Positions 1 through 64,000 of a stretch of 64,000 nt of DNA are shown piece after piece (the stretch's first letter is position 1; each line of letters begins with the position of its first letter). The stretch is taken from positions 1 to 64,000 of the forward strand of contig NHEC01000019.1 in NCBI GenBank assembly GCA_002171655.1, given 5' to 3'. The translations under genes and the position numbers were made by a program. The notes beneath the pieces were generated by a model, which was given only the letters and a program-made list of their open reading frames with translations, was not told the origin of the DNA and made no database searches. The stretch is from Planctomycetes bacterium TMED75. GTDB lineage: Bacteria; Planctomycetota; Phycisphaerae; Phycisphaerales; SM1A02.

Positions 1-1651
1 CGACCAACCCGATCAGCATGTGGTGATCGAACGTCCGGTGGGAGATGATTTCACGATCTCCCTGTTCTTCAGAACCGAGGCGGTCGCACCGGGATCCGAA
101 CAGGACCCCCGCTGGTTTCTCGGGTCGGGACTGGTGGATGGTGAGATCAGCGGAGTGGTGCGTGACTTTGGCATCTCGATGATCGGCAACGGAGTGGTGG
201 CGGCGGGTCTGGGTGACCCGGAACAATTCGTTTCCTCCCCTCCCGGATTCAACGACGGGTCCTGGCACCACGTTGCACTGGTTCGGGAAAGATCCACGGG
301 GCGCTTTGCACTTCACGTCGACGGAATCCTTGCGGACGAGGGAATGGGAAATCGCGAGACCCTGGACGCACAGGAGACACTGCACATTGGTCGGTCGCGG
401 AACGGACATCGAGCATTCGCGGGATCAATCGATGAAGTCCGTTTCTTTGAACGGGCGCTGGATGCGGACGAGATCCTTTCCCTGGCCTGCGAGGTCAGTC
501 CGGATCCGAACCAGACCGCAACGGGGATTGCGGGCGGAGAGAGCACCTACCTCGGCGATCGAGATCGACTTCGGAGGCTCTCGATTCCTCGAGCAGAAAC
601 GGTACGCCTGCTCGCCCTGACCGAATCCGGAAGTCATCCCCCGGAGACCCGGATCCTCGGACGTGGAAGCGTACACGCTCCAGAAGAGGTCGTTGAACCC
701 GGGGTCCCGGAGGTGGTCCGCCAGTTGGCAGCAGTCCCACCGGTGACTCCGTCGATACACGGCGACTCTTCGGGAAGACGAACTGCGCTGGCCAGGTGGA
801 TCAACGATCCGAGCAATGCACTGGCGCTGCGGACCGCGGTGAATCGAATCTGGCACCATCATTTCGGAGTGGGCATCGTTGCGTCCACGAATGACTTCGG
901 GCGACTGGGACTGCCGCCGTCGCACCCAGAACTTCTTGACTGGCTTGCCGGTGAGTTCCTGCAACAGGAACGCAGCATGAAGGCGATGCACCGGCTGATG
1001 ATGAGCTCAAGTACCTATCGCATGTCGAGCAGCGCGGATGACGAGGTGCTGGAGATCGATCCGGAGAATCGACTTCTGTCGCGCCATCGAATGAGACGAC
1101 TGAGTGCCGAAGAGCTGCGGGATGCGATGCTTGCGGTAAGTGGAGAGCTTCGAGACACCATGGGCGGTCCGAGTGTCCGACCCCCGATGCCGAGATCCGT
1201 CCTGGAGACCAGCTCCCGACCCAACGAAGTCTGGCCGGTCACGGCAGCGGAGGATGTGGGCAGGCGATCGATCTATCTGCACACCAAACGATCACTCCTG
1301 GATCCGCTGCTCACGGTGTTCGACCTTGCGGATCCCGACAGTCCGTGCCCCGAGCGCTACGCCACCACCCAGCCCACGCAGTGCCTGACCCTGCTCAACA
1401 GCGAATTCGCCAATGAGCGAGCGGCCGCTCTGGCCCGGAGGATCCAGAACGAACACCCGAGAAACCTCGATGCCCAGGTCAGCCGAGCGATCGAACTGAG
1501 TACCAATCGTGAAGCGACGCAAGCGGAAGTGGCCGAAGCCCGGGACTTCATGGAACTGCTCGAACGTGAAGAGGACTTTCAGAGAGAGCGCGCCCTGGAG
1601 ACCTTCTGCCTGATCACACTCAACCTCAATGAATTCATGCACGTGGATTGA
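1..1651 (+). CDS. PSD1-type protein, C-terminal part (LamG-like + DUF1553), 5' end outside window
   Basis: The reading frame is open to the window edge (the track start at 20 is only an internal GTG), so the N-terminus is missing. The first ~150 residues resemble a LamG/concanavalin-like beta-sandwich (HVALVRE, FALHVDG, HIGRS, FAGSIDEVRFF). The rest is a DUF1553/PSD1 domain with its usual signatures: ARWINDPSNALALRTAVNRIWHHHFG, then HPELLDWLAGEF, KAMHRLMM and SAEELRDAM. In planctomycetes such proteins normally begin with a PSCyt1 haem-like domain and DUF1549, and are encoded beside a DUF1501 gene, as here. They are exported; a role in polysaccharide or sulfated-glycan breakdown is often proposed but not shown by this sequence. 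The end overlaps the next gene by about 20 bases, which suggests co-transcription. Confidence 0.85.
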   Translation, partial: DQPDQHVVIERPVGDDFTISLFFRTEAVAPGSEQDPRWFLGSGLVDGEISGVVRDFGISMIGNGVVAAGLGDPEQFVSSPPGFNDGSWHHVALVRERSTGRFALHVDGILADEGMGNRETLDAQETLHIGRSRNGHRAFAGSIDEVRFFERALDADEILSLACEVSPDPNQTATGIAGGESTYLGDRDRLRRLSIPRAETVRLLALTESGSHPPETRILGRGSVHAPEEVVEPGVPEVVRQLAAVPPVTPSIHGDSSGRRTALARWINDPSNALALRTAVNRIWHHHFGVGIVASTNDFGRLGLPPSHPELLDWLAGEFLQQERSMKAMHRLMMSSSTYRMSSSADDEVLEIDPENRLLSRHRMRRLSAEELRDAMLAVSGELRDTMGGPSVRPPMPRSVLETSSRPNEVWPVTAAEDVGRRSIYLHTKRSLLDPLLTVFDLADPDSPCPERYATTQPTQCLTLLNSEFANERAAALARRIQNEHPRNLDAQVSRAIELSTNREATQAEVAEARDFMELLEREEDFQRERALETFCLITLNLNEFMHVD

Positions 1652-3146
1652 ACCCTTGACCAGACCCAGCAAAGAACAACCCGATCCCGCCGGAACCTTC
1701 TGCCGACGAACCCGCCGTGAATTCCTCTGGCAAACTGGAGCCGGCTTCACCGGAGTCGCACTGGGTTCGCTGCTGGCTCAGGATGGTTTTCTGGGACAAC
1801 AGGCGACCGCCGCGGATGGAGTCAGTGCCTACAACCCTCTGGCGCCGAACCCACCGATGTTTCCCGCAAAGGCCAAGAGCGTGATCTTTCTGTTCATGTA
1901 CGGGGGTCCGTCGCATGTGGACCTCTTTGACTACAAGCCGGAACTCTTCAAACACGACGGGAAAACCATCGAGGTCGAGACCAAGGGGCGAAGCGGAAAC
2001 CGAAATCTGGGCCGGGTGATCGGTCCCAAGTGGAAGTTCAAGCGCCACGGAGACTCGGGCGCCTGGGTGAGTTCACTCTTCCCACATCTTTCGGGGTGTG
2101 TCGATGACATCGCGTTTCTCAAGGGGATGTATGCGGAAAGTCCGCTGCACGGTTCGGCGATGCTCATGATGAATTCCGGCCGGCTGCTTGCTGGTGCTCC
2201 CGCAATCGGATCCTGGGCGAATTACGGACTGGGCAGCGAGAATTCAAACCTCCCGGGTTTCGTGGTGATGCTCGATGAGAAGGGCGGACCGATCTCGGGC
2301 GCCAAGAACTGGTCGAGCGGGTTCATGCCCGCAACCTACGCGGGCACCGTACTGCGAGGGAGTGGCGCACCGATCCTGGATCTGGAGAATCCCGCGGGCC
2401 GCAGCCGTCGGGTCCAGAGGCACCTGCTTGACCGACTTCGGATGTTCAACGAACGACACGCGGAACAGCACCCCGGCAATCCTGATCTCGAAGCCCGAAT
2501 CCAGAGCTATGAACTGGCCTACCGGATGCAGGCCACCGCGCCGGAGGCGGTCGACCTTTCGAAGGAAAGCCCCTCCACCCGTGCGCTCTACGGAATTGAG
2601 GAACCGAGAACCGACGATTTCGGCCGCAAATGCCTGCTGGCGAGGCGACTGGTGGAGCGTGGCGTCCGATTCGTGCAGCTGTATTCGGGTGGTGCCCACA
2701 ACGACGACAACTGGGACGCACACGGTGATCTGGTCAAGAACCATGCCTTCCACGCGGGCAACACCGACAAGCCGATCGCGGGTCTGCTGACCGATCTCAA
2801 GCAGCGTGGGCTGCTGGATGAAACCCTGGTGGTCTGGGGTGGAGAATTCGGTCGGCAACCGATCGCCGAATACAGCGAAGGCACGGGTCGTGATCACAAC
2901 TCCTATGGATTCACCATGTGGATGGCAGGCGGTGGGATCAAGGGCGGCACGACTGTGGGCGGCACCGACGAACTCGGCAACAAGGCGGTTCCTGAAATTG
3001 GTCGATTCCACGTCAACCGACTCCATGCAACGATTCTCCATCAGCTGGGAATGGATCCCAATGCGCTCACGTACTTCCATGCCGGGCTCGAACAGAAGCT
3101 CGTGGGGGTTGAAGGCGCGGAGCCCATCCGAGAATTGATGGTCTGA
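1629..3146 (+). CDS. DUF1501 family exported protein (Tat signal)
   Basis: This is a 505-residue DUF1501 protein, the standard partner of the upstream PSD1 gene. A twin-arginine export signal is visible (TRREFLWQTGAGFTGVALGS, about residues 28-47), so the protein should be folded before leaving the cytoplasm. Family signatures follow: FLFMYGGPSHVDLFDYKPEL near residue 90, GSWANYGLGSEN, LLARRLVERGVRFVQLY, WGGEFGR and GRDHNSYGFTMWMAGGG. The fold is related to sulfatase/alkaline-phosphatase-type metalloenzymes, and the conserved His/Asp/Glu residues fit that, but no substrate is established. The track start overlaps the upstream stop; a TTG at 1656 (residue 10) would avoid the overlap and keep the full Tat signal. 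Confidence 0.9.
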   Translation: MNSCTWIEPLTRPSKEQPDPAGTFCRRTRREFLWQTGAGFTGVALGSLLAQDGFLGQQATAADGVSAYNPLAPNPPMFPAKAKSVIFLFMYGGPSHVDLFDYKPELFKHDGKTIEVETKGRSGNRNLGRVIGPKWKFKRHGDSGAWVSSLFPHLSGCVDDIAFLKGMYAESPLHGSAMLMMNSGRLLAGAPAIGSWANYGLGSENSNLPGFVVMLDEKGGPISGAKNWSSGFMPATYAGTVLRGSGAPILDLENPAGRSRRVQRHLLDRLRMFNERHAEQHPGNPDLEARIQSYELAYRMQATAPEAVDLSKESPSTRALYGIEEPRTDDFGRKCLLARRLVERGVRFVQLYSGGAHNDDNWDAHGDLVKNHAFHAGNTDKPIAGLLTDLKQRGLLDETLVVWGGEFGRQPIAEYSEGTGRDHNSYGFTMWMAGGGIKGGTTVGGTDELGNKAVPEIGRFHVNRLHATILHQLGMDPNALTYFHAGLEQKLVGVEGAEPIRELMV

Positions 3147-3167
3147 TCCGGATGCTTCAAGACATAA

Positions 3168-3202
3168 AACACGCCCCCGTTCGGCAAACCGAACGAGGGC
3201 GT
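3168..3202 (-). terminator. Intrinsic terminator for the minus-strand lipoprotein gene
   Basis: A 13-bp inverted repeat (CGCCCCCGTTCGG ... CCGAACGAGGGCG, one mismatch, CAAA loop) lies just past the stop of the minus-strand gene. Read on the minus strand it is followed by GTGTTTTA, a short T-tract. The plus strand lacks a T-run after the stem, so it mainly serves the minus-strand gene, though the hairpin sits between two convergent genes. Confidence 0.75.
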
Positions 3203-3229
3203 TCATGAATCGTACAGTTCGACCTGGAA

Positions 3230-3697
3230 CTAGCTTGCGCTGGTGACCTTCGCAATTTCTGCATTCTTCTGGGCGACGTCCATGCTGTCGAAGCGCTTCT
3301 TGCAACCGTTGCAGCAGAACCCGAGCGTGACACCATCCCAGGTGCTGGTCGGGGAAGAGGTGGCGAGCTTGCGGGAGGTCATCGGGCAGACGTTGTTCAC
3401 CATGCCGTTGGTGGCGACGGTGGTCCTGCCAGCCTTGAGGTTCTCAACTTCCGCGTTCTTCTGGGCGACGTCCATGCTGTCGAAGCGCTTCTTGCAACCG
3501 TTGCAGCAGAACCCGAGCGTCACCCCGTCCCAGGTGCTGGTCGGGCAACCTGTCTTGAGCGGCCTGGAGGAAATTGGACACGCATCGTTCACCATACCGG
3601 GACTGACGGCGGAAGCGGTCTGATCCTGCTTCTGAGCACTGTCGCAGCCGAAGCTGAAGAGGGTGGCGATCACGATGAGGGAAATTGACTTGAACAT
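3230..3697 (-). CDS. Lipoprotein with two tandem Cys-rich (TRASH/YHS-like) domains
   Basis: The ORF-track start is too far upstream. The ATG at 3697 has AGGAG about nine bases before it and opens a lipoprotein signal (MFKSISLIVIATLFSFGC), giving 155 residues. The mature protein is two 64-residue repeats, each with CP[IM].SR..., TSTWDGVTLGFCCNGCKKRF and DSMDVAQKNAE. The FCCxxC core and spacing resemble TRASH/YHS-type metal-binding domains seen in copper and heavy-metal handling proteins; that link is by resemblance only. The second repeat has a Ser where the first has a Cys just before PTSTW. The protein should sit on a membrane facing the periplasm. It is followed by its own terminator, so it is likely a single-gene unit. 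Confidence 0.8.
   Translation of the reverse strand: MFKSISLIVIATLFSFGCDSAQKQDQTASAVSPGMVNDACPISSRPLKTGCPTSTWDGVTLGFCCNGCKKRFDSMDVAQKNAEVENLKAGRTTVATNGMVNNVCPMTSRKLATSSPTSTWDGVTLGFCCNGCKKRFDSMDVAQKNAEIAKVTSAS
3233..3598 (-). repeat. Intragenic tandem duplication, 2 x 192 bp
   Basis: The two Cys-rich domains of the lipoprotein are direct repeats at an exact 192-base (64-codon) offset. About 65 bases in the core are identical, including third codon positions (the stretch covering FCCNGCKKRFDSMDVAQKN). Near-identity at synonymous sites points to a recent duplication or gene conversion rather than only protein-level selection. Confidence 0.85.
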
Positions 3698-3809
3698 GTC
3701 TGGGGCTCCTTGATTGGCTGCAGCATAGACCAAGTGAACCAGGGGGCAGAGCCCGGGCACCAAACTTCGGAAAGAGATATGGTGCATGGATCAAGAGGGG
3801 CATTCATCA

Positions 3810-4310
3810 ATGAGCAAGCAGCTACTTATTCTTCGACATGCCAAGAGCGATCACGGTGACCGCACCCTGAGTGACCACGATCGACCCCTGAACGCACGCG
3901 GACGTGAAGCGGCCGGCACCATGGGCCAATTCATGAAAAAGCAGGGTCTGGAACCAGATCTGGCCCTCTGCTCGAGTGCGGTCCGAACCACCGAGACCCT
4001 CTCTCTGCTTGCCCAGGCGGGAGGCATGCATCCGAAGACCGAATTTCAGGACCTCCTCTACCTGGCATCCGCCACCGCCATGCTGGAATTGATCTCCACT
4101 CGAGCGCAGCGGGAAGAGCAGGTGCTGCTGGTGGGACACAACCCCGGTTCCGAAGATCTGCTCCACGTGCTGGGGCTCGGGATGCATGAGATGCCCACCT
4201 GCACACTGGCCCAGGTGGAGCTTGAGATCGACGACTGGGTGCTTGCCACCGGATCGGTTCAGGCACGACTGCTGAATCTGTGGTTGGTCAAATCACTCCC
4301 GGAGATCTGA
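3810..4310 (+). CDS. sixA: Phosphohistidine phosphatase SixA family
   Basis: This is a histidine-phosphatase-superfamily protein of 166 residues when started at the ATG at 3810 (MSKQLLILRHAKS); the track start at 3786 adds an unlikely leader. The catalytic RHAKS motif is near residue 8. LNARGREAAGTM follows, with CSSAVRTTET near residue 50 and the second catalytic His in LLVGHNPG. The length and the RHAKSDH start match SixA, which removes phosphate from histidine in phosphorelay proteins. The physiological target cannot be read from the context. It stands alone, divergent from the lipoprotein gene and convergent with the exosortase. Confidence 0.88.
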   Translation: MSKQLLILRHAKSDHGDRTLSDHDRPLNARGREAAGTMGQFMKKQGLEPDLALCSSAVRTTETLSLLAQAGGMHPKTEFQDLLYLASATAMLELISTRAQREEQVLLVGHNPGSEDLLHVLGLGMHEMPTCTLAQVELEIDDWVLATGSVQARLLNLWLVKSLPEI

Positions 4311-4330
4311 AACAAAATAAGAGCAGGAAC

Positions 4331-6103
4331 TCAGTCAGAGTCCAGCTGGGATACGGACTGATCTTCAAACTGAGACCAGTCCGGCAGCACTCGAAGCAAT
4401 TCCGGCAACAACGGGGGAATGATCGATCTCAGCAGCTGTTCGTAGGCCGCAAGAAACTCCGCCTCCGACAGATACGGGTCATCCGCCACCAACGTCAACT
4501 GGACCTTGGTGAAAAATGCATGCTCCACTCCGAGCGTGTAGGACAGAGATCGAACCCCACGCGCACTCGGCGTCATCTGCCCGTTGGCGATGAAGAAGTA
4601 TGCGCCCGCCAGTCGTGCTCCCGGTTCCGAGGGATCCACGAACAATGAGATCATCAGTTCAAGTTCACCCACGGGCACCCGAAGAGTCCGTGGGAGGCCG
4701 GTCCGTGGATGAGTGGATTCGATGAGCCGATAGGGCTCGTCGGTGACCAGATTGCGGCGGCGGCCGAGAGGCATTTCGTCCAGCAAATCCGTGTAGTTCA
4801 CGATGAACGGCGCACTGGTCTCGATGAGGCCGTGCACCGACCAGCAGCGCTCCGGAACATGGGGTCGGTTCGAAGGACCCCCGGTGTAATGGGCGACGTG
4901 CAGGTTGAGTACGCCGATGTCCTCGAGGAAGTAGTCACGATCCAGGTAGGTCGTGGTTCCAAGCACATCAGCCACGGTATCGGAATACAGTCGATCCGAA
5001 CCGATTCGCTTCCACGGACCCAGTGAGGGGGAAACCGTCTCCAGAGGTTCGCGAAGTGGGACCGCCTTCTTGATCGAATGCACCCCGGCGTACTCCGCGA
5101 CTCCATGGATCGAAAGCGCACTGAGCAACAAAAGTCCGAGCAACACCCCCAGGGCCACCGGAGCTCTGGGTGACCAGCGGATTCCTCCAGGAGTGGAAGC
5201 CTCGCTCGAGGGATCTGCCGGAGCTTCCGGAGAAAAGCCCGCAAGGAACCACTGACAGGACAGAAACAGGAGCAGCGCGGGGAACAACCAGAGCATGCTG
5301 AGAAACGAGTGCGCCGCACCGATCGTCAACTCGGGGTCGTAGGAGTCCAGGACCCCCTGCATGGTGATCCTGAAGATGTTCACCACCAGGGCGATGGGCA
5401 CCGCCAGGGCGATCAGAAGAAAACGCTGCCAGAGCAAGGGCAGTCCGGACCAGGCGATCAGGGTTCCCAGGGCGATGAACGCCATCAACATCCGCATACC
5501 AGAGCACGCTTCGGCGACGTCGATCGCGTTGGACTGAGTGGGTGTTTCCAGAACCAGGAGGTTTCCGGTGCGAACCGTGTCGTACCCCAGGAGTTCGAAC
5601 ATGAACCGGGATCCAACGGTGGCAACGTCCTGAAGGCGATCGGTCACCGGAGCGAGCGCCACCGGCGAAATGAATTGACCGAAGACGAACAGGTACAACA
5701 GGGGAAACCACAACACTCGCAAGACCGACCAGCCACAGAGGGTGAGCACGATCCCGCAGAGGGTGACCGCGATTCCGACGGAGCGTGCATTGTGCAGGTG
5801 CAGCCACCCGGGCCCCAGCACCGTCAGGCCGTAGAGACCGATTCCGATGCCCACCACGATGAAACCGGTGCCTGAGACCCGGACTGACTGGCGCATCAAC
5901 CGCTCGCGGTCGATCCAGGCCAGGTAGACCGTGGCAAAGGGCACCAACAGCGTGTGCCCCCAGTCCCCGGGACGGAAGGCGACAAACTGAAACTGGACCA
6001 CCAGGAAATGCCAGAAGAGCGCAACGAGGAGCACGATCAGGATCGTGATCGACAGCAGCAGTCCTCCGGGGCGCAACTCGATCTGGTCACGGTCGACGGT
6101 CAT
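4331..6103 (-). CDS. Exosortase fused to EpsI-like domain (XrtU-like)
   Basis: This 590-residue membrane protein joins an exosortase to an EpsI-type domain. Residues ~15-290 hold about eight hydrophobic helices and the exosortase catalytic set: Cys200 in AEACSGMRM, Arg near 246 in NIFRITMQG and His265 in GAAHSFLS. Residues ~320-590 match EpsI-like extracytoplasmic domains (LHVAHYTGG, HVPERCW). Exosortases process C-terminal PEP-CTERM-like sorting tags and often serve surface polysaccharide or matrix loci. This fused form resembles the planctomycete XrtU group, from memory of the family. I found no clear tagged substrate in the window. It is the last gene of a minus-strand run, after the DUF1501 gene. 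Confidence 0.87.
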   Translation of the reverse strand: MTVDRDQIELRPGGLLLSITILIVLLVALFWHFLVVQFQFVAFRPGDWGHTLLVPFATVYLAWIDRERLMRQSVRVSGTGFIVVGIGIGLYGLTVLGPGWLHLHNARSVGIAVTLCGIVLTLCGWSVLRVLWFPLLYLFVFGQFISPVALAPVTDRLQDVATVGSRFMFELLGYDTVRTGNLLVLETPTQSNAIDVAEACSGMRMLMAFIALGTLIAWSGLPLLWQRFLLIALAVPIALVVNIFRITMQGVLDSYDPELTIGAAHSFLSMLWLFPALLLFLSCQWFLAGFSPEAPADPSSEASTPGGIRWSPRAPVALGVLLGLLLLSALSIHGVAEYAGVHSIKKAVPLREPLETVSPSLGPWKRIGSDRLYSDTVADVLGTTTYLDRDYFLEDIGVLNLHVAHYTGGPSNRPHVPERCWSVHGLIETSAPFIVNYTDLLDEMPLGRRRNLVTDEPYRLIESTHPRTGLPRTLRVPVGELELMISLFVDPSEPGARLAGAYFFIANGQMTPSARGVRSLSYTLGVEHAFFTKVQLTLVADDPYLSEAEFLAAYEQLLRSIIPPLLPELLRVLPDWSQFEDQSVSQLDSD

Positions 6104-6129
6104 CGATGCACAGCGTACTCGATGCCGAC

Positions 6130-7575
6130 TCAGGCAAAGATCTCCTCGACCACCCGACCTGCCACATCGGTGAGTCGGAAGTCACGACCGGCACTCCGAT
6201 AGGTCAGGCGCTCGTGGTCGACCCCCAGCAGAGCAAGGATCGTTGCGTGCAGATCATGCACGTGGACCCGATCCTCCTGGGCGTAATACCCGTATTCATC
6301 GGTTGCCCCGTAGGAGAAACCGGGCTTCACCCCACCGCCCGCCATCCACATCGTGAATCCATGAGGATTGTGGTCACGTCCGTTGCCGCCCTGGGCGGCC
6401 GGCGTCCGGCCGAACTCACCCCCCCACAGCACCAGAGTGTCCTCGAGCATGCCTCGCCGCTTGAGATCGGTGATCAGTGCGGCGATGCCGGTATCCACTT
6501 CCGCGGCATTGGAACGATGGTCGGCTTCGAGGTTGCCGTGCTGGTCCCATTTGTAGGAATGCGTGCACTGAACGAAGCGTACTCCGCGTTCACTGAACCG
6601 CCGGGCCAGCAGGCATTGGCGACCGAAATTCTCAGTGACCTCCTCATCAAGACCGTAGAGGCGCTGGGTTTCATCGCTTTCCCGGGAGATGTCCAGGACG
6701 TCGGGAGCGACTCCCTGCATCCGGAACGCCAGTTCGAAGGTCTCGATCCGACCTTCCAGCGCAGGATTGCGACCCGTCTGCGCCATGCCCTCCTCGTTGA
6801 GTTGTCGGAGCAGGTCAAGCTGCTCCCGCTGGATTGCGGAATCACCCATCGAGGTCATGTGCTCGAATCGGGCCTTTGCACAGCGCACTCCCGCATGACC
6901 GATGGAGGTTCCGTGGTACGCCGCGGGGAGGAAGGCGGAGGAATAGTTGTTCACCCCTCCGTGCCCAAGGGTCGGACAGATCGTGACGAATCCGGGGAGG
7001 TCGTGGTTTTCAGAACCCAGACCGTAGGTGATCCAGGAACCCATCGAGGGGCGAACGAAATTTTCCGACCCGGTGTGAATCTTCAACAAGGCCGCACCGT
7101 GTGCGGGATTCGATCCGTGCAAACTCTTGATGAAGCAGAGTTCGTCGACGACCTTTGCGGTCTCGGGAAAGATCTCACTGACCCAGGCACCGCTCTGGCC
7201 GTGCTGTTTCCACTTGTAGGGGCTGCCCAGCAGATCTCCGGTCTCGGCGAACTGGACTCGGGGCTTGGCGAAGGGCAGTGGCTTGCCACTGTCGCGTTGC
7301 AATTTCGGCTTGTAGTCGAAGGTGTCCACCTGGGAGGGGCCACCGTGCATGAAGAGAAAGATCACCCGCTTGGCACGAGGAGACTGGTGGGGCATGCGAA
7401 CCCCCAGCGGATTTGGGTCACGCGGATCGAGCAGGTGCGGGCGCTCCTCGATCAGGCGTGCGAAACCATCCTCTGCAAGCAGTCCGGCAAGCGCGACGGA
7501 GCCGAATCCGGCGCAGCACTGCTTGAGCATGTCGCGACGGTTGACGTGAGGCGTGATGGAGCAGAACCGACCCAT
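6130..7575 (-). CDS. DUF1501 family exported protein (second copy)
   Basis: A 481-residue DUF1501 protein, paralogous to the one at 1629-3146. The N-terminus carries a Tat-like signal (NRRDMLKQCCAGFGSVALAGLL). Shared family motifs are FLFMHGGPSQVDTFDYKPKL, GSWITYGLGSENHDLPGFV, CLLARRFSERGVRFVQC, WGGEFGRTPA and GRDHNPHGFTMWMAGGG. It lies about 160 bases downstream of the complete PSD1 gene on the same strand, the usual planctomycete pairing. The function is unknown; family resemblance is to metal-dependent sulfatase/phosphatase folds. No good Shine-Dalgarno sequence is seen before the ATG. Confidence 0.9.
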   Translation of the reverse strand: MGRFCSITPHVNRRDMLKQCCAGFGSVALAGLLAEDGFARLIEERPHLLDPRDPNPLGVRMPHQSPRAKRVIFLFMHGGPSQVDTFDYKPKLQRDSGKPLPFAKPRVQFAETGDLLGSPYKWKQHGQSGAWVSEIFPETAKVVDELCFIKSLHGSNPAHGAALLKIHTGSENFVRPSMGSWITYGLGSENHDLPGFVTICPTLGHGGVNNYSSAFLPAAYHGTSIGHAGVRCAKARFEHMTSMGDSAIQREQLDLLRQLNEEGMAQTGRNPALEGRIETFELAFRMQGVAPDVLDISRESDETQRLYGLDEEVTENFGRQCLLARRFSERGVRFVQCTHSYKWDQHGNLEADHRSNAAEVDTGIAALITDLKRRGMLEDTLVLWGGEFGRTPAAQGGNGRDHNPHGFTMWMAGGGVKPGFSYGATDEYGYYAQEDRVHVHDLHATILALLGVDHERLTYRSAGRDFRLTDVAGRVVEEIFA

Positions 7576-7735
7576 GTGTCCAGCATAGAGCAGGAATCCT
7601 GTCCATGAAGGCTGAATCCCGAATGGCGGCGAGGAAGTCGATCTGAAGCGACAAGAGTCCGGAAGCCCTTCGGTTCAAGGCACGATATGGGACGAATTCC
7701 GGAGGTGGAATCAAACCGCAAGGCGGATGGTGAAC

Positions 7736-10700
7736 TCAGCGAACGTAAATGAACTCGTTCGAGGAGAAGAGCACCTGACAGAGCGAGCGGAGCGCGAGAA
7801 GTTCCTGGGGAATTCGATCGGTTTCATCCATTTGAGAAGGCCACTGCACCGAGGAGCCGGTGCTGGAAGAGTGCCGGATCGAATCCAGGTGCGAGAGTGC
7901 GTACTCGAGTTCGAGAGGCTTTGGGGGGCGGGCGAAGCAGGCTTCGTAGGCGCGGACCACCCGCGCGGGGTCGTCGGTGAGTTGTTCATCATCCAGAAGC
8001 TCCCGAGCGAGCTCTTCAGACTGAGAGAGCACCAGCGGACTGTTCATCATGAAGAGTGCCTGCTGGGCGACCACGGTCCGTGGACGATGATCCACGGGCA
8101 CACTGGAATCGGGATAGTCGAAGATCGAGAAAAACGGATACATGTCGTTTCGAATGACCGGAAGATAGATCGACCTTCGGGAAGAGTCGTAGCGCTCGTT
8201 GCTGGCCGACTGGTCGTTGGTCACGTAGGCGAAGTTTCCGGAGTTCATCAACGACCCCCCCACCGAAAGGTCGAGCGATCCACCGACCGCCAGAAGCGCG
8301 TCGCGGACTGGTTCGGCCTCGAGTCGAACGGGATCTCGTCGACTGTAGAGGGCGTTTGCGGGATCCAGTTCCCGAGTAGCAGCGTCGGTCATCGGACCCA
8401 TGCGCCAGGTGGCCGAATCAAGAATGAGGCGGTGCATCGCCTTGGTCGACCAACCACCAGAAACGAACCGACGGGCTAGCCAGTCCAGGAGCAGCGGATG
8501 GGTCGGTTCCGCTCCCCGAGTTCCGAAGTTGCTGGGGTTCGCCGCGATCCCGCGCCCGAAGTGACCCTTCCAGATCCGATTCACCGCGACCCGCGACGTC
8601 AGCGGATTGTTCGGATCGACGATCCAGTTCGCCAGTTGCAGTCGACCACTCGAGTCGCCTGAGATCTCTGGAGGATCGACCGCATGGGCGAGGATCTGGA
8701 GGACCCCTCGCGGTACCACCTGCTCGGAAGGATTGGTGTGCTGACCCCGGATGAAGATCGGCAGGTCGATGGGTTCGTGGTCCTCGACCGCAATGCCCAT
8801 CTCGAATCGATCGGGTGCCCCCGCCTTCAATTCATCACGCTTTTCAGACAATCGACTGATGCGTTGACCCACCGAGGTCGCACGCATCTGCGGACTCGAT
8901 TCATCAATCCAGAAGAGTCCTGGATCACCCAGTAACACTCGACGCATCGCCTCCTGACCGGGGTCGGGCAAGGGTTCAGCACGGTGCTGCTCGATCAGAG
9001 CGTGCCGCTCCCATCCGTCCAGAACCAGTCGGGCCGCGAGCTCCCAACGACGCGCGAATTCGGAGTGGTCGAGGGGAGCCTGACCTTCCACGATCGATCG
9101 AAGAAACAAACGGTCGTCGGGCGACACTCCGGAGTGATCCTCGACCCCATCCGCTTGAACCGAATCCTCGGCGTATTCTGCGGACAACTCCGCCAGAAGT
9201 GGTGCACACTCTTGATCGAAGTCGGCGGAATCCAAACCAGCCACCCTGCGCCATGGCTCGAAGATCGGCTCGGACTCCAGAGCGAACGCCACGCGCTCGA
9301 TGAAGACCGGATCAAGATCCCGTCGGTCGGCGATCTGCTCGATATCGGCATCGAAACGCGCCCAGTCCTCGGGACCGATGAGAAACAGCCGGTCAAGATG
9401 GGGGTAGGCCGTCTCACACTCCAGCCGAATCAGATGCGGACCCGGTTCCAGATCGAAATCAACCATCTCCCAGGCCATTTTGTCTGGAGTGAACGAGCCC
9501 GTGGGCTCCCCGCAGAATTCATCATCGATCAAAGCTCCATCCACGAGCACACGAAGTGGCCGCTCTTCATCGGAGGCATACCGAACTCGAAGTTCGTGTC
9601 GGCCGGACTGAACTGCCTGGTACTCGTATTCCACGAACTGAAGTTCGTCCGGGCGGGAGGTGTGGATGACTCCGACCCCCGAACCCCAGCGATCGAAGTC
9701 GACCCGGAGGTTCGACCGATCGAAGTCCTCCGCTTGCCGGACTTCGGGAATTGATTCAAGGGTGAGGCAGGCAATCATCGCATCTGCGGTTCGGGAGAGC
9801 CAGCGAGTGCGCAGCTCGCGACTTGCCGTGGCCAGCACCTCATCAAGCTCCGCCTGATTGCGCTCGGAGGCCTCACGGTGCAGACGTTCCATTTCGATCT
9901 GCTCGTCCGTGGCCAACGCTCGTTCATGCACTCGCGCAACCGTGTTCAGAGATTCCATCGTCCGGGTGCTGTAGAAAATCCCCGCAAGGGCGTGGTAATC
10001 GGCGGTGGTGATGGGATCGAACTTGTGGTCGTGGCAACGGGCACAACCGATGGTCTGGCCCAGGAATGCCTGACCCAGGACATCCAGCTGCTCGTCGACG
10101 ATGTCGATCTGCATCTTTTCCTTGTCGGGCTCGGCGAGCACCTTCGGCCCGAGGGAGAGAAATCCCGTGGCCAGCAGTCGGGAGGGGCGTGTGGATTGCT
10201 CGGAAGCGTCTTCGAGAAGATCTCCGGCGATCTGTTCGAGTACGAATCGGTCGTAGGGCTTGTCCGCGTTCATCGCCTCCACCACCCAGTCCCGGTAGCG
10301 CCAGGCATTGCCGAATGCGGTGTTTTCATCGAGTCCATTGCTGTCCGCGTACCGCGCCACGTCGAGCCAGTGCCGACCCCAGCGCTCTCCGTACTGTTCG
10401 GATTCCAGCAGCCCATCGACCATGCGGGAGAATGCCGAGTCCGAATGATCGGCAAGGTAGCGGTGCACCGCCTCGGGATCGGGTGGCAGTCCGATCAGAT
10501 CGAAGTAGGCGCGGCGAATGAGAACCCGCTTGTCCGCTTCGGGTGCAGGGGCAAGGCCCGCCTGATCAAGACGGGCGAGGATGAACTGGTCGATCTCATT
10601 GCGACACCAGGCAGGGTCGGAGACGGGAGGTGGCGGTGACGTCGCGATCGGCTGATACGCCCAGTGCTCGCGCTCGCGATCCCAATCGTAGCCCTCGGGG

Positions 10701-11140
10701 TGCTCGATGCGAATCGGCTCCTCGGAATCCGGGGTGTCTGGAACCACCGCACCCGCCTCGATCCAACGGCGAACATCCTCGCGTTCCTGGACGCTGAGTC
10801 TCCCTCCCGGAGGCATCTGAAACTCCGGATCAAGGTAGCTGATGGCCACATACAACGGACTTGCTTCGGGATCGCCGGGCACGACCACCAAGCCGCCATC
10901 TCCACCCTGTCGCAGAGCACCGGGTGAATCGAGCCGCAGCCCACCCTTCACGATGCCGGATTCAGCACTGTGACAGGCGACACAGTGTTCCAGGAGCAGT
11001 GGTCGGATTCGCTTCTCAAAGAAGGCGCCACCATCATCCGAGGTTCGCGCCCCCAGAGCCGGAGACGCCAGCCACGAGAACGCCACCACCGCCATCGAAA
11101 GCAGTGCTCGTCGTTTCAGTCTCTGGAGCGAGGGAAGCAT
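7736..11140 (-). CDS. Planctomycete PSCyt1-DUF1549-DUF1553 (PSD1) protein
   Basis: About 1134 residues from the ATG at 11140; the track start is a TTG five codons upstream. A signal peptide (RRALLSMAVVAFSWLASPALG) is followed by a PSCyt1 domain with a haem-type CVACHS motif and a second CARCHDHKFDPI motif. DUF1549 follows (EIDQFILARLDQAGL, RRAYFDLIGLPPDP, RWGRHWLDVARYADS). A beta-rich insert near residues 480-580 (HELRVRYASDEERPLRVLVDG) looks like a carbohydrate-binding-type sandwich. DUF1553 closes the protein (ANWIVDPNNPLTSRVAVNRIW). Both CxxCH motifs could bind covalent haem. The domain order is the full form of what is seen truncated at the window start. It is followed by its DUF1501 partner. 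Confidence 0.93.
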   Translation of the reverse strand: MLPSLQRLKRRALLSMAVVAFSWLASPALGARTSDDGGAFFEKRIRPLLLEHCVACHSAESGIVKGGLRLDSPGALRQGGDGGLVVVPGDPEASPLYVAISYLDPEFQMPPGGRLSVQEREDVRRWIEAGAVVPDTPDSEEPIRIEHPEGYDWDREREHWAYQPIATSPPPPVSDPAWCRNEIDQFILARLDQAGLAPAPEADKRVLIRRAYFDLIGLPPDPEAVHRYLADHSDSAFSRMVDGLLESEQYGERWGRHWLDVARYADSNGLDENTAFGNAWRYRDWVVEAMNADKPYDRFVLEQIAGDLLEDASEQSTRPSRLLATGFLSLGPKVLAEPDKEKMQIDIVDEQLDVLGQAFLGQTIGCARCHDHKFDPITTADYHALAGIFYSTRTMESLNTVARVHERALATDEQIEMERLHREASERNQAELDEVLATASRELRTRWLSRTADAMIACLTLESIPEVRQAEDFDRSNLRVDFDRWGSGVGVIHTSRPDELQFVEYEYQAVQSGRHELRVRYASDEERPLRVLVDGALIDDEFCGEPTGSFTPDKMAWEMVDFDLEPGPHLIRLECETAYPHLDRLFLIGPEDWARFDADIEQIADRRDLDPVFIERVAFALESEPIFEPWRRVAGLDSADFDQECAPLLAELSAEYAEDSVQADGVEDHSGVSPDDRLFLRSIVEGQAPLDHSEFARRWELAARLVLDGWERHALIEQHRAEPLPDPGQEAMRRVLLGDPGLFWIDESSPQMRATSVGQRISRLSEKRDELKAGAPDRFEMGIAVEDHEPIDLPIFIRGQHTNPSEQVVPRGVLQILAHAVDPPEISGDSSGRLQLANWIVDPNNPLTSRVAVNRIWKGHFGRGIAANPSNFGTRGAEPTHPLLLDWLARRFVSGGWSTKAMHRLILDSATWRMGPMTDAATRELDPANALYSRRDPVRLEAEPVRDALLAVGGSLDLSVGGSLMNSGNFAYVTNDQSASNERYDSSRRSIYLPVIRNDMYPFFSIFDYPDSSVPVDHRPRTVVAQQALFMMNSPLVLSQSEELARELLDDEQLTDDPARVVRAYEACFARPPKPLELEYALSHLDSIRHSSSTGSSVQWPSQMDETDRIPQELLALRSLCQVLFSSNEFIYVR

Positions 11141-11230
11141 TGGTGACCCATTCAACAGCGAACCGGAACCACGAGTATAGGAAGCGGGGTCTGAAAAACG
11201 AACGGTGTAGATGGAGTTTGGGGGTGGTTA

Positions 11231-13138
11231 TCAACCCCTGCGCCGGACACGCCGCTGTTTCTTCATCTCTTCGCTGACCTCGACTCCGTGGTAGTTGAGG
11301 AATCGCTCCATCCCGTCGGGCCCGACGAAGAAGCGCATCACCCGTCGATCAAGGTGCAGCATGTCGGCAAACATCAGACCGTCCAGCACATCCCCGAAAT
11401 CACGGTCGACGTTGGCGGCGAGCAGCTTGGCATCGAGCTTCAGGTACTGCCGAAGAAGAATGGGCATCGATCGCTTGCCGGCTTCGATCGTCCGAACCAG
11501 CGCATCCAGGTCCTCCGGATCGGTGATCGCCTGCGCGACGCGACGCTCATCCCAGTGACTCGAGCGCGAGACCTTCATTGGATTTCGGGGCTTGACCAGC
11601 CCACTCAGAACGGGGATCGCTCGGTGTGTCTGCAGGAAGGAGATCAACAACTGACGGGACATCGAAGTGAATTCATTGCTGATGGAAACCGGGCCGAACA
11701 ACCGGTGGTGGTCCGGATGCAGTACCACGAATGCACCGATGGCGCGCCAGAGCAAAAGCAGTGCGGTCGGTTTTCGCTGGTATTCCTCTCGCACGTAGGA
11801 GCGACCAAGTTCGATGGCGGGTGAGATCCGCTCGATCAGAGTGGCGTCGTAGTCGAAGAGTGAATGGGTATAGAGTCCTTCGAGCCCATGACCGGGCACA
11901 ATTTCGTCGGTCATGCCGAGCCGGTATCCACCAGCGAGCTGCTTCTTCTTCTTGTCCCAGAGCAGCAACTGCCAGTACCAACCGTCGTAGCGGTCGAGAT
12001 CGAGAGAGCGCCCCGAGCCCTCGCCCACATCCCGAAAGGCGGATTCGCGAAGACGGCCGACCTCGAGCATCAGACGAGGGATGTCGCCCGCTCGTGCACA
12101 CCAGACTTCAAGATCCGATTGCGCGATGAGTCGGGCATCCGAGCCCAGGGCATCGAGTTCCTGCTGAAGCTCGTCGCCGTTGTGACTGGGCTTGGAGGCG
12201 ATCTGGGCCCATTCGGACTGCTGTTCGGTCGCGGCCTGTTCCGTGAGCGCGGGATCCTCATCGGACTGGGTGCGATCTGCGAGCAGGTAGGTTCGAGCCC
12301 GAAGGTATTGAGCCAGGTCGTCGGAGGAGTCGAAGCGGGAGATCCGGTCGGCAGTGACTGGTTCACCGAATCGAATCGGAAAGCGCATTCCCAGACTGAT
12401 CACCAGCTCATTGGGCAGCAACATGGTGCGCAGAATGGGATGGATCAGACCCATGCACTGGAAGAACGCACTGTTGCGGCCTTTTATGTAGGCGGGAACC
12501 ACGGTTGCCTTGGAAAGTCGGGCAAGTCCTCCGATGTGCTCGGTCCAAGGATCATCGGTCACGACGCGATTCCTGAGGTCCAGGTGAGAGACTGCTCCAG
12601 CGGGCAAGACGACCAGGGCGCCCCCGTTGCGAACAAAGCGAATCGCTTCCCGCATCGAGGATCGATTTTCGTCCGGGTTCTGACCGAGTACATCAACTTC
12701 AATGATCGAGTCGCTCTCACTGAGGAAGCGCATCTTTCCGAGGATCTTGTTGACCATCACCTTGACGTTGGGCCGACGGCGCTCGACCAAAGAGAGCAAC
12801 GCCACGGCATCGTGACCACCCAGAGGGTGGTTGGCCGTGATGATCACCGGGCCCTCTTCCGGAATCAGTTCAAGCTGCTTGGGATCGAATTGGACATCCA
12901 GCTTGAACTCATCGACGTAGGACTGTCCGGCTCGAACTTCTCCAGCCCGGACCCGGACCGTCATGTTGCGTTCGTGTTGCGCAATGTGCTTCAACCGCAG
13001 AATGCGGTAGAGGATCGGGCGAATCAGGCGAAACGGCAAGCCACGCAGGCCCGGTTTGGGCTTTGGAAGAAAATCAACAAGTGGCAGGGTGTCGTCAGGA
13101 ATCGAAAAGTCCTCCGGGCTGAGCTGGCACTTTACCAA
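11231..13138 (-). CDS. Two-domain acyltransferase (PlsC-like + OlsB/GNAT-like)
   Basis: A 635-residue protein. The N-terminal half is a PlsC-type O-acyltransferase with the acceptor-site motif NHPLGGHD (~residue 104) and VVLPAGAVS. The C-terminal half resembles OlsB-type N-acyltransferases (IPRLMLEVGRLRESAFRDVGEG, WYWQLLLWDKKKKQLAGGYRLG, ELGRSYVREEYQ, GPVSISNEF). This two-domain order is that of OlsF-like enzymes, which make ornithine lipids: the C-terminal domain acylates the amino acid and the N-terminal domain adds the second chain. Related fusions in other phyla are annotated only as hemolysin or lysophospholipid acyltransferase, so the amino-acid substrate is inferred. It ends in a basic tail (KKQRRVRRRG), possibly for membrane association. 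Confidence 0.85.
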   Translation of the reverse strand: MVKCQLSPEDFSIPDDTLPLVDFLPKPKPGLRGLPFRLIRPILYRILRLKHIAQHERNMTVRVRAGEVRAGQSYVDEFKLDVQFDPKQLELIPEEGPVIITANHPLGGHDAVALLSLVERRRPNVKVMVNKILGKMRFLSESDSIIEVDVLGQNPDENRSSMREAIRFVRNGGALVVLPAGAVSHLDLRNRVVTDDPWTEHIGGLARLSKATVVPAYIKGRNSAFFQCMGLIHPILRTMLLPNELVISLGMRFPIRFGEPVTADRISRFDSSDDLAQYLRARTYLLADRTQSDEDPALTEQAATEQQSEWAQIASKPSHNGDELQQELDALGSDARLIAQSDLEVWCARAGDIPRLMLEVGRLRESAFRDVGEGSGRSLDLDRYDGWYWQLLLWDKKKKQLAGGYRLGMTDEIVPGHGLEGLYTHSLFDYDATLIERISPAIELGRSYVREEYQRKPTALLLLWRAIGAFVVLHPDHHRLFGPVSISNEFTSMSRQLLISFLQTHRAIPVLSGLVKPRNPMKVSRSSHWDERRVAQAITDPEDLDALVRTIEAGKRSMPILLRQYLKLDAKLLAANVDRDFGDVLDGLMFADMLHLDRRVMRFFVGPDGMERFLNYHGVEVSEEMKKQRRVRRRG

Positions 13139-13197
13139 GACCGAGCGCCGAGGCGAAAACGGGGGCCCGCCAGAACTGGAATTTCCTGCTCATTCAT

Positions 13198-13638
13198 TCA
13201 CCGATCAAGCACTTTCGACAGGTCCACCCACTCCCGCGCACCCAGGCACAGCGGGATCTCCGGTACTGGCTCCTGAATGACGACGCGAATCAGATGTTCG
13301 AGCAGACGCCGGTTGGAGAGATGTTCGCAACCGCAGAGGAACACCCGGATGAGAGCCATCGCATTCAGAATCTCATGAAGCTGATGGTTGAGGGCATCTG
13401 CCTCGAGTTGGGCGACCTCTTCAAGGGTCGGGAACTCGAAGCCAAGGGCCTCGAGCTGCAAGCGGTTGGTGGTTTTCGGTGCATGCTCGAGATCGTGGAC
13501 GATGGTCCAGAAGAGGCGATCCCCTTCCTCTCCGCGTGACTCGGCTTGGGTCACAAGGCGGTCGATTCGAAGATCTCGCTGACGGATTTTGACCGACTCG
13601 ATCTGCTTCATCCGGCTGCACAACTGCTCGTGGTCCAC
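13198..13638 (-). CDS. Hypothetical protein, 146 aa
   Basis: I do not recognise this family. The GTG at 13638 is preceded by a strong GGAGGT four to five bases upstream, which supports both the gene and the start. The product looks soluble and mostly helical, without a signal peptide or membrane segment. Residues such as FWTIVHDLEHAPKTTNRLQL near residue 45 and LHEILNAMALIRVFLCGCEHL near residue 85 carry several His, Cys and acidic side chains but match no metal site I know. It lies between beta-mannosidase and the two-domain acyltransferase on the same strand. Confidence 0.7.
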   Translation of the reverse strand: MDHEQLCSRMKQIESVKIRQRDLRIDRLVTQAESRGEEGDRLFWTIVHDLEHAPKTTNRLQLEALGFEFPTLEEVAQLEADALNHQLHEILNAMALIRVFLCGCEHLSNRRLLEHLIRVVIQEPVPEIPLCLGAREWVDLSKVLDR

Positions 13639-13739
13639 GCAACACCTCCGTTGAAATCACAAAGCATGGCCGCCAGATGCTCGCGGGCGCTCAAGGGCGG
13701 CAGAAAAGCCGACTCCGATCGACCTGAATGTCACGCGGA

Positions 13740-16133
13740 TCACTGCACCAGTTCGTTGGCCGTGCGCACTCGGACCCGTGCATCACCCAACCACTGACCC
13801 GTGACCTCGATGGACTGTCGCTGCCCCGGAAGCAGAGTGAAGAGTCCAAAGGACTCGTTGACGACCGAGGGCAGTCCGTCGATCAGGATGCACGCATCGC
13901 TCAGGAGTGAACGGGCCGTGAGTTCGATGGCCGTGCGATGACGCCCCTCTCCCTTCACCTCCAGTTCAAACTCCGGTTCAGGCAAGGCGAGCGTACGATC
14001 CTTCTGAAAGAAGTGGTGCACGGCCCGGTCACCAAGATGCGCCACGATCAGTTCCGCGGAAGGATCCTCCGGAATCGCGATGGATGCCGGCAGGTCAATG
14101 TGCAGACGCCCCCTGCGAGGCGGTATCGAAAACTGCTCCTGGCGGGAAGCGAGTACTTTCCCACTGAACGTGACACGCTCCAGATGAACGGTGCCGGCGT
14201 GCTCCCGGTTGGATCCGTTGATCAGTACGAAGCAAAGCGATTCACCCAGTGGTTCCAGGTACATCCCCAGCGGATTGAAGGCCTCGCGTACCGCGTGAAA
14301 CGCAGGCTTGCGTCGGCGTTCGACGTCGACCAATGACCAAGAATGCCCGGTCCAGACATCGTTCAGCTGCCAGATCAAGGCACCTTCGCATCGAGGCTGG
14401 TTGGCCCGGTACCACGAACAGGCCGTGCGCATTGCCCGCGCCTGCAGCAACTGACACGCCCAGATCCAACCGGGCAGGTCGATTGCATCGGTGCGCAGTC
14501 CGAACCAGTCCTCGAGAAAGGGCTCGTACTGGACCTCGTCTCCGCCCCACGCCCGCTGGCGATCTGCGAGATCCGCTGGTTGCAGGGAGTCGATGGATTG
14601 ATCGAACGCCTGCTCGATGGTGGCGGCACACGGTGGAGCCTGGTGCCCGAATTCACTCGCAAAGCGAGGCACCTGGGTTCGAAGTTGCTCGAATTTCAGA
14701 TCCCAGACGTGACGATCACCGGTATCCGGATCATTGGGGTGTTGCTCAAGGGAGCCGGAGAAAGGCGATTCGACCCAGTAAGGACGGGTCGCATCAAGTT
14801 CACAACAGATCTCGGGCAGGAGCCGCGTCCAGTAGTCGATACCGACGGAGAGTTTGGGATCCATTCGTTCCCGCCAGCCCCAGGAATACCAGGCAAGCAG
14901 GTCCTCGTTTCCCCCGCACCAGAGCATGATCGAAGGATGGTGGGCCAAGCGAGCGACCTGGGCTCGGGCCTCCTGCTCCACGAGCATCTTGAACGACTCA
15001 TGTTCAGGATAGGTCGCGCAGGCAAACATGAAATCCTGCCAGACCATGAGCCCCAGTTCATCACAACGCTCGTAGAACCAATCCGGTTCGTAGAGCCCCC
15101 CACCCCACACCCGGATCATGTTCATGTTCGCTTCACACGCATCGGAAAGCAGAGGTGCCACATCCTCGATCGACTGACCGTGTGGAAACAGTCGTGCCGG
15201 AATCCAGTTCGCACCCCGACAGAAGACCGGCTCGCCGTTGATCTCGAGCACGAATCGTCCGTCGGAGTCATGAATCAGTCGAGAAGTACGCAGGCCGGTC
15301 CGGACCTCCGCGGTAGCCCCATTGGCCAGTCGGACCCGAACGGTGATCAGTTTCGGATCCCCGAGATCACGAGGCCACCAGAGCGGTGGATTGCGGATCT
15401 GCAACCGACCCTGGCTCGGGCCATCCACCGCCGTCAGTTCGCGCCCCGAATCATCGATCAACTGAATGGAGTGTTCGACTGAATCCCCATCGAGATCGAC
15501 ATCGATCGAGACCTCGGCCTCATTCGGATCGGCGCGGTGGCAATGCAGGCGTATTCCGGCGATTCGGGTGCCACTGAAACATTCGAGCCTGACATCACCC
15601 GCCAAGCCGCAGGTCGGACAGCAGGGTCCCCAGTCCCAGCCGAAGTTGCAGGCGCTCTTGCGCATCTGAGAGAAAGGGCCCCATGCGCCATCCGCATTCA
15701 CTGGACGAGTCCCGTGGATCGTTTCGAGCCGCTTGGCTTCATCAAGTGTGCCCCGAAGCCTGACCACCAGATGATTGGCACCGGGGCGAAGGGCCTGACG
15801 AACCTCGAGACGGTGCGGGGTGAACTGGGAGTTCAGCTGCGCCAGGACCTGTCCGTTGAGTTCCACGGTTCCGGTGGTGTCGACGGAATCAAGACAGAGT
15901 TCCAGGCGCTCACATTCGAAGAGCTCTGATTCGACTTCGAATTCCGTGCACCACACCCAGTCGGCATGACCCACGAAGGCCTGGGCGGATTCGCCACCGA
16001 TCGCATCGGGATCGGGAATCAATCCGGCGTTGAGCAGGGCATCGTGCACGCAACCGGGAACCTGTGCCGGAACCGGTGCATGCTCGATGGATTCGACCGT
16101 CCAGTTCGAACCGGCAAGAGAGATCGTTTTCAT
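13740..16133 (-). CDS. Beta-mannosidase, glycoside hydrolase family 2
   Basis: A 797-residue GH2 enzyme without an obvious signal peptide, so probably cytoplasmic. The N-terminal ~270 residues form the jelly-roll and Ig-like domains. The TIM barrel begins near residue 300 (VFCRGANWIPA) and contains MIRVWGGGLYEPDWFYE and MVWQDFMFACATYP. The predicted acid/base Glu is in WCGGNED (~residue 410) and the nucleophile Glu in ASEFGHQ (~495). These motifs separate beta-mannosidases from beta-galactosidases of the same family. It removes terminal beta-mannose from manno-oligosaccharides. The start codon overlaps the stop of the upstream symporter (ATGA), so transport and hydrolysis are likely coupled. 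Confidence 0.93.
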   Translation of the reverse strand: MKTISLAGSNWTVESIEHAPVPAQVPGCVHDALLNAGLIPDPDAIGGESAQAFVGHADWVWCTEFEVESELFECERLELCLDSVDTTGTVELNGQVLAQLNSQFTPHRLEVRQALRPGANHLVVRLRGTLDEAKRLETIHGTRPVNADGAWGPFSQMRKSACNFGWDWGPCCPTCGLAGDVRLECFSGTRIAGIRLHCHRADPNEAEVSIDVDLDGDSVEHSIQLIDDSGRELTAVDGPSQGRLQIRNPPLWWPRDLGDPKLITVRVRLANGATAEVRTGLRTSRLIHDSDGRFVLEINGEPVFCRGANWIPARLFPHGQSIEDVAPLLSDACEANMNMIRVWGGGLYEPDWFYERCDELGLMVWQDFMFACATYPEHESFKMLVEQEARAQVARLAHHPSIMLWCGGNEDLLAWYSWGWRERMDPKLSVGIDYWTRLLPEICCELDATRPYWVESPFSGSLEQHPNDPDTGDRHVWDLKFEQLRTQVPRFASEFGHQAPPCAATIEQAFDQSIDSLQPADLADRQRAWGGDEVQYEPFLEDWFGLRTDAIDLPGWIWACQLLQARAMRTACSWYRANQPRCEGALIWQLNDVWTGHSWSLVDVERRRKPAFHAVREAFNPLGMYLEPLGESLCFVLINGSNREHAGTVHLERVTFSGKVLASRQEQFSIPPRRGRLHIDLPASIAIPEDPSAELIVAHLGDRAVHHFFQKDRTLALPEPEFELEVKGEGRHRTAIELTARSLLSDACILIDGLPSVVNESFGLFTLLPGQRQSIEVTGQWLGDARVRVRTANELVQ

Positions 16134-18382
16134 TCGACCCGCCCATCGTCGGTCTCATCGGCGACGAACGCGGCCAGACGACGATACATCCGGCGCAGAT
16201 CTCTGAAGCCTCCGATGGTGAACCAGACCGTGACCACGCTCGCCACGGCAAACGCGAAGTAGGTCCACCAGTGCCAGTACCCTGCCCACCATGTTCGATC
16301 CAGTCCGTAGCGCACCGCATAGAAGGTGACTCCGATGAAGACGAGGGTGAAGAGAAAGGGCCAGAGCAAGGTGATCGTGGTGGCGATCCGGTCCCACCGA
16401 GTCATCTGGGAGTCGAAGCCGAGTCGCTCGATCCAGGTTCCACGCTGAACCGTGAGGACCTGTTCATCACTGATCGCATGCGCTCCACGGTGGAGCAGCT
16501 TGTCCATGTCGTGGGGGGCACCGCCCCGTGCCCAACCGATCAAAGAGACCGAGATGTAGAGCAGGACGGCAATCAGGATCGACCAGAACGTGAGGACCTG
16601 GCCGGTCATTTCGTTGCGAACGTAGGCCAGTGGGGCAAGCAGTGCCGAGGCATTCGAAGGAGGCTCGACCCTGATCCGGTACGGGGTCTGGTCGGGCAGG
16701 GTTCCAGTCGCGACGCCAGTCGAAGACAGGGAGTGGGACGCGAACACCGAACGGTCCGCTCCCCACGCCAGATCGATCGCCGCCTGTGCCGACGCTTCCC
16801 CGTCGGCAGCGACCACCAACTCGTGTTGCACGGCGAATGGAACCTCTTCAGCCTCCATCCACTCCGGTGGTTTGCCGGAAACGCTCAGGGGTGCTTGAAT
16901 CGTGTGATCCCCATGCTCGACCACCAGCACGGGTCCGGGGTGCACGGTGAGTGGATCAAGTTGCTTGAGAACGATACCACCACCGGAAAGAAGCATGCCC
17001 GCGACCATCGCGCTCCAGGCTGCCGCGGTAGTCCCCCGCTTCCAGTAGAGCCCGCCGATGATCGCACTTCCCGCACCTCCCACGAAGACCGCACCGGTCA
17101 ACGCCAGGAACATCGCGATGTACTGGTTGGGCTCGTAGAGCATGCTGAAGATGAAGGCGAAGATCGCGACCCCGAAGATCGAACACTTCAGAAGAATCAG
17201 ATGAGCCCGCTGGGAAAGCGGAGTCTTTCGGAAGGGCAGAACCACGTCCTGAATGAAGATCGAACCCCAGGAATGCAGGTAACTGTCATTGGTGGAGATG
17301 AAGGCACCGAGCATCGCCGCGGCGAAGAAGCCCAGAAGTCCGGCAGGAAGCAGCTGTGCGGCGGCAGCCGGAGCCCGGACCTCCGCCTGCAACGCCGCGG
17401 TGGGTTGTCCTGCGACGTAGGTCTCGATCAATTCAGCCTGGACGCCGTACTCGGGGTTGGTCATCACCACCCTGATTGCAACCGGAAGCACCAGAGTGAT
17501 CAGCATCAGGACTCGAAAGCGCCAGCCGTTGAAGATGTTGGCCATCTTCGCCTCGTGCGCGTTGAGCGCGGCCGCCCGGTACCCGCCCTCACCCTGCCAG
17601 CTCATCATTCCGTAGAAGAGGACGATCACTGTGATCACCCAGTACCAGATGTTGAAGTTCTCCTCACGACCGAGGTCGAGTGGATCCACCAGTGACTTGC
17701 CTTCCGGAGCCGCCAGCAGCGCGGTCTCGATCTGGCTCCAGGGGATCAGCCAGAGCAGGTAGCCGATGACGACGAGGAAGACGATGTTGGCGAAGGATCC
17801 CTGAAGGAAGTCGGTGACGATGACCGCGACCTGCCCTCCGAGAAAGACGAAGAGCAACGCGATCCCGAGCATGAAACCCATCAGGAGCGGGAAGGTGCTG
17901 ACTGCGGTGTCGCCGAACATGAGTGCATCGGGAAGTCCGCAGAGCGCGATGAAGAATCGAGCGGCGACTGCCGGAAAGATTCCGTAGTTGATGATGCCGC
18001 TGAGAAAGGCGACCACGCCCGCGAACACTCGAAAGCGTCGGCTGTAGCGCATCTCGAAGAACTGCGGAAGCGTCATCGCCCGAGTCTGTCGATAGCGGTA
18101 GATCACCCAGCCCGAAAGAGCGATGACGATCATCGCCGGACCTTCCATCAGACCCCACCAGATCGAGGTGTAGGCGACGTCGTAGTTCTGCTGCCAGTAC
18201 CAGACCAGGGAGATCACCCCGAGCTGGGCCATGCCGTAGGCGACGGCTATCAGGTACCGACCCGCACACCGATTGGCCGCCAGGAATCCGGAGACGGAGC
18301 CGGCGTAAGGGCGGGTGAACAGCGCCACCACGAACAAGGCGAGGGGGAATCCAAGGAGAATGATCCAGTCGATCAAGTGCAT
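16130..18382 (-). CDS. Sodium:solute symporter (SSS family) with large inserted domain
   Basis: A 750-residue sodium/solute symporter, longer than the ~500-600 usual for the family. The N-terminal ~450 residues hold about a dozen hydrophobic helices with SSS-type stretches (SGFLAANRCAGRYLIAVAYG, STNDSYLHSWGSIFIQDVV, GAVFVGGAGSAIIGGLYWKRG). Residues ~460-590 are a hydrophilic, beta-rich insert with no membrane segment, followed by further helices. The insert is probably extracytoplasmic. The gene overlaps the beta-mannosidase start by four bases, so the cargo is likely a mannose-containing sugar; this is inferred from context. The ATG is 125 bases from the divergent metal-export locus. Confidence 0.9.
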   Translation of the reverse strand: MHLIDWIILLGFPLALFVVALFTRPYAGSVSGFLAANRCAGRYLIAVAYGMAQLGVISLVWYWQQNYDVAYTSIWWGLMEGPAMIVIALSGWVIYRYRQTRAMTLPQFFEMRYSRRFRVFAGVVAFLSGIINYGIFPAVAARFFIALCGLPDALMFGDTAVSTFPLLMGFMLGIALLFVFLGGQVAVIVTDFLQGSFANIVFLVVIGYLLWLIPWSQIETALLAAPEGKSLVDPLDLGREENFNIWYWVITVIVLFYGMMSWQGEGGYRAAALNAHEAKMANIFNGWRFRVLMLITLVLPVAIRVVMTNPEYGVQAELIETYVAGQPTAALQAEVRAPAAAAQLLPAGLLGFFAAAMLGAFISTNDSYLHSWGSIFIQDVVLPFRKTPLSQRAHLILLKCSIFGVAIFAFIFSMLYEPNQYIAMFLALTGAVFVGGAGSAIIGGLYWKRGTTAAAWSAMVAGMLLSGGGIVLKQLDPLTVHPGPVLVVEHGDHTIQAPLSVSGKPPEWMEAEEVPFAVQHELVVAADGEASAQAAIDLAWGADRSVFASHSLSSTGVATGTLPDQTPYRIRVEPPSNASALLAPLAYVRNEMTGQVLTFWSILIAVLLYISVSLIGWARGGAPHDMDKLLHRGAHAISDEQVLTVQRGTWIERLGFDSQMTRWDRIATTITLLWPFLFTLVFIGVTFYAVRYGLDRTWWAGYWHWWTYFAFAVASVVTVWFTIGGFRDLRRMYRRLAAFVADETDDGRVE

Positions 18383-18506
18383 ACAGGACGATCCATGGTA
18401 CTCATACGTCCAGATAACGGATTAAATTTTGCCTCAGTCGAATCCGCAGGTATGATGAATGGAACTTCTTCAAGGCCACAACCAACACGGCCGACAGGCA
18501 ACCAAG
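18383..18506. promoter_or_regulatory. Divergent intergenic region between symporter and export operon
   Basis: The 124 bases between the symporter start (-) and the Cys-rich protein start (+) should carry promoters for both operons. The stretch is locally A/T-richer (ATAACGGATTAAATTTTGCC), as expected for a promoter. I cannot assign -35/-10 boxes or a metal-regulator operator with confidence, and no regulator gene lies next to it. Confidence 0.35.
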
Positions 18507-18905
18507 ATGCATCTTCCCCACCAAATCATCACGATCCTGGTCATCTGCTGGATCCCGTTCTGTTGCTGTTCGATCAAGGCGATGGCCTCGATGGCAGGGG
18601 GCGGGGACATGATCCAGACAAGTTGTTGCAGTCAATTGGGTTGTGATGGTTCGAAGACGGATTCGCAAGAGGCTCCCGGAGACCACCGTCGCTGCGCAGG
18701 ATGCTGCGAACGATTTGCGCCGAACGACACTGTCCAAGAATCCCTGCCAGGCATTGATGAAATCGGTGTGGACCTCTTGGTCTGCCCGACACCCCCCCGC
18801 CCCGAACTGAAACCTGATTGGATGGGCTTCCTTCGAAACGAAGCCCGACCACCGGATCCACCGCTCGGCGCCCTGCTGGCCCTCTGCTGCCAGCTTCAGG
18901 TCTGA
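18507..18905 (+). CDS. Small Cys-rich exported protein heading the efflux operon
   Basis: With the ATG at 18507 the product is about 132 residues. It starts with a hydrophobic export signal ending in cysteines (ITILVICWIPFCCCS) and continues with closely spaced Cys (TSCCSQLGCDG, CAGCCERF). It ends in LGALLALCCQLQV. Short Cys-rich proteins of this type, often ending in a similar hydrophobic Cys-containing tail, occur at the front of heavy-metal efflux operons in planctomycetes; this is from memory of such loci, not a search. A role in metal capture or sensing in the periplasm is inferred. It is 80 bases upstream of the TolC gene on the same strand. The case for it being real rests on position, signal and Cys pattern. 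Confidence 0.6.
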   Translation: MHLPHQIITILVICWIPFCCCSIKAMASMAGGGDMIQTSCCSQLGCDGSKTDSQEAPGDHRRCAGCCERFAPNDTVQESLPGIDEIGVDLLVCPTPPRPELKPDWMGFLRNEARPPDPPLGALLALCCQLQV

Positions 18906-18984
18906 ACGCACTCACCGAACACTCCGTACGCTGTACGTCAACACAGCGAGGACTGTCTGGTGGGCGTATTTGAAAGACCAATTT

Positions 18985-20400
18985 ATGAGCATAAATAAAA
19001 TCATTCGTCATCTGATGACAACAATCTGGCTGTCAGTCCTACTCCTTCTTCTGGCAGGCTGCTATACCGCCAATCCCCAGTCGGATTTCGACCAAACCGC
19101 ATTGCTTGCGGAGGATCGCACCGGTGCATCCGTATCCCTCAAGGATGCGTGGTCGACTTCTTTCGAAGAGCGCAGCGAGGCGTGGGACGGCATCGAACCT
19201 CTGAAACTGGAGCCAGCGATCGTCGTTGCACTCACCAACGACCCCGAGCTGAGGAGGCAACTCTCACTGGTGGCTCGCAAGCGGGCGGAGCTGGCGCAGG
19301 CATCGCTTCCGCCCAACCCCAGGGTGGTCTTCCAGTTCGGCGCCCCCCTGGACGCCGCGGGTGGGTCGCCCGGGATGGTTCAGCTGCTTCAGCAGCTCAC
19401 GTGGCTCTGGACCATGGGGGATCGGATAGACCGACAAGACGAGCAGCTGCAGGCGATGATCCTGGATGCGGCGAGAACTACAGTGACCCGCGCGGCCGAG
19501 GTGCGGGTTGCCTACACGGAAGCGGCCTACTTCCGCGACATCATTGAGTTGCGAAGGGCTTTCGTGGCGACGACCCGAAGAACGCTGGATCTGGTCAGCG
19601 CCCTGGTCGAAGCCGGCGAGGTACCGGAGGTCAATCAGGAACGCGCACGCATCGAACATTACGTTGCCGAGGCCGCACTGGCCATGAGCATGCGCCAGCT
19701 GCGAGGGCACAAACTGCAGCTGCTCCGTCTGATGGGGTGGCCGGGGCACGGGACCGGCTGGGACCTGGCGAGCCCGCTGATGCAAGGGCCCGTCGAAGGC
19801 ATGCCGACCGAAAGCCAGATCGTGCGGCGCGCGCTCGAGGTCCGGCTGGACATCGCCGCCACTGAACGAATGATCAGGGCCGCAGAGGCGGAGCTCAGGC
19901 TTGCTGGATTCACCAGGATCCCACAGGTCGAGTATCGAATCAGCTGGAACCGGAACTTCGGAGACCGACCGGGACTCTTCAACGGAAGTGCCGTCACGCT
20001 TCCGATCGTCGACACCGGATATGCACACATCGCGGACGCCATGGCGCAGCTTGAAACCGCGAATCTCGATGCAGCAATTCTCCGTCAGAACGTCATTCTG
20101 GAGACACGAAGCGCACTCAATTCATGGTTCCAGGCCGAGGAACAGCTGCAGCTCTTTGATGAGACCCTGGTCCTGGAATCAGAGCGCGTGGTGGAAAGTT
20201 CCGAATTGGAGTTCAAGGCGGGCTCGGTCGATTCCACCGAACTGCTGCTCACCCAGCAGCAGATGATCGAGCAACAACTTGAGATGCTTCAACACATGCG
20301 GCAATCCGCACTGGCCTGGATCGGTCTGGAGACGGCGGTGGGCGGCTCCTTCGAGATACCGCTCGAGAAACCTGAAGTTGAGGTGGAGACAAGATCATGA
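18985..20400 (+). CDS. TolC-family outer-membrane efflux lipoprotein
   Basis: The ATG at 18985 (MSINK) gives 471 residues; the track start is a TTG five codons upstream. A lipoprotein signal ends in LLLAGCY. Two long heptad-rich helical segments follow (AIVVALTNDPELRRQLSLVARKRAELAQASLPPNPR and a paralogous second half with SELEFKAGSVDSTELLLTQQQ). This is the OEP/TolC duplication that makes the periplasmic tunnel and outer-membrane barrel. The half ending in ALEVRLDIAATERMIRAAEAELRLAG matches CusC/CzcC-type subunits. The stop overlaps the ATG of the adaptor gene (ATGA), so the two are translationally coupled. Confidence 0.92.
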   Translation: MSINKIIRHLMTTIWLSVLLLLLAGCYTANPQSDFDQTALLAEDRTGASVSLKDAWSTSFEERSEAWDGIEPLKLEPAIVVALTNDPELRRQLSLVARKRAELAQASLPPNPRVVFQFGAPLDAAGGSPGMVQLLQQLTWLWTMGDRIDRQDEQLQAMILDAARTTVTRAAEVRVAYTEAAYFRDIIELRRAFVATTRRTLDLVSALVEAGEVPEVNQERARIEHYVAEAALAMSMRQLRGHKLQLLRLMGWPGHGTGWDLASPLMQGPVEGMPTESQIVRRALEVRLDIAATERMIRAAEAELRLAGFTRIPQVEYRISWNRNFGDRPGLFNGSAVTLPIVDTGYAHIADAMAQLETANLDAAILRQNVILETRSALNSWFQAEEQLQLFDETLVLESERVVESSELEFKAGSVDSTELLLTQQQMIEQQLEMLQHMRQSALAWIGLETAVGGSFEIPLEKPEVEVETRS

Positions 20401-21950
20401 GCGAATCAAGTTCACTCAAGGACCTCGCACCGGACGCCTTGAACCGCATTCCGACGCCGGCTGCACGCTGGTTCTCCAGATTTGCCCTTCCATTGGGAAT
20501 AGTCTGCGTTTGCCTGCTCCTGCTCCTGGCCATGAGTTGGAGCGCGCTTGCACCAAGGAAGAGCGTCCAGGTTCAGACCGCGGTGGTCCGGCCGGTTCAA
20601 GCGGTCACGGTTTCAGAACAATCGTTTGACGAAGGCGCCGTGATCCAGGCGCCGGGTTGGGTTGAACCTGATCCAAATCCACTCTTTGTCTCTGCGCTGA
20701 CCGAGGGAATCGTGGAGACGGTGATTCCCCTTGAAGGTGAGCGGGTTGAAGTGGGCGACACCATCGCCATGCTGGTGGATGAAGACGCCAGACTTCTGGT
20801 CCAGAAGGCAAAGGCGCAATTCGACTTTGCCGAGGCAAACCTTGCCATAGCGCAATCCTCCGCAAAGGCTGCCGCCACCGAGCGCAGGGAACTCATCGAA
20901 CCAACTCGCCGACTTGCTCTGGCGAACGCGAGCCTTCAGGAGATCAAAGCCGTACGAAGTGAACAGATCGCGACCATGCGAAGTGCGGAACTGGAGCGAG
21001 ATCAGCTTCAAGATGAACTCAAGCGGAAGGAACCACTGATCAGTGAGGGAGCGGTGGCCGAAGCGGTCGTGGTCCGAATGCGCATGAAAGTTGATGCAAG
21101 CAAGGCACGGATCAACAGTCTCAAGGAACAGATGAAAGGCACCGATGCGCGGGTGACTGCGGCAGAAGCGGAGTTGATCGCCTCTGAACGAGACTTCGAG
21201 CTCCTGGTCCATGAAACACTGGAGATCGAAAAAGCAACCGGTGAACTGCTGCGCGCAGAGGCAGATGTCGCCATTGCATCCGCTGAACTCGATACCGCAC
21301 GACTCAAACTCATGCGATGCAAGGTGCGTTCACCAGTCGCCGGAGTGGTCATTCAGAGGCTGAGCGGACCGGGCTCCACAATCAACTACGGAAACGGAAC
21401 CCACGGGGCACACCTGATTCATCTCTATGATCCAGAGAACCTTCAAGTTCGAGCGGATATTCCGCTTGGTGTGGCCGCCGGGGTCGGAGTTGGACAGGCC
21501 GCAGAAATCGTGGTCGACCTGCTTCCGGACCAGATCTTCACCGGAGAGGTCACACGATTCCTGCACAAGGCGGACATCCAGAAGAACACCGTGGAAGCCA
21601 AGGTCAGAATCCACGATCCCTCCCCTTTGCTCAAGCCGGAGATGCTGGCGCGAGTCAGAATTCTTCCGGTGCGAAACATAGAGACCGGTGAAACCGAGCG
21701 AACCGTCCAACGTGTCTTCGTACCCCGCGATGCAATCGTGGGAACCGAAAGCGAACCGGAAGTCTGGGTGGTCGATGCCTTGCAGTCCGGACAGGGAACT
21801 GCGGACCGGCTGCCCGTCACGCTCGGTGCTTCAGAAGAATCGGGGTGGATCGAACTTGTCGATGGAGTCCTTCCGGGAACCAAGGTGATTCTCAACGGAG
21901 AGGGCCTGAACCAGGGCGATTCCGTCAGCATCAAAAGAGGTGATGTGTGA
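20397..21950 (+). CDS. HlyD/MacA-family periplasmic adaptor
   Basis: A 517-residue membrane-fusion protein. An N-terminal membrane anchor (residues ~26-46, LPLGIVCVCLLLLLAMS) precedes a split lipoyl domain (VETVIPLEGERVEVGDTIAML ... CKVRSPVAGVVIQRL). These flank a ~200-residue coiled coil rich in Ala, Glu and Arg. Beta-barrel and membrane-proximal segments follow (LQVRADIPLGVAAGVGVGQAAEIVVDLLP, LLKPEMLARVRILPV). It would link the ABC transporter in the inner membrane to TolC. The long coiled coil suits a TolC-docking hairpin. It is coupled to its neighbours by ATGA-type overlaps. Confidence 0.92.
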   Translation: MSESSSLKDLAPDALNRIPTPAARWFSRFALPLGIVCVCLLLLLAMSWSALAPRKSVQVQTAVVRPVQAVTVSEQSFDEGAVIQAPGWVEPDPNPLFVSALTEGIVETVIPLEGERVEVGDTIAMLVDEDARLLVQKAKAQFDFAEANLAIAQSSAKAAATERRELIEPTRRLALANASLQEIKAVRSEQIATMRSAELERDQLQDELKRKEPLISEGAVAEAVVVRMRMKVDASKARINSLKEQMKGTDARVTAAEAELIASERDFELLVHETLEIEKATGELLRAEADVAIASAELDTARLKLMRCKVRSPVAGVVIQRLSGPGSTINYGNGTHGAHLIHLYDPENLQVRADIPLGVAAGVGVGQAAEIVVDLLPDQIFTGEVTRFLHKADIQKNTVEAKVRIHDPSPLLKPEMLARVRILPVRNIETGETERTVQRVFVPRDAIVGTESEPEVWVVDALQSGQGTADRLPVTLGASEESGWIELVDGVLPGTKVILNGEGLNQGDSVSIKRGDV

Positions 21951-21951
21951 A

Positions 21952-22641
21952 ATGTCATTGATCGAATGCCGAAAATTGACTCGGGTGTACCAAAGTGGCG
22001 TGGAAGAGATCAAACCACTTGATGGTGTCGATCTCGCCATTGAAAAAGGACAGTTTGTCGCACTCATGGGCCCCTCGGGATCCGGCAAGACGACTCTCCT
22101 GAATCTGCTTGCGGGCATTGACCGGCCGACGTCGGGCGAACTCATCATTGATCAACAGTCGATTGGCCAGCTCTCGCGAAACAAACTGGCGACCTGGCGA
22201 TCGGAACACGTCGGGTACGTCTTTCAGTTGTACAACCTGGTACCCGTGTTGACCGCATACGAGAACGTGGAACTTCCCCTTCTGCTCAAGCCACTCACCC
22301 CAAAAGAACGACACGAGCGAGTCGCCGCAGCCCTGGAAGTGGTGGGAATTGCTGACCGGCATCTGCACTACCCGAGACAACTTTCAGGTGGCCAGGAGCA
22401 GCGAGTCGCGATTGCGCGTGCCATTGTGACCGAACCCACCCTGTTGCTTGCCGACGAACCCACCGGGGACCTCGACAAGTCCTCGGCGATCGCGGTCATG
22501 GAACTGCTCAGGCTGCTCAATGAAAAGCATGGTCGAACCATTGTGATGGTGACCCACGACATCAAGACCGCCGAGTATGCGGACCTTCTGCTGAATCTCG
22601 AAAAGGGAAAACTGATCGAAGGTGAAGGAGCCCCAACATGA
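21952..22641 (+). CDS. ABC transporter ATP-binding protein (MacB/LolD type)
   Basis: A 229-residue ATPase with Walker A GPSGSGKTT, Q-loop (YVFQLYNLVPVLTAYENVELPLLL), signature LSGGQEQRVAIARA, Walker B LLLADEPTGDLD and H-loop MVTHD. The sequence belongs to the MacB/LolD/FtsE group that pairs with FtsX-type permeases. The true start is uncertain between 21943 and 21952; GAGG at 21937 is better spaced for 21952 (MSLIEC). The last codon overlaps the first permease start. Confidence 0.95.
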   Translation: MSLIECRKLTRVYQSGVEEIKPLDGVDLAIEKGQFVALMGPSGSGKTTLLNLLAGIDRPTSGELIIDQQSIGQLSRNKLATWRSEHVGYVFQLYNLVPVLTAYENVELPLLLKPLTPKERHERVAAALEVVGIADRHLHYPRQLSGGQEQRVAIARAIVTEPTLLLADEPTGDLDKSSAIAVMELLRLLNEKHGRTIVMVTHDIKTAEYADLLLNLEKGKLIEGEGAPT

Positions 22642-23798
22642 AAACGATGTTACGAACGATTCCAATCGTCCTGAAGCAGATCAGACGCAGTCCGATCCGA
22701 TCGGGCCTCACCGTTGGCGGTATCGCCATAGCGATGTTTCTCTTCTGCTTCGTGGAGGCAATGCGGGACGGAGTCAGCAACGCCACCACCGCCTCCGCGG
22801 AAGACGCCACGCTGATCGTCTACCGCCAGAACCGCTACTGCCCTTTCTCAAGCAAACTGCCCCAGTACTACGGGGATCGGATCGAGAAGATCGAGGGTGT
22901 CACGAGTGCGGTGCCAGTCCAGATCACCGTCACCAACTGCAGAGCGTCGCTGGATGTGGTGACGTTCCGCGGGGTCCCGCGTGACGAGCTGGTCGACGTG
23001 CTCGAACCCGGATGGACGATCGCAAATGGGTCGATCAGTGACTGGAAGAAACGAGGAGATGGCGCACTGATCGGAGAATCCCTCGCGGCCCGACGCGGCG
23101 TCAGGGTGGGTGACCGATTCAGCGCTGCGGGCCTGACCGTCTACGTTGCGGGGATCATCGAGTCGGAAGCCCCACAGGATCGCAACGTCAGCTACGTGCA
23201 CCTCCCGTTTCTTCAGGAGAGCATGCGGACCGGTGGCACCGGAGGGTCCGTCACTCAATTCATGGTCAAAGTCAACAACCCGTTGGTGATGGATGAAGTG
23301 GCTCGAACCATCGATGGTGAATTCAGATTTGAATCGCACCCCACCTCCACGAGTTCGGAGAAGGCGTTCGTAGGAAGAGCCGCCCGGGACATCATCGAGA
23401 TCGTGGGCTTTGCGACCTGGCTTGGCTGGAGTGCGCTGGTCACGGTCTTCGCACTGGTGGCCAATGCAATCGTACTTGCGATGCGCGATCGGATTCGTGA
23501 CCACGCCGTCCTCCAGACCCTGGGATTCACCGGTGGACTGATCGGATTCATGGTGGTCTTTGAAGGTGCGGTTCTCGGCATACTGGGAGGTGGGATCGGG
23601 GCACTGGCCGCTTGGAGCGTTGCGCGCATCGGCCATTTCAGCATGACGATGGAAGGACTCAACGTAGAGATCTCTTCGAGCCCCTTGCTGCTGTTGATCG
23701 GGATCTCACTTTCACTGGCATTGGGCATTCTCGCCGGAATCGTCCCCGCCTGGCGCGTCTCACGGCGTGAGATCGCTCACTCGTTCAGGACGGTCTGA
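22638..23798 (+). CDS. ABC transporter permease, FtsX/MacB type (first)
   Basis: A 386-residue permease with the MacB layout: one N-terminal helix (~residues 18-36, GLTVGGIAIAMFLFCFVEAM), a ~200-residue periplasmic MacB-PCD-like domain (VPVQITVTNCRASLDVVTFRGV, GALIGESLAARRGVRVGDRF), then three C-terminal helices (ALVTVFALVANAIVLAMRDRI, LIGFMVVFEGAVLGILGGGI, LLLLIGISLSLALGILAGIVPAWRVSRRE). It is translationally coupled to the ATPase (ATGA). Together with the next gene it should form a heterodimeric membrane domain. Confidence 0.92.
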   Translation: MKTMLRTIPIVLKQIRRSPIRSGLTVGGIAIAMFLFCFVEAMRDGVSNATTASAEDATLIVYRQNRYCPFSSKLPQYYGDRIEKIEGVTSAVPVQITVTNCRASLDVVTFRGVPRDELVDVLEPGWTIANGSISDWKKRGDGALIGESLAARRGVRVGDRFSAAGLTVYVAGIIESEAPQDRNVSYVHLPFLQESMRTGGTGGSVTQFMVKVNNPLVMDEVARTIDGEFRFESHPTSTSSEKAFVGRAARDIIEIVGFATWLGWSALVTVFALVANAIVLAMRDRIRDHAVLQTLGFTGGLIGFMVVFEGAVLGILGGGIGALAAWSVARIGHFSMTMEGLNVEISSSPLLLLIGISLSLALGILAGIVPAWRVSRREIAHSFRTV

Positions 23799-23807
23799 CA
23801 GATACTC

Positions 23808-24986
23808 ATGAAGCTTCTGCCGATCAGCTACGCCACACGAAATCTGGGAAGAAGCCCGGGTCGCATGTGCCTTTCCATTGGCGGAAGCATGCTGGTGGTC
23901 CTGTTGGTGCTCGCATCCGCCGGTTTCGTCACCGGCATGCAGAAGTCGATAGTCTCGAGTGGAAATCCTCGGAACATGATTCTGATGGCGGCAGGTTCGA
24001 TAGAAAGTATCGAGCGAAGTGAAGTTGCCATGCAGACCTCGGGAATCCTGGCCGCAAGTGTCAGTGGACTGCGCGAAGTTGGTGGCGTCGAGGCAATCTC
24101 ACCGGAAATCCACCTTGCGATACCGGTTTCAAAGGTCGAACCGACGAACGAAGAGAACACTGGAGACCTCATGGTCTTTCGCGGGGTGACTCCCGCAGCA
24201 TGGTTGGTCCACGAGGATGCACAGCTTGAATTCGGCCGACTTCCGGAACCTGGTCGAGAAGAGATCATTCTTGGGAGAATGGCCGCTCGCTCACTTGGGT
24301 ACGAACCGGCCGAAACAGCGATAGGACACCGACTGTGGATCGGTGTCGAACCAGTGGAAGTGGTCGGGATCCTCTCCGGATCGGGCAGTGTCATCGAGGG
24401 TGAGGCATGGATCGACCTCGCCAACCTCCAGGTGATCGCCCAGAGGGATTCACTTTCATGCGTGGTGCTCACCAGAAACGAGGCGACACCCGCTTCCATC
24501 GATAGCTTCGCAGTTCGCCGGCTCGATCTGGAACTGGTCGCGATTGAAGAAACCGACTATTACGCATCACTGGCCGGATTCTTCCGTCCAATTCAGTGGA
24601 TGGTGATCATCACCGCGATCCTCATTGCCTTTGGTGGCATCGTTGGTGGCCTGAACACAACCTATGCCGCCTTTGCGAGCAGGGTGCGAGAACTCGGCAC
24701 ACTGCAGACGCTCGGATATTCGCGTCCGGCCATCATGGTCAGCCTGGTTCAGGAATCACTGCTTGCGAGTGCCGTGGGAGCACTGATCGCATGCGGTGTC
24801 GGGCTGCTGCTCATCGATGGAATCGCCATCAGGTTCTCGCTCGGGGTCTTCGGCATCGAGATCGATACCCTGGTGCTCGCCGCCGCGCTCACAACCGGGC
24901 TGGTGCTGGGCGTGCTGGGTGCGATCATTCCCGCCTGGCGCTGCCTGAGACTCCCCATTCCAGAGGCACTTCGGACCAGTATTTGA
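23808..24986 (+). CDS. ABC transporter permease, FtsX/MacB type (second)
   Basis: A 392-residue paralogue of the preceding permease with the same four-helix layout: an N-terminal helix (GGSMLVVLLVLASAGFVTGM), a periplasmic domain (VMVFRGVTPAAWL-type, REEIILGRMAARSLG) and a C-terminal helix trio ending IIPAWRCLRLPIPEALRTS. It starts nine bases after the first permease stops. Two different permease genes with one ATPase imply a heterodimer, unlike the MacB fusion in which ATPase and permease are one chain. Confidence 0.92.
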   Translation: MKLLPISYATRNLGRSPGRMCLSIGGSMLVVLLVLASAGFVTGMQKSIVSSGNPRNMILMAAGSIESIERSEVAMQTSGILAASVSGLREVGGVEAISPEIHLAIPVSKVEPTNEENTGDLMVFRGVTPAAWLVHEDAQLEFGRLPEPGREEIILGRMAARSLGYEPAETAIGHRLWIGVEPVEVVGILSGSGSVIEGEAWIDLANLQVIAQRDSLSCVVLTRNEATPASIDSFAVRRLDLELVAIEETDYYASLAGFFRPIQWMVIITAILIAFGGIVGGLNTTYAAFASRVRELGTLQTLGYSRPAIMVSLVQESLLASAVGALIACGVGLLLIDGIAIRFSLGVFGIEIDTLVLAAALTTGLVLGVLGAIIPAWRCLRLPIPEALRTSI

Positions 24987-25070
24987 GTTTCAGATTGGAC
25001 ACCTTGCAGAAGTGCGGGTACCGTTCCCAAACACCATCAACCAGGGACCACCCTCTTCGGAAGATCCACC

Positions 25071-25685
25071 ATGCAATACACCTTCTTGACCGGCATTGGG
25101 ATTTCACTTTTCATCGGAGCTCTGGCAGTGCCCGGCGGATGCGGCCGGTCCGATGAGACAATCCAGGACTTGAAGACTGCCGACGTGGTCATTCCCGCTT
25201 CGACCTTCGTCAATGTACGGCCTGAGGGGTCGGTGATGCTGGCGGACATCAAGGCGAGTGGGAACGTTGGTGACAAGGTGGTCGTCGAAGCGAGGGTGGG
25301 CGGTCGGGCGACACCATTCGTCGATGGCAGTGCGATGTTCATCGCCGCGGATCCAAGACTTGTCTCGTGCGACCAGCGACCCGGGGACCACTGCAAGATT
25401 CCCTACGACTACTGCTGCGAAGACCCCGCAGCCATGAAGGCAGGCACCGCGACCATTCAGTTGGTGGATTCCAATGGCATTCCCTATCCGGTTGGGGCCA
25501 GAGGTCAGGGTGGGATCGAACCCCTGAAGACGGTCGTCATCTCCGGAGTGATCTCGGAAAAGAACGAACAAGGCATCATGGTCATCGATGGAAGTACGAT
25601 CTGGGTTGGAACCATTCCGGCCTCCCCCCCCGGCGAACACGACCACCACGACCACCACCACGACCACGACCACAGCCATGAATGA
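25071..25685 (+). CDS. His-tailed lipoprotein with OB-fold-like domain
   Basis: A 204-residue lipoprotein (signal ending AVPGGC, Cys ~residue 24). The middle resembles small OB-fold or beta-barrel domains (GNVGDKVVVEARVGGRATPFVDG, VVISGVISEKNEQGIMVIDG). It has four conserved-looking Cys between residues 101 and 125 (SCDQRPGDHCKIPYDYCCEDP). The last ~16 residues are a His/Asp tract (EHDHHDHHHDHDHSHE) of the kind that binds Zn, Ni or Cu. It sits 85 bases downstream of the second permease and closes the export gene set; a periplasmic metal-binding role is inferred. The stop overlaps the xylulokinase start (ATGA). Confidence 0.8.
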   Translation: MQYTFLTGIGISLFIGALAVPGGCGRSDETIQDLKTADVVIPASTFVNVRPEGSVMLADIKASGNVGDKVVVEARVGGRATPFVDGSAMFIAADPRLVSCDQRPGDHCKIPYDYCCEDPAAMKAGTATIQLVDSNGIPYPVGARGQGGIEPLKTVVISGVISEKNEQGIMVIDGSTIWVGTIPASPPGEHDHHDHHHDHDHSHE

Positions 25686-27223
25686 TTCACGTGACTGACC
25701 GACCACTCATTCTTGCGATCGATATCGGCACCTCGGGCACCAAGGTGCTGGCGGTGGATGCCCTGGGCCAGGTACGGCACTCGGCTCATGCGAGCTATTC
25801 ATTCGAGTCACCTCAACCGAGTTGGGCGGAACAATCGCCTCAGCTCTGGTACGACGGCACTCTGAATGCGGTGCAGTCGCTGCTTTCAAACCCCGAAATT
25901 CAAGCAGACGACGTGGTGGCGATCGCCCTTGCGGGTCAGATGCACGGCCTGGTGGCGCTGGACGCGCACCTGGAAGTCATTCGCCCCGCACTGCTCTGGA
26001 ACGACCAGCGAAGCGCCCCGCAGTGCGAGCAGTACGCGAATCAACTGGGCAATGAGTTCCTCCTCGAGCACACCGGCAATCTGATGCTCCCGGGGTTCAC
26101 GGTTCCGAAGCTGCTGTGGATGAGAACACACGAGCCCGAAGCCTACGCCGCAATCAGGCATGTCCTGCTTCCCAAGGACTACGTGCGCTTCAAGCTGGGC
26201 GGCAATTTGATTTCGGATGTGACCGATGCCTCAGGCACTGGCGTCTTTGACTGTGGCCGTAGACGATGGTCGAAGGCGATGTTGGAGGCACTGGACCTCC
26301 CGCCCGAGTGGTGGCCACCAACGGCGGAAAGCCTGGAAGTGGTCGACCAATTGAGTCCTTCGGCAGCGAAGGAGATCGGGCTGCGGGCTGGGATCCCCCT
26401 CATCGCGGGCGCCGGCGACCAGGCGGCCAGTGCGGTCGGAACCGGCATCATCAAGGAAGGGCTGGTCTCGACCACCATTGGAACCTCGGGCGTGGTCTTC
26501 GCATGCAGTGACCACTGGCGCACGACTCAAGACGGCGCGCTGCATGCATTCTGCCACGCAGTCCCCGACACCTGGCACCTGATGGGTGTGATGCTGAGTG
26601 CCGGCGGCAGCTACGACTGGTTCTGCCGCAGCCTCATGCCCGACATCATGGACCAGGCGCAGGCGAATGGGATCGACCCCTTCGAGGAGATCACCGAGCG
26701 AGCGGGCGGTGTGCAACCGGGGGCTGATGGATTGTTCTTCCTTCCCTACCTGACCGGAGAACGCACCCCCCACGCAGATCCCCGGGCACGAGGTTGCTTC
26801 ATCGGCCTGACGCCCGCCCACGACCGCAACCATCTTGCTCGCGCAGTCATCGAGGGAGCGCTGTTCGGCCTGCAGGACTGCCTGCAGCTGATCCGTCGCC
26901 TGGGCATCCAACCGGATTCGATCCGACTTTCCGGGGGAGCCGCCGCAAGTGAACTCTGGCAATCACTGAGTGCGGACGTGATGGGTGCCCCGATCGTCTC
27001 GACCACCACCAGTGAGGGAACGGGCTACGGAGCAGCCATTCTGGGCGGGACTGCAGTGGGACTCTGGCCGGATGTTCCCCAGGCGTGCGAACAGCTGGTA
27101 CGGGAAAGACGCCGGACAATGCCTTCGGAAGACCAGGTCGTCTACGCGAGACTCCACGAGCGATACGCTCAGCTCTATCCGATACTCAAGGAGTGGTGGC
27201 ACGAGACCAAGCCGCTACCCTGA
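25682..27223 (+). CDS. xylB: Xylulokinase
   Basis: A 513-residue FGGY-family sugar kinase. The N-terminal ATP-binding motif is IDIGTSGTKVLAVD. Xylulokinase-type features are AGQMHGLVALD, LWNDQRSAPQCE, KDYVRFKLGG, DASGTGVFD, AGAGDQAASAVGTGI, IGTSGVVFA, LPYLTGERTPHADPRARG and LSGGAAASELWQ. It phosphorylates D-xylulose to xylulose-5-phosphate, which enters the pentose phosphate pathway. No xylose isomerase or transporter lies nearby. The ATG overlaps the upstream stop; a GTG three codons in is an alternative. Its place at the end of an export operon may be simple co-transcription. Confidence 0.93.
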   Translation: MIHVTDRPLILAIDIGTSGTKVLAVDALGQVRHSAHASYSFESPQPSWAEQSPQLWYDGTLNAVQSLLSNPEIQADDVVAIALAGQMHGLVALDAHLEVIRPALLWNDQRSAPQCEQYANQLGNEFLLEHTGNLMLPGFTVPKLLWMRTHEPEAYAAIRHVLLPKDYVRFKLGGNLISDVTDASGTGVFDCGRRRWSKAMLEALDLPPEWWPPTAESLEVVDQLSPSAAKEIGLRAGIPLIAGAGDQAASAVGTGIIKEGLVSTTIGTSGVVFACSDHWRTTQDGALHAFCHAVPDTWHLMGVMLSAGGSYDWFCRSLMPDIMDQAQANGIDPFEEITERAGGVQPGADGLFFLPYLTGERTPHADPRARGCFIGLTPAHDRNHLARAVIEGALFGLQDCLQLIRRLGIQPDSIRLSGGAAASELWQSLSADVMGAPIVSTTTSEGTGYGAAILGGTAVGLWPDVPQACEQLVRERRRTMPSEDQVVYARLHERYAQLYPILKEWWHETKPLP

Positions 27224-27227
27224 TGCC

Positions 27228-27413
27228 ATGATTCTTGCAATTGCGACCACCCTCTCGATGCTGGCCATTGGCTACCTGGTCTGGAAGACGATCCAGATAC
27301 AGGAATCGAAGGACGATACGTTCGAAGAGAAACTGCGTGCAGATGAGGAACGTGCGAGGCAGGGCCGAGAGGCTGAAGCCCAGGCGCACGCGAACCGCGA
27401 CAAGACTCGGTGA
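27228..27413 (+). CDS. Small membrane protein with charged tail, 61 aa
   Basis: This ORF appears in the track only as the tail of a longer shadow frame. It opens at the ATG at 27228, four bases after xylB ends. It has one hydrophobic helix (ILAIATTLSMLAIGYLVW) and a strongly charged, helical cytoplasmic tail (EEKLRADEERARQGREAEAQA). It stops two bases before the convergent amidase gene ends. It is plausible as a real gene because it fills the gap exactly and has a clean membrane topology. The function is unknown. Confidence 0.5.
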   Translation: MILAIATTLSMLAIGYLVWKTIQIQESKDDTFEEKLRADEERARQGREAEAQAHANRDKTR

Positions 27414-27414
27414 A

Positions 27415-28155
27415 TCAGACGAATCGACGGTCCGCGCGGCTGGAATTGACGGCATCCTGCAGGTGCCGACCAGGGCACAGGGTGCTGGCCAGCTCCCGAT
27501 GCGTGCGAACCCGACTGGTGGGAACCCGATACTTGTTGCGCAAATTGACCACCAGAATTTCGAGTCCGCGCACCTGATCGCGTGAAGGCCGCTGTTGTTC
27601 GAAATTGCCCAGGCAAAGGATCCCGATGTTCCGTTCGTTCTGATTCTTGACGTGTGCACCTTGGTAGGTGATGGGACGTGCCTCCCAAACTCGGCCGGCA
27701 CGGTCGACCACGAAGTGGTAGCCGATGTCGCCCCAGCGATTGCCGCCATCCCGATTGAGGTGGGCACGCCTGATCAATTCGATGCGTGCGGCCACTTCGG
27801 ACTGGCGAGTACCGCTGAAAGGTGGCATGCCGTCATGGTGGATGGTGATCCGGTTCGGAGTGCCCATGGGATTGATGCGGCTGGGAATCGGAGCCCCTTT
27901 GGCCCAGTAACTGCGTGCCAGAGTGCCGGAAGGAGCGGCTTCGGGGAGGGTTGCAGGTGCTGGGACGGGGGTTCCGGAGGACGCTCGACTCGGATCGGAG
28001 GGCCAGGATGGCTGCGGAAGACGGGTGGTGGATCGTGGCGCCGCACAACCTGCCAGAGCTCCGAGTCCGGCCAGAAGAAGCAAGCGTCGGGTCAGACCGC
28101 GACCACCGGGAGCAGAATCACCGGAGAGCTGCCTGGGATCTTGATTCTGGTCCAC
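27415..28155 (-). CDS. N-acetylmuramoyl-L-alanine amidase / PGRP-type hydrolase
   Basis: The track start is a GTG at 28164 that lies inside the AGGAGG; the in-frame GTG at 28155 has correct eight-base spacing and gives 246 residues. An N-terminal lipoprotein/Tat-like signal is visible (TRRLLLLAGLGALAGC). The Amidase_2 domain covers residues ~95-240: Zn ligands in ITIHHDG, THREL and TLCPG, plus GDIGYHFVVDRAGRVWEAR. The enzyme should cut the bond between MurNAc and L-Ala in peptidoglycan from the periplasmic side. Planctomycetes have a thin peptidoglycan wall, so a remodelling or recycling role fits. Confidence 0.88.
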   Translation of the reverse strand: MDQNQDPRQLSGDSAPGGRGLTRRLLLLAGLGALAGCAAPRSTTRLPQPSWPSDPSRASSGTPVPAPATLPEAAPSGTLARSYWAKGAPIPSRINPMGTPNRITIHHDGMPPFSGTRQSEVAARIELIRRAHLNRDGGNRWGDIGYHFVVDRAGRVWEARPITYQGAHVKNQNERNIGILCLGNFEQQRPSRDQVRGLEILVVNLRNKYRVPTSRVRTHRELASTLCPGRHLQDAVNSSRADRRFV

Positions 28156-28350
28156 CGTGACCACCTCCTGGGCTCGTGATTTCGACGTTTCCGTGTCGAT
28201 TTGCGGGGCTCGCTGGTCCGTAGATCATCGACTCCTACTGGACGCCAGCTCCAGTATATACGCGCGGACCGGAGGATCCCTTCGGCGAGTTTCAAATCAA
28301 AATGAGATCCGACATCGAAGCGTCTGAATTCCCACTTATTCCGGTGTTTT

Positions 28351-30920
<2,570 letters not shown>

Positions 30921-31099
30921 GCCATAAACAGCCGCCCGATTGCATCTTGAGTGCACGGACCACCATCTACCGAAGAGATTCGATCTGAGTGGGCGATTCC
31001 TGCGTGTAACTCTGCTCATCTCCAGTAGGGTGGCGATCGAAAGCGCCCCGTTGATGAACCTGTTTCCACTGGAGACAGAGTGCCCTGGAGAATGAGCAG

Positions 31100-32620
31100 A
31101 TGAAGACCTTGATTCAATGTGTCGTATGCATCTTCAGTCTGACTTTGGCCGGTACGCTTGCCCTCGCTCAGGATGAGAACTGTCCGCCGGTCCTGAGCCC
31201 CCTGATGATGCCCCCGGCCGGAGGAGGCGCAAACGATGCTCCCTGGGTGCTCAGCTGGGAGGAAGCAATCGGGAAAAGCCCCTCGGTGGTCATCGATGAA
31301 GACATCCCCTTCGAGCAACGCCTTCGTACCTTCCCGATGCCGGGCAGGAAGCAGGCCGGAATCACCATCAATGCACTGGTTCCGGGCAGGGAGGCGGGGC
31401 AACTCATCCGTGAAGAGCGCTTCCTGCCCAATCCGGTGCTCGTGGTGACCTGGGTGAATTCAAGACGTCCGCTGCTCCTGGGACAGGAATACCCCCCCTT
31501 CCAGGATTACGGGATGCTTCAGGAATACGTCGCCAATCCAGACGACACGTTGCTCAACCAATGGTTTGCGACCACCTGTAATGCTTCTGAATACCTCCGT
31601 GACGTGACCGGCTACGACCTGCAGTGCCTGAATCCGGATCTGGGCACCGACGCCTGTACGAATGCGATTGCACTTGGCCTGCCATCGGTCGGTGTCCCGT
31701 ATTCGTTCGGCCCGATGGGCAGTGGAACCAGTGAAGAGACCTACGACCCCTACAACACCGAGGATGCAACGCTCTGGTGGAGAGCGGACTTGATGGTCGC
31801 GATCGCCGACCGGAGCGCATTGATACGGCCTTCTCTGAATCCCACGGTCAGCCCCACGACCAAGGCACGGTTCACCAACAATGGAAGACCGATCTGGGAC
31901 AGCACTCAGTCAACCTACAGACGACCCGAGATCGGGGACGATCTTTTTCCGGCGGTCTTCGACAAACTTGAAGGAACGTCCGATCCGGACGGCCCGAAGC
32001 GGTTTGTCGGCTGGATCAACAACTGCGACTATTCCGGAACCGTTGAATTCGAGGGCTTCGAGGGATACTGGCAGTGGCTTGAATACTGGAAGGCGAATTC
32101 CTGGTACGGACCGCATGAACCCTCGACCGGGCAGCCCCCCACCAACCAGAACATGTGTCCAGGAAGCACCAATGGCCATCCTTACAACCAGTTTCCCTTC
32201 AGTGGGCTTGGAGTCACTCTCAACTGGACGGTGGATGTCACCACTGGAGGCCCCCTGCCGGAAGATTTCTACGCAGTGAGCGAGTTCATCCACGTTGGGG
32301 AACAACCGATCTACGTGGTGGGTGTGTACCAGGGCTCGCAGATGCTTGGTGGCGGTCTACCCGAAAGCGGACAGGTGCCTTGGTACGAATCCTGCAATGG
32401 AGACTTCAACCTGGACGGTGAGGTCGACGGGAAGGACCTGGCAATTCTGCTCTCGGAGTGGTTCACTGCCGACTACCAGTCAACGGCAACGCCCAACATG
32501 TGCCTGAACCTCTTCAAGATCAACCCGGACGTGGGCGCCGCCGCGCTCCTGGAACTTCTCGAACAATGGGGTGCCTGCCCGGACTGGCCGGTTCCCGGCC
32601 TCGATCCTGCGTGTGGTTGA
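31100..32620 (+). CDS. Secreted protein with dockerin-like C-terminus
   Basis: A 506-residue exported protein (signal MKTLIQCVVCIFSLTLAGTLALAQ). I do not recognise the ~380-residue central region, which contains many aromatic and Pro/Gly residues, few repeats and paired Cys. The C-terminus has a calcium-binding, dockerin type I-like loop (CNGDFNLDGEVDGKDLAILL) and a second half ending LLELLEQWGACPDW. This DxNxDGxVDxxDL...LLxxWGxC pattern is common on extracellular proteins of Phycisphaerae. No cohesin is present here, so the role of the tail is open. GGAG lies ten bases before the ATG. Confidence 0.75.
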   Translation: MKTLIQCVVCIFSLTLAGTLALAQDENCPPVLSPLMMPPAGGGANDAPWVLSWEEAIGKSPSVVIDEDIPFEQRLRTFPMPGRKQAGITINALVPGREAGQLIREERFLPNPVLVVTWVNSRRPLLLGQEYPPFQDYGMLQEYVANPDDTLLNQWFATTCNASEYLRDVTGYDLQCLNPDLGTDACTNAIALGLPSVGVPYSFGPMGSGTSEETYDPYNTEDATLWWRADLMVAIADRSALIRPSLNPTVSPTTKARFTNNGRPIWDSTQSTYRRPEIGDDLFPAVFDKLEGTSDPDGPKRFVGWINNCDYSGTVEFEGFEGYWQWLEYWKANSWYGPHEPSTGQPPTNQNMCPGSTNGHPYNQFPFSGLGVTLNWTVDVTTGGPLPEDFYAVSEFIHVGEQPIYVVGVYQGSQMLGGGLPESGQVPWYESCNGDFNLDGEVDGKDLAILLSEWFTADYQSTATPNMCLNLFKINPDVGAAALLELLEQWGACPDWPVPGLDPACG

Positions 32621-32664
32621 GGATGCATCGGGAGGAACCTGAACTGCCCCCTCGGGCAGATTGT

Positions 32665-33348
32665 TCAGGTTTCGCTCAGGGCGGGGTCCTCGATTCCGGC
32701 AGCGGCAAATCCTCGAGCACGCAGCAGGCAGGCATCGCAGTGCCCGCACGGCACTCCTGAATCCGATGGGTCATAACAGGAATGGGTGTGCTGCAGAGGC
32801 ACCTTGAGCGCATTCGCACGCTGCACAATCTGGGCCTTGTCGAGTTGGGCGAGCGGAGCGACGATCTCCAGTGCGCGACCTTCGACTCCTTCTCGAGTCG
32901 CAAGATTCGCCATCGTCTGAAACGCCTCGATGTACTCCGGGCGACAGTCCGGATACCCGGAATAGTCGATTGCATTCACCCCGATCCAGATTTCATGGGC
33001 GGATCGAACCTCCGCATGTGCGAGAGCCAGCGACAGAAAGACGGTGTTGCGTGCGGGGACGTAGGTGACCGGAATCGAGGGGCCCTCGTCGAGTGCGTCC
33101 TTGGGGACTTCGAGTTGCGTGGTGAGGGCCGAGCCCCCGAAGATTCCAAGGTTGATGTCCATGACCACGTGTTCCACCGCGCCGAAATGGGCGGCGATGC
33201 GGGCCGCTGCCTCGAGTTCGTACTGATGTCGTTGTCCGTATCGAAAACTCAGGGCGTGGCACGACCTGCCGGAGGCGGTCGCCTCGGCAAGCACCGTGGA
33301 GGAGTCCAATCCTCCGGAAAGCAGAATGATCGCAGGCTCCCCACTCAT
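32665..33348 (-). CDS. queC: 7-cyano-7-deazaguanine synthase QueC
   Basis: A 227-residue ATP-dependent synthase of preQ0 from 7-carboxy-7-deazaguanine in queuosine biosynthesis. The PP-loop is [15 protein letters not shown] near residue 10. Family motifs are [29 protein letters not shown] and [17 protein letters not shown], and the zinc site is C-x8-C-x2-C-x2-C in [17 protein letters not shown]. It starts four bases after the moxR stop. No other queuosine genes are in the window. Confidence 0.95.
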
Positions 33349-33352
33349 GTGA

Positions 33353-34279
33353 TCAAACCGGACCGGGAACGGCGTCCAGAACCTTCTGCATGATGCGTCG
33401 GGTGGTCAACGTGTCACCCGCATGCATGTAGGTTCTGCTGATGATGCGGTGGGCACAGACCGGAATGGCGTTGGTGATGATGTCGTCAGGAATGACGAAG
33501 TCACGTTCGGCCAGCAGTGCAGTCGCACGAGCGGCCTGAGAAAGTGCGAGGGCACCCCGGGGGCTGACTCCCACCTGCAGCTCATCGTTCTCACGAGTTG
33601 CCCGAGCAATGGCGATCACGTACTCCACCAATGAGTCATCCATTCGAACTTGATCGACCCTTGCCTGGAGTTGACTGACGGCATCCTGATCGAGGACCGG
33701 GCTCAGATTCTTCAATGAAGTCTGTGCGGGGCGACGGTGCAGGATGCGGGCCTCGTCCCCGGGTGCTGGATAGCCGAGGTTGATTCGCATCAAGAATCGA
33801 TCCAACTGGTTCTCGGGAAGAAAGTACGTTCCCTCGAACTCATAGGGGTTCTGGGTGGCGACCACCATGAAAGGTGAGGGCAACTCGTGGATCTCCCCTT
33901 CCGCGGAGACGGTTGCTTCACTCATGGCCTCAAGCATTGCCGACTGCGTTCGGGGCGTGGTTCGATTGATCTCGTCGGCAAGGACGATGTTGGCGAAGAT
34001 CGGACCTGGCCGGTATTCGAATTCCTCGGTGTCCTTGCGATAGATGGAGACCCCGGTCACGTCTCCGGGCAGGAGATCAGGCGTGCATTGAATCCGGCTG
34101 AAGCTGCAGTCGATCGACCGGGCCATTGCGTTGGCAAGCACCGTCTTGCCCACTCCCGGAACGTCCTCGATGAGCACGTGCCCCCGAGCCAGCAAGCAGG
34201 TGATGAGGCGATCCACCGCCTGCAGGTTGCCCATGAAGACAGAAGTGATGTTTTCCCGCAATTGATCGATTGGGCTCAT
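33353..34279 (-). CDS. MoxR-family AAA+ ATPase
   Basis: A 308-residue AAA+ ATPase with Walker [17 protein letters not shown], Walker [12 protein letters not shown], sensor 1 VVATQNP and family features ([25 protein letters not shown]). MoxR ATPases act as chaperones for assembly of large or metal-cofactor complexes, usually with a VWA/DUF58 partner. No such partner is adjacent here; the next gene is queC. Confidence 0.93.
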
Positions 34280-34319
34280 GAGTCCAGTATCCTAGATGGT
34301 TCACAAGGAAACGGCACCC

Positions 34320-35129
34320 ATGGTCGAGGACAATGCCCCCAAAGACCGAGTCAATGCGCTCAAATGCGCTTCCTGTCGGTACGACCTCTCGGGGCTGGAA
34401 ACGCAGAGCAAGTGTCCGGAATGCGGGTTCAGCATTGTCCGAAGCCAGGAACTGGCTGACGAACTCATTCTTCCGGGGGATGAGCTTCCTCGGATTCGAC
34501 TGGCCATGGCCCTGCTCTTGAGCAGTACCCTCACCGGGATCCCCGGAATCATGCTCTATTGCCTCTTTGCCGTGTTTCTGGGCTTGTCGCAGGCCTGGGC
34601 CATCCCAGACGAGGCCCTCTGGAGCTTTCAAGGGCTTCTGTTCGTGGCCAGTTGGAGCCCGGTTCTGACCCTGGCGGTGTTGCCTCGCCGCGTCCACGTG
34701 GACGGAGGCGTCCGAATCATGGTGGGCTGGGCCCTGGGGTGTGTGGTGGGAATTGGCCTGATCAACACGCCGTTTCAGACGCTTTTTCTCGCAGGATCCG
34801 CGTTGGCAGTGGTGTGTGGAATCATCAACTTGACTCGAGCCAACCGTTCGATCGGCTCCGTGGTGCCCGCTTGGGGGCGGCTGGGCGCAGCCAGACAAAC
34901 CCGAGGACCGCTGGTCGCGGCAGTACTGGTGATCGCAGTGTGCCGAATGATCCTGGAATACACGCCAAGCTACCGGATGGATGACCCCATACCCGTGTGG
35001 ATCCAATTGATGGTTGCGGCGACGGAAATCCTGCTCTTTGTGGGATGTATCTATCTTCTCATCAATAGATTATGGCTGATCTTCAGCTTGTGGCGAGCGT
35101 CGGCGCTCAGAACCAGGGAGCGCCACTGA
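34320..35129 (+). CDS. Zinc-ribbon membrane protein (CRYDL family)
   Basis: The ATG at 34320 (MVEDN) has AAGGA ten bases upstream; the track starts eight codons earlier. The 269-residue product opens with a zinc ribbon (ALKCASCRYDLSGL ... KCPECGFSI), a signature very common in planctomycete membrane proteins. Six or so hydrophobic helices follow (LAMALLLSSTLTGIPGIMLYCLF, SWSPVLTLAVLPRR, ILLFVGCIYLLINRLWLIFSLW). The function is not known. It lies divergently from moxR and 270 bases before groEL1. Confidence 0.8.
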   Translation: MVEDNAPKDRVNALKCASCRYDLSGLETQSKCPECGFSIVRSQELADELILPGDELPRIRLAMALLLSSTLTGIPGIMLYCLFAVFLGLSQAWAIPDEALWSFQGLLFVASWSPVLTLAVLPRRVHVDGGVRIMVGWALGCVVGIGLINTPFQTLFLAGSALAVVCGIINLTRANRSIGSVVPAWGRLGAARQTRGPLVAAVLVIAVCRMILEYTPSYRMDDPIPVWIQLMVAATEILLFVGCIYLLINRLWLIFSLWRASALRTRERH

Positions 35130-35400
35130 ACACGCGCTGACTCTGCCACGATGGCAGGCCAGCACGGAGCCATGCCCGTATCGGTCACCTCTGGCTCGGG
35201 ACACACTCTGGTCCACACCCCTTCGAACCCCGATTTCAGCACCTGAGCACGTATTCCAATCCGTTTTGAGCCACCACGCCAGAACCGACGGTTCGGCATG
35301 GGCTTTGATCCTTTGAAGGGAAGGCCTTCCGCTGGATGGCCACGTCACGACGACCAGGACTCCGCAGACAACGGACTCCATGAATAGGAGAAGAGCAGCC
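35130..35400 (+). promoter_or_regulatory. Leader region before the chaperone cluster, with perfect 12-bp palindrome
   Basis: The 271 bases hold no ORF I trust. I find neither a CIRCE element nor a convincing sigma-32 promoter. A perfect palindrome GGAAGGCCTTCC at 35319-35330 and a GAACC-GAC-GGTTC inverted repeat at 35282-35294 lie in the 120 bases before groEL1, and either could be an operator. AGGAG at 35387 is the groEL1 ribosome-binding site. Confidence 0.4.
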
Positions 35401-37125
<1,725 letters not shown>

Positions 37126-37164
37126 TCCAGACCCTGAGCATCCACCACACACAGAACACACACC

Positions 37165-37179
37165 CCAGCAGACTGCTGG
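37165..37179 (+). other. Small hairpin between groEL1 and groES
   Basis: CCAGCAGACTGCTGG is a near-perfect inverted repeat (six-base stem, three-base loop) in the 86-base spacer. No T-run follows, so it is not an intrinsic terminator. It may affect mRNA processing or stability between the chaperonin genes. Confidence 0.35.
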
Positions 37180-37211
37180 AACCAAAGAATCAGAAACAGG
37201 AGTATCCAAGA

Positions 37212-37502
37212 ATGTCAGTTCGACCCCTCGAAGATCGAATTCTCGTCAAACCAACGGAAGCCGAGACCCAGACCGCATCGGGCATCTTTCTGCCCGAATC
37301 CGCGAAGGAAAAGCCGATGCACGGCAAGGTCGTCGCCGTCGGTCCCGGAAAGCTGATGGACAACGGCGAACGAGTGAAGCCCGGAGTGAAGAAGGGCGAC
37401 GTCGTCGTCTACGGCAAGTACTCGGGCTCCGAAATCGAGATCAAGAGCACCATGCTCCTCATCGTTCGCGAGAGCGAACTCCTTGGGGTGATCGAGGGCT
37501 GA
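37212..37502 (+). CDS. groES: Co-chaperonin GroES
   Basis: A 96-residue co-chaperonin: VRPLEDRILVKPTEAETQTASGIFLPESAKEKP covers the start and the mobile-loop region, followed by GKVVAVGPG, GVKKGDVVVYGKYSG and a C-terminal ESELLGVIE. It caps the GroEL ring. It is located between two groEL copies, with a CAGGAG ribosome-binding site. Confidence 0.97.
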   Translation: MSVRPLEDRILVKPTEAETQTASGIFLPESAKEKPMHGKVVAVGPGKLMDNGERVKPGVKKGDVVVYGKYSGSEIEIKSTMLLIVRESELLGVIEG

Positions 37503-37524
37503 CCCTCGGAAGCGGAGTAATCCA

Positions 37525-39138
37525 ATGACAACGAAGCAGATGAAGTTTGAAACCAGCGCCCACACCGAACTCTTCAACGGAGTGCGCAAGCTTGCCGATG
37601 CGGTTTCGGTGACCATGGGACCCAGTGGCCACAACGTGGTGATGGACAAGTCCTACGGTGGCCCGACGGTGACCCGTGACGGAGTGAGCGTGGCCAAGGA
37701 AATCGATCTCCCTGGCAAGTTTGAGAACATGGGTGCCAAGATGATCCAGCAGGTGGCGAAGAAGACCGCCGAAGTGGCTGGAGATGGAACCACCGCAGCA
37801 ACCGTGCTCGCGGCCAGCATTCTTGAAGACGGACTCCGGTACCTTTCCACGGGAGCCAACGCGGTTGCGATCCAAAGAGGCGTCAATGCCGCCGCATCCG
37901 TTGCGGGAGATGCCATTCGCGACATGGCCGTCAAGTGCAAGGGCAAGGCCGACCTCGAGAAGATCGCCACGGTTTCCGCCAATCAGGACCGTGAGATCGG
38001 ATCGACCATCGCCGAAGCCATCGACCAAGTCGGCGCCAACGGTGTCGTCGAGGTCGAGGAAGGCAAGACCGCCGAGACCACGCTCGATTACGTCGAGGGC
38101 ATGGCTTTCGACAAGGGATATCTTTCCCCCTACTTCATGACCGATCCGAAGAAGGCCGAATGCGTTCTCGAGAATCCGATGATTCTGATTCACGAGAAGA
38201 AGATCTCGAACCTCGCGGATCTGCTCCCGTTGCTGAACAAGGTGGCGACTGCAGGCAAGCCCCTTCTGATCATCGCCGAGGATATTGAAAACGAAGCGCT
38301 TGCCGCACTCGTCGTGAATCGCCTGCGGGGCGTTCTGGAAGTCTGCGCCGTGAAGGCTCCTGGGTTCGGAGACCGCCGCAAGGCAATTCTTGAGGACATT
38401 GCAGTCCTCACCGGCGGAACGTTCTTCGCCGAGGACCTCGGAAGAAACCTGGAAGACGTCGAGATCAAGGAACTGGGCACCACCCGGAAGGCCGTGATCA
38501 CCAAGAACGACACCACCCTGGTCGAGGGTTCCGGCAAGAAGAAGGACATCACGTCCCGCGCGAATCAGATCCGGACCCTCTATGACAACTCCACTTCCGA
38601 TTACGACCGTGAGAAGCTGCAGGAAAGACTTGCCAAACTCACCGGAGGGGTTGCCATCATCTCCGTCGGTGCACAAACCGAGTTGGAACTGAAGGAACGC
38701 AAGGATCGAGTGGATGATGCACTCCATGCCACCCGAGCTGCAGCCCAGGAGGGCTACGTCCCGGGTGGAGGCGTTGCCTTCGTGCGAGCGATCACTGCGG
38801 TGGAAGAGGCTCGCAGGAAGGGCAAGGGTGATGAGAAGCTTGGTTACGACATCATCGCTGAAGCCATGCGCATGCCAATCTGCCAAATCGCCAACAACGC
38901 AGGAGTTGATGGCGATCTGGTGTTCGAAAAGGTTGCTGAAGGCAAGGGCGGATTCGGATTCAATGCCGCCAACGGCCAGTACGAGGATCTCGTCAAGTGT
39001 GGGATCATCGATCCGGCACTGGTTTCTACGACAGCACTGTCCAATGCAGCGAGCGTCGCGGGGTTGATGCTCACCACCAACGTGGTGATCACCGAACTCG
39101 ACGATGACGACGAACCCGTAAATGGTGCCGTCAGCTGA
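37525..39138 (+). CDS. Chaperonin GroEL (copy 2, no GGM tail)
   Basis: A 537-residue GroEL paralogue 22 bases after groES. Core motifs are intact (VTMGPSGHNVVMDKSYGGPTVTRDGVSVA, GDGTTAATVLAASI, APGFGDRRKAILEDIA). The C-terminus is acidic and short (ITELDDDDEPVNGAVS) and lacks the GGM tail of copy 1. Duplicated groEL genes with different tails often take different client sets; which copy is the housekeeping one cannot be told from sequence alone. Confidence 0.96.
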   Translation: MTTKQMKFETSAHTELFNGVRKLADAVSVTMGPSGHNVVMDKSYGGPTVTRDGVSVAKEIDLPGKFENMGAKMIQQVAKKTAEVAGDGTTAATVLAASILEDGLRYLSTGANAVAIQRGVNAAASVAGDAIRDMAVKCKGKADLEKIATVSANQDREIGSTIAEAIDQVGANGVVEVEEGKTAETTLDYVEGMAFDKGYLSPYFMTDPKKAECVLENPMILIHEKKISNLADLLPLLNKVATAGKPLLIIAEDIENEALAALVVNRLRGVLEVCAVKAPGFGDRRKAILEDIAVLTGGTFFAEDLGRNLEDVEIKELGTTRKAVITKNDTTLVEGSGKKKDITSRANQIRTLYDNSTSDYDREKLQERLAKLTGGVAIISVGAQTELELKERKDRVDDALHATRAAAQEGYVPGGGVAFVRAITAVEEARRKGKGDEKLGYDIIAEAMRMPICQIANNAGVDGDLVFEKVAEGKGGFGFNAANGQYEDLVKCGIIDPALVSTTALSNAASVAGLMLTTNVVITELDDDDEPVNGAVS

Positions 39139-39222
39139 GTTGACTCGATCTGGACATCCCCACCTCCCGGAACTGGGTTCCGGGGGGTGGACCACATCGA
39201 GACCCGAAGAGGAATTGCCGAA

Positions 39223-40371
39223 ATGCCGACGGTCCGCTGCTACTACGAGACGCTTTCGATAGAGCGATCTGCGTCTCACGAAGAGATCAAGCGGTCCTAT
39301 CGTCGGCTGGCGATGAAATTTCACCCAGACCGGAATCCCGATGACCCCGAATCGGAAACCCGATTCAAGGAAGCCACCGCAGCATATGAGGTGTTGTCCG
39401 ATCCGGAGAAACGAAAACGCTATGACCAGTACGGCCACGCAGGGCTGCGAGGCACTCCCGGACACGACTTCAATCGCATGAACGTCGAGGACATCTTCTC
39501 GATGTTCAACGACATCTTCGGCGGTCGAGGCGGCTCTTCTCAAGCAGGCGGCCGCGCCGCGGGCATGGCTCGAGGCTACGACCTCGAAACCGAAGTCGAG
39601 ATCGAACTGGCCGATGTACTTGAAGGCACCAGCCGGGAAGTCCAGTTCAGGCGACAGGATGTTTGCCACACCTGCGAGGGCAGTGGCGGCAAACCGGGAG
39701 TCGAACCCTCCACCTGCCCGACCTGCGAAGGTGCGGGTCAGGTGCAGCAGGCGGGGTTCGGTGGGATGTTTCGCATGGTCACCGCCTGTCCAAACTGCAG
39801 AGGGCGCGGCAAGATCATTCTGGAAAAGTGCAATGACTGCCGGGGCGTGGGCCGGGTAGCGCTCTCACGAACGCTGGAAGTCCAGATTCCACGAGGTATC
39901 GGAGACGGTCAGGTGATTCGGGTCCAGGGAGAGGGCGAACCCCCGCCTCCGGAACGAAGTGCCGACGGAAGTGGCATCAAGGGCGACCTTCATGTGGTGG
40001 TTCGAATTCTTCCTCACGACCTCTTTGAACGCGACGGCGACCAGATCATCTGGGTCCAGCCGATGGCGTTTGCGCAAGCAGCGCTCGGAGCAATGGTCGA
40101 AATTCGGACTCTGGAAGACGTGGTCGAACTCGAGATCCCAGCGGGAACCCAGCACGGAGAGATCTTCAAGGTTGCCGGTTCGGGGCTACCGAACCTCCGA
40201 AGCCGAACTCGCGGGGACATGATCGTCATCGTGCAGCTGGTGGTGCCCACCAAACTGGACGAGGAACAGCGCAAGCTGCTTGAGCAGTATGCGGAAATGG
40301 AAGAAATCCCGGTCAGTGAACCAGGCCAGGGTTTCTGGAGCAAGCTCAGAGACAAGGTGATCGGCAGCTGA
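39223..40371 (+). CDS. dnaJ: Chaperone DnaJ
   Basis: The ATG at 39223 (MPTVRCYYETL) has AGAGGA upstream; the track GTG start is twelve codons earlier. The 382-residue product has a J domain with HPD in KFHPDRNPDD, and a short Gly-rich linker with DIFSMFNDIFGG. Four CxxCxGxG zinc repeats follow (CHTCEGSG, CPTCEGAG, CPNCRGRG, CNDCRGVG), then the C-terminal substrate-binding domain (VQIPRGIGDGQVIRVQGEGE). It is a class I DnaJ that stimulates DnaK. dnaK itself is not in the window. Confidence 0.96.
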   Translation: MPTVRCYYETLSIERSASHEEIKRSYRRLAMKFHPDRNPDDPESETRFKEATAAYEVLSDPEKRKRYDQYGHAGLRGTPGHDFNRMNVEDIFSMFNDIFGGRGGSSQAGGRAAGMARGYDLETEVEIELADVLEGTSREVQFRRQDVCHTCEGSGGKPGVEPSTCPTCEGAGQVQQAGFGGMFRMVTACPNCRGRGKIILEKCNDCRGVGRVALSRTLEVQIPRGIGDGQVIRVQGEGEPPPPERSADGSGIKGDLHVVVRILPHDLFERDGDQIIWVQPMAFAQAALGAMVEIRTLEDVVELEIPAGTQHGEIFKVAGSGLPNLRSRTRGDMIVIVQLVVPTKLDEEQRKLLEQYAEMEEIPVSEPGQGFWSKLRDKVIGS

Positions 40372-40407
40372 GCCGACACACAGAAACAGATGGATCAGGA
40401 TCTTCGA

Positions 40408-40971
40408 ATGGCGTCAGAACCCCAGCAAGATCATGTCGAGGACCCAGGACTCGACGATGAAGCCCCCCAAACCATGAACGAGCCAGCCGAGCCCATGGAA
40501 GCGCTTCGGCAGGAACTCGAGGAAGCGGTGGCCGCGAAACAGCGTGCCATGGCCGATTTCTCGAACTTCCAACGCCGTGCTTCCGAAAACGAGTCCCGGG
40601 CCCGCAGCCAAGGCATCGCCGAGGTGGCCCGCACCCTCGTACCGGTGCTTGATCAATTCGAGATGGCCCTTGGGCAGGCTTCCAGCGAGGCGAACATCGA
40701 GTCATTGATCGAAGGCATCACCCTGGTCAAGGATGGATTCCTGCAAGCACTGGAACGCAACGGCGTGCACCCGATCAGCCCCGAGGTGGATGATGAGTTT
40801 GATCCCATGCGCCACGAGGCGATGATGAAACAGCCGGTGGAGGGTGTTGCACCAGGTCATGTCAGCATGGTCGTTCAATCGGGTTGGGAGTTGGGGAGCG
40901 TGGTCCTGCGGCCGGCAAAGGTGGCGCTGGCTCCATCCGCCGAGGAATCCGGCAGTGCGGAGCACTCCTGA
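40408..40971 (+). CDS. grpE: Nucleotide exchange factor GrpE
   Basis: The ATG at 40408 (MASEPQQ) has AGGA seven bases upstream; the track starts at an ATG six codons earlier without one. The 187-residue product has an acidic N-terminus, a long coiled coil (EALRQELEEAVAAKQRAMADFSNFQRRASENESRARSQG) and the GrpE beta-domain (GVHPISPEVDDEFDPMRHEAMM, GWELGSVVLRPAKVALAP). It releases ADP from DnaK. It abuts the FmdB-type gene with no spacer. Confidence 0.94.
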   Translation: MASEPQQDHVEDPGLDDEAPQTMNEPAEPMEALRQELEEAVAAKQRAMADFSNFQRRASENESRARSQGIAEVARTLVPVLDQFEMALGQASSEANIESLIEGITLVKDGFLQALERNGVHPISPEVDDEFDPMRHEAMMKQPVEGVAPGHVSMVVQSGWELGSVVLRPAKVALAPSAEESGSAEHS

Positions 40972-41307
40972 ATGCCCACGTACGATTATCAGTGCGCGGA
41001 ATGCGGCCATGAGTTCGAACTCTTCCAGCAGATGAGCGATTCCGTGAAGCGGAAGTGTCCGGAATGCGGAAAGAATCGACTGAAGAGGTTGATCGGCACC
41101 GGAGCCGGGATCATTTTCAAGGGTGGTGGATTCTACGAAACCGACTACCGAAGCGACTCCTACAAGAAAGCCGCCGCCGAAGACAAGAAGAGCTCCGATT
41201 CGAGCTCCTCCGACACTCAGTCCTCCAAGGACACCAAGAAATCAAAGCCCGAACCGGCCAACCAGAAGAAGGACTCCGCCCCGGCCAAGAAGAAGGACAC
41301 GAGCTGA
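40972..41307 (+). CDS. FmdB/CxxC zinc-ribbon protein with Ser/Lys tail
   Basis: A 111-residue protein that begins directly after the grpE stop. Residues 1-45 are an FmdB-type regulatory zinc ribbon (MPTYDYQCAECGHEFELFQ ... KRKCPECGKNRLKRLIG). The rest, from about residue 60, is low-complexity Ser/Lys/Asp/Pro (KKSSDSSSSDTQSSKDTKKS). FmdB-like proteins are small putative regulators of unclear function. The zero-base junction argues for co-translation with grpE and a link to proteostasis. Confidence 0.85.
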   Translation: MPTYDYQCAECGHEFELFQQMSDSVKRKCPECGKNRLKRLIGTGAGIIFKGGGFYETDYRSDSYKKAAAEDKKSSDSSSSDTQSSKDTKKSKPEPANQKKDSAPAKKKDTS

Positions 41308-41366
41308 TTGATTTCCAGGCGTGGCACTTCGAGGGTCCCTCAGTGCGAAGCGGTTAGGATGACTGC

Positions 41367-43772
41367 ATGCCGAGCAAGTTCACCCAGAGAATCCTCAGTC
41401 ACATCAAGAACCCCAAGTACGCACCGAAATCGGTAACGGAGCTTGAGCGATACCTGCGGATTCCGCCGGAAGAGGATGATGAATTTCGTTCTGCGATCGG
41501 CGCTCTGATTGAACAGGACCGCTTGGTCCTCGGTCGCGAAGATGTGATCCAGCTTCCGCCCATGCCCTCCGAATTTTCGGGGAAGATCAAGATCACGACC
41601 CGCGGATTTGGTTTCGTGACTCCCGAGATTGCATATCGAGGCGGTGATCTCTACATCCCCGAAAACGGAATGATGGATGCAATCAGTGGAGACCGCGTAC
41701 GGGTGGTGATGAACCGTCAGAGCGGCCGCTCCGGAGGCGGCCCGGGAAAGCAGGGACAGCGGACTCGAGGTCGGATTGTGGAGATTCTCGAGCGCAACAA
41801 GACCAGTTTCACCGGAACCATCGCCCGGCAACGTGGTGAATGGTACGTCCTTCCGGATGGAAAACGGCTGCGAACTCCGATCCTCGCGCGCGATGCCGCT
41901 GCGAAGAACGTCCGTGAAGGTGACAAGGTCATCATTGAGATCGTGCACTTTCCCAACGAATACGAACGAGCCGAAGGCGTGATCACCAGCATCCTCGGTG
42001 AAGCGGGGGCACCGGACGTCGAGACTGCAGCGGTCATCGCGGACTACGGCCTGCGTACCGAGTTCACGGAAGAGGTGATCGAAGAGGCACGGGCCGCCGC
42101 ACAGCAGTTCGATGCGGAGTCCGAAGACCCCGGACATCGAAGGCTGGACCTCACCGGGCTGCTCACCTTCACCATCGACCCGCCCGATGCCAAGGACTTC
42201 GATGATGCGATATCGATCGAGTTCGATGCGAATACCGGAGAGTACGAACTCGGGGTACACATCGCCGATGTCGCTCACTTCGTGAAATCCCGGGGAAAAC
42301 TGGACAGCGAGGCCTACCAGAGAGGGAACTCCACCTACCTCCCGAGACTCGTCCTGCCCATGCTTCCGGAATTGCTTTCAAACGGAGTGTGTTCACTGCA
42401 GGAAGGCGTGCCGAGATTCGTCAAGAGTGCGTTCATCACCTATGACGACAAGGGTCGGATTACGGGTCGCAGGTACCACCGGTCGGTCATCCGATCTCGC
42501 AAGCGATTGACCTATCTGGAAGCGCAGGCACTCATTGATGGCGACCAGAAGAAAGCGGTCATGAATTCCAAAGGCGATCCGGACTACCCGGATGAACTGG
42601 TCGAGGCGCTGCGACACGCACAGAAACTGGCACGATCCATCCGAAAGAAGCGATTCGGTAACGGGATGCTCAGCCTGAGCCTTCCGGAGTCGGAAATCGT
42701 ATTCGACGACGAGGGGCAGGTGATCGATGCGCTCCCCGAAGACGACGCCTACACCCATACGATCATCGAGATGTTCATGGTGGCGGCGAATGAATCGGTT
42801 GCATCACTCTTCGCGGACCTCAAGATTCCGCTGATTCGGCGAATCCACCCCGAGCCCGATTACGAGGACATGGGTGATCTTCGAAACTACGCGCGCCTGG
42901 TCAAGTTCAAGATCAAGGAGAATCCAGATCGCAGGGATCTTCAGGAGCTTGCACGGATTTCAGAAGGCACACCCTACGAGCGAGCCATCCACTTTGCACT
43001 GCTCAAGACGATGACGCGCGCCGCATACAGCCCCGCGCTGATCGGCCACTTCGCACTGGCGTCCGAACATTACGCACACTTCACCAGTCCGATCCGGAGG
43101 TATCCGGATCTCACGGTCCACCGAGCACTGGATGCTTACCTCGATCAGACCGAAAACGGCACCTCGCTGATCGGTGGAAAGGGCAGAGGGAAGCTCACCA
43201 AGGCCCTGGAGCATGACATCAACTGTCCTACCGAAGATGAATTGGTCCAGGTCAGCGAGCACTGTTCTGCAACCGAGAACAACTCTGAGGAAGCGGAACG
43301 AAGCCTGCGACAGTTCCTGGTACTTCAATTCCTCGATTCACAGGACGCCTCGACCACCTACGAAGGAACCGTGACCGGAACCACCACCTCGGGAGCGGTC
43401 TTCATCACCCTGGACAAGTTCCTCGTCGACGGCATGGTTCGTCCGGATGACATGCCCGGGCAGCAGGAACACGGTTCACAATGGCGCCAAGACCGAATGT
43501 CAGGTCGGTTGTTCGCCGCCCGGAGTGGAGCCTCAGTGGGAGTTGGTGACCGAGCGGTGGTTCAGATCGGCCTGATCGACCTGCACGCACGGGAGATGGA
43601 CCTGCTGGTTGTCTCGTTTGATGCGATCACGGCTCCCAGTCAGGACGACCGTGATGGCAATCAACCCTGGCGGACTGCGGACAGACCAGAGCGAAGGGAT
43701 CGCGGCGGGAAACCCAAGAAGGGCAAGCGCAAGGGATACAAGATGGGTCGCCGCGGCCGACGAAGTACCTGA
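41367..43772 (+). CDS. rnr: Ribonuclease R
   Basis: An 801-residue 3'-5' exoribonuclease of the RNB family. Residues ~1-70 are a winged-helix-like start and a cold-shock-type domain follows (GFGFVTPEIAYRGGDLYIPE). The RNB catalytic core has Mg2+-binding Asp residues in TIDPPDAKDFDDAISIE (~residue 270). Further core motifs are YAHFTSPIRRYPDLTVHRAL and YLPRLVLPMLPE. A C-terminal S1 domain (YEGTVTGTTTSGAVFITLD) and a basic tail (GGKPKKGKRKGYKMGRRGR) close it. It degrades structured RNA. Downstream of the chaperone genes on the same strand, after a 59-base gap. Confidence 0.96.
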   Translation: MPSKFTQRILSHIKNPKYAPKSVTELERYLRIPPEEDDEFRSAIGALIEQDRLVLGREDVIQLPPMPSEFSGKIKITTRGFGFVTPEIAYRGGDLYIPENGMMDAISGDRVRVVMNRQSGRSGGGPGKQGQRTRGRIVEILERNKTSFTGTIARQRGEWYVLPDGKRLRTPILARDAAAKNVREGDKVIIEIVHFPNEYERAEGVITSILGEAGAPDVETAAVIADYGLRTEFTEEVIEEARAAAQQFDAESEDPGHRRLDLTGLLTFTIDPPDAKDFDDAISIEFDANTGEYELGVHIADVAHFVKSRGKLDSEAYQRGNSTYLPRLVLPMLPELLSNGVCSLQEGVPRFVKSAFITYDDKGRITGRRYHRSVIRSRKRLTYLEAQALIDGDQKKAVMNSKGDPDYPDELVEALRHAQKLARSIRKKRFGNGMLSLSLPESEIVFDDEGQVIDALPEDDAYTHTIIEMFMVAANESVASLFADLKIPLIRRIHPEPDYEDMGDLRNYARLVKFKIKENPDRRDLQELARISEGTPYERAIHFALLKTMTRAAYSPALIGHFALASEHYAHFTSPIRRYPDLTVHRALDAYLDQTENGTSLIGGKGRGKLTKALEHDINCPTEDELVQVSEHCSATENNSEEAERSLRQFLVLQFLDSQDASTTYEGTVTGTTTSGAVFITLDKFLVDGMVRPDDMPGQQEHGSQWRQDRMSGRLFAARSGASVGVGDRAVVQIGLIDLHAREMDLLVVSFDAITAPSQDDRDGNQPWRTADRPERRDRGGKPKKGKRKGYKMGRRGRRST

Positions 43773-43795
43773 TCGAGACTGCATCAAGCTGCATG

Positions 43796-43830
43796 AAAAA
43801 AACGGGACCCGTTCGTGAGAACGGGCCCCG
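43796..43830 (-). terminator. Intrinsic terminator of the small minus-strand gene
   Basis: Read on the minus strand: CGGGGCCCGTTC-TCAC-GAACGGGTCCCG (one mismatch) followed by seven T. It ends transcription of the small gene at 43931-44101 and may also insulate it from rnr, which converges on it. Confidence 0.85.
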
Positions 43831-43930
43831 GAATTATCCTTGGCGACAACAGGAGAATCGGGGCCGACCGATTGTCATCGAAATTCCAAGGACACCAGTT
43901 GTTTGCTCATGAGGGGATACCACTCAGTCC

Positions 43931-44101
43931 TCAGTAGGATGCAAGAAATGCCTCCTCTTCAACGGACAACCAGGTCTGTTCGTAGGAGATCGTCTCCATC
44001 AGGCCGTCACGCAGGAAATGAGCGGCCTCGATGTCGTTGGATTCGAGACAGGATTTGATGTTGCCGAGTACGTGGCTGATGTTCATGGTTCCGTCGCTCA
44101 T
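43931..44101 (-). CDS. Hypothetical small protein, 56 aa
   Basis: The track ORF starts too far upstream. The ATG at 44101 (MSDGTMNISHV) has GGGGAG nine bases before it and the gene is followed by a strong terminator. The product is a soluble, acidic, probably helical peptide (LGNIKSCLESNDIEAAHFLRDGL, ETISYEQTWLSVEEEAFLAS). I recognise no family. The ribosome-binding site and terminator make it one of the better supported small genes in the window. Confidence 0.7.
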   Translation of the reverse strand: MSDGTMNISHVLGNIKSCLESNDIEAAHFLRDGLMETISYEQTWLSVEEEAFLASY

Positions 44102-44296
44102 CTTGCTTGCTCCCCTGCCGAATGCTTTGACTGAAAGACACTGCTGAGAGTTTCCGCGTGAAAACCGGGGATCTCTCCGGTTAAAAAGAAAAAAATGAAA
44201 ACCGCTCCCAAGGAGAAAGGCCGCGGATCTGCATCCGTTGCGGGGCATGGTTCCGTACTGCCGTAGGCTCCATCCAATTCAGGAAGGAACCCCGAT

Positions 44297-45556
44297 ATGA
44301 CCTCACTCACCGTGCTCCTAACCGTGGTGTCGACCAGCATCATGAGACCGATGAATTGCGACGAGCACACCATCTATGAAATCGTGGAAGTGCTGGTCGC
44401 CCCGAACGGACCGAGCGAACGACAGTTCGGAAAGAACGTGGAACTGATCGGAGAGTGGTTCGCGGTTGCAACCGATTCGGGTGAAGATGGATCGCTGCAA
44501 CCCGGTTCGGTCCATCTCTACGAGCACCTTGAATTCGGGTGGCGATCAGGGAAGCTGCTGCATGCTCCTGAACGAACCTGGCCGGACGAATTCGGTTCAG
44601 ACATGGATTCCAGTCACCATCGTCTGTTGGTTGGTGCCCCGGGCGACTCGGAAGTGGACTGGGACAGTGGTGCCGCTTGGCTGTACGAGTTGCGGGACGA
44701 CTGGTCGCTGATCTCGGCCTTGCAACCGAAGCAAGTGGAATCAGGGGCTCGATTCGGGGATGCGGTCGCTCTCGACGGAGCCTGGGCGGCGATTGGGGCA
44801 CCCCGCAGTGACGGATTGGGAATCGCCTCGGGAGCGGTGTACATCTTCGACGGTCGATCGGGGCCTTGGACGGAAGTACAGCGCATCGAAGCCCCCGATG
44901 GCGCTTCGGGTGATTTCTTTGGTGACAGCGTCGCACTCTCAGGCCGCTGGCTGGCGGTCGGATCCTGGGGCGATGATGACCGGGGTGAGAAGAGTGGTTC
45001 GGTCTGGATCTTCCATCATGAACGAGGAAAATGGCGTCCGGTGCAGAAGATCGTTCCTCAAGAACTGGAATCGAGAGACCGCTTCGGTTGTTCACTGGAA
45101 CTCTCGGGAGACTGGCTCATCGTCGGATCAAGTGGCTGGAACACGAACCAGGGAGCGATCTACACATTCAATCTCGACGGCGCAACATGGCTGAAGAATC
45201 GACGCCTGCACTCACGTGCTGGTACGTCGCAGGAATGGCTCGGATACTCACTCTCGGTGAAAAAAGGCATGATGGTTTCGGGTGTTCCGGGAAGACAAGG
45301 AGAAGACATCATGGATGGCGGAGTGGACCTCTTCAAGCTGGAAGCAGGCACCTGGCGCTGGATTCAGCGAGTGACGCCATCAAGAAAAGACTGGCACCAA
45401 CCCCATCAATTTGGCTGGTCGGTCACCACCGATGGCACCCGGATTCTGGTCGGCCGAATTGATGACGCAGACGGACAAGCCGAACCAGGCCGGGCATGGC
45501 TGCTGGAAAACCGGGCCCGAGCACCCTCGGTCTCTGCACTGATCTCCGATGACTAG
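44297..45556 (+). CDS. FG-GAP repeat (integrin-alpha-like) protein
   Basis: A 419-residue protein built of ~50-residue repeats with the FG-GAP pattern: FGKNVELIGEWFAVATDSGEDG, LLVGAPGDSEVDWDSGAAWLYE, FGDAVALDGAWAAIGAPRSDG, FFGDSVALSGRWLAVGSWGDDD and FGCSLELSGDWLIVGSSG. At least six repeats suggest a beta-propeller that binds Ca2+ through DxDxDG-like loops. The N-terminus (MTSLTVLLTVVSTSIMRPMNC) is a weak signal peptide. Function unknown; extracellular adhesion or binding is typical of the repeat. Confidence 0.75.
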   Translation: MTSLTVLLTVVSTSIMRPMNCDEHTIYEIVEVLVAPNGPSERQFGKNVELIGEWFAVATDSGEDGSLQPGSVHLYEHLEFGWRSGKLLHAPERTWPDEFGSDMDSSHHRLLVGAPGDSEVDWDSGAAWLYELRDDWSLISALQPKQVESGARFGDAVALDGAWAAIGAPRSDGLGIASGAVYIFDGRSGPWTEVQRIEAPDGASGDFFGDSVALSGRWLAVGSWGDDDRGEKSGSVWIFHHERGKWRPVQKIVPQELESRDRFGCSLELSGDWLIVGSSGWNTNQGAIYTFNLDGATWLKNRRLHSRAGTSQEWLGYSLSVKKGMMVSGVPGRQGEDIMDGGVDLFKLEAGTWRWIQRVTPSRKDWHQPHQFGWSVTTDGTRILVGRIDDADGQAEPGRAWLLENRARAPSVSALISDD

Positions 45557-45631
45557 GATCAGACGCATTGAACAAATACCAGAACGGCAGACCGGTACTG
45601 GTCCGAAGAAGCATGGTGGGGCATGAGGCGT

Positions 45632-46354
45632 CTAGTCGCTGATCAGGTGCTTGCGCAAATCGGTCATGAACACCACGATCTGACCCTGCTCACGAGGTGA
45701 AGCGGTGGATTCGACATCCGAGGACCAGAAATCCATGAATCGAACCGCGCTCACGGCGGTCAGATCAGGAATTCGACTCTCATCGAGTTCGCGGGTGGAA
45801 TCACGCTCCGCCTGAGACTTCATGTCAGAAACACGGTCCTCATCGCTCGTCTCCCGTTCCTCTCCAAGAGCCATCCGCTCACCGACCTTGGTCCAACGAA
45901 CAACCCAGGCATCGAGAAAATCAGCCCGTTCAGAGAAGGGGAGATTGACGTAGTCGGAAGCACCGTCCATCAGAATGTCCTTGGCAAGAACCCGGACATT
46001 GTTGGTGGCGGTCTCACGGACGGGGCCACTGATCCCCGCAAGGAACGCCGCCATGGTGGCCGATTCCGACTGCTCCATGTCCCGGAAGCGATCGGAAAAC
46101 TCCATCAGGAACCGAACTCGCTCCTCGAGAGGCAGCTGGCTGAAGTCATCCATCGCCAGATAACCCAGAACGTTCTGAACCGGTGAATTGAAGATGCTTG
46201 GTGGCGCCTGCCATCGCACCACGTACCACCACCACATGAAGAAGGCGACGGCACCACAGAGCAGAATGACCAGCAGACCGCTGAAGAACTCCTTGCGTCG
46301 TTCGCTGATCAGCTCACTGAGATCTTCGTAGACTTCGGAAACGGACTTGGACAT
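45632..46354 (-). CDS. Single-pass membrane protein, unknown
   Basis: A 240-residue protein with a short cytoplasmic N-terminus, one strong membrane helix (residues ~25-47, GLLVILLCGAVAFFMWWWYVV) and a ~190-residue soluble domain. The domain is mostly helical and acidic (LPLEERVRFLMEFSDRFRDME, LPFSERADFLDAWVVRWTKVG): two similar helical blocks of the form LP..ER..FL suggest an internal duplication. No family recognised. It is the last gene of the ribH-nusB-ftsY-pseudopilin run, 25 bases after the pseudopilin gene. Confidence 0.7.
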   Translation of the reverse strand: MSKSVSEVYEDLSELISERRKEFFSGLLVILLCGAVAFFMWWWYVVRWQAPPSIFNSPVQNVLGYLAMDDFSQLPLEERVRFLMEFSDRFRDMEQSESATMAAFLAGISGPVRETATNNVRVLAKDILMDGASDYVNLPFSERADFLDAWVVRWTKVGERMALGEERETSDEDRVSDMKSQAERDSTRELDESRIPDLTAVSAVRFMDFWSSDVESTASPREQGQIVVFMTDLRKHLISD

Positions 46355-46379
46355 TCAATCATCCTCTGATCGACTGGAT

Positions 46380-47135
46380 TCAATCCTCGCCAAAACTCGG
46401 GGAATCATCCACGGGTTGATCGGCATTCTCGAGAATCTGGGACATGTCGGTACTCACGCCGACCGAACCATCAAAGAACAGAGCGTTTCTGGGGATGCGA
46501 GTTCCGAAGTGACGGTCGACACTGTCGGTGAGCACCGGCATCCTTCTTCCATCCTGGCGATAGAAGGCGGTGACCAGTCGTGATTCCATGTCGGTGCGTC
46601 GACGTTCCAGAGCATCCTCGTCGATATTTGGATTGAGGTAGTAGGGAATCAGGGCCTGCTGAACCTGAATCTGAACGCTGGGTGAATAGCGCAGCAGACC
46701 TGGAATGTAGAAGTAACTGGTTCCGGTGGAGAGCGAATCGGCCTCGTCGTTGTCGGCGGGACAGCACCAGCACTTGTTGTCGACGGGCACGTATCCGCGC
46801 AAGGCAAAGGGAAGTCCCCCGCGAGGGCCGTTGTCGGTTGCCGTGGGAATGAAGTCCGTCATCGGAGGAATGTCCCGATTCTGGTTCATGTAGGACTGCA
46901 GAATCGTACCCACCTGGCGCAGATTGCTCATGCACTGAACACTCTTGGCCTCCATCTGAAAGGTTCGCAGCGCAGGGAAGGCGAAGCTGAGCAGAACCCC
47001 GATGATTCCGATCACGATAATCATCTCCACGATCGTGAACGCTCTTCGACCCAGGGGGCGCACCGCGGAATGAAGGGGTGAAAGACGCACGACGCGGCTC
47101 CAGAAAGGTCGGCCAGAAAAGAGGAAACAGCTCAA
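46380..47135 (-). CDS. Type II/IV pseudopilin-like protein
   Basis: A 251-residue protein with a prepilin signal: basic leader, then RRAFTIVEMIIVIGIIGVLLSF, with Glu at the fifth position after the presumed cleavage site and Ala rather than Gly at -1. A long helix and a globular domain follow, with CMSNLRQVGTILQSYMNQNRD and a Cys-rich WCCPADND. The pattern fits the planctomycete DUF1559-like or type II secretion pseudopilins. No prepilin peptidase or secretion ATPase is in the window. It lies 45 bases downstream of ftsY. Confidence 0.83.
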   Translation of the reverse strand: MSCFLFSGRPFWSRVVRLSPLHSAVRPLGRRAFTIVEMIIVIGIIGVLLSFAFPALRTFQMEAKSVQCMSNLRQVGTILQSYMNQNRDIPPMTDFIPTATDNGPRGGLPFALRGYVPVDNKCWCCPADNDEADSLSTGTSYFYIPGLLRYSPSVQIQVQQALIPYYLNPNIDEDALERRRTDMESRLVTAFYRQDGRRMPVLTDSVDRHFGTRIPRNALFFDGSVGVSTDMSQILENADQPVDDSPSFGED

Positions 47136-47179
47136 CTATAGCACCCCACAGAGCACACCGGCAGGCTGGTTTTCAAGGT

Positions 47180-48100
47180 CTAGCCAAAGATCGCATCGAT
47201 GAAGGAATCTGGGTCGAACGGCTCCACATCCTCCGGACGCTCTCCAACCCCTACGAGCTTCACAGGAACCGATAAATGGTCCCTGATGGCCACCACAATT
47301 CCTCCACGAGCCGTCCCATCCAGCTTGGAGAGAAACACCCCCGTGATGTCGACTGCTTGCTCGAAACTTCGCGCCTGGACCAGGCCATTCTGGCCGCTCG
47401 TGGCGTCGAGCACCAACAACACCTCGTGAGGGGCACCAGGGATCTTGCGTGCAATGACGTCCCGGATCTTCACCAACTGCCTCATCAGATCACCCTGGTT
47501 GTGCAGGCGACCGGCGGTATCGACCAGGAGAACATCGACCTTGCGTGCGACGGCGGCTTCCGCAGCATCAAAGGCGACCGAGGCGGGATCCGCACCCTGA
47601 GCACCCTTGACGATAGAAACTCCGAGCCTCTCAGACCAGATGGAGAGTTGAGCAACGGCACCGGCTCGAAAAGTATCCGCCGCGGCAAGCAGGACCGATC
47701 GGCCGTCCTGCCGAAGACTGTGTGCGATCTTTGCGACGCTCGTGGTCTTGCCCACCCCGTTGACTCCGACCACCAGTATCACGGTGGGAGCTTCCGAAGC
47801 AACGGCAAGACTTCGATCACAGTCCTCCCACCGTTCCTTGAGACGTTGCTTGAGATAGTTGACGACTTCATCGCCAGTGGTGATCTTGCCTTGCTTCCAA
47901 TCAGCACGAAGACCATCGATGATCTGAGAGGTTGCCTCCACCCCGACATCGGCGCCGATCAAACGTGATTCGAGCTCATCGATCAGGTCATCATCAAGCG
48001 ATCGGCCCGACAGCAACGTGCGAAGTCCACCGCCGAAGGTGCTCGCGGTGCGGGTGAGGCCCTGCTTGATTCTGGAGATGGTTGATTTGAAGAGACCCAT
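47180..48100 (-). CDS. ftsY: Signal recognition particle receptor FtsY
   Basis: A 306-residue SRP GTPase. The short N-terminal N domain (LDDDLIDELESRLIGADVGVEA) leads into the G domain: G1 GVNGVGKTTSVAKIA, G2 ADTFRAGAVAQL, G3 LLVDTAGRLHNQGDLM, G4 SKLDGTARGG and G5 GVGERPEDVEPFDP. It receives SRP-bound ribosomes at the membrane. It lacks the long acidic A domain of Escherichia coli FtsY. Confidence 0.96.
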   Translation of the reverse strand: MGLFKSTISRIKQGLTRTASTFGGGLRTLLSGRSLDDDLIDELESRLIGADVGVEATSQIIDGLRADWKQGKITTGDEVVNYLKQRLKERWEDCDRSLAVASEAPTVILVVGVNGVGKTTSVAKIAHSLRQDGRSVLLAAADTFRAGAVAQLSIWSERLGVSIVKGAQGADPASVAFDAAEAAVARKVDVLLVDTAGRLHNQGDLMRQLVKIRDVIARKIPGAPHEVLLVLDATSGQNGLVQARSFEQAVDITGVFLSKLDGTARGGIVVAIRDHLSVPVKLVGVGERPEDVEPFDPDSFIDAIFG

Positions 48101-48157
48101 GTGACACTGGTTCCAAGGCAGGCGGTTGAGCGATTCGGTCAGGGAATGACTGGCATT

Positions 48158-48580
48158 TTACTCGGTGGTTTCGGCGTGCTCGCTGGCCTTCCAGATCCGA
48201 TCCAGAACCGCATTCACAAACGCGGGGCTCTTTTCGGTTCCGAACTCCTTCGCGAGTTCCACGGCTGCGTTGATCGCTTTTCCGCCGGGAGTCTCCAGAC
48301 TCCGGATCTCATGGAGTGCGAGGCGAAGAATGTTCCGATCGATCACGGGTTGCCGATGGGTTGGCCAGTCGGGAGCACATGGTTTCACCAGCAGATCGTA
48401 GACCTCCCGCTGTGGCCAGATGTCCAGAGCCAGCGTCTGACCACCAATTCTGGCCTGGTCGGAATGGGGTCCCTCTGCAAGTGAACGAGCGACTGATTCA
48501 GCATCGACATCATCCAGGATGTCGAATTGATAAAGCGCCTGAAGGGCACACCGCCTCATGTCCCGGGTGAGCTCAGTCAA
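48158..48580 (-). CDS. nusB: Transcription antitermination factor NusB
   Basis: A 140-residue all-helical protein: MRRCALQALYQFDILD near the start, VIDRNILRLALHEI and INAAVELAKEFGTEKSPAFVNAVLDRI at the end match NusB. It binds boxA RNA with NusE and supports antitermination of rRNA transcription. Its start overlaps the ribH stop (ATGA), the common ribH-nusB pairing. Confidence 0.95.
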   Translation of the reverse strand: MTELTRDMRRCALQALYQFDILDDVDAESVARSLAEGPHSDQARIGGQTLALDIWPQREVYDLLVKPCAPDWPTHRQPVIDRNILRLALHEIRSLETPGGKAINAAVELAKEFGTEKSPAFVNAVLDRIWKASEHAETTE

Positions 48581-49197
48581 GCTTCACCTTCCTCGTATTC
48601 ATATTCAACTTTGGGGCCGTCTTCTTCCTCGGCTTCCTCATCGGCTTCCTCATCGACTTCCTCATCGACGTACTCGTATTCCTCTTCATCCTCATCTTCG
48701 GCGTCGACTTCCGCAATACCGTCAGCAAGGTCTTCGTCGATGGCGCGAATAGCGAGTGCGCTGGAGATCGCCGCACTCATCGCTTCTTCTCCCTTGTTGC
48801 CCTTCTCACCACCTGCACGCTCATACCCCTGGTCAAGGGCAAGCAGAGTGAGCAGACCAAGTCCGATCGGAATCTCATGTTCGAAGGAGATCTGGCCGAT
48901 CATCCGGGTCACTGCGGAACAGATGTACTCGTCGTGTCTGGTCTCGCCACGAATGACGCAGCCCAGGACCACCACGGCATCCAGGTCCTTGCGCGCCAGC
49001 GCATCCGCCAAGGGGATCAGCTCGAATGCTCCAGCCGCGACCACTTCGTACAAGTCGTCGGGATCGCCTCCGGCATCCACGAAGGCGGAAATCGCACCCT
49101 CTCGGAGACGGGAGGTGACCCCTTCGTGGTAGAGGCTGGTCACCAGACCAACACGAAGGCCCGTGGCATCCAGGCTCAGAATGGGTGCATCATGCAT
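48577..49197 (-). CDS. ribH: 6,7-dimethyl-8-ribityllumazine synthase with acidic tail
   Basis: The ATG at 49197 (MHDAPILS) has AAGGAG just upstream; the track starts twelve codons earlier. The 206-residue product has the lumazine synthase core: SLYHEGVTSRLREGAISAF, VAAGAFELIPLADALA, VLGCVIRGETRHDEYIC with the catalytic His, and GLGLLTLLALDQGYERAGG. Past residue ~150 an extension of about 50 residues is almost entirely Asp/Glu (DEDEEEYEYVDEEVDEEADEE). The family normally ends soon after the core. It makes the riboflavin precursor and can assemble into 60-mer shells; the acidic tail would decorate such a shell. Cotranscribed with nusB. Confidence 0.93.
   Translation of the reverse strand: MHDAPILSLDATGLRVGLVTSLYHEGVTSRLREGAISAFVDAGGDPDDLYEVVAAGAFELIPLADALARKDLDAVVVLGCVIRGETRHDEYICSAVTRMIGQISFEHEIPIGLGLLTLLALDQGYERAGGEKGNKGEEAMSAAISSALAIRAIDEDLADGIAEVDAEDEDEEEYEYVDEEVDEEADEEAEEEDGPKVEYEYEEGEA
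48580..48740 (-). repeat. Low-complexity region encoding the acidic tail of RibH
   Basis: On the minus strand the region is dominated by GAG/GAA/GAT triplets, with several direct copies of GAGGAAGNCGATGAGGAAG-like units encoding DEEVDEEADEE. This makes the antisense frame look like a Ser-rich ORF (48527-49132), which I do not accept as a gene. Confidence 0.6.
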
Positions 49198-49287
49198 GAG
49201 GGGCTCCTTCCAGCGCGAAGCATGGTACGCCAAGAGAGCGATGCGTGGGACGGTACAGCCGCATCCGGAAGCGGTACCCTAGGTGTC

Positions 49288-50265
49288 ATGCGACGCAACC
49301 TGTATGTCCGGCTTCTGGGTACCGCACAGCTCACCAGGCTGGCCATGGCGGTCGGAGCGATCGGAGACGTGTGGTTCACCGTGCTCTACAGCCGTTCGAT
49401 CGGCGAGTATTCCTACCTCAACGTGGTCAAGATGTCTCCGGTGATGGCTCTGGCCATTGCCGCCCTGGTGGCCACCGGGCTCTTCACGTTTGGTGCCTCG
49501 CTGAATGATCTGCTGGATGCGCGACACGATCGCACCTTTTCACCGGAGAAGCCGATTCCAGCAGGCTATGTTCGACCTGCCACGGTGGGAATCGTGGTGG
49601 CGGTCGCCTTGATCACCTCCCTTCTGGGTGCCCTTTTCTTCGGTATTGGCGCCCTCACGCTGACTCTGATCGTGGCTGTGGGAATTCTCTTTTACAACGT
49701 GGTCGGAAAGCATGTTCCCGCCATCGGCGTGATCGCGGTGGGCATTGTGAGTGCCTTGCACATGCTGATACCCAACTATGAGATGACGTTCACCCTGCCG
49801 ATCTGGCTGACGATGACTCACTCGACGGTGATCACGTTGACCATCTACATGCTGGTCAAGAAACGCCCCTACCTCAGCCGGCGTTCCTACGTCATCATTG
49901 GCCTCAGCTACCTGGCCTGGTCGACCGTCATTCTGACCACGGGCTGGTATCAGGGGCAGCAGGTGGGCTGGTGGCCGCCGGGGACTTCATCTGCCGGCAT
50001 CATCTGGCCGGTACTCGCGATCATTGGGTTCATCATCACCATGCAGATCAAGACCAGAAAGGTCGAAAACAGGATTGCCGCCGAGAAACTGGCACGCTAC
50101 GGAGCGATGTGGCAGAGCGTCTACTCCGGCAGCTGGTTGCTGGCGGTGGGAATGTATGAGGGAGCGGCGCTGCTCTTCACGCTGGCCCTGGTGGGCTTCT
50201 GCCTGATGACCGGAATGAAGGAATTCGGGGGTCTGGTCACCACGCCCCCCCGCTATCGGGTTTGA
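49288..50265 (+). CDS. UbiA-family prenyltransferase-like membrane protein
   Basis: The track ORF begins in the divergent ribH gene; the ATG at 49288 (MRRNLYVRLLG) gives 325 residues. About eight hydrophobic helices are visible. The first prenyltransferase motif is present in NDLLDARHDRTFSPEKPIPAGYV (~residue 80), matching NDxxDxxxD plus the following region of UbiA enzymes. The second Asp-rich motif expected near residue 200 is not evident. UbiA enzymes attach prenyl chains to aromatic acceptors; the substrate cannot be named. It is 34 bases upstream of the LptD-like gene. Confidence 0.75.
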   Translation: MRRNLYVRLLGTAQLTRLAMAVGAIGDVWFTVLYSRSIGEYSYLNVVKMSPVMALAIAALVATGLFTFGASLNDLLDARHDRTFSPEKPIPAGYVRPATVGIVVAVALITSLLGALFFGIGALTLTLIVAVGILFYNVVGKHVPAIGVIAVGIVSALHMLIPNYEMTFTLPIWLTMTHSTVITLTIYMLVKKRPYLSRRSYVIIGLSYLAWSTVILTTGWYQGQQVGWWPPGTSSAGIIWPVLAIIGFIITMQIKTRKVENRIAAEKLARYGAMWQSVYSGSWLLAVGMYEGAALLFTLALVGFCLMTGMKEFGGLVTTPPRYRV

Positions 50266-50299
50266 GTCATCAATCGGGCTTCAGTGGTAGGATGTATCC

Positions 50300-53200
50300 G
50301 TGCACGGACGCCCGAACAAACAACTGCTTTCCAGACTGAAGCCCGGGAACTGGGCGCTCGTGGGGGCCCTGCTTGCGGGGATCTGTGCCGACTCGATGCA
50401 GGCACGTCAGTCCAGTGACAATACAACCCTGGAGATCACGGGTGACCAACTGGGTGGGTTTGTCGTCCCGATTCTTCCGATCGAGAGCGACATCATCCTG
50501 GTCGCCCAACGAGCGCAGAATTGGAAGGTCGCCGACACCACCCGAATGTTGCTGGAAGGGGATGTCCAGATCGATGTAGGCGGGTATGCCTTCACCGCGA
50601 CCGATGCACTGGTGTGGATCGATCGAATCCCTTCGGAGCGTGGCCTGGTCAACCAACTGGCAGTCTACTTTCCCAAGGTGGAGGAACCCACGCGGCGAGC
50701 TGGGCTCGGCGTGACCGGAAAGGACGTGCTGGTGGTTGGCTCAGCGATCGGCAAGGTCACTCTGACAACCGCGGTGCGCGAAGAAGGCCCTCCTCCGATC
50801 ACCGAACTTCTGCGAGCCGGAGAAAAGAGACTGGCCGTCTATCTGCGTCAGATCACCGGCAACCCCCCATCACTGGCCAGGCGCCCGATCGCCTTCACAC
50901 CACCCCGTCCACCACTTCCGGTACCGGTACCCGGTGGCTCTCCATTGATTCCGGATCTGGAGGCAGAAGCCTTGGCGGGGCTGCCGAAGAAGATCCCACT
51001 TCCCACGGAAGTGATCGAATCCGTTCCCATCTTCCAGCCGCAGGGTCTGGTCTCCTTCACGGCAAATCAGATCGAGATCATGGAAGACACCGACACCATC
51101 GTCGCCGATGGTCGGTTTCTCGTGGATTACAACCCCATGGGATCCAATGATGCGTTCTCACCGCTTCAAATGAGCGCAAACGGTGGAGTCCTCTTTCTTG
51201 AAGAGGGATCAGTTGCGGCGATGCGTGGAGGTGAGCGCCAGATATCCATCGCGGACGTCAAGGGGATCTACCTCGAGCAGGACGTCACCGCCACGGACGG
51301 AAAATACGCCGTCCGAGCACAAGCCATCTACTACGACACCAGAACCAATCAGGCGATCATGGTGGATGCCGTGCTGCGAACCTACAACCGGTCGCGATCG
51401 GACAAGCCGGTGTATGCCCGTGCCAAGGAGATGAGGCAACTCTCCTCAGACGAATGGACCGCTGAAAAAGCGATGGTGTCCACGAGCAGCTTCTTTGTTC
51501 CCCAACTTTCGATCGGGCTGGACCGCGTCAAGATCACCAAGCAGCCGGGCGTCCAGGGTGTTGGCGGCAGAGGGGGGTTTGGATTGGGCGGGGGTTCAGG
51601 AGGTACGGGTACTGGCGGTGCGACAATGGTCGAAGGTGAGAATCTGACCATCCGCGCCGGTGGAGTTCCCTTCTTCTACTGGCCTTCTTTCTCGGGCGAA
51701 CTGGATGCAATTCCATTCAAGTCACTGAGAATCGGATACGACGAGGAGTTTGGAACAGAAATCGAAACCACCTGGAATCTCTTCTCCCTGCTTGGAATCC
51801 AGGCACCACCCAACACCAAGGCCGATTTGCTGCTGGACGGCTTTACCCTCCGAGGCCCGGCGGCCGGAATTGATTTCGCCTCCTCGGGAGCCGATTACAA
51901 GTCGGGGTTCAAGGCCTATGGACTCTACGACACGGGCGGAACCGATCGGACCAGCGCCGGAGTGTCGGTTCCGATCTCTGAATCATTGAGGGGTGAGGTC
52001 GAAGGCTTCTTCACTATGGCCCTGTCGAACAACCTGACTTTTCGCGCGGACCTCGCGTGGATGAGCGACCCCACCTGGTCGAGTGCCTGGCGAATTGGAG
52101 ACTTCGATTCCCGACTGGAGTACATGTCGGGCGCTTCTCTGGAATACCGAATTCGAAACACCCAGCTGGAACTGTCGGCCAACTACTCGGCGATTCCGTT
52201 TGTCGCGAACAACTACCTCATGGCCAGCAGACCCTACTACGTAGACAAGGCACCTGAGCTGGTCTACCGACGATATGCCGACGATCTCTTTGGTAATGAG
52301 CTCAGTTATTCGAGCAACTACTCAGCGACCTACATGCGAATCAACGTCACCAACGGAACCCCCGATGACCTGGGTGTTCCCAACGCCGCTTTCGCGATGA
52401 CCGATCCGAACCGGCGAGTCGCTGACGTGTACTACGGCGAAGCCGGCTACAACAATGACTTTGTCACCCGGCTCAACACCCGGCAGGAAGTCAGCATGCC
52501 GCTCAGCTACGGGGCGACCAACCTGGTCCCCTACCTCTCTGGTGATGTCACCGGATACATCGCGGAGCGATTCGGTTCCTACAACCCCGAGGCCAAGCAC
52601 ATCAGGTTCTTCGGATCGGTAGGCCTCAAGACCAATACCACCTTCGTGGAAGCCTTTAACGGCGTTCGCAACAATCTCTTCGATCTGGATCGAATGCGAA
52701 GCGTGACCCGTCCCTACGCACATCTGTGGGCAGGAGCTGATTCCCTGGACCAGGCCGGACTGCCGGTATTCGACCAGGAGATCGAGGCCATCAGCGGAGG
52801 AACCGCCGTCCGGGCGGGTGTCCGTCAGACGTTTCAGACCAAGCGAGGTGGCGGAAGCCGTCGCCGTTCAGTGGACTGGATCGATCTTGACGTTGGAGCC
52901 CAGTTGAATGATTCGACGGATGTCTTCACCGCAGCGGATGCCCGGACTCCCTGGAACTACGCCCAGAGCCCGACTCCGCTCTGGGTCGACTGGAGGCCCG
53001 AACTCTCTCAGTGGGGAAGTCACCTCTACGGAAACCTCAACTGGGAGCTGAGTGACACCTTCTCGATTGGTGGGTCCACCACCTACCTGGTGGATACCGT
53101 GACCGGCGTCGAGATCGATTCCAACGGCATCCAGACCCGGAAGGACTACGACGGGCTGATGACGGGTTCGATCGGATTTGAGGTCCAGCACTCTCCGGCA

Positions 53201-53467
53201 ATGAGCACGTACCTTGAGTATCGCTACATCCAACCAGGCGAAACAGAACTGATTCAGGGAGGCGTGGCCTACGAGCTGGGCAAACGATACATCATCGGCA
53301 TCACCCCTCAGTATGACCTTCGAGCCAACGAGCTGCGCTCGATCAACGGCGCACTGACCCGAACCTTTTCAGATTTCGACCTCGCAGTCCAGGGCGGGTA
53401 CGACGTGATCCGTGACACCCCGACCTTCAGTGTTCGACTGTCATTGCCCCCCGGCAACAGTCAGTGA
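50300..53467 (+). CDS. LptD-like outer-membrane protein
   Basis: A 1055-residue exported protein starting at GTG 50300, with TAGGA eight bases upstream. A signal segment (LVGALLAGICADSMQA) is followed by OstA/LptA-type beta-jellyroll repeats (residues ~80-410: LLEGDVQIDVGGYAFTATDALVWID, QDVTATDGKYAVRAQAIYYD, FTANQIEIMEDTDTIVADGRF). A Pro-rich linker interrupts them at ~205-225 (PPRPPLPVPVPGG). From FFYWPSFSG (~residue 455) on, the pattern is an outer-membrane beta-barrel ending in VRLSLPPGNSQ. This architecture is that of LPS-assembly protein LptD, here longer than the ~780 residues of proteobacterial LptD. The usual disulfide Cys are not seen. Confidence 0.75.
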   Translation: MHGRPNKQLLSRLKPGNWALVGALLAGICADSMQARQSSDNTTLEITGDQLGGFVVPILPIESDIILVAQRAQNWKVADTTRMLLEGDVQIDVGGYAFTATDALVWIDRIPSERGLVNQLAVYFPKVEEPTRRAGLGVTGKDVLVVGSAIGKVTLTTAVREEGPPPITELLRAGEKRLAVYLRQITGNPPSLARRPIAFTPPRPPLPVPVPGGSPLIPDLEAEALAGLPKKIPLPTEVIESVPIFQPQGLVSFTANQIEIMEDTDTIVADGRFLVDYNPMGSNDAFSPLQMSANGGVLFLEEGSVAAMRGGERQISIADVKGIYLEQDVTATDGKYAVRAQAIYYDTRTNQAIMVDAVLRTYNRSRSDKPVYARAKEMRQLSSDEWTAEKAMVSTSSFFVPQLSIGLDRVKITKQPGVQGVGGRGGFGLGGGSGGTGTGGATMVEGENLTIRAGGVPFFYWPSFSGELDAIPFKSLRIGYDEEFGTEIETTWNLFSLLGIQAPPNTKADLLLDGFTLRGPAAGIDFASSGADYKSGFKAYGLYDTGGTDRTSAGVSVPISESLRGEVEGFFTMALSNNLTFRADLAWMSDPTWSSAWRIGDFDSRLEYMSGASLEYRIRNTQLELSANYSAIPFVANNYLMASRPYYVDKAPELVYRRYADDLFGNELSYSSNYSATYMRINVTNGTPDDLGVPNAAFAMTDPNRRVADVYYGEAGYNNDFVTRLNTRQEVSMPLSYGATNLVPYLSGDVTGYIAERFGSYNPEAKHIRFFGSVGLKTNTTFVEAFNGVRNNLFDLDRMRSVTRPYAHLWAGADSLDQAGLPVFDQEIEAISGGTAVRAGVRQTFQTKRGGGSRRRSVDWIDLDVGAQLNDSTDVFTAADARTPWNYAQSPTPLWVDWRPELSQWGSHLYGNLNWELSDTFSIGGSTTYLVDTVTGVEIDSNGIQTRKDYDGLMTGSIGFEVQHSPAMSTYLEYRYIQPGETELIQGGVAYELGKRYIIGITPQYDLRANELRSINGALTRTFSDFDLAVQGGYDVIRDTPTFSVRLSLPPGNSQ

Positions 53468-53600
53468 ACCGAGTCTCTTCGGATCCGATCAGGTCCGATC
53501 TCCCGACAACGCACCCCGGGAACCGATTACCAGAACAGCACTTCACGGGAACGAAGGCCGTCGAGAACACGGTGCGGAGTCTTCCACGACGCAGGTGCAT

Positions 53601-54659
53601 TCAGTCTGAATCAAACAATCCCGACGGGGGGACCACTCCAAGACTTTCGCAGGCCTGAGCCGTCAGGCAGCGGCCTTGTCGAGTGCGCGCAAGAAAACCG
53701 ATCTGAAGCAGGTAGGGCTCGACGACATCCTCGAGTGTCGCGGCATCGTCACCCATCGTGGCGGCAATCGCCTCGAGGCCGACGGGTCCACCCGAGTAGG
53801 TGTCTGCAATCGTCTTCAGGTACTTGCGGTCAAGTTCATCAAGGCCCCGCTCGTCGACTCCCTCCAGTGCCAACGCCTCACCGACTACTCCGGGCGTGAC
53901 TTCCCCGGATGCCCGGACCTGTGCGAAATCGCGCACTCTCCGCAAGAGTCGCAGGGCGACTCGTGGAGTTCCTCGGCTTCGGGAGGCAATGATTTGGAGG
54001 GCATCACGCGAGAGCGCCTTCATACCAAGCCGTTCAATGGCACGAGCCAGAATCTCCAGCAGATCATCGAGCCGGTAGTAGTCAAGGTGATGAGAAATAC
54101 CGAATCGACTGCGCAATGGCTGGGTGAGAAGTCCCGCACGCGTGGTGGCCCCGATGAGGGTGAATGGTTTGAGTCCGACGGTGATCACCTTGGCATGCAT
54201 TCCACTGTCAACCGTGAAGTCCACCTTGAAATCTTCCATGGCGGGGTAGATGTACTCCTCCACCGCTGCAGGAAGCCGGTGGATCTCATCGATGAAGAGA
54301 ACGTCACCCTCCCCCATCTTGGTCAGAGTACCGATCAGGTCTCCCGCCTTGGAAAGTGCAGGCCCGCTGGTGGTGTAAAGCCGAGTTCCCATCTCCGTGG
54401 CGATGACGTGTGCCAGGGTGGTCTTGCCCAGCCCCGGTGGTCCATGAAGCAGGACGTGTTCCATTGATTCTTTGCGCTGGCGAACAGCCTCCAGAGCGAT
54501 CGAGAGCCGCTCAACCAGCTCGCGCTGACCGACGTACTCAACCATTCGTACCGGCCGCAGCGCAGGACCACCCCCACTGGCGTCAGGGATCCTGCTGCCT
54601 TGTGACGGCTCCTGATCCTCGTGACGTTGTTCTGAAGTGACTACGCGATCTCTGGCCAT
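53601..54659 (-). CDS. ruvB: Holliday junction helicase RuvB
   Basis: A 352-residue AAA+ motor: EYVGQRELVERLSIALEA, Walker A LLHGPPGLGKTTLAHVIA, Walker B VLFIDEIHRLP, arginine-finger region GATTRAGLLTQPLRSRFG, and a winged-helix C-terminus (GLEAIAATMGDDAATLEDVVEPYLLQIGF). It drives branch migration with RuvA, which is not in the window. Convergent with the LptD-like gene. The 133-base gap between the two holds nothing I recognise. Confidence 0.97.
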   Translation of the reverse strand: MARDRVVTSEQRHEDQEPSQGSRIPDASGGGPALRPVRMVEYVGQRELVERLSIALEAVRQRKESMEHVLLHGPPGLGKTTLAHVIATEMGTRLYTTSGPALSKAGDLIGTLTKMGEGDVLFIDEIHRLPAAVEEYIYPAMEDFKVDFTVDSGMHAKVITVGLKPFTLIGATTRAGLLTQPLRSRFGISHHLDYYRLDDLLEILARAIERLGMKALSRDALQIIASRSRGTPRVALRLLRRVRDFAQVRASGEVTPGVVGEALALEGVDERGLDELDRKYLKTIADTYSGGPVGLEAIAATMGDDAATLEDVVEPYLLQIGFLARTRQGRCLTAQACESLGVVPPSGLFDSD

Positions 54660-54744
54660 GACCTCATCATCGCCACCCCAGAGAATTGATCAACCGCCAG
54701 CCTCGATCAGTCGAGGATTTCCGGGTGAATTGGAAGCAGATGGA

Positions 54745-55851
54745 TCATTTCAGTGCCCGAAGACGCTGGATCCGCTCGGTGAGCGGTGGATGAGTCGAAA
54801 ACACCGTGGACGCATCATGCCGACCGGAGCGCACCGCTCGCTTGAGTGGGTTGACGATGAACAGCGGAGCGGTTGACTGACCGACGTGCTGTAAGGGTTG
54901 TCGATGACCACCGAGCTTGCCCAAGGCGCCAATCAGGCCGTCGGGGTATCTGGTCAGTTCCACCGCCCCTGCATCAGCAAGAAATTCGCGCTGGCGGCTC
55001 ATCGCGAAACGAACCAGCATTGCACAGAGCGGAGCAAGAATGGCAAAGATGACGGCCAGCACCACGATCACGATCGCCAGGGGGTTGCTCCCACCACCTC
55101 CGCCGCGGCTGCTTCGGCCACCACCGCCACCAAACATGGCACTGTAAAAGGCCACTCGAGTACCGGCGTCCGCCGCGAAGATGATGATTCCCGCCAGAGT
55201 GGCCATCAACATCCCGAGCCGAATGTCGTAATGCCGGATATGGCTGATCTCGTGAGCGATCACACCCGCCAGTTCATCACGCGTGAGCATCTTGCGGAGA
55301 CCAGTGGTGATGGCGACCACCCCATGCTCAGGATCACGTCCGGTAGCGAATGCGTTCATCGCTGGATCCTCGATCAAATAGACCTTGGGCATCGGAATCC
55401 CCGCAGCGATCGAAAGCTCCTCGACCACATTGAACAACCGGGGATCATCGGGCTTGCTGATCTCGCGGGCTCCGGTCATGCGAAGGATCGCCGCCGAACC
55501 CCCGAACCAGCTCCAGATCGTGGCAATCACTGCGATCACAACACCAAAGACCGCCCCAACAAGGAATCCCATCATGAGCGGAGCGACCTGAAGTCCCTGT
55601 TGCTGGGAGTTCGTGGTGTCCGCCGACTCCCCGAACGCGACGATGATGATCCCGATCGCACCACAAAAGCACGTGATCAGCACGTTCATGAGCAGGATGA
55701 GAAACGCACTGTTGCGCTTGTTGCGGGCGATGAGGCCGGTGTAGGTGACGTTCGCCGGCAGCCCCTTGAGGGGAGCCTGCTCGTCATGGACCGCACCGGC
55801 TGAATCGGAGGGGGAGGGTGGGGGTGTTTTTTTCGAGACTGGTTCGGCCAT
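54745..55851 (-). CDS. M48 family (HtpX-like) membrane metalloprotease
   Basis: A 368-residue protein with two N-terminal membrane helices (residues ~50-70 and ~95-115), a zinc-protease domain with HEISHIRHYD (~200-209) and the downstream ligand region REFLADAGAVELTRY. A further pair of helices lies around a Gly/Ser/Arg-rich linker (GGGGGRSSRGGGGG). The family clears misfolded membrane proteins. It is followed upstream by lemA on the same strand, a pair that occurs in many bacteria. Confidence 0.92.
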   Translation of the reverse strand: MAEPVSKKTPPPSPSDSAGAVHDEQAPLKGLPANVTYTGLIARNKRNSAFLILLMNVLITCFCGAIGIIIVAFGESADTTNSQQQGLQVAPLMMGFLVGAVFGVVIAVIATIWSWFGGSAAILRMTGAREISKPDDPRLFNVVEELSIAAGIPMPKVYLIEDPAMNAFATGRDPEHGVVAITTGLRKMLTRDELAGVIAHEISHIRHYDIRLGMLMATLAGIIIFAADAGTRVAFYSAMFGGGGGRSSRGGGGGSNPLAIVIVVLAVIFAILAPLCAMLVRFAMSRQREFLADAGAVELTRYPDGLIGALGKLGGHRQPLQHVGQSTAPLFIVNPLKRAVRSGRHDASTVFSTHPPLTERIQRLRALK

Positions 55852-55890
55852 GGATGCAGAAGTGCCTTGGGACTGGAGGCCCGGACTGGA

Positions 55891-56457
55891 TCAGAATTTG
55901 ACGTCGGGCACCTGGCGTTCGGAAGCATCCTCGATCTCAAAGAGATCTCGCTTCTCGAAGTTGAACATGCTCGCCACGATATTGGATGGAATCGCCTGCA
56001 GTTTTTCGTTGTAGTTGGCGGTCATCCGGTTGTAGTTGGTTCGGGCGAATCCGATTTTGTTCTCGGTACTGGTCAGCTCCTCCTGAAGCTGGAGAAAATT
56101 CTGATTGGCTTTGAGATCCGGATAGTTCTCAGAGAGCGCAAACAACTTGCCCAGCGCGGAGGAAAGCATGCCTTCAGCCTGCCCGGTTTCAGCCACCCCA
56201 TTGGCGCTGACCGCGGAATTGCGGGCCTGGACCACGTTTTCCAGGGTCTCTTTTTCGTGCGCGGCGTACCCCTTGACGGAGTTCACGAGGTTGGGGATCA
56301 GATCATGACGTCGCTTCAGCTGAACATCGATGTCGGACCAGGCGGTCTCGGACCCGATGCGGGCACGGACCAGCCCGTTGTAGAGCCCGAAAAACAACAG
56401 TGCCAGCACGAAGAGAATGATGATTCCGGCGATGAAGATAATGAGGATGAAACCCAT
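55891..56457 (-). CDS. lemA: LemA family protein
   Basis: A 188-residue protein with one N-terminal membrane helix (IIFIAGIIILFVLALLFF) and the LemA helical domain: YNGLVRARIGSETAWSDIDVQLKRRHDLIPNLVNSVKGYAAHE, RNSA, NFLQLQEELTSTENKIGFARTNYN. The function is not settled; it commonly sits beside an HtpX-like protease, as here. Confidence 0.95.
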   Translation of the reverse strand: MGFILIIFIAGIIILFVLALLFFGLYNGLVRARIGSETAWSDIDVQLKRRHDLIPNLVNSVKGYAAHEKETLENVVQARNSAVSANGVAETGQAEGMLSSALGKLFALSENYPDLKANQNFLQLQEELTSTENKIGFARTNYNRMTANYNEKLQAIPSNIVASMFNFEKRDLFEIEDASERQVPDVKF

Positions 56458-56556
56458 GAGATGAGGTTCCTTTCAGCCCCGAAGGGCGGGTACCGTCGAT
56501 GACAGAGGATCGCAGGATGAAGCGAATTCAGCAAGTGCGACAGATTGCAGCTGGAT

Positions 56557-57261
56557 TCAGGCTCCACCAAGACTGGCGAGCAGCGAATCAAGATCCTGAA
56601 AGTCCTCGTGGATGACCATCGCTCCGGCCTGACCCAACAACTCTGCACGCTGGCCGCGGGCAAGGCCCACGAAGGAGATCCCCAGTGCGCGAGTCGCCTT
56701 CAGATCCCAGATGCCATCTCCCACGTAGACGATCCTTCCAAAATCAGCTGGGGTACACCGATGCAAGTCAGCCGCGCGGTCGATCGCAAGAGAGATGATT
56801 TGCTCGCGGGGATGGGCATCGCAGGCAAATGCTGAAGGCACACCTTCCCAGTCGATACCTGAGTGGCTCAATTTGAGCCGCGCACTTGGCGTCCACCCCC
56901 CCGTTGCAATCGCCACCGGATGCGACTGCCGATCGAGGGTGCTGAGCAGTCGGCGGGCCCCGGGAGTCGCCCGAATGCAGTCGGAGTTCTTGGCGTGAGC
57001 CTTTTCCAGGAGCCCGACGAAATGGTCCCGGAGCCGATCAAGCAGCGCCCGATCCGGTTCCACGCCGTGGTGCTCGCGGATCAAGGCACCGGCGATCGAC
57101 TCGTCCGTGGAATGGGGGTAGTGTGACCAGTCGGTGGACATCTCTTTGATTCCGAGGACGTCCTGGGCGGCAGTACGCCAACAGGCATCATCGAGACCCG
57201 AGGTCTGACAGAGTGTGCCGTCGATGTCGAATACAGTGAGTGGCATGGCGGGATCGGGCAT
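56557..57261 (-). CDS. HAD-superfamily phosphatase
   Basis: The track ORF starts inside the divergent galK gene; the ATG at 57261 (MPDPAMPLTVFDIDGTL) gives 234 residues. HAD motifs are VFDIDGTL (motif I), VAIATGGW (motif II) and VYVGDGIWDLKATRALG (motif IV). The helical cap lies between residues ~20 and 85. It resembles phosphoglycolate phosphatases but the substrate is open. Divergent from galK with 56 bases between them. Confidence 0.85.
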   Translation of the reverse strand: MPDPAMPLTVFDIDGTLCQTSGLDDACWRTAAQDVLGIKEMSTDWSHYPHSTDESIAGALIREHHGVEPDRALLDRLRDHFVGLLEKAHAKNSDCIRATPGARRLLSTLDRQSHPVAIATGGWTPSARLKLSHSGIDWEGVPSAFACDAHPREQIISLAIDRAADLHRCTPADFGRIVYVGDGIWDLKATRALGISFVGLARGQRAELLGQAGAMVIHEDFQDLDSLLASLGGA

Positions 57262-57317
57262 AAAGCCCTTGAACAACCTCCGGGGGCAGGATACCCCAAC
57301 CAGATAGAAGCGGTGAC

Positions 57318-58472
57318 ATGAACGAAAAGACAACGGAACGAGTACGAAGATCATTTCAACAAGACGAAGCCGTGCCGCCGGTGGTGACCTCCATCGCTCC
57401 GGGACGGGTCAATCTGATCGGCGACCATGTCGACTACACCGGCGGACTGGTGATGCCCATCGCCATCGACCGAAACACCGCGGTGGCGATAGGGCCGCAT
57501 GCCGGTGATTCTGAAATGATCGTGGATTTCCTTGACCTGGAGGGCCGGTCCGGGCTGGTTGTGGAGTCCTCGCAGGAGATGGATGGAACGGATCTCGATT
57601 ACATCCGAGGTCCGTTGATTCAGCTTCACGAGGCGGGTCTCAGGATTCCACCACTCAGACTCACCGTCTCCAGCACCGTGCCCATGGGCGCAGGCCTGTC
57701 TTCGAGCGCCGCGCTGCAGGTTGCCGTTCTTCTTGGCATACGGACCTACCTCGATAAACCGGTGAGTCCGCTGGAAGTCGCACTCGAGGCGCAGCGTTCG
57801 GAACACACGATCGGAACCCCGTGCGGACTGATGGACATGTACGTCAGTGCTGCCGCTCGGAATGGACATGCCTGCCTCATCGACTGTGGTTCCAACGATC
57901 TGGAGCAGGTGCCACTTCCGCCGGAATCAGAGGCGGTCTTCATCATTTCTGATACCAAGGTCCGACATGATCTTCGAGACGGCGGCTATGCAAAAAGACG
58001 TTCGGAATGCGAGCAGGCGGCGGAACGTATGGGGTATGCCCTGTTGAGTCAGGCGAGTCTCGAACAACTGGAAGCTGCCGCACTTCCGGAAAACCTCCAC
58101 CAAAGGGCACGCCACGTACTGAGTGAGAACCTCAGGGTCCGAACATTTTCCGACGCGTTGAAGCAAGGAGATCTCAAGCGTGCGGGTCAAGCGATGTTCG
58201 AGAGCCATCACTCACTGAGGGATGATTTCGACGTCTCCTGCAAGGAGCTGGACCTCATCGTCGAGATCGCAGAAACGATGTCTGGAGCCGGGATCTACGG
58301 CTCTCGCATGACCGGCGGTGGATTCGGGGGAAGCACGATCACGATGTGTCGACCGGAAGCAGAACCCGAATTTCGAAAACGCGTTGCCGAGGCGTTCGCA
58401 GCTCGATTCGATCACCAGCCGGATTCGATCAGAACCAGTGCCGCAGATGGCGCCCTGGTGATCACAATCTGA
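57318..58472 (+). CDS. galK: Galactokinase (GHMP family)
   Basis: A 384-residue GHMP kinase with all three motifs: APGRVNLIGDHVDYTGG (motif 1), VPMGAGLSSSAALQVAVLLG (motif 2, ATP-binding) and MTGGGFGGSTITM (motif 3). The catalytic base Asp is kept in GLMDMYVSAA. Two positions differ from standard GalK: motif 1 reads GDHVDY instead of GEHTDY, and MDM replaces MDQ. These residues contact the sugar, so the preferred substrate may not be galactose. No galT or galE lies nearby. Confidence 0.88.
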   Translation: MNEKTTERVRRSFQQDEAVPPVVTSIAPGRVNLIGDHVDYTGGLVMPIAIDRNTAVAIGPHAGDSEMIVDFLDLEGRSGLVVESSQEMDGTDLDYIRGPLIQLHEAGLRIPPLRLTVSSTVPMGAGLSSSAALQVAVLLGIRTYLDKPVSPLEVALEAQRSEHTIGTPCGLMDMYVSAAARNGHACLIDCGSNDLEQVPLPPESEAVFIISDTKVRHDLRDGGYAKRRSECEQAAERMGYALLSQASLEQLEAAALPENLHQRARHVLSENLRVRTFSDALKQGDLKRAGQAMFESHHSLRDDFDVSCKELDLIVEIAETMSGAGIYGSRMTGGGFGGSTITMCRPEAEPEFRKRVAEAFAARFDHQPDSIRTSAADGALVITI

Positions 58473-59288
58473 TCACTTCGTCGGCGGCGTGGGAGCCACG
58501 GGCGGGGTGTCGGGTTTGTGGTCAGTGGAGTGAAGCAGGAGCGATTGCTTGTTTGTCTTGTTGTAGAAGATCATCGCCTGGATGTGACTGGCGGTTCTCA
58601 GTGCAATGGGGCCGGATCCCTGAGCGTAGAAGACATAACGGGAATCATCGATCTCGGCAGGACCGACGGAACCCTTGTACCGGGTACGAATGCAGATGGT
58701 TTCAAAGACACCCGCGGGCGTCTTGACTTCATAAGTGCCAAGTACCTCGTAGATGCAGCTCAATTTGCCCCGATGCGCGATCTCATTCGGCTTTGCAATC
58801 GATGCAACGGCAACTTCGATCTCGGAATGAACTGATGTGCCTGCGGGCTGATTGCTGAGCAGGACCGGCTCGGCGGGAGAGAAGCGGGCGATCGAACTGG
58901 TCTTGTCATCGACCTCCTGCGAGCGATAAAGGTTACTTGAGGTAAAAAGAATGGTGGAGACCTGACCCTTTCCCATGTGGACCAGGTGGACAGTTCGGTC
59001 ATCGGCCTGGGCCTCGACCTTGAAGCTCATTCCCTTGCCTCGGTCGTCACCGGCAACGATCAGAAAAACGCGATCGTCAAGATCAGCTGAGACGAATTCC
59101 TCGACCGCATTCACATCGGCAGAATCTGACTTGTGGGTGATCACCCCCGGCCCGAAGGTCTGGAGCACATCCGCAAGCTCCTCGTCCGCCTGAACCTGCA
59201 GAACGCAGACTGAGACGAACAGAAGAGGCATACTCATTCGTACTGAACCTCGGCTGAATGAACTCTTGATGACCCCGGAGCGATTCAT
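58473..59288 (-). CDS. Exported protein, unknown
   Basis: A 271-residue protein. The first ATG gives a long leader; MSMPLLFVSVCVLQVQADEELAD (from residue 18) is a cleaner signal peptide. The mature part is beta-rich (FEVEAQADDRTVHLVHMG-type strands, CIYEVLGTYEVKTPAGVFETICIRTRYKG, YVFYAQGSGPIALRT) and ends in a Pro/Thr tail (PPVAPTPPTK). The middle resembles DUF3108-type periplasmic beta-barrels, weakly. It ends one base from galK, convergently. Confidence 0.65.
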   Translation of the reverse strand: MNRSGVIKSSFSRGSVRMSMPLLFVSVCVLQVQADEELADVLQTFGPGVITHKSDSADVNAVEEFVSADLDDRVFLIVAGDDRGKGMSFKVEAQADDRTVHLVHMGKGQVSTILFTSSNLYRSQEVDDKTSSIARFSPAEPVLLSNQPAGTSVHSEIEVAVASIAKPNEIAHRGKLSCIYEVLGTYEVKTPAGVFETICIRTRYKGSVGPAEIDDSRYVFYAQGSGPIALRTASHIQAMIFYNKTNKQSLLLHSTDHKPDTPPVAPTPPTK

Positions 59289-59305
59289 GCGGTTATTCTA
59301 CACGG

Positions 59306-60019
59306 ATGAAGCACACACCAAGTTCACTGGCAGCAACCATTGGTATCGCACTGATTCTGCATCTCATGGGGTGCTCAGAGGGTTCGCCATCCGAAGAGAG
59401 CATTGCAGCAAAGGCCTCTGAGACTCCTCGAGCTTCGGGTGACACCGATCTCTACGCACAAATTGAGACCAACCGGGGCACATTCAAGATCCGGCTCAGA
59501 CCCGACCTTGCGCCAGTCGGAAATGCCAACTTTGTGAACCTCGTACAAAGAGGTTTTTACCACGGCCTCGAGGTCAACGCCGCCAACCGGACGAGCGCGA
59601 GTTTCGGGCTGGGAAATACGGTGCCGATCTTCACGGTGGCAAACGAGTATTCAACGGAGTTGATCTTCGATCGACCGGGAATCGTGGCCTGGACCTTTTT
59701 GGATACCAAAAGAGGCACCACCGATCAGATCTCTCATCCGACGCGTTTCTTTGTGACGAAGGCCCCCAATGAACCGTGGACTTTCCAGTATTCCCCCTTC
59801 GCAGAAGTGGTCGAGGGGCAGGATCAGGTCACACAAGCCAAACCCGGAGACTGGATCAGGTCAATTCGAATCATCGGTGATCCGGAACCACTGTTGCAAG
59901 AGCATGCGGAACTGATCCAGAACTGGAACAAGGCACTGCGCCTTGCCGGATACTACGCACCCGGAGAGATGGATGAGCTCAACAAGGACGTCGCACCGCC
60001 CTTTGTCAATTCCAACTGA
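59306..60019 (+). CDS. Cyclophilin-like lipoprotein, catalytic residues lost
   Basis: A 237-residue lipoprotein (signal ending LHLMGCSEG). Residues ~48-190 have the cyclophilin fold pattern: YAQIETNRGTFKIRLRPDLAPVGNANFVNLVQRGFYHGL, then RFFVTKAPNEPWTFQYSPFAEVVEGQDQVTQAKPGDWIRSIRI. In active enzymes FYDG is followed by a F-H-R motif and F-M-x-Q-x-G-D; here these read EVNAANRTSASFGLGN, so the catalytic Arg and Gln are absent. MA-N...SQFFI is also changed (AWTFL...TRFFV). Probably no prolyl isomerase activity; a binding role in the periplasm is possible. Confidence 0.75.
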   Translation: MKHTPSSLAATIGIALILHLMGCSEGSPSEESIAAKASETPRASGDTDLYAQIETNRGTFKIRLRPDLAPVGNANFVNLVQRGFYHGLEVNAANRTSASFGLGNTVPIFTVANEYSTELIFDRPGIVAWTFLDTKRGTTDQISHPTRFFVTKAPNEPWTFQYSPFAEVVEGQDQVTQAKPGDWIRSIRIIGDPEPLLQEHAELIQNWNKALRLAGYYAPGEMDELNKDVAPPFVNSN

Positions 60020-60728
60020 GGCCCTTGGGCCACTCACGCCATCCCTGGAGGTCACAGCGGGCCACCAGTCGATCGATGTGATGCAGCTCTCCATAGACGA
60101 TTCGCGCACGTTCACTCGGATCAGGTTCCTGGAGAAGCTGATACCGAAGTCGCTCGTCCTTGACCAGAACGAATGAAGCCATCTCGATGAGGGTTTCAAT
60201 GGGGACTTCTTCCTGATCAACCCACTCCCGCACCGCCTCTGCAGCATGCATACGATTCAGTTGATCACCATGAAGCAGCCGCTTGAGTGCTTGTCGCACG
60301 ACGGGGGACGGTGCTTCGGCCAGGGGTGATTCAATCGGACGCAGATCCCCAACCCGGTACAGTCGATCGTCATCCGGCTCATCGACGGATCGAATTAAGG
60401 CCCGGCAGACCCCGTGAACCAGAATGTTTCTGCGCCCATCGGGAAGCAAGTGATTCTTGAGAATCCGGCCGATGCAGACGATGGGCTTGAGCGGAGGCGA
60501 ACCAACCGAGTCCGCGCCGACCAGTCCCTTTTCGAGAACCGCCAGCGCGATCGGGCCGGACTTGGAGAGGTCACCATCCACGGTATGGGCCATGCAGTCC
60601 TCGATCATCTGCCGATAGCGTGTCTCGAAGACATGCAACGGCTGGACTGTCTGAGGAAACAGAGCCACCCCAACAAGCGGAAAGAGAGGAATCGGCTGAT
60701 CGAAATCGACGAGGAAGGACCCAGACAT
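60006..60728 (-). CDS. Lon N-terminal (LAN/PUA-like) domain protein
   Basis: The ATG at 60728 (MSGSFLVDFDQP) gives 240 residues; the track start adds 60 codons that run into the next gene. The whole chain matches the stand-alone Lon substrate-binding domain: PIPLFPLVGVALFPQTVQPLHVFETRYRQMIEDC, GPIALAVLEKG, CIGRILKNHLLPDGRRNILVHGVCR. A helical bundle closes it. Such proteins lack protease and ATPase parts; their role is unknown, possibly substrate binding. The 3' end overlaps the cyclophilin gene end by 14 bases, convergently. Confidence 0.88.
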   Translation of the reverse strand: MSGSFLVDFDQPIPLFPLVGVALFPQTVQPLHVFETRYRQMIEDCMAHTVDGDLSKSGPIALAVLEKGLVGADSVGSPPLKPIVCIGRILKNHLLPDGRRNILVHGVCRALIRSVDEPDDDRLYRVGDLRPIESPLAEAPSPVVRQALKRLLHGDQLNRMHAAEAVREWVDQEEVPIETLIEMASFVLVKDERLRYQLLQEPDPSERARIVYGELHHIDRLVARCDLQGWREWPKGLSWN

Positions 60729-60765
60729 ACCATCATGGTAGGCAGTCGAGTCGCGATGCCAAGGG

Positions 60766-61659
60766 TCAGGCTGCCATGGAAATCTGAATCTCGTCTTCTT
60801 GGTTTTCCAGGGCCTCCGCAATGGATGCAAACGCCACCGGACCCAAGCCGATCGCATCAGAAGCATGGCTGGAAATCCCCAGATCAGGTAGATCCAGACG
60901 GAATCCACCCGGACAACCTGCAGAGAGACGATCCGCGATGTGGACGAACCAGGGCATCATTGCCTCGTCCCCGCTCAGATTGGTGGGATCATGGTGGTTG
61001 GCGGTCGCACTGACGAGCGATCGGGGGAACTTCCACTGCTCACACAACACGGCACCAAGATCCTGATGGTTGACTCCAAAGGTTGACTCCTCGGCGAGGA
61101 TGAGATTGGTCGAGGGCACTCCGTCGGAATTCACGTCGAGATCGGAAAGGATGGAACTGAAACGGGATTGGTCGTACTGCATCTCGACCATCAGCCCGAT
61201 GTCGTGGAGCAGACCAGCCAGGAAGGCCTCATCCGAACAGCGAGATCCTGCCTCACGAGCAACCATGCAGCAGGCGACTGCGGTCTTCAAACTGTGGTCC
61301 CACAATTCGCGAGCATCGAAGTTGGGTATTGCCGAAGCGCTTTTGAAGATCTTTCCGAGACTCGCTGCGACGGCGATGTTCTTGACTGCGTTCAAACCGA
61401 GCAGCGAGATCGCACGGTTCATCGAACCGATCTGTCGGGGCATCCCGTAGAACGAAGAATTCACCACCTTGAGGATCCGAGAGGAAAGTGCCGGATCGGA
61501 GGCAACGATCTGATGAAGATCACGAGCCGAACTGTTCGGATCATCGATGACGTCCACGATACGAAGCGTCACTTCTGGAAGAGTGGACATGTGGGCGATG
61601 CCCGAGATGATGTCCGTGGCGGTTGAGTATCGATTATCAATTGGATTTGAAGCAGACAT
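60766..61659 (-). CDS. HDOD domain signalling protein
   Basis: The ATG at 61659 (MSASNPIDN) is preceded by GGGGGAAG; the track start is thirty codons upstream. The 297-residue protein is an HDOD domain: LPEVTLRIVDVIDDPNSSARDLHQIVASDPALSSRILKVVNSSFYGMPRQIGSMNRAISLLGL, then AFLAGLLHDIGLMVE with an HD pair, and AVLCEQWKFPRSLVSATANHH. HDOD proteins are regulatory relatives of HD-GYP phosphodiesterases and act in signalling and motility, usually without a catalytic site. Confidence 0.92.
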   Translation of the reverse strand: MSASNPIDNRYSTATDIISGIAHMSTLPEVTLRIVDVIDDPNSSARDLHQIVASDPALSSRILKVVNSSFYGMPRQIGSMNRAISLLGLNAVKNIAVAASLGKIFKSASAIPNFDARELWDHSLKTAVACCMVAREAGSRCSDEAFLAGLLHDIGLMVEMQYDQSRFSSILSDLDVNSDGVPSTNLILAEESTFGVNHQDLGAVLCEQWKFPRSLVSATANHHDPTNLSGDEAMMPWFVHIADRLSAGCPGGFRLDLPDLGISSHASDAIGLGPVAFASIAEALENQEDEIQISMAA

Positions 61660-61770
61660 GCTTCCCCCGTTCCTGGCTTTCGGGAAGGAGACTCTTCCCC
61701 ACCCAAGGGATTTCGGCCGCCGAGGGACCTCCCTTGAGCAAAGAATCAAGAGACGAGAAAAAGGGGGTGA

Positions 61771-62892
61771 TTAGGGGATCCTGGGCTCGAACCAGCATTT
61801 TCGAACTGGAACCGACGCAAGAGGGATCGTGGCGAGGGTGTGGGCAATGACCTGACCAGAGTCGCCGTCACCGAATCTCGAATCGACACCTCCCGGGAGC
61901 AGGTCGAGTGCCTGTTCAAGGGCACCTTGAAGCCCGGGTCCGGTAAGAGAATCGAGGTGAATCGCAGTGTCCGGACGTTCCCGACCCGCCTGCCGATCAC
62001 CGATATCGACTGCCGGCCGACCGAGCGCGGCGCACTCGATCAATCCTGCACTGCTGTTACCAACCAGTACATCGATGCGTTTGAGGAGTCCGATGAAATC
62101 CCTCCGCTCAAGGTGGGCCAGCGAGAACAGATTGGATTCCCGGATCGCATTGCGGATTCCATCACTACCGGGATCGAGATTTGGAGAGAGCAGTAAAGTC
62201 CGACCGAACCGACTGACCCCGGAAATGATCTGATGCATCCGTTGAGATTCGACATCATCTGAATCTCCCACCGGGTGATGCAGAACTACAAACCTCGGCT
62301 GCCCTATCTCATCCCATTCACGATCACCCATCGGCGGAATCTGGTCGATGCCATCGATGGCTGGAGATCCCACGACGAACACCCCTTCGGGCGACTCACC
62401 CATACTGCGAATGCGCGCACCGCTCTTTGGCGTGGCGGGAAAGTGAAGATGAGACATCTTGGTCACCGCATGGCGAGTTGATTCATCGCACACCCCGGAA
62501 GCGACGTCTCCACCATGCACATGCGCAATTCTGATTCCGAGCAAAGATGCGGCGGTGGCCGCGGCCAGGACCTCGATACGGTCGCCGAGGATCAGGAGGA
62601 AATCGGGTTTCATGATTGCAAGTGATTCGGAAATCCCTCGGATACCGCGAGCGACCGCTTGAGCATCGGCAAGGCGCGTCCGCGCCTGCTCACCTTGCAT
62701 CTCGACCACTGCGTGCACCGTTCGCTCGGCCTGGATCTCGGCCGAAGTCGGTGGATCACCAACCAGGTGCGCGCCACCCACGATCAGTCGAAGATCTGTC
62801 TCGTTCAAGGCATCCAATGCATCGAGCACAGGTCGGAGCAGTCCATACTCGGCGCGGCTTCCCGTGAAGACGGCGACGGTTCGTCGGGTCAT
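61771..62892 (-). CDS. neuC: UDP-N-acetylglucosamine 2-epimerase, hydrolysing (NeuC/LegG type)
   Basis: A 373-residue GT-B-fold epimerase: VFTGSRAEYGLLRPVLDAL, LILGDRIEVLAAATAASLLGIRIAHVHGGD, and C-terminal GNSSAGLIECAALGRPAVDIGDRQAGRERP. The TGSRAEYG start marks the hydrolysing NeuC group, which produces ManNAc or, in legionaminic-acid pathways, a diacetamido mannose. It overlaps neuB by four bases. Whether the product is sialic or legionaminic acid cannot be told without the rest of the operon. Confidence 0.9.
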   Translation of the reverse strand: MTRRTVAVFTGSRAEYGLLRPVLDALDALNETDLRLIVGGAHLVGDPPTSAEIQAERTVHAVVEMQGEQARTRLADAQAVARGIRGISESLAIMKPDFLLILGDRIEVLAAATAASLLGIRIAHVHGGDVASGVCDESTRHAVTKMSHLHFPATPKSGARIRSMGESPEGVFVVGSPAIDGIDQIPPMGDREWDEIGQPRFVVLHHPVGDSDDVESQRMHQIISGVSRFGRTLLLSPNLDPGSDGIRNAIRESNLFSLAHLERRDFIGLLKRIDVLVGNSSAGLIECAALGRPAVDIGDRQAGRERPDTAIHLDSLTGPGLQGALEQALDLLPGGVDSRFGDGDSGQVIAHTLATIPLASVPVRKCWFEPRIP

Positions 62893-63938
62893 GAGTCGGA
62901 CTCGCTTTGGAGATCTTCGTAGGAGATCAGAGAGCCCGAAGTCACGGTACGCAATACTCGAAGACCAACCAGTGAATCAAGCTGGGCCGGAGGAACTCCG
63001 TTGCCGGGACGCATGGTCGAGAGGTGCTTTCGCTGGAGTACCGTCCCCTCCGGGATGTCGATGAGCGCCGAAACCGACTGACGTGAGGCTGCGATGACCG
63101 CACGTTCCGAAGGGGCCACTGATTTCTCAAATCCGCCGACCATCTGCCGAGCACGTCGTGCGAATGCGACGTATCTGGAAAAGTCATCGGGTTCCATCGA
63201 ACTCGAATGATCGGGCCCTTTCGCCTTTCGGTCCCAGGTGATGTGCTTCTCCAGAATCGTCGCGCCGGCAGCAACCGCCAACCCACCGGTCTCGAGGGCT
63301 GTGGTGTGGTCGCTGTAGCCCACCGGCAGGCCGGTCGTTTCACCAAGCACCCGAATAGCACCCAGTGATGCGTCCTGATCAGCGGTCGGGTAGCTGCTGA
63401 CACAATGCAGCAGCCCGGGTTCATTCGTGGTGATCCATGAAAGTGACTCCTGGATCTCATGCAGAGTGGAACCACCGGTACTCACCAGCAAGGGCAAACC
63501 AGTGCCATCAACCGCCTCGAGCAAGGGCCGGTTGATCAGGTCCGGCGAAGCAGTCTTGAGAATGTCCCAGCTCAGTTCCATCGCTTTCCCGACCAGATGA
63601 GGGGTGAACACCGTCACGATGGACTGCAGGTCCAATCCTCGAGCACAGGAGATCAGACGTGCCATGTCATCACTGGAGAGCTGAAGCCGGGAGAGCATCT
63701 GATACGGGTCCGACTCACCGGCTTCCCGTTGGTAGGCGACGAGTGATGCGGAGGATGAAAGAAGTTCCCGTGGATCAAACCACTGGAACTTGACGGCATC
63801 TGCCCCGGCCGAAGCCGCCGAGTGAACCAGCTCAAGCGCGCGTTCAAGTCGACCGTCGTGGTTGACCCCTATTTCAGCAATGATGAAGGGATCATCGCCG
63901 GCGACAGTGAAGCGGGAAGCAGTGCCTGGACCACTCAT
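62889..63938 (-). CDS. neuB: N-acetylneuraminate/legionaminate synthase family (NeuB type)
   Basis: A 349-residue synthase that condenses PEP with an N-acyl hexosamine. The TIM barrel covers IIAEIGVNHDGRLERALEL, VKFQWFDPRELLS, LKTASPDL, CVSSYPT, VGYSDHTTALETGGLAVAAGATILEKHITWD and KGPDHSSSMEPDDF. A C-terminal antifreeze-like SAF domain follows (GTVLQRKHLSTMRPGNGVPPAQLDSLVGLRVLR). It is coupled to neuC and to the upstream gene by ATGA overlaps. The products would decorate surface polysaccharide or protein. Confidence 0.92.
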   Translation of the reverse strand: MSGPGTASRFTVAGDDPFIIAEIGVNHDGRLERALELVHSAASAGADAVKFQWFDPRELLSSSASLVAYQREAGESDPYQMLSRLQLSSDDMARLISCARGLDLQSIVTVFTPHLVGKAMELSWDILKTASPDLINRPLLEAVDGTGLPLLVSTGGSTLHEIQESLSWITTNEPGLLHCVSSYPTADQDASLGAIRVLGETTGLPVGYSDHTTALETGGLAVAAGATILEKHITWDRKAKGPDHSSSMEPDDFSRYVAFARRARQMVGGFEKSVAPSERAVIAASRQSVSALIDIPEGTVLQRKHLSTMRPGNGVPPAQLDSLVGLRVLRTVTSGSLISYEDLQSESDS

Positions 63939-64000
63939 GCGCCGGCACGAGAACCGAGTGCCGATTGGAGCTTTGCCTCCGCCACAATCAGGTCGATTTC
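63935..64000 (-). CDS. C-terminal end of upstream nonulosonate-operon gene (partial)
   Basis: Not in the ORF track. The minus strand is open from the window edge to a TGA that overlaps the neuB start (ATGA), encoding EIDLIVAEAKLQSALGSRAGA. An ending of the form EIDLxVAE is typical of acylneuraminate cytidylyltransferases (NeuA/LegF), which would be the expected next enzyme, but 21 residues are too few to be sure. Confidence 0.5.
   Translation of the reverse strand, partial: EIDLIVAEAKLQSALGSRAGA

Follow-up and report, generated by a model that had tools for sequence, protein, structure and literature searches.

The nearest known kind of system to the one described here is represented by PA4063-PA4066 and ZrgABCDE, in which a split MacB-type transporter is accompanied by a His-rich metal protein and an OB-fold protein (PMC11481552, PMC8561739, PMC9820375). 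ZrgABCDE is held to import zinc and supports growth in low zinc (PMC9820375), while PA4063-PA4066 is held to export pyochelin-cobalt and its OB-fold pump partner, PA4066, displays no evident zinc binding (PMC11481552). The substrates known for MacB-type pumps are peptides, antibiotics, siderophores or chelates and not bare ions (PMC5985334). Among other type VII ABC transporters, dedicated periplasmic partners occur in FtsEX-EnvC, LolCDE-LolA and YbbAP-TesA (PMC12646458). Two further precedents are CusF, which hands metal to the adaptor CusB of CusCBA (PMC8277102), and the CruR/CutF leaders, where the copper sensor is a CXXC/CXXXC motif and a ribosome-arrest element is provided by a Pro motif ~45 residues further on (PMC9426467, PMC9973294).

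The locus analysed here lies in a window of 64,000 nt from Planctomycetes bacterium TMED75 (contig NHEC01000019.1, positions 1 to 64,000), to which all unprefixed coordinates refer. It resembles PA4063-PA4066/ZrgABCDE in having a split MacB-type ATPase and permease, a predicted periplasmic OB-fold partner, a His-rich metal element and a metal theme, but the planctomycete operon adds an adaptor, an outer-membrane channel, a leader and a Cys pair in a permease; moreover, in the window the His element is part of the OB protein itself, whereas ZrgA is a separate protein. With MacAB-TolC and PvdRT-OpmQ it shares the adaptor, the MacB-type ABC transporter and the TolC-type channel; here, however, the ATPase and each of two different permeases have a gene of their own, and an OB lipoprotein is dedicated to the pump.

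An unnamed family with four cysteines

The open reading frame at 25071..25685 (+ strand) is real, starts with ATG and encodes a predicted OB-like lipoprotein of 204 aa, which we call LIPO and which is recognised by a family profile (A1) built from 39 sequences. Its cysteines are at positions 24, 100, 108, 115 and 116. C24 is the predicted lipid-modified residue, in an imperfect lipobox (VPGG-C24, with Pro at -3); many orthologues have clean lipoboxes (TAGC, IAGC, LLGC) and some have none. LIPO is likely a periplasmic lipoprotein, usually lipid-anchored, in agreement with a preliminary description made from the letters of this DNA.

The other four cysteines form the cluster CDQRPGDHCKIPYDYCC (residues 100-116; 25368..25418, + strand). 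In alignment A1, C108, P111, D113 and C115 are invariant and C116 is conserved in >90% of sequences. The family hallmark, C-x(4-20)-C-x2-PWDYCC, is present in 72 of the 79 proteins found with the family profile, far above chance level; of the seven exceptions, five are distant paralogues, one has ambiguous letters in its sequence and one has a shortened spacer. The cluster reported previously is thus real and family-wide, although it begins at residue 100 and not 101. The four cysteines may bind metal; being periplasmic, they could instead form two disulfides.

Single-sequence and profile searches matched the LIPO core to no Pfam or NCBIfam family and to no PDB sequence, bearing out the earlier statement that no named family has this combination. 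Borderline Pfam matches to PapC_C and DUF5818 (the latter in one member) were judged chance or fold-level. CusF (PF11604) had no match in Pfam scans of the family and none in the window's genome. DUF3299 (PF11736) was likewise rejected: 0/39 members matched it, it was absent from the window genome, and hhalign against planctomycete DUF3299 gave a probability of 0.7% (P 0.086), even though LIPO has the DUF3299 trait of lying beside a MacB-type permease at 71/74 loci. Planctomycete DUF3299 proteins (L153-L182), which carry a CCFG motif, themselves have a MacB-type permease within 1.5 kb at 23 loci, pointing to a second, separate OB-plus-MacB system in Planctomycetota.

In whole-genome searches, 38 of 61 close genomes had a LIPO relative, as did 91 of 294 genomes sampled throughout Planctomycetota; a genome-collection scan added one further planctomycete member, and plasmid and viral-contig collections contained none. 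LIPO therefore founds an unnamed family represented in roughly one sampled Planctomycetota genome in three. Some members have other architectures: the domain is repeated in tandem within one protein in L056, L060, L063, L064 and L071, with a CC...C variant of the cluster in the first copy, and fusion proteins join it to a redoxin (AhpC-TSA) domain (L048:4713-5897, one genome) or to phosphatase-like and cytochrome c' domains (L050:636-2171, a second genome).

Predicted fold of the core

Two AlphaFold models, each made from two-sequence input, reached pLDDT 48.7 and 56.9. The former gave no usable structure match, while the latter (pTM 0.58) had an OB-like strand order, and its top Foldseek matches were nearly all OB folds, with E values of 0.02-0.2: RPA14/32, YgiW (probability 0.99, TM 0.64 on target), PA4066 (DUF3299; 4hsp, the second match), CcmE, SSB and PriB. 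The pattern of the family alignment is also OB-like. The OB-like domain proposed earlier is therefore plausible at the level of models of this confidence, and the core is likely an OB fold.

LIPO would then be comparable to CusF, also a small OB-fold protein of the periplasm whose gene accompanies those of a tripartite pump. LIPO differs in having four Cys in place of the CusF site, which consists of Met, His and Trp, and in accompanying an ABC rather than an RND pump. LIPO appears analogous to CusF and PA4066/ZrgE while being, by profile, a member of neither family.

LIPO is a near-constant partner of a tripartite ABC pump

In the window a complete MacB-type tripartite set, comprising MacB_PCD plus FtsX permeases, a LolD/MacB ATPase, an adaptor and a TolC-type channel, is encoded in one operon on the + strand together with LIPO. 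The TolC-type outer-membrane channel (18985..20400; PF02321, 3.5e-32) is best started at the in-frame ATG at 18985 rather than at the listed TTG at 18970. It is followed by the periplasmic adaptor, or membrane fusion protein (20397..21950; TIGR01730 above cut-off, PF16576 CusB/HlyD), by an ABC ATPase of the LolD/MacB type (21940..22641; PF00005, 5e-37, with LolD, MacB and DevA models among the best), and by two MacB-type (FtsX) permeases, permease 1 (22638..23798; PF12704, PF02687) and permease 2 (23808..24986; PF02687 and PF12704 above cut-off). Next to the operon lie a divergent sodium:solute symporter gene (16130-18382, - strand) on one side and xylulokinase-like and gyrase-B-like genes (25682-30920, + strand) on the other; this synteny is conserved in the window's genus and some family members and has no obvious metal link.

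A same-strand permease adjoins the LIPO gene at 71/74 loci (all non-paralogue loci). At the 39 loci first examined, LIPO occurs with MacB/FtsX permeases, with the ABC ATPase and adaptor also present unless a contig end cuts the locus, and often with a TolC-type channel. The gene order is leader-channel-adaptor-ATPase-permease1-permease2-LIPO or is permuted, as in one clade with permease2-LIPO-adaptor-ATPase-permease1. LIPO is thus a near-constant partner of a MacB-type tripartite ABC pump across Planctomycetota.

Permease 1 has a periplasmic Cys pair of its own, Cys68 (22839-22841, + strand) and Cys101 (22938-22940, + strand), both invariant and lying in the motifs RYCPxxSxLP and NCRASLD at 71/71 loci. 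These motifs were not seen in the permeases beside planctomycete DUF3299 genes, many of whose sequences are partial.

A Cys-rich leader and an RNA stem precede the pump genes

The operon opens with a gene for a secreted Cys-rich leader of 132 aa (18507..18905, + strand), in which Cys clusters are followed, after about 50 residues, by a C-terminal PP motif. Behind it lies a predicted RNA stem (18899..18979, + strand; -44.8 kcal/mol, z -3.7) that includes the leader stop codon and ends 5 nt before the channel ATG; Rfam has no match at this stem. In most family operons such a leader precedes the channel or adaptor gene or, where the order is permuted, permease 2. A motif filter picked a leader in 50 of 69 operons, of which three were discarded as spurious, and the set analysed, with the window's leader included, numbered 48. 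Of these, 46 have a hydrophobic N terminus and 40 have PP near the C terminus, typically 43-57 residues past the Cys cluster. RNA structure with z below -2 follows the leader stop in 26/48 cases, as compared with 6/131 control positions behind other genes of the same operons (p 1.6e-12).

This layout is that of the CutF/CruR/CzcI leaders, which likewise combine a Sec-type signal, a Cys motif, ~45-50 residues and a C-terminal Pro motif, in the first gene of a metal operon with an RNA stem before the next gene (PMC9973294, PMC9426467). The planctomycete leaders differ from them in lacking a PF11162 match and in having many more Cys, and those of the window's lineage have about 13-19 residues after the PP motif. 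The window's leader and three relatives matched no Pfam family, PF11162 included, and none of the PF11162 matches listed in genome searches falls at a leader position; since the leaders are not DUF2946 by profile, their resemblance to CutF/CruR is one of layout and not of membership. By analogy with these systems, expression of the operon is probably metal-controlled by the Cys-rich leader. In G288, the contig that carries a P1B ATPase and a LIPO paralogue also has two DUF2946 genes above cut-off (C8:42947-43318 and 58596-58877), which shows that true DUF2946 leaders exist in Planctomycetota.

The His/Asp tail is recurrent but optional

The His/Asp-rich tail that had been pointed out at the C terminus of LIPO is present (EHDHHDHHHDHDHSHE, residues 189-204; 25635..25682, + strand): the last 16 residues hold nine of the protein's 10 His, plus four Asp. 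The DNA encoding it is a CAC/GAC-rich tandem repeat, which means that tail length can drift by slippage, and repeat slippage may be what drives His-tract length. A His tract, defined as at least 5 His in 20 residues, occurs in 11/80 family members, at the C or the N terminus. Such tracts are enriched relative to the 919 predicted genes neighbouring family members in the fetched loci, where there are 27 (p 9e-5), and on the family tree they require six changes, at least five of them forced by well-supported branches. This recurrence rules out the tail as a pure one-genome artefact, and the tract is best described as recurrent and enriched but optional.

The preliminary description had proposed two separate metal sites on one lipoprotein. 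Its metal theme is backed by operon context in several lineages (see below), but the two sites are unequal: the four cysteines define the family, whereas the tail is accessory and absent from most members. The combination named there as counting against its idea, a core assigned to a non-metal role and a tail found in the window's genome alone, is not what we found.

Paralogues and neighbouring metal genes

The five distant paralogues, tied to the LIPO family by hhalign (98.5%), have HDPSTCPFC in place of the four-Cys cluster. They adjoin a small His-rich lipoprotein in 5/5 loci (L114:7687-8786, L121:7787-8880, L127:7849-8875, L140:7717-8756 and L141 around 8576-9990), none of which has a MacB operon; ZigA, ZIP, ArsP-type or MerC genes are nearby in L121 and L140.

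Metal-resistance genes share the gene run of LIPO itself in a minority of loci. Zn/Cd-class P1B ATPases are in the same run in L060, L063, L064, L115 and L125 (TIGR01512 above cut-off where scanned); in L125 they are followed by a CzcA/CusA-type RND pump together with its adaptor and channel, and L115 also has an HMA protein. The first gene is a MerR-family regulator in L128 and, in L129, an ArsR/SmtB metalloregulator above cut-off with an ELCVCDL motif. A P1B gene lies within ~8 kb of a family gene in at least 7 of 80 family-bearing genomes, those listed including G018, G047, G054, G329, G082, G153 and, with a paralogue, G288. With about three P1B genes per genome, roughly one linked case would be expected by chance. 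Four of the linked genomes belong to one clade carrying tandem LIPO, so that independent cases number about four, and over 90% of the genomes searched, i.e. most operons, have no P1B gene next door.

Proposed function and alternatives

Most probably, the LIPO family has a role in metal handling. The reading that we somewhat favour is that LIPO is an OB-fold, metal-handling protein of the periplasm dedicated to a tripartite ABC efflux pump of the MacB type (type VII). Under this proposal its four invariant Cys would deal with a soft or borderline metal (Zn/Cd/Pb or Cu), either as the free ion or as a chelate. LIPO would deliver this cargo, or control its access, to the adaptor and to permease 1, whose periplasmic domain has its own Cys pair, and the pump would expel it by way of the outer-membrane channel. 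In members that have it, the His/Asp tail may act as an extra low-affinity, high-capacity metal buffer, and the leader, in a CutF/CruR-like manner, may couple nascent-chain metal sensing to the RNA stem over the start of the next gene. To our knowledge there is no established ABC-driven (MacB-type) exporter of bare metal that spans both membranes. A more ambitious version, that of a phylum-wide tripartite ABC system which exports soft metal ions by passing them from the four Cys of LIPO to the permease Cys pair, under an independent planctomycete class of leader that senses metal through its nascent chain, we hold only tentatively, as a possibility that may well prove wrong.

The strongest alternative, in our opinion unlikely though worth serious attention, is that the pump's substrate is a metallophore, a metal chelate or a small peptide, and that LIPO is a substrate receptor or structural partner with disulfides, involved with metal only indirectly. 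MacB-type pumps of known substrate do transport molecules of this sort, as seen for PvdRT (pyoverdine), PA4064/65 (pyochelin-cobalt) and MacAB (STII) (PMC5985334, PMC11481552), the PA4066 precedent argues for an OB-fold partner that need not bind zinc (PMC11481552), and a periplasmic location favours disulfides. On the other hand, apart from the Cys-rich leader the operons share no recurrent gene for biosynthesis or for a secreted peptide, and the neighbours that do recur are ion-resistance genes.

That LIPO instead delivers zinc towards import, as part of zinc supply under limitation similar to that by ZrgABCDE/PA4063-PA4066, seems improbable. ZrgABCDE does pair a MacB-like permease with His-rich and OB-fold proteins and support low-zinc growth (PMC9820375), and a family paralogue lies near ZIP and ZigA genes in L121, but the adaptor and outer-membrane channel genes point to efflux, and the neighbouring P1B ATPases, RND pump and MerR/ArsR regulators are of efflux type.

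Less probable still is a thiol-redox role, in which the four Cys and the permease pair would form a disulfide relay for envelope protein quality control: the vicinal CC motif and the redoxin (L048) and cytochrome c' (L050) fusions could point to redox chemistry and against metal efflux, but there are two such fusions only, the HDPSTCPFC motif beside a His-rich lipoprotein in the paralogues is better read as a metal site, and the nearby regulators are metal sensors.

Implications

As an unnamed, phylum-wide family of pump partners, LIPO and its relatives amount to a larger finding than the preliminary description had it, and they give a likely job, and a family ready to be named, to a conserved operon of about a third of the sampled Planctomycetota genomes. 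LIPO would be a second, apparently unrelated, OB-fold partner of a MacB-type pump beside ZrgE/PA4066, and could as such help to settle what these pumps carry; the permease Cys pair and the four-Cys cluster are direct targets for mutation. If the leader works as its layout suggests, then nascent-chain metal sensing of the CutF type, so far seen mainly in Pseudomonadota, would also exist in a distant phylum, where it would be carried by a protein family different from CutF.
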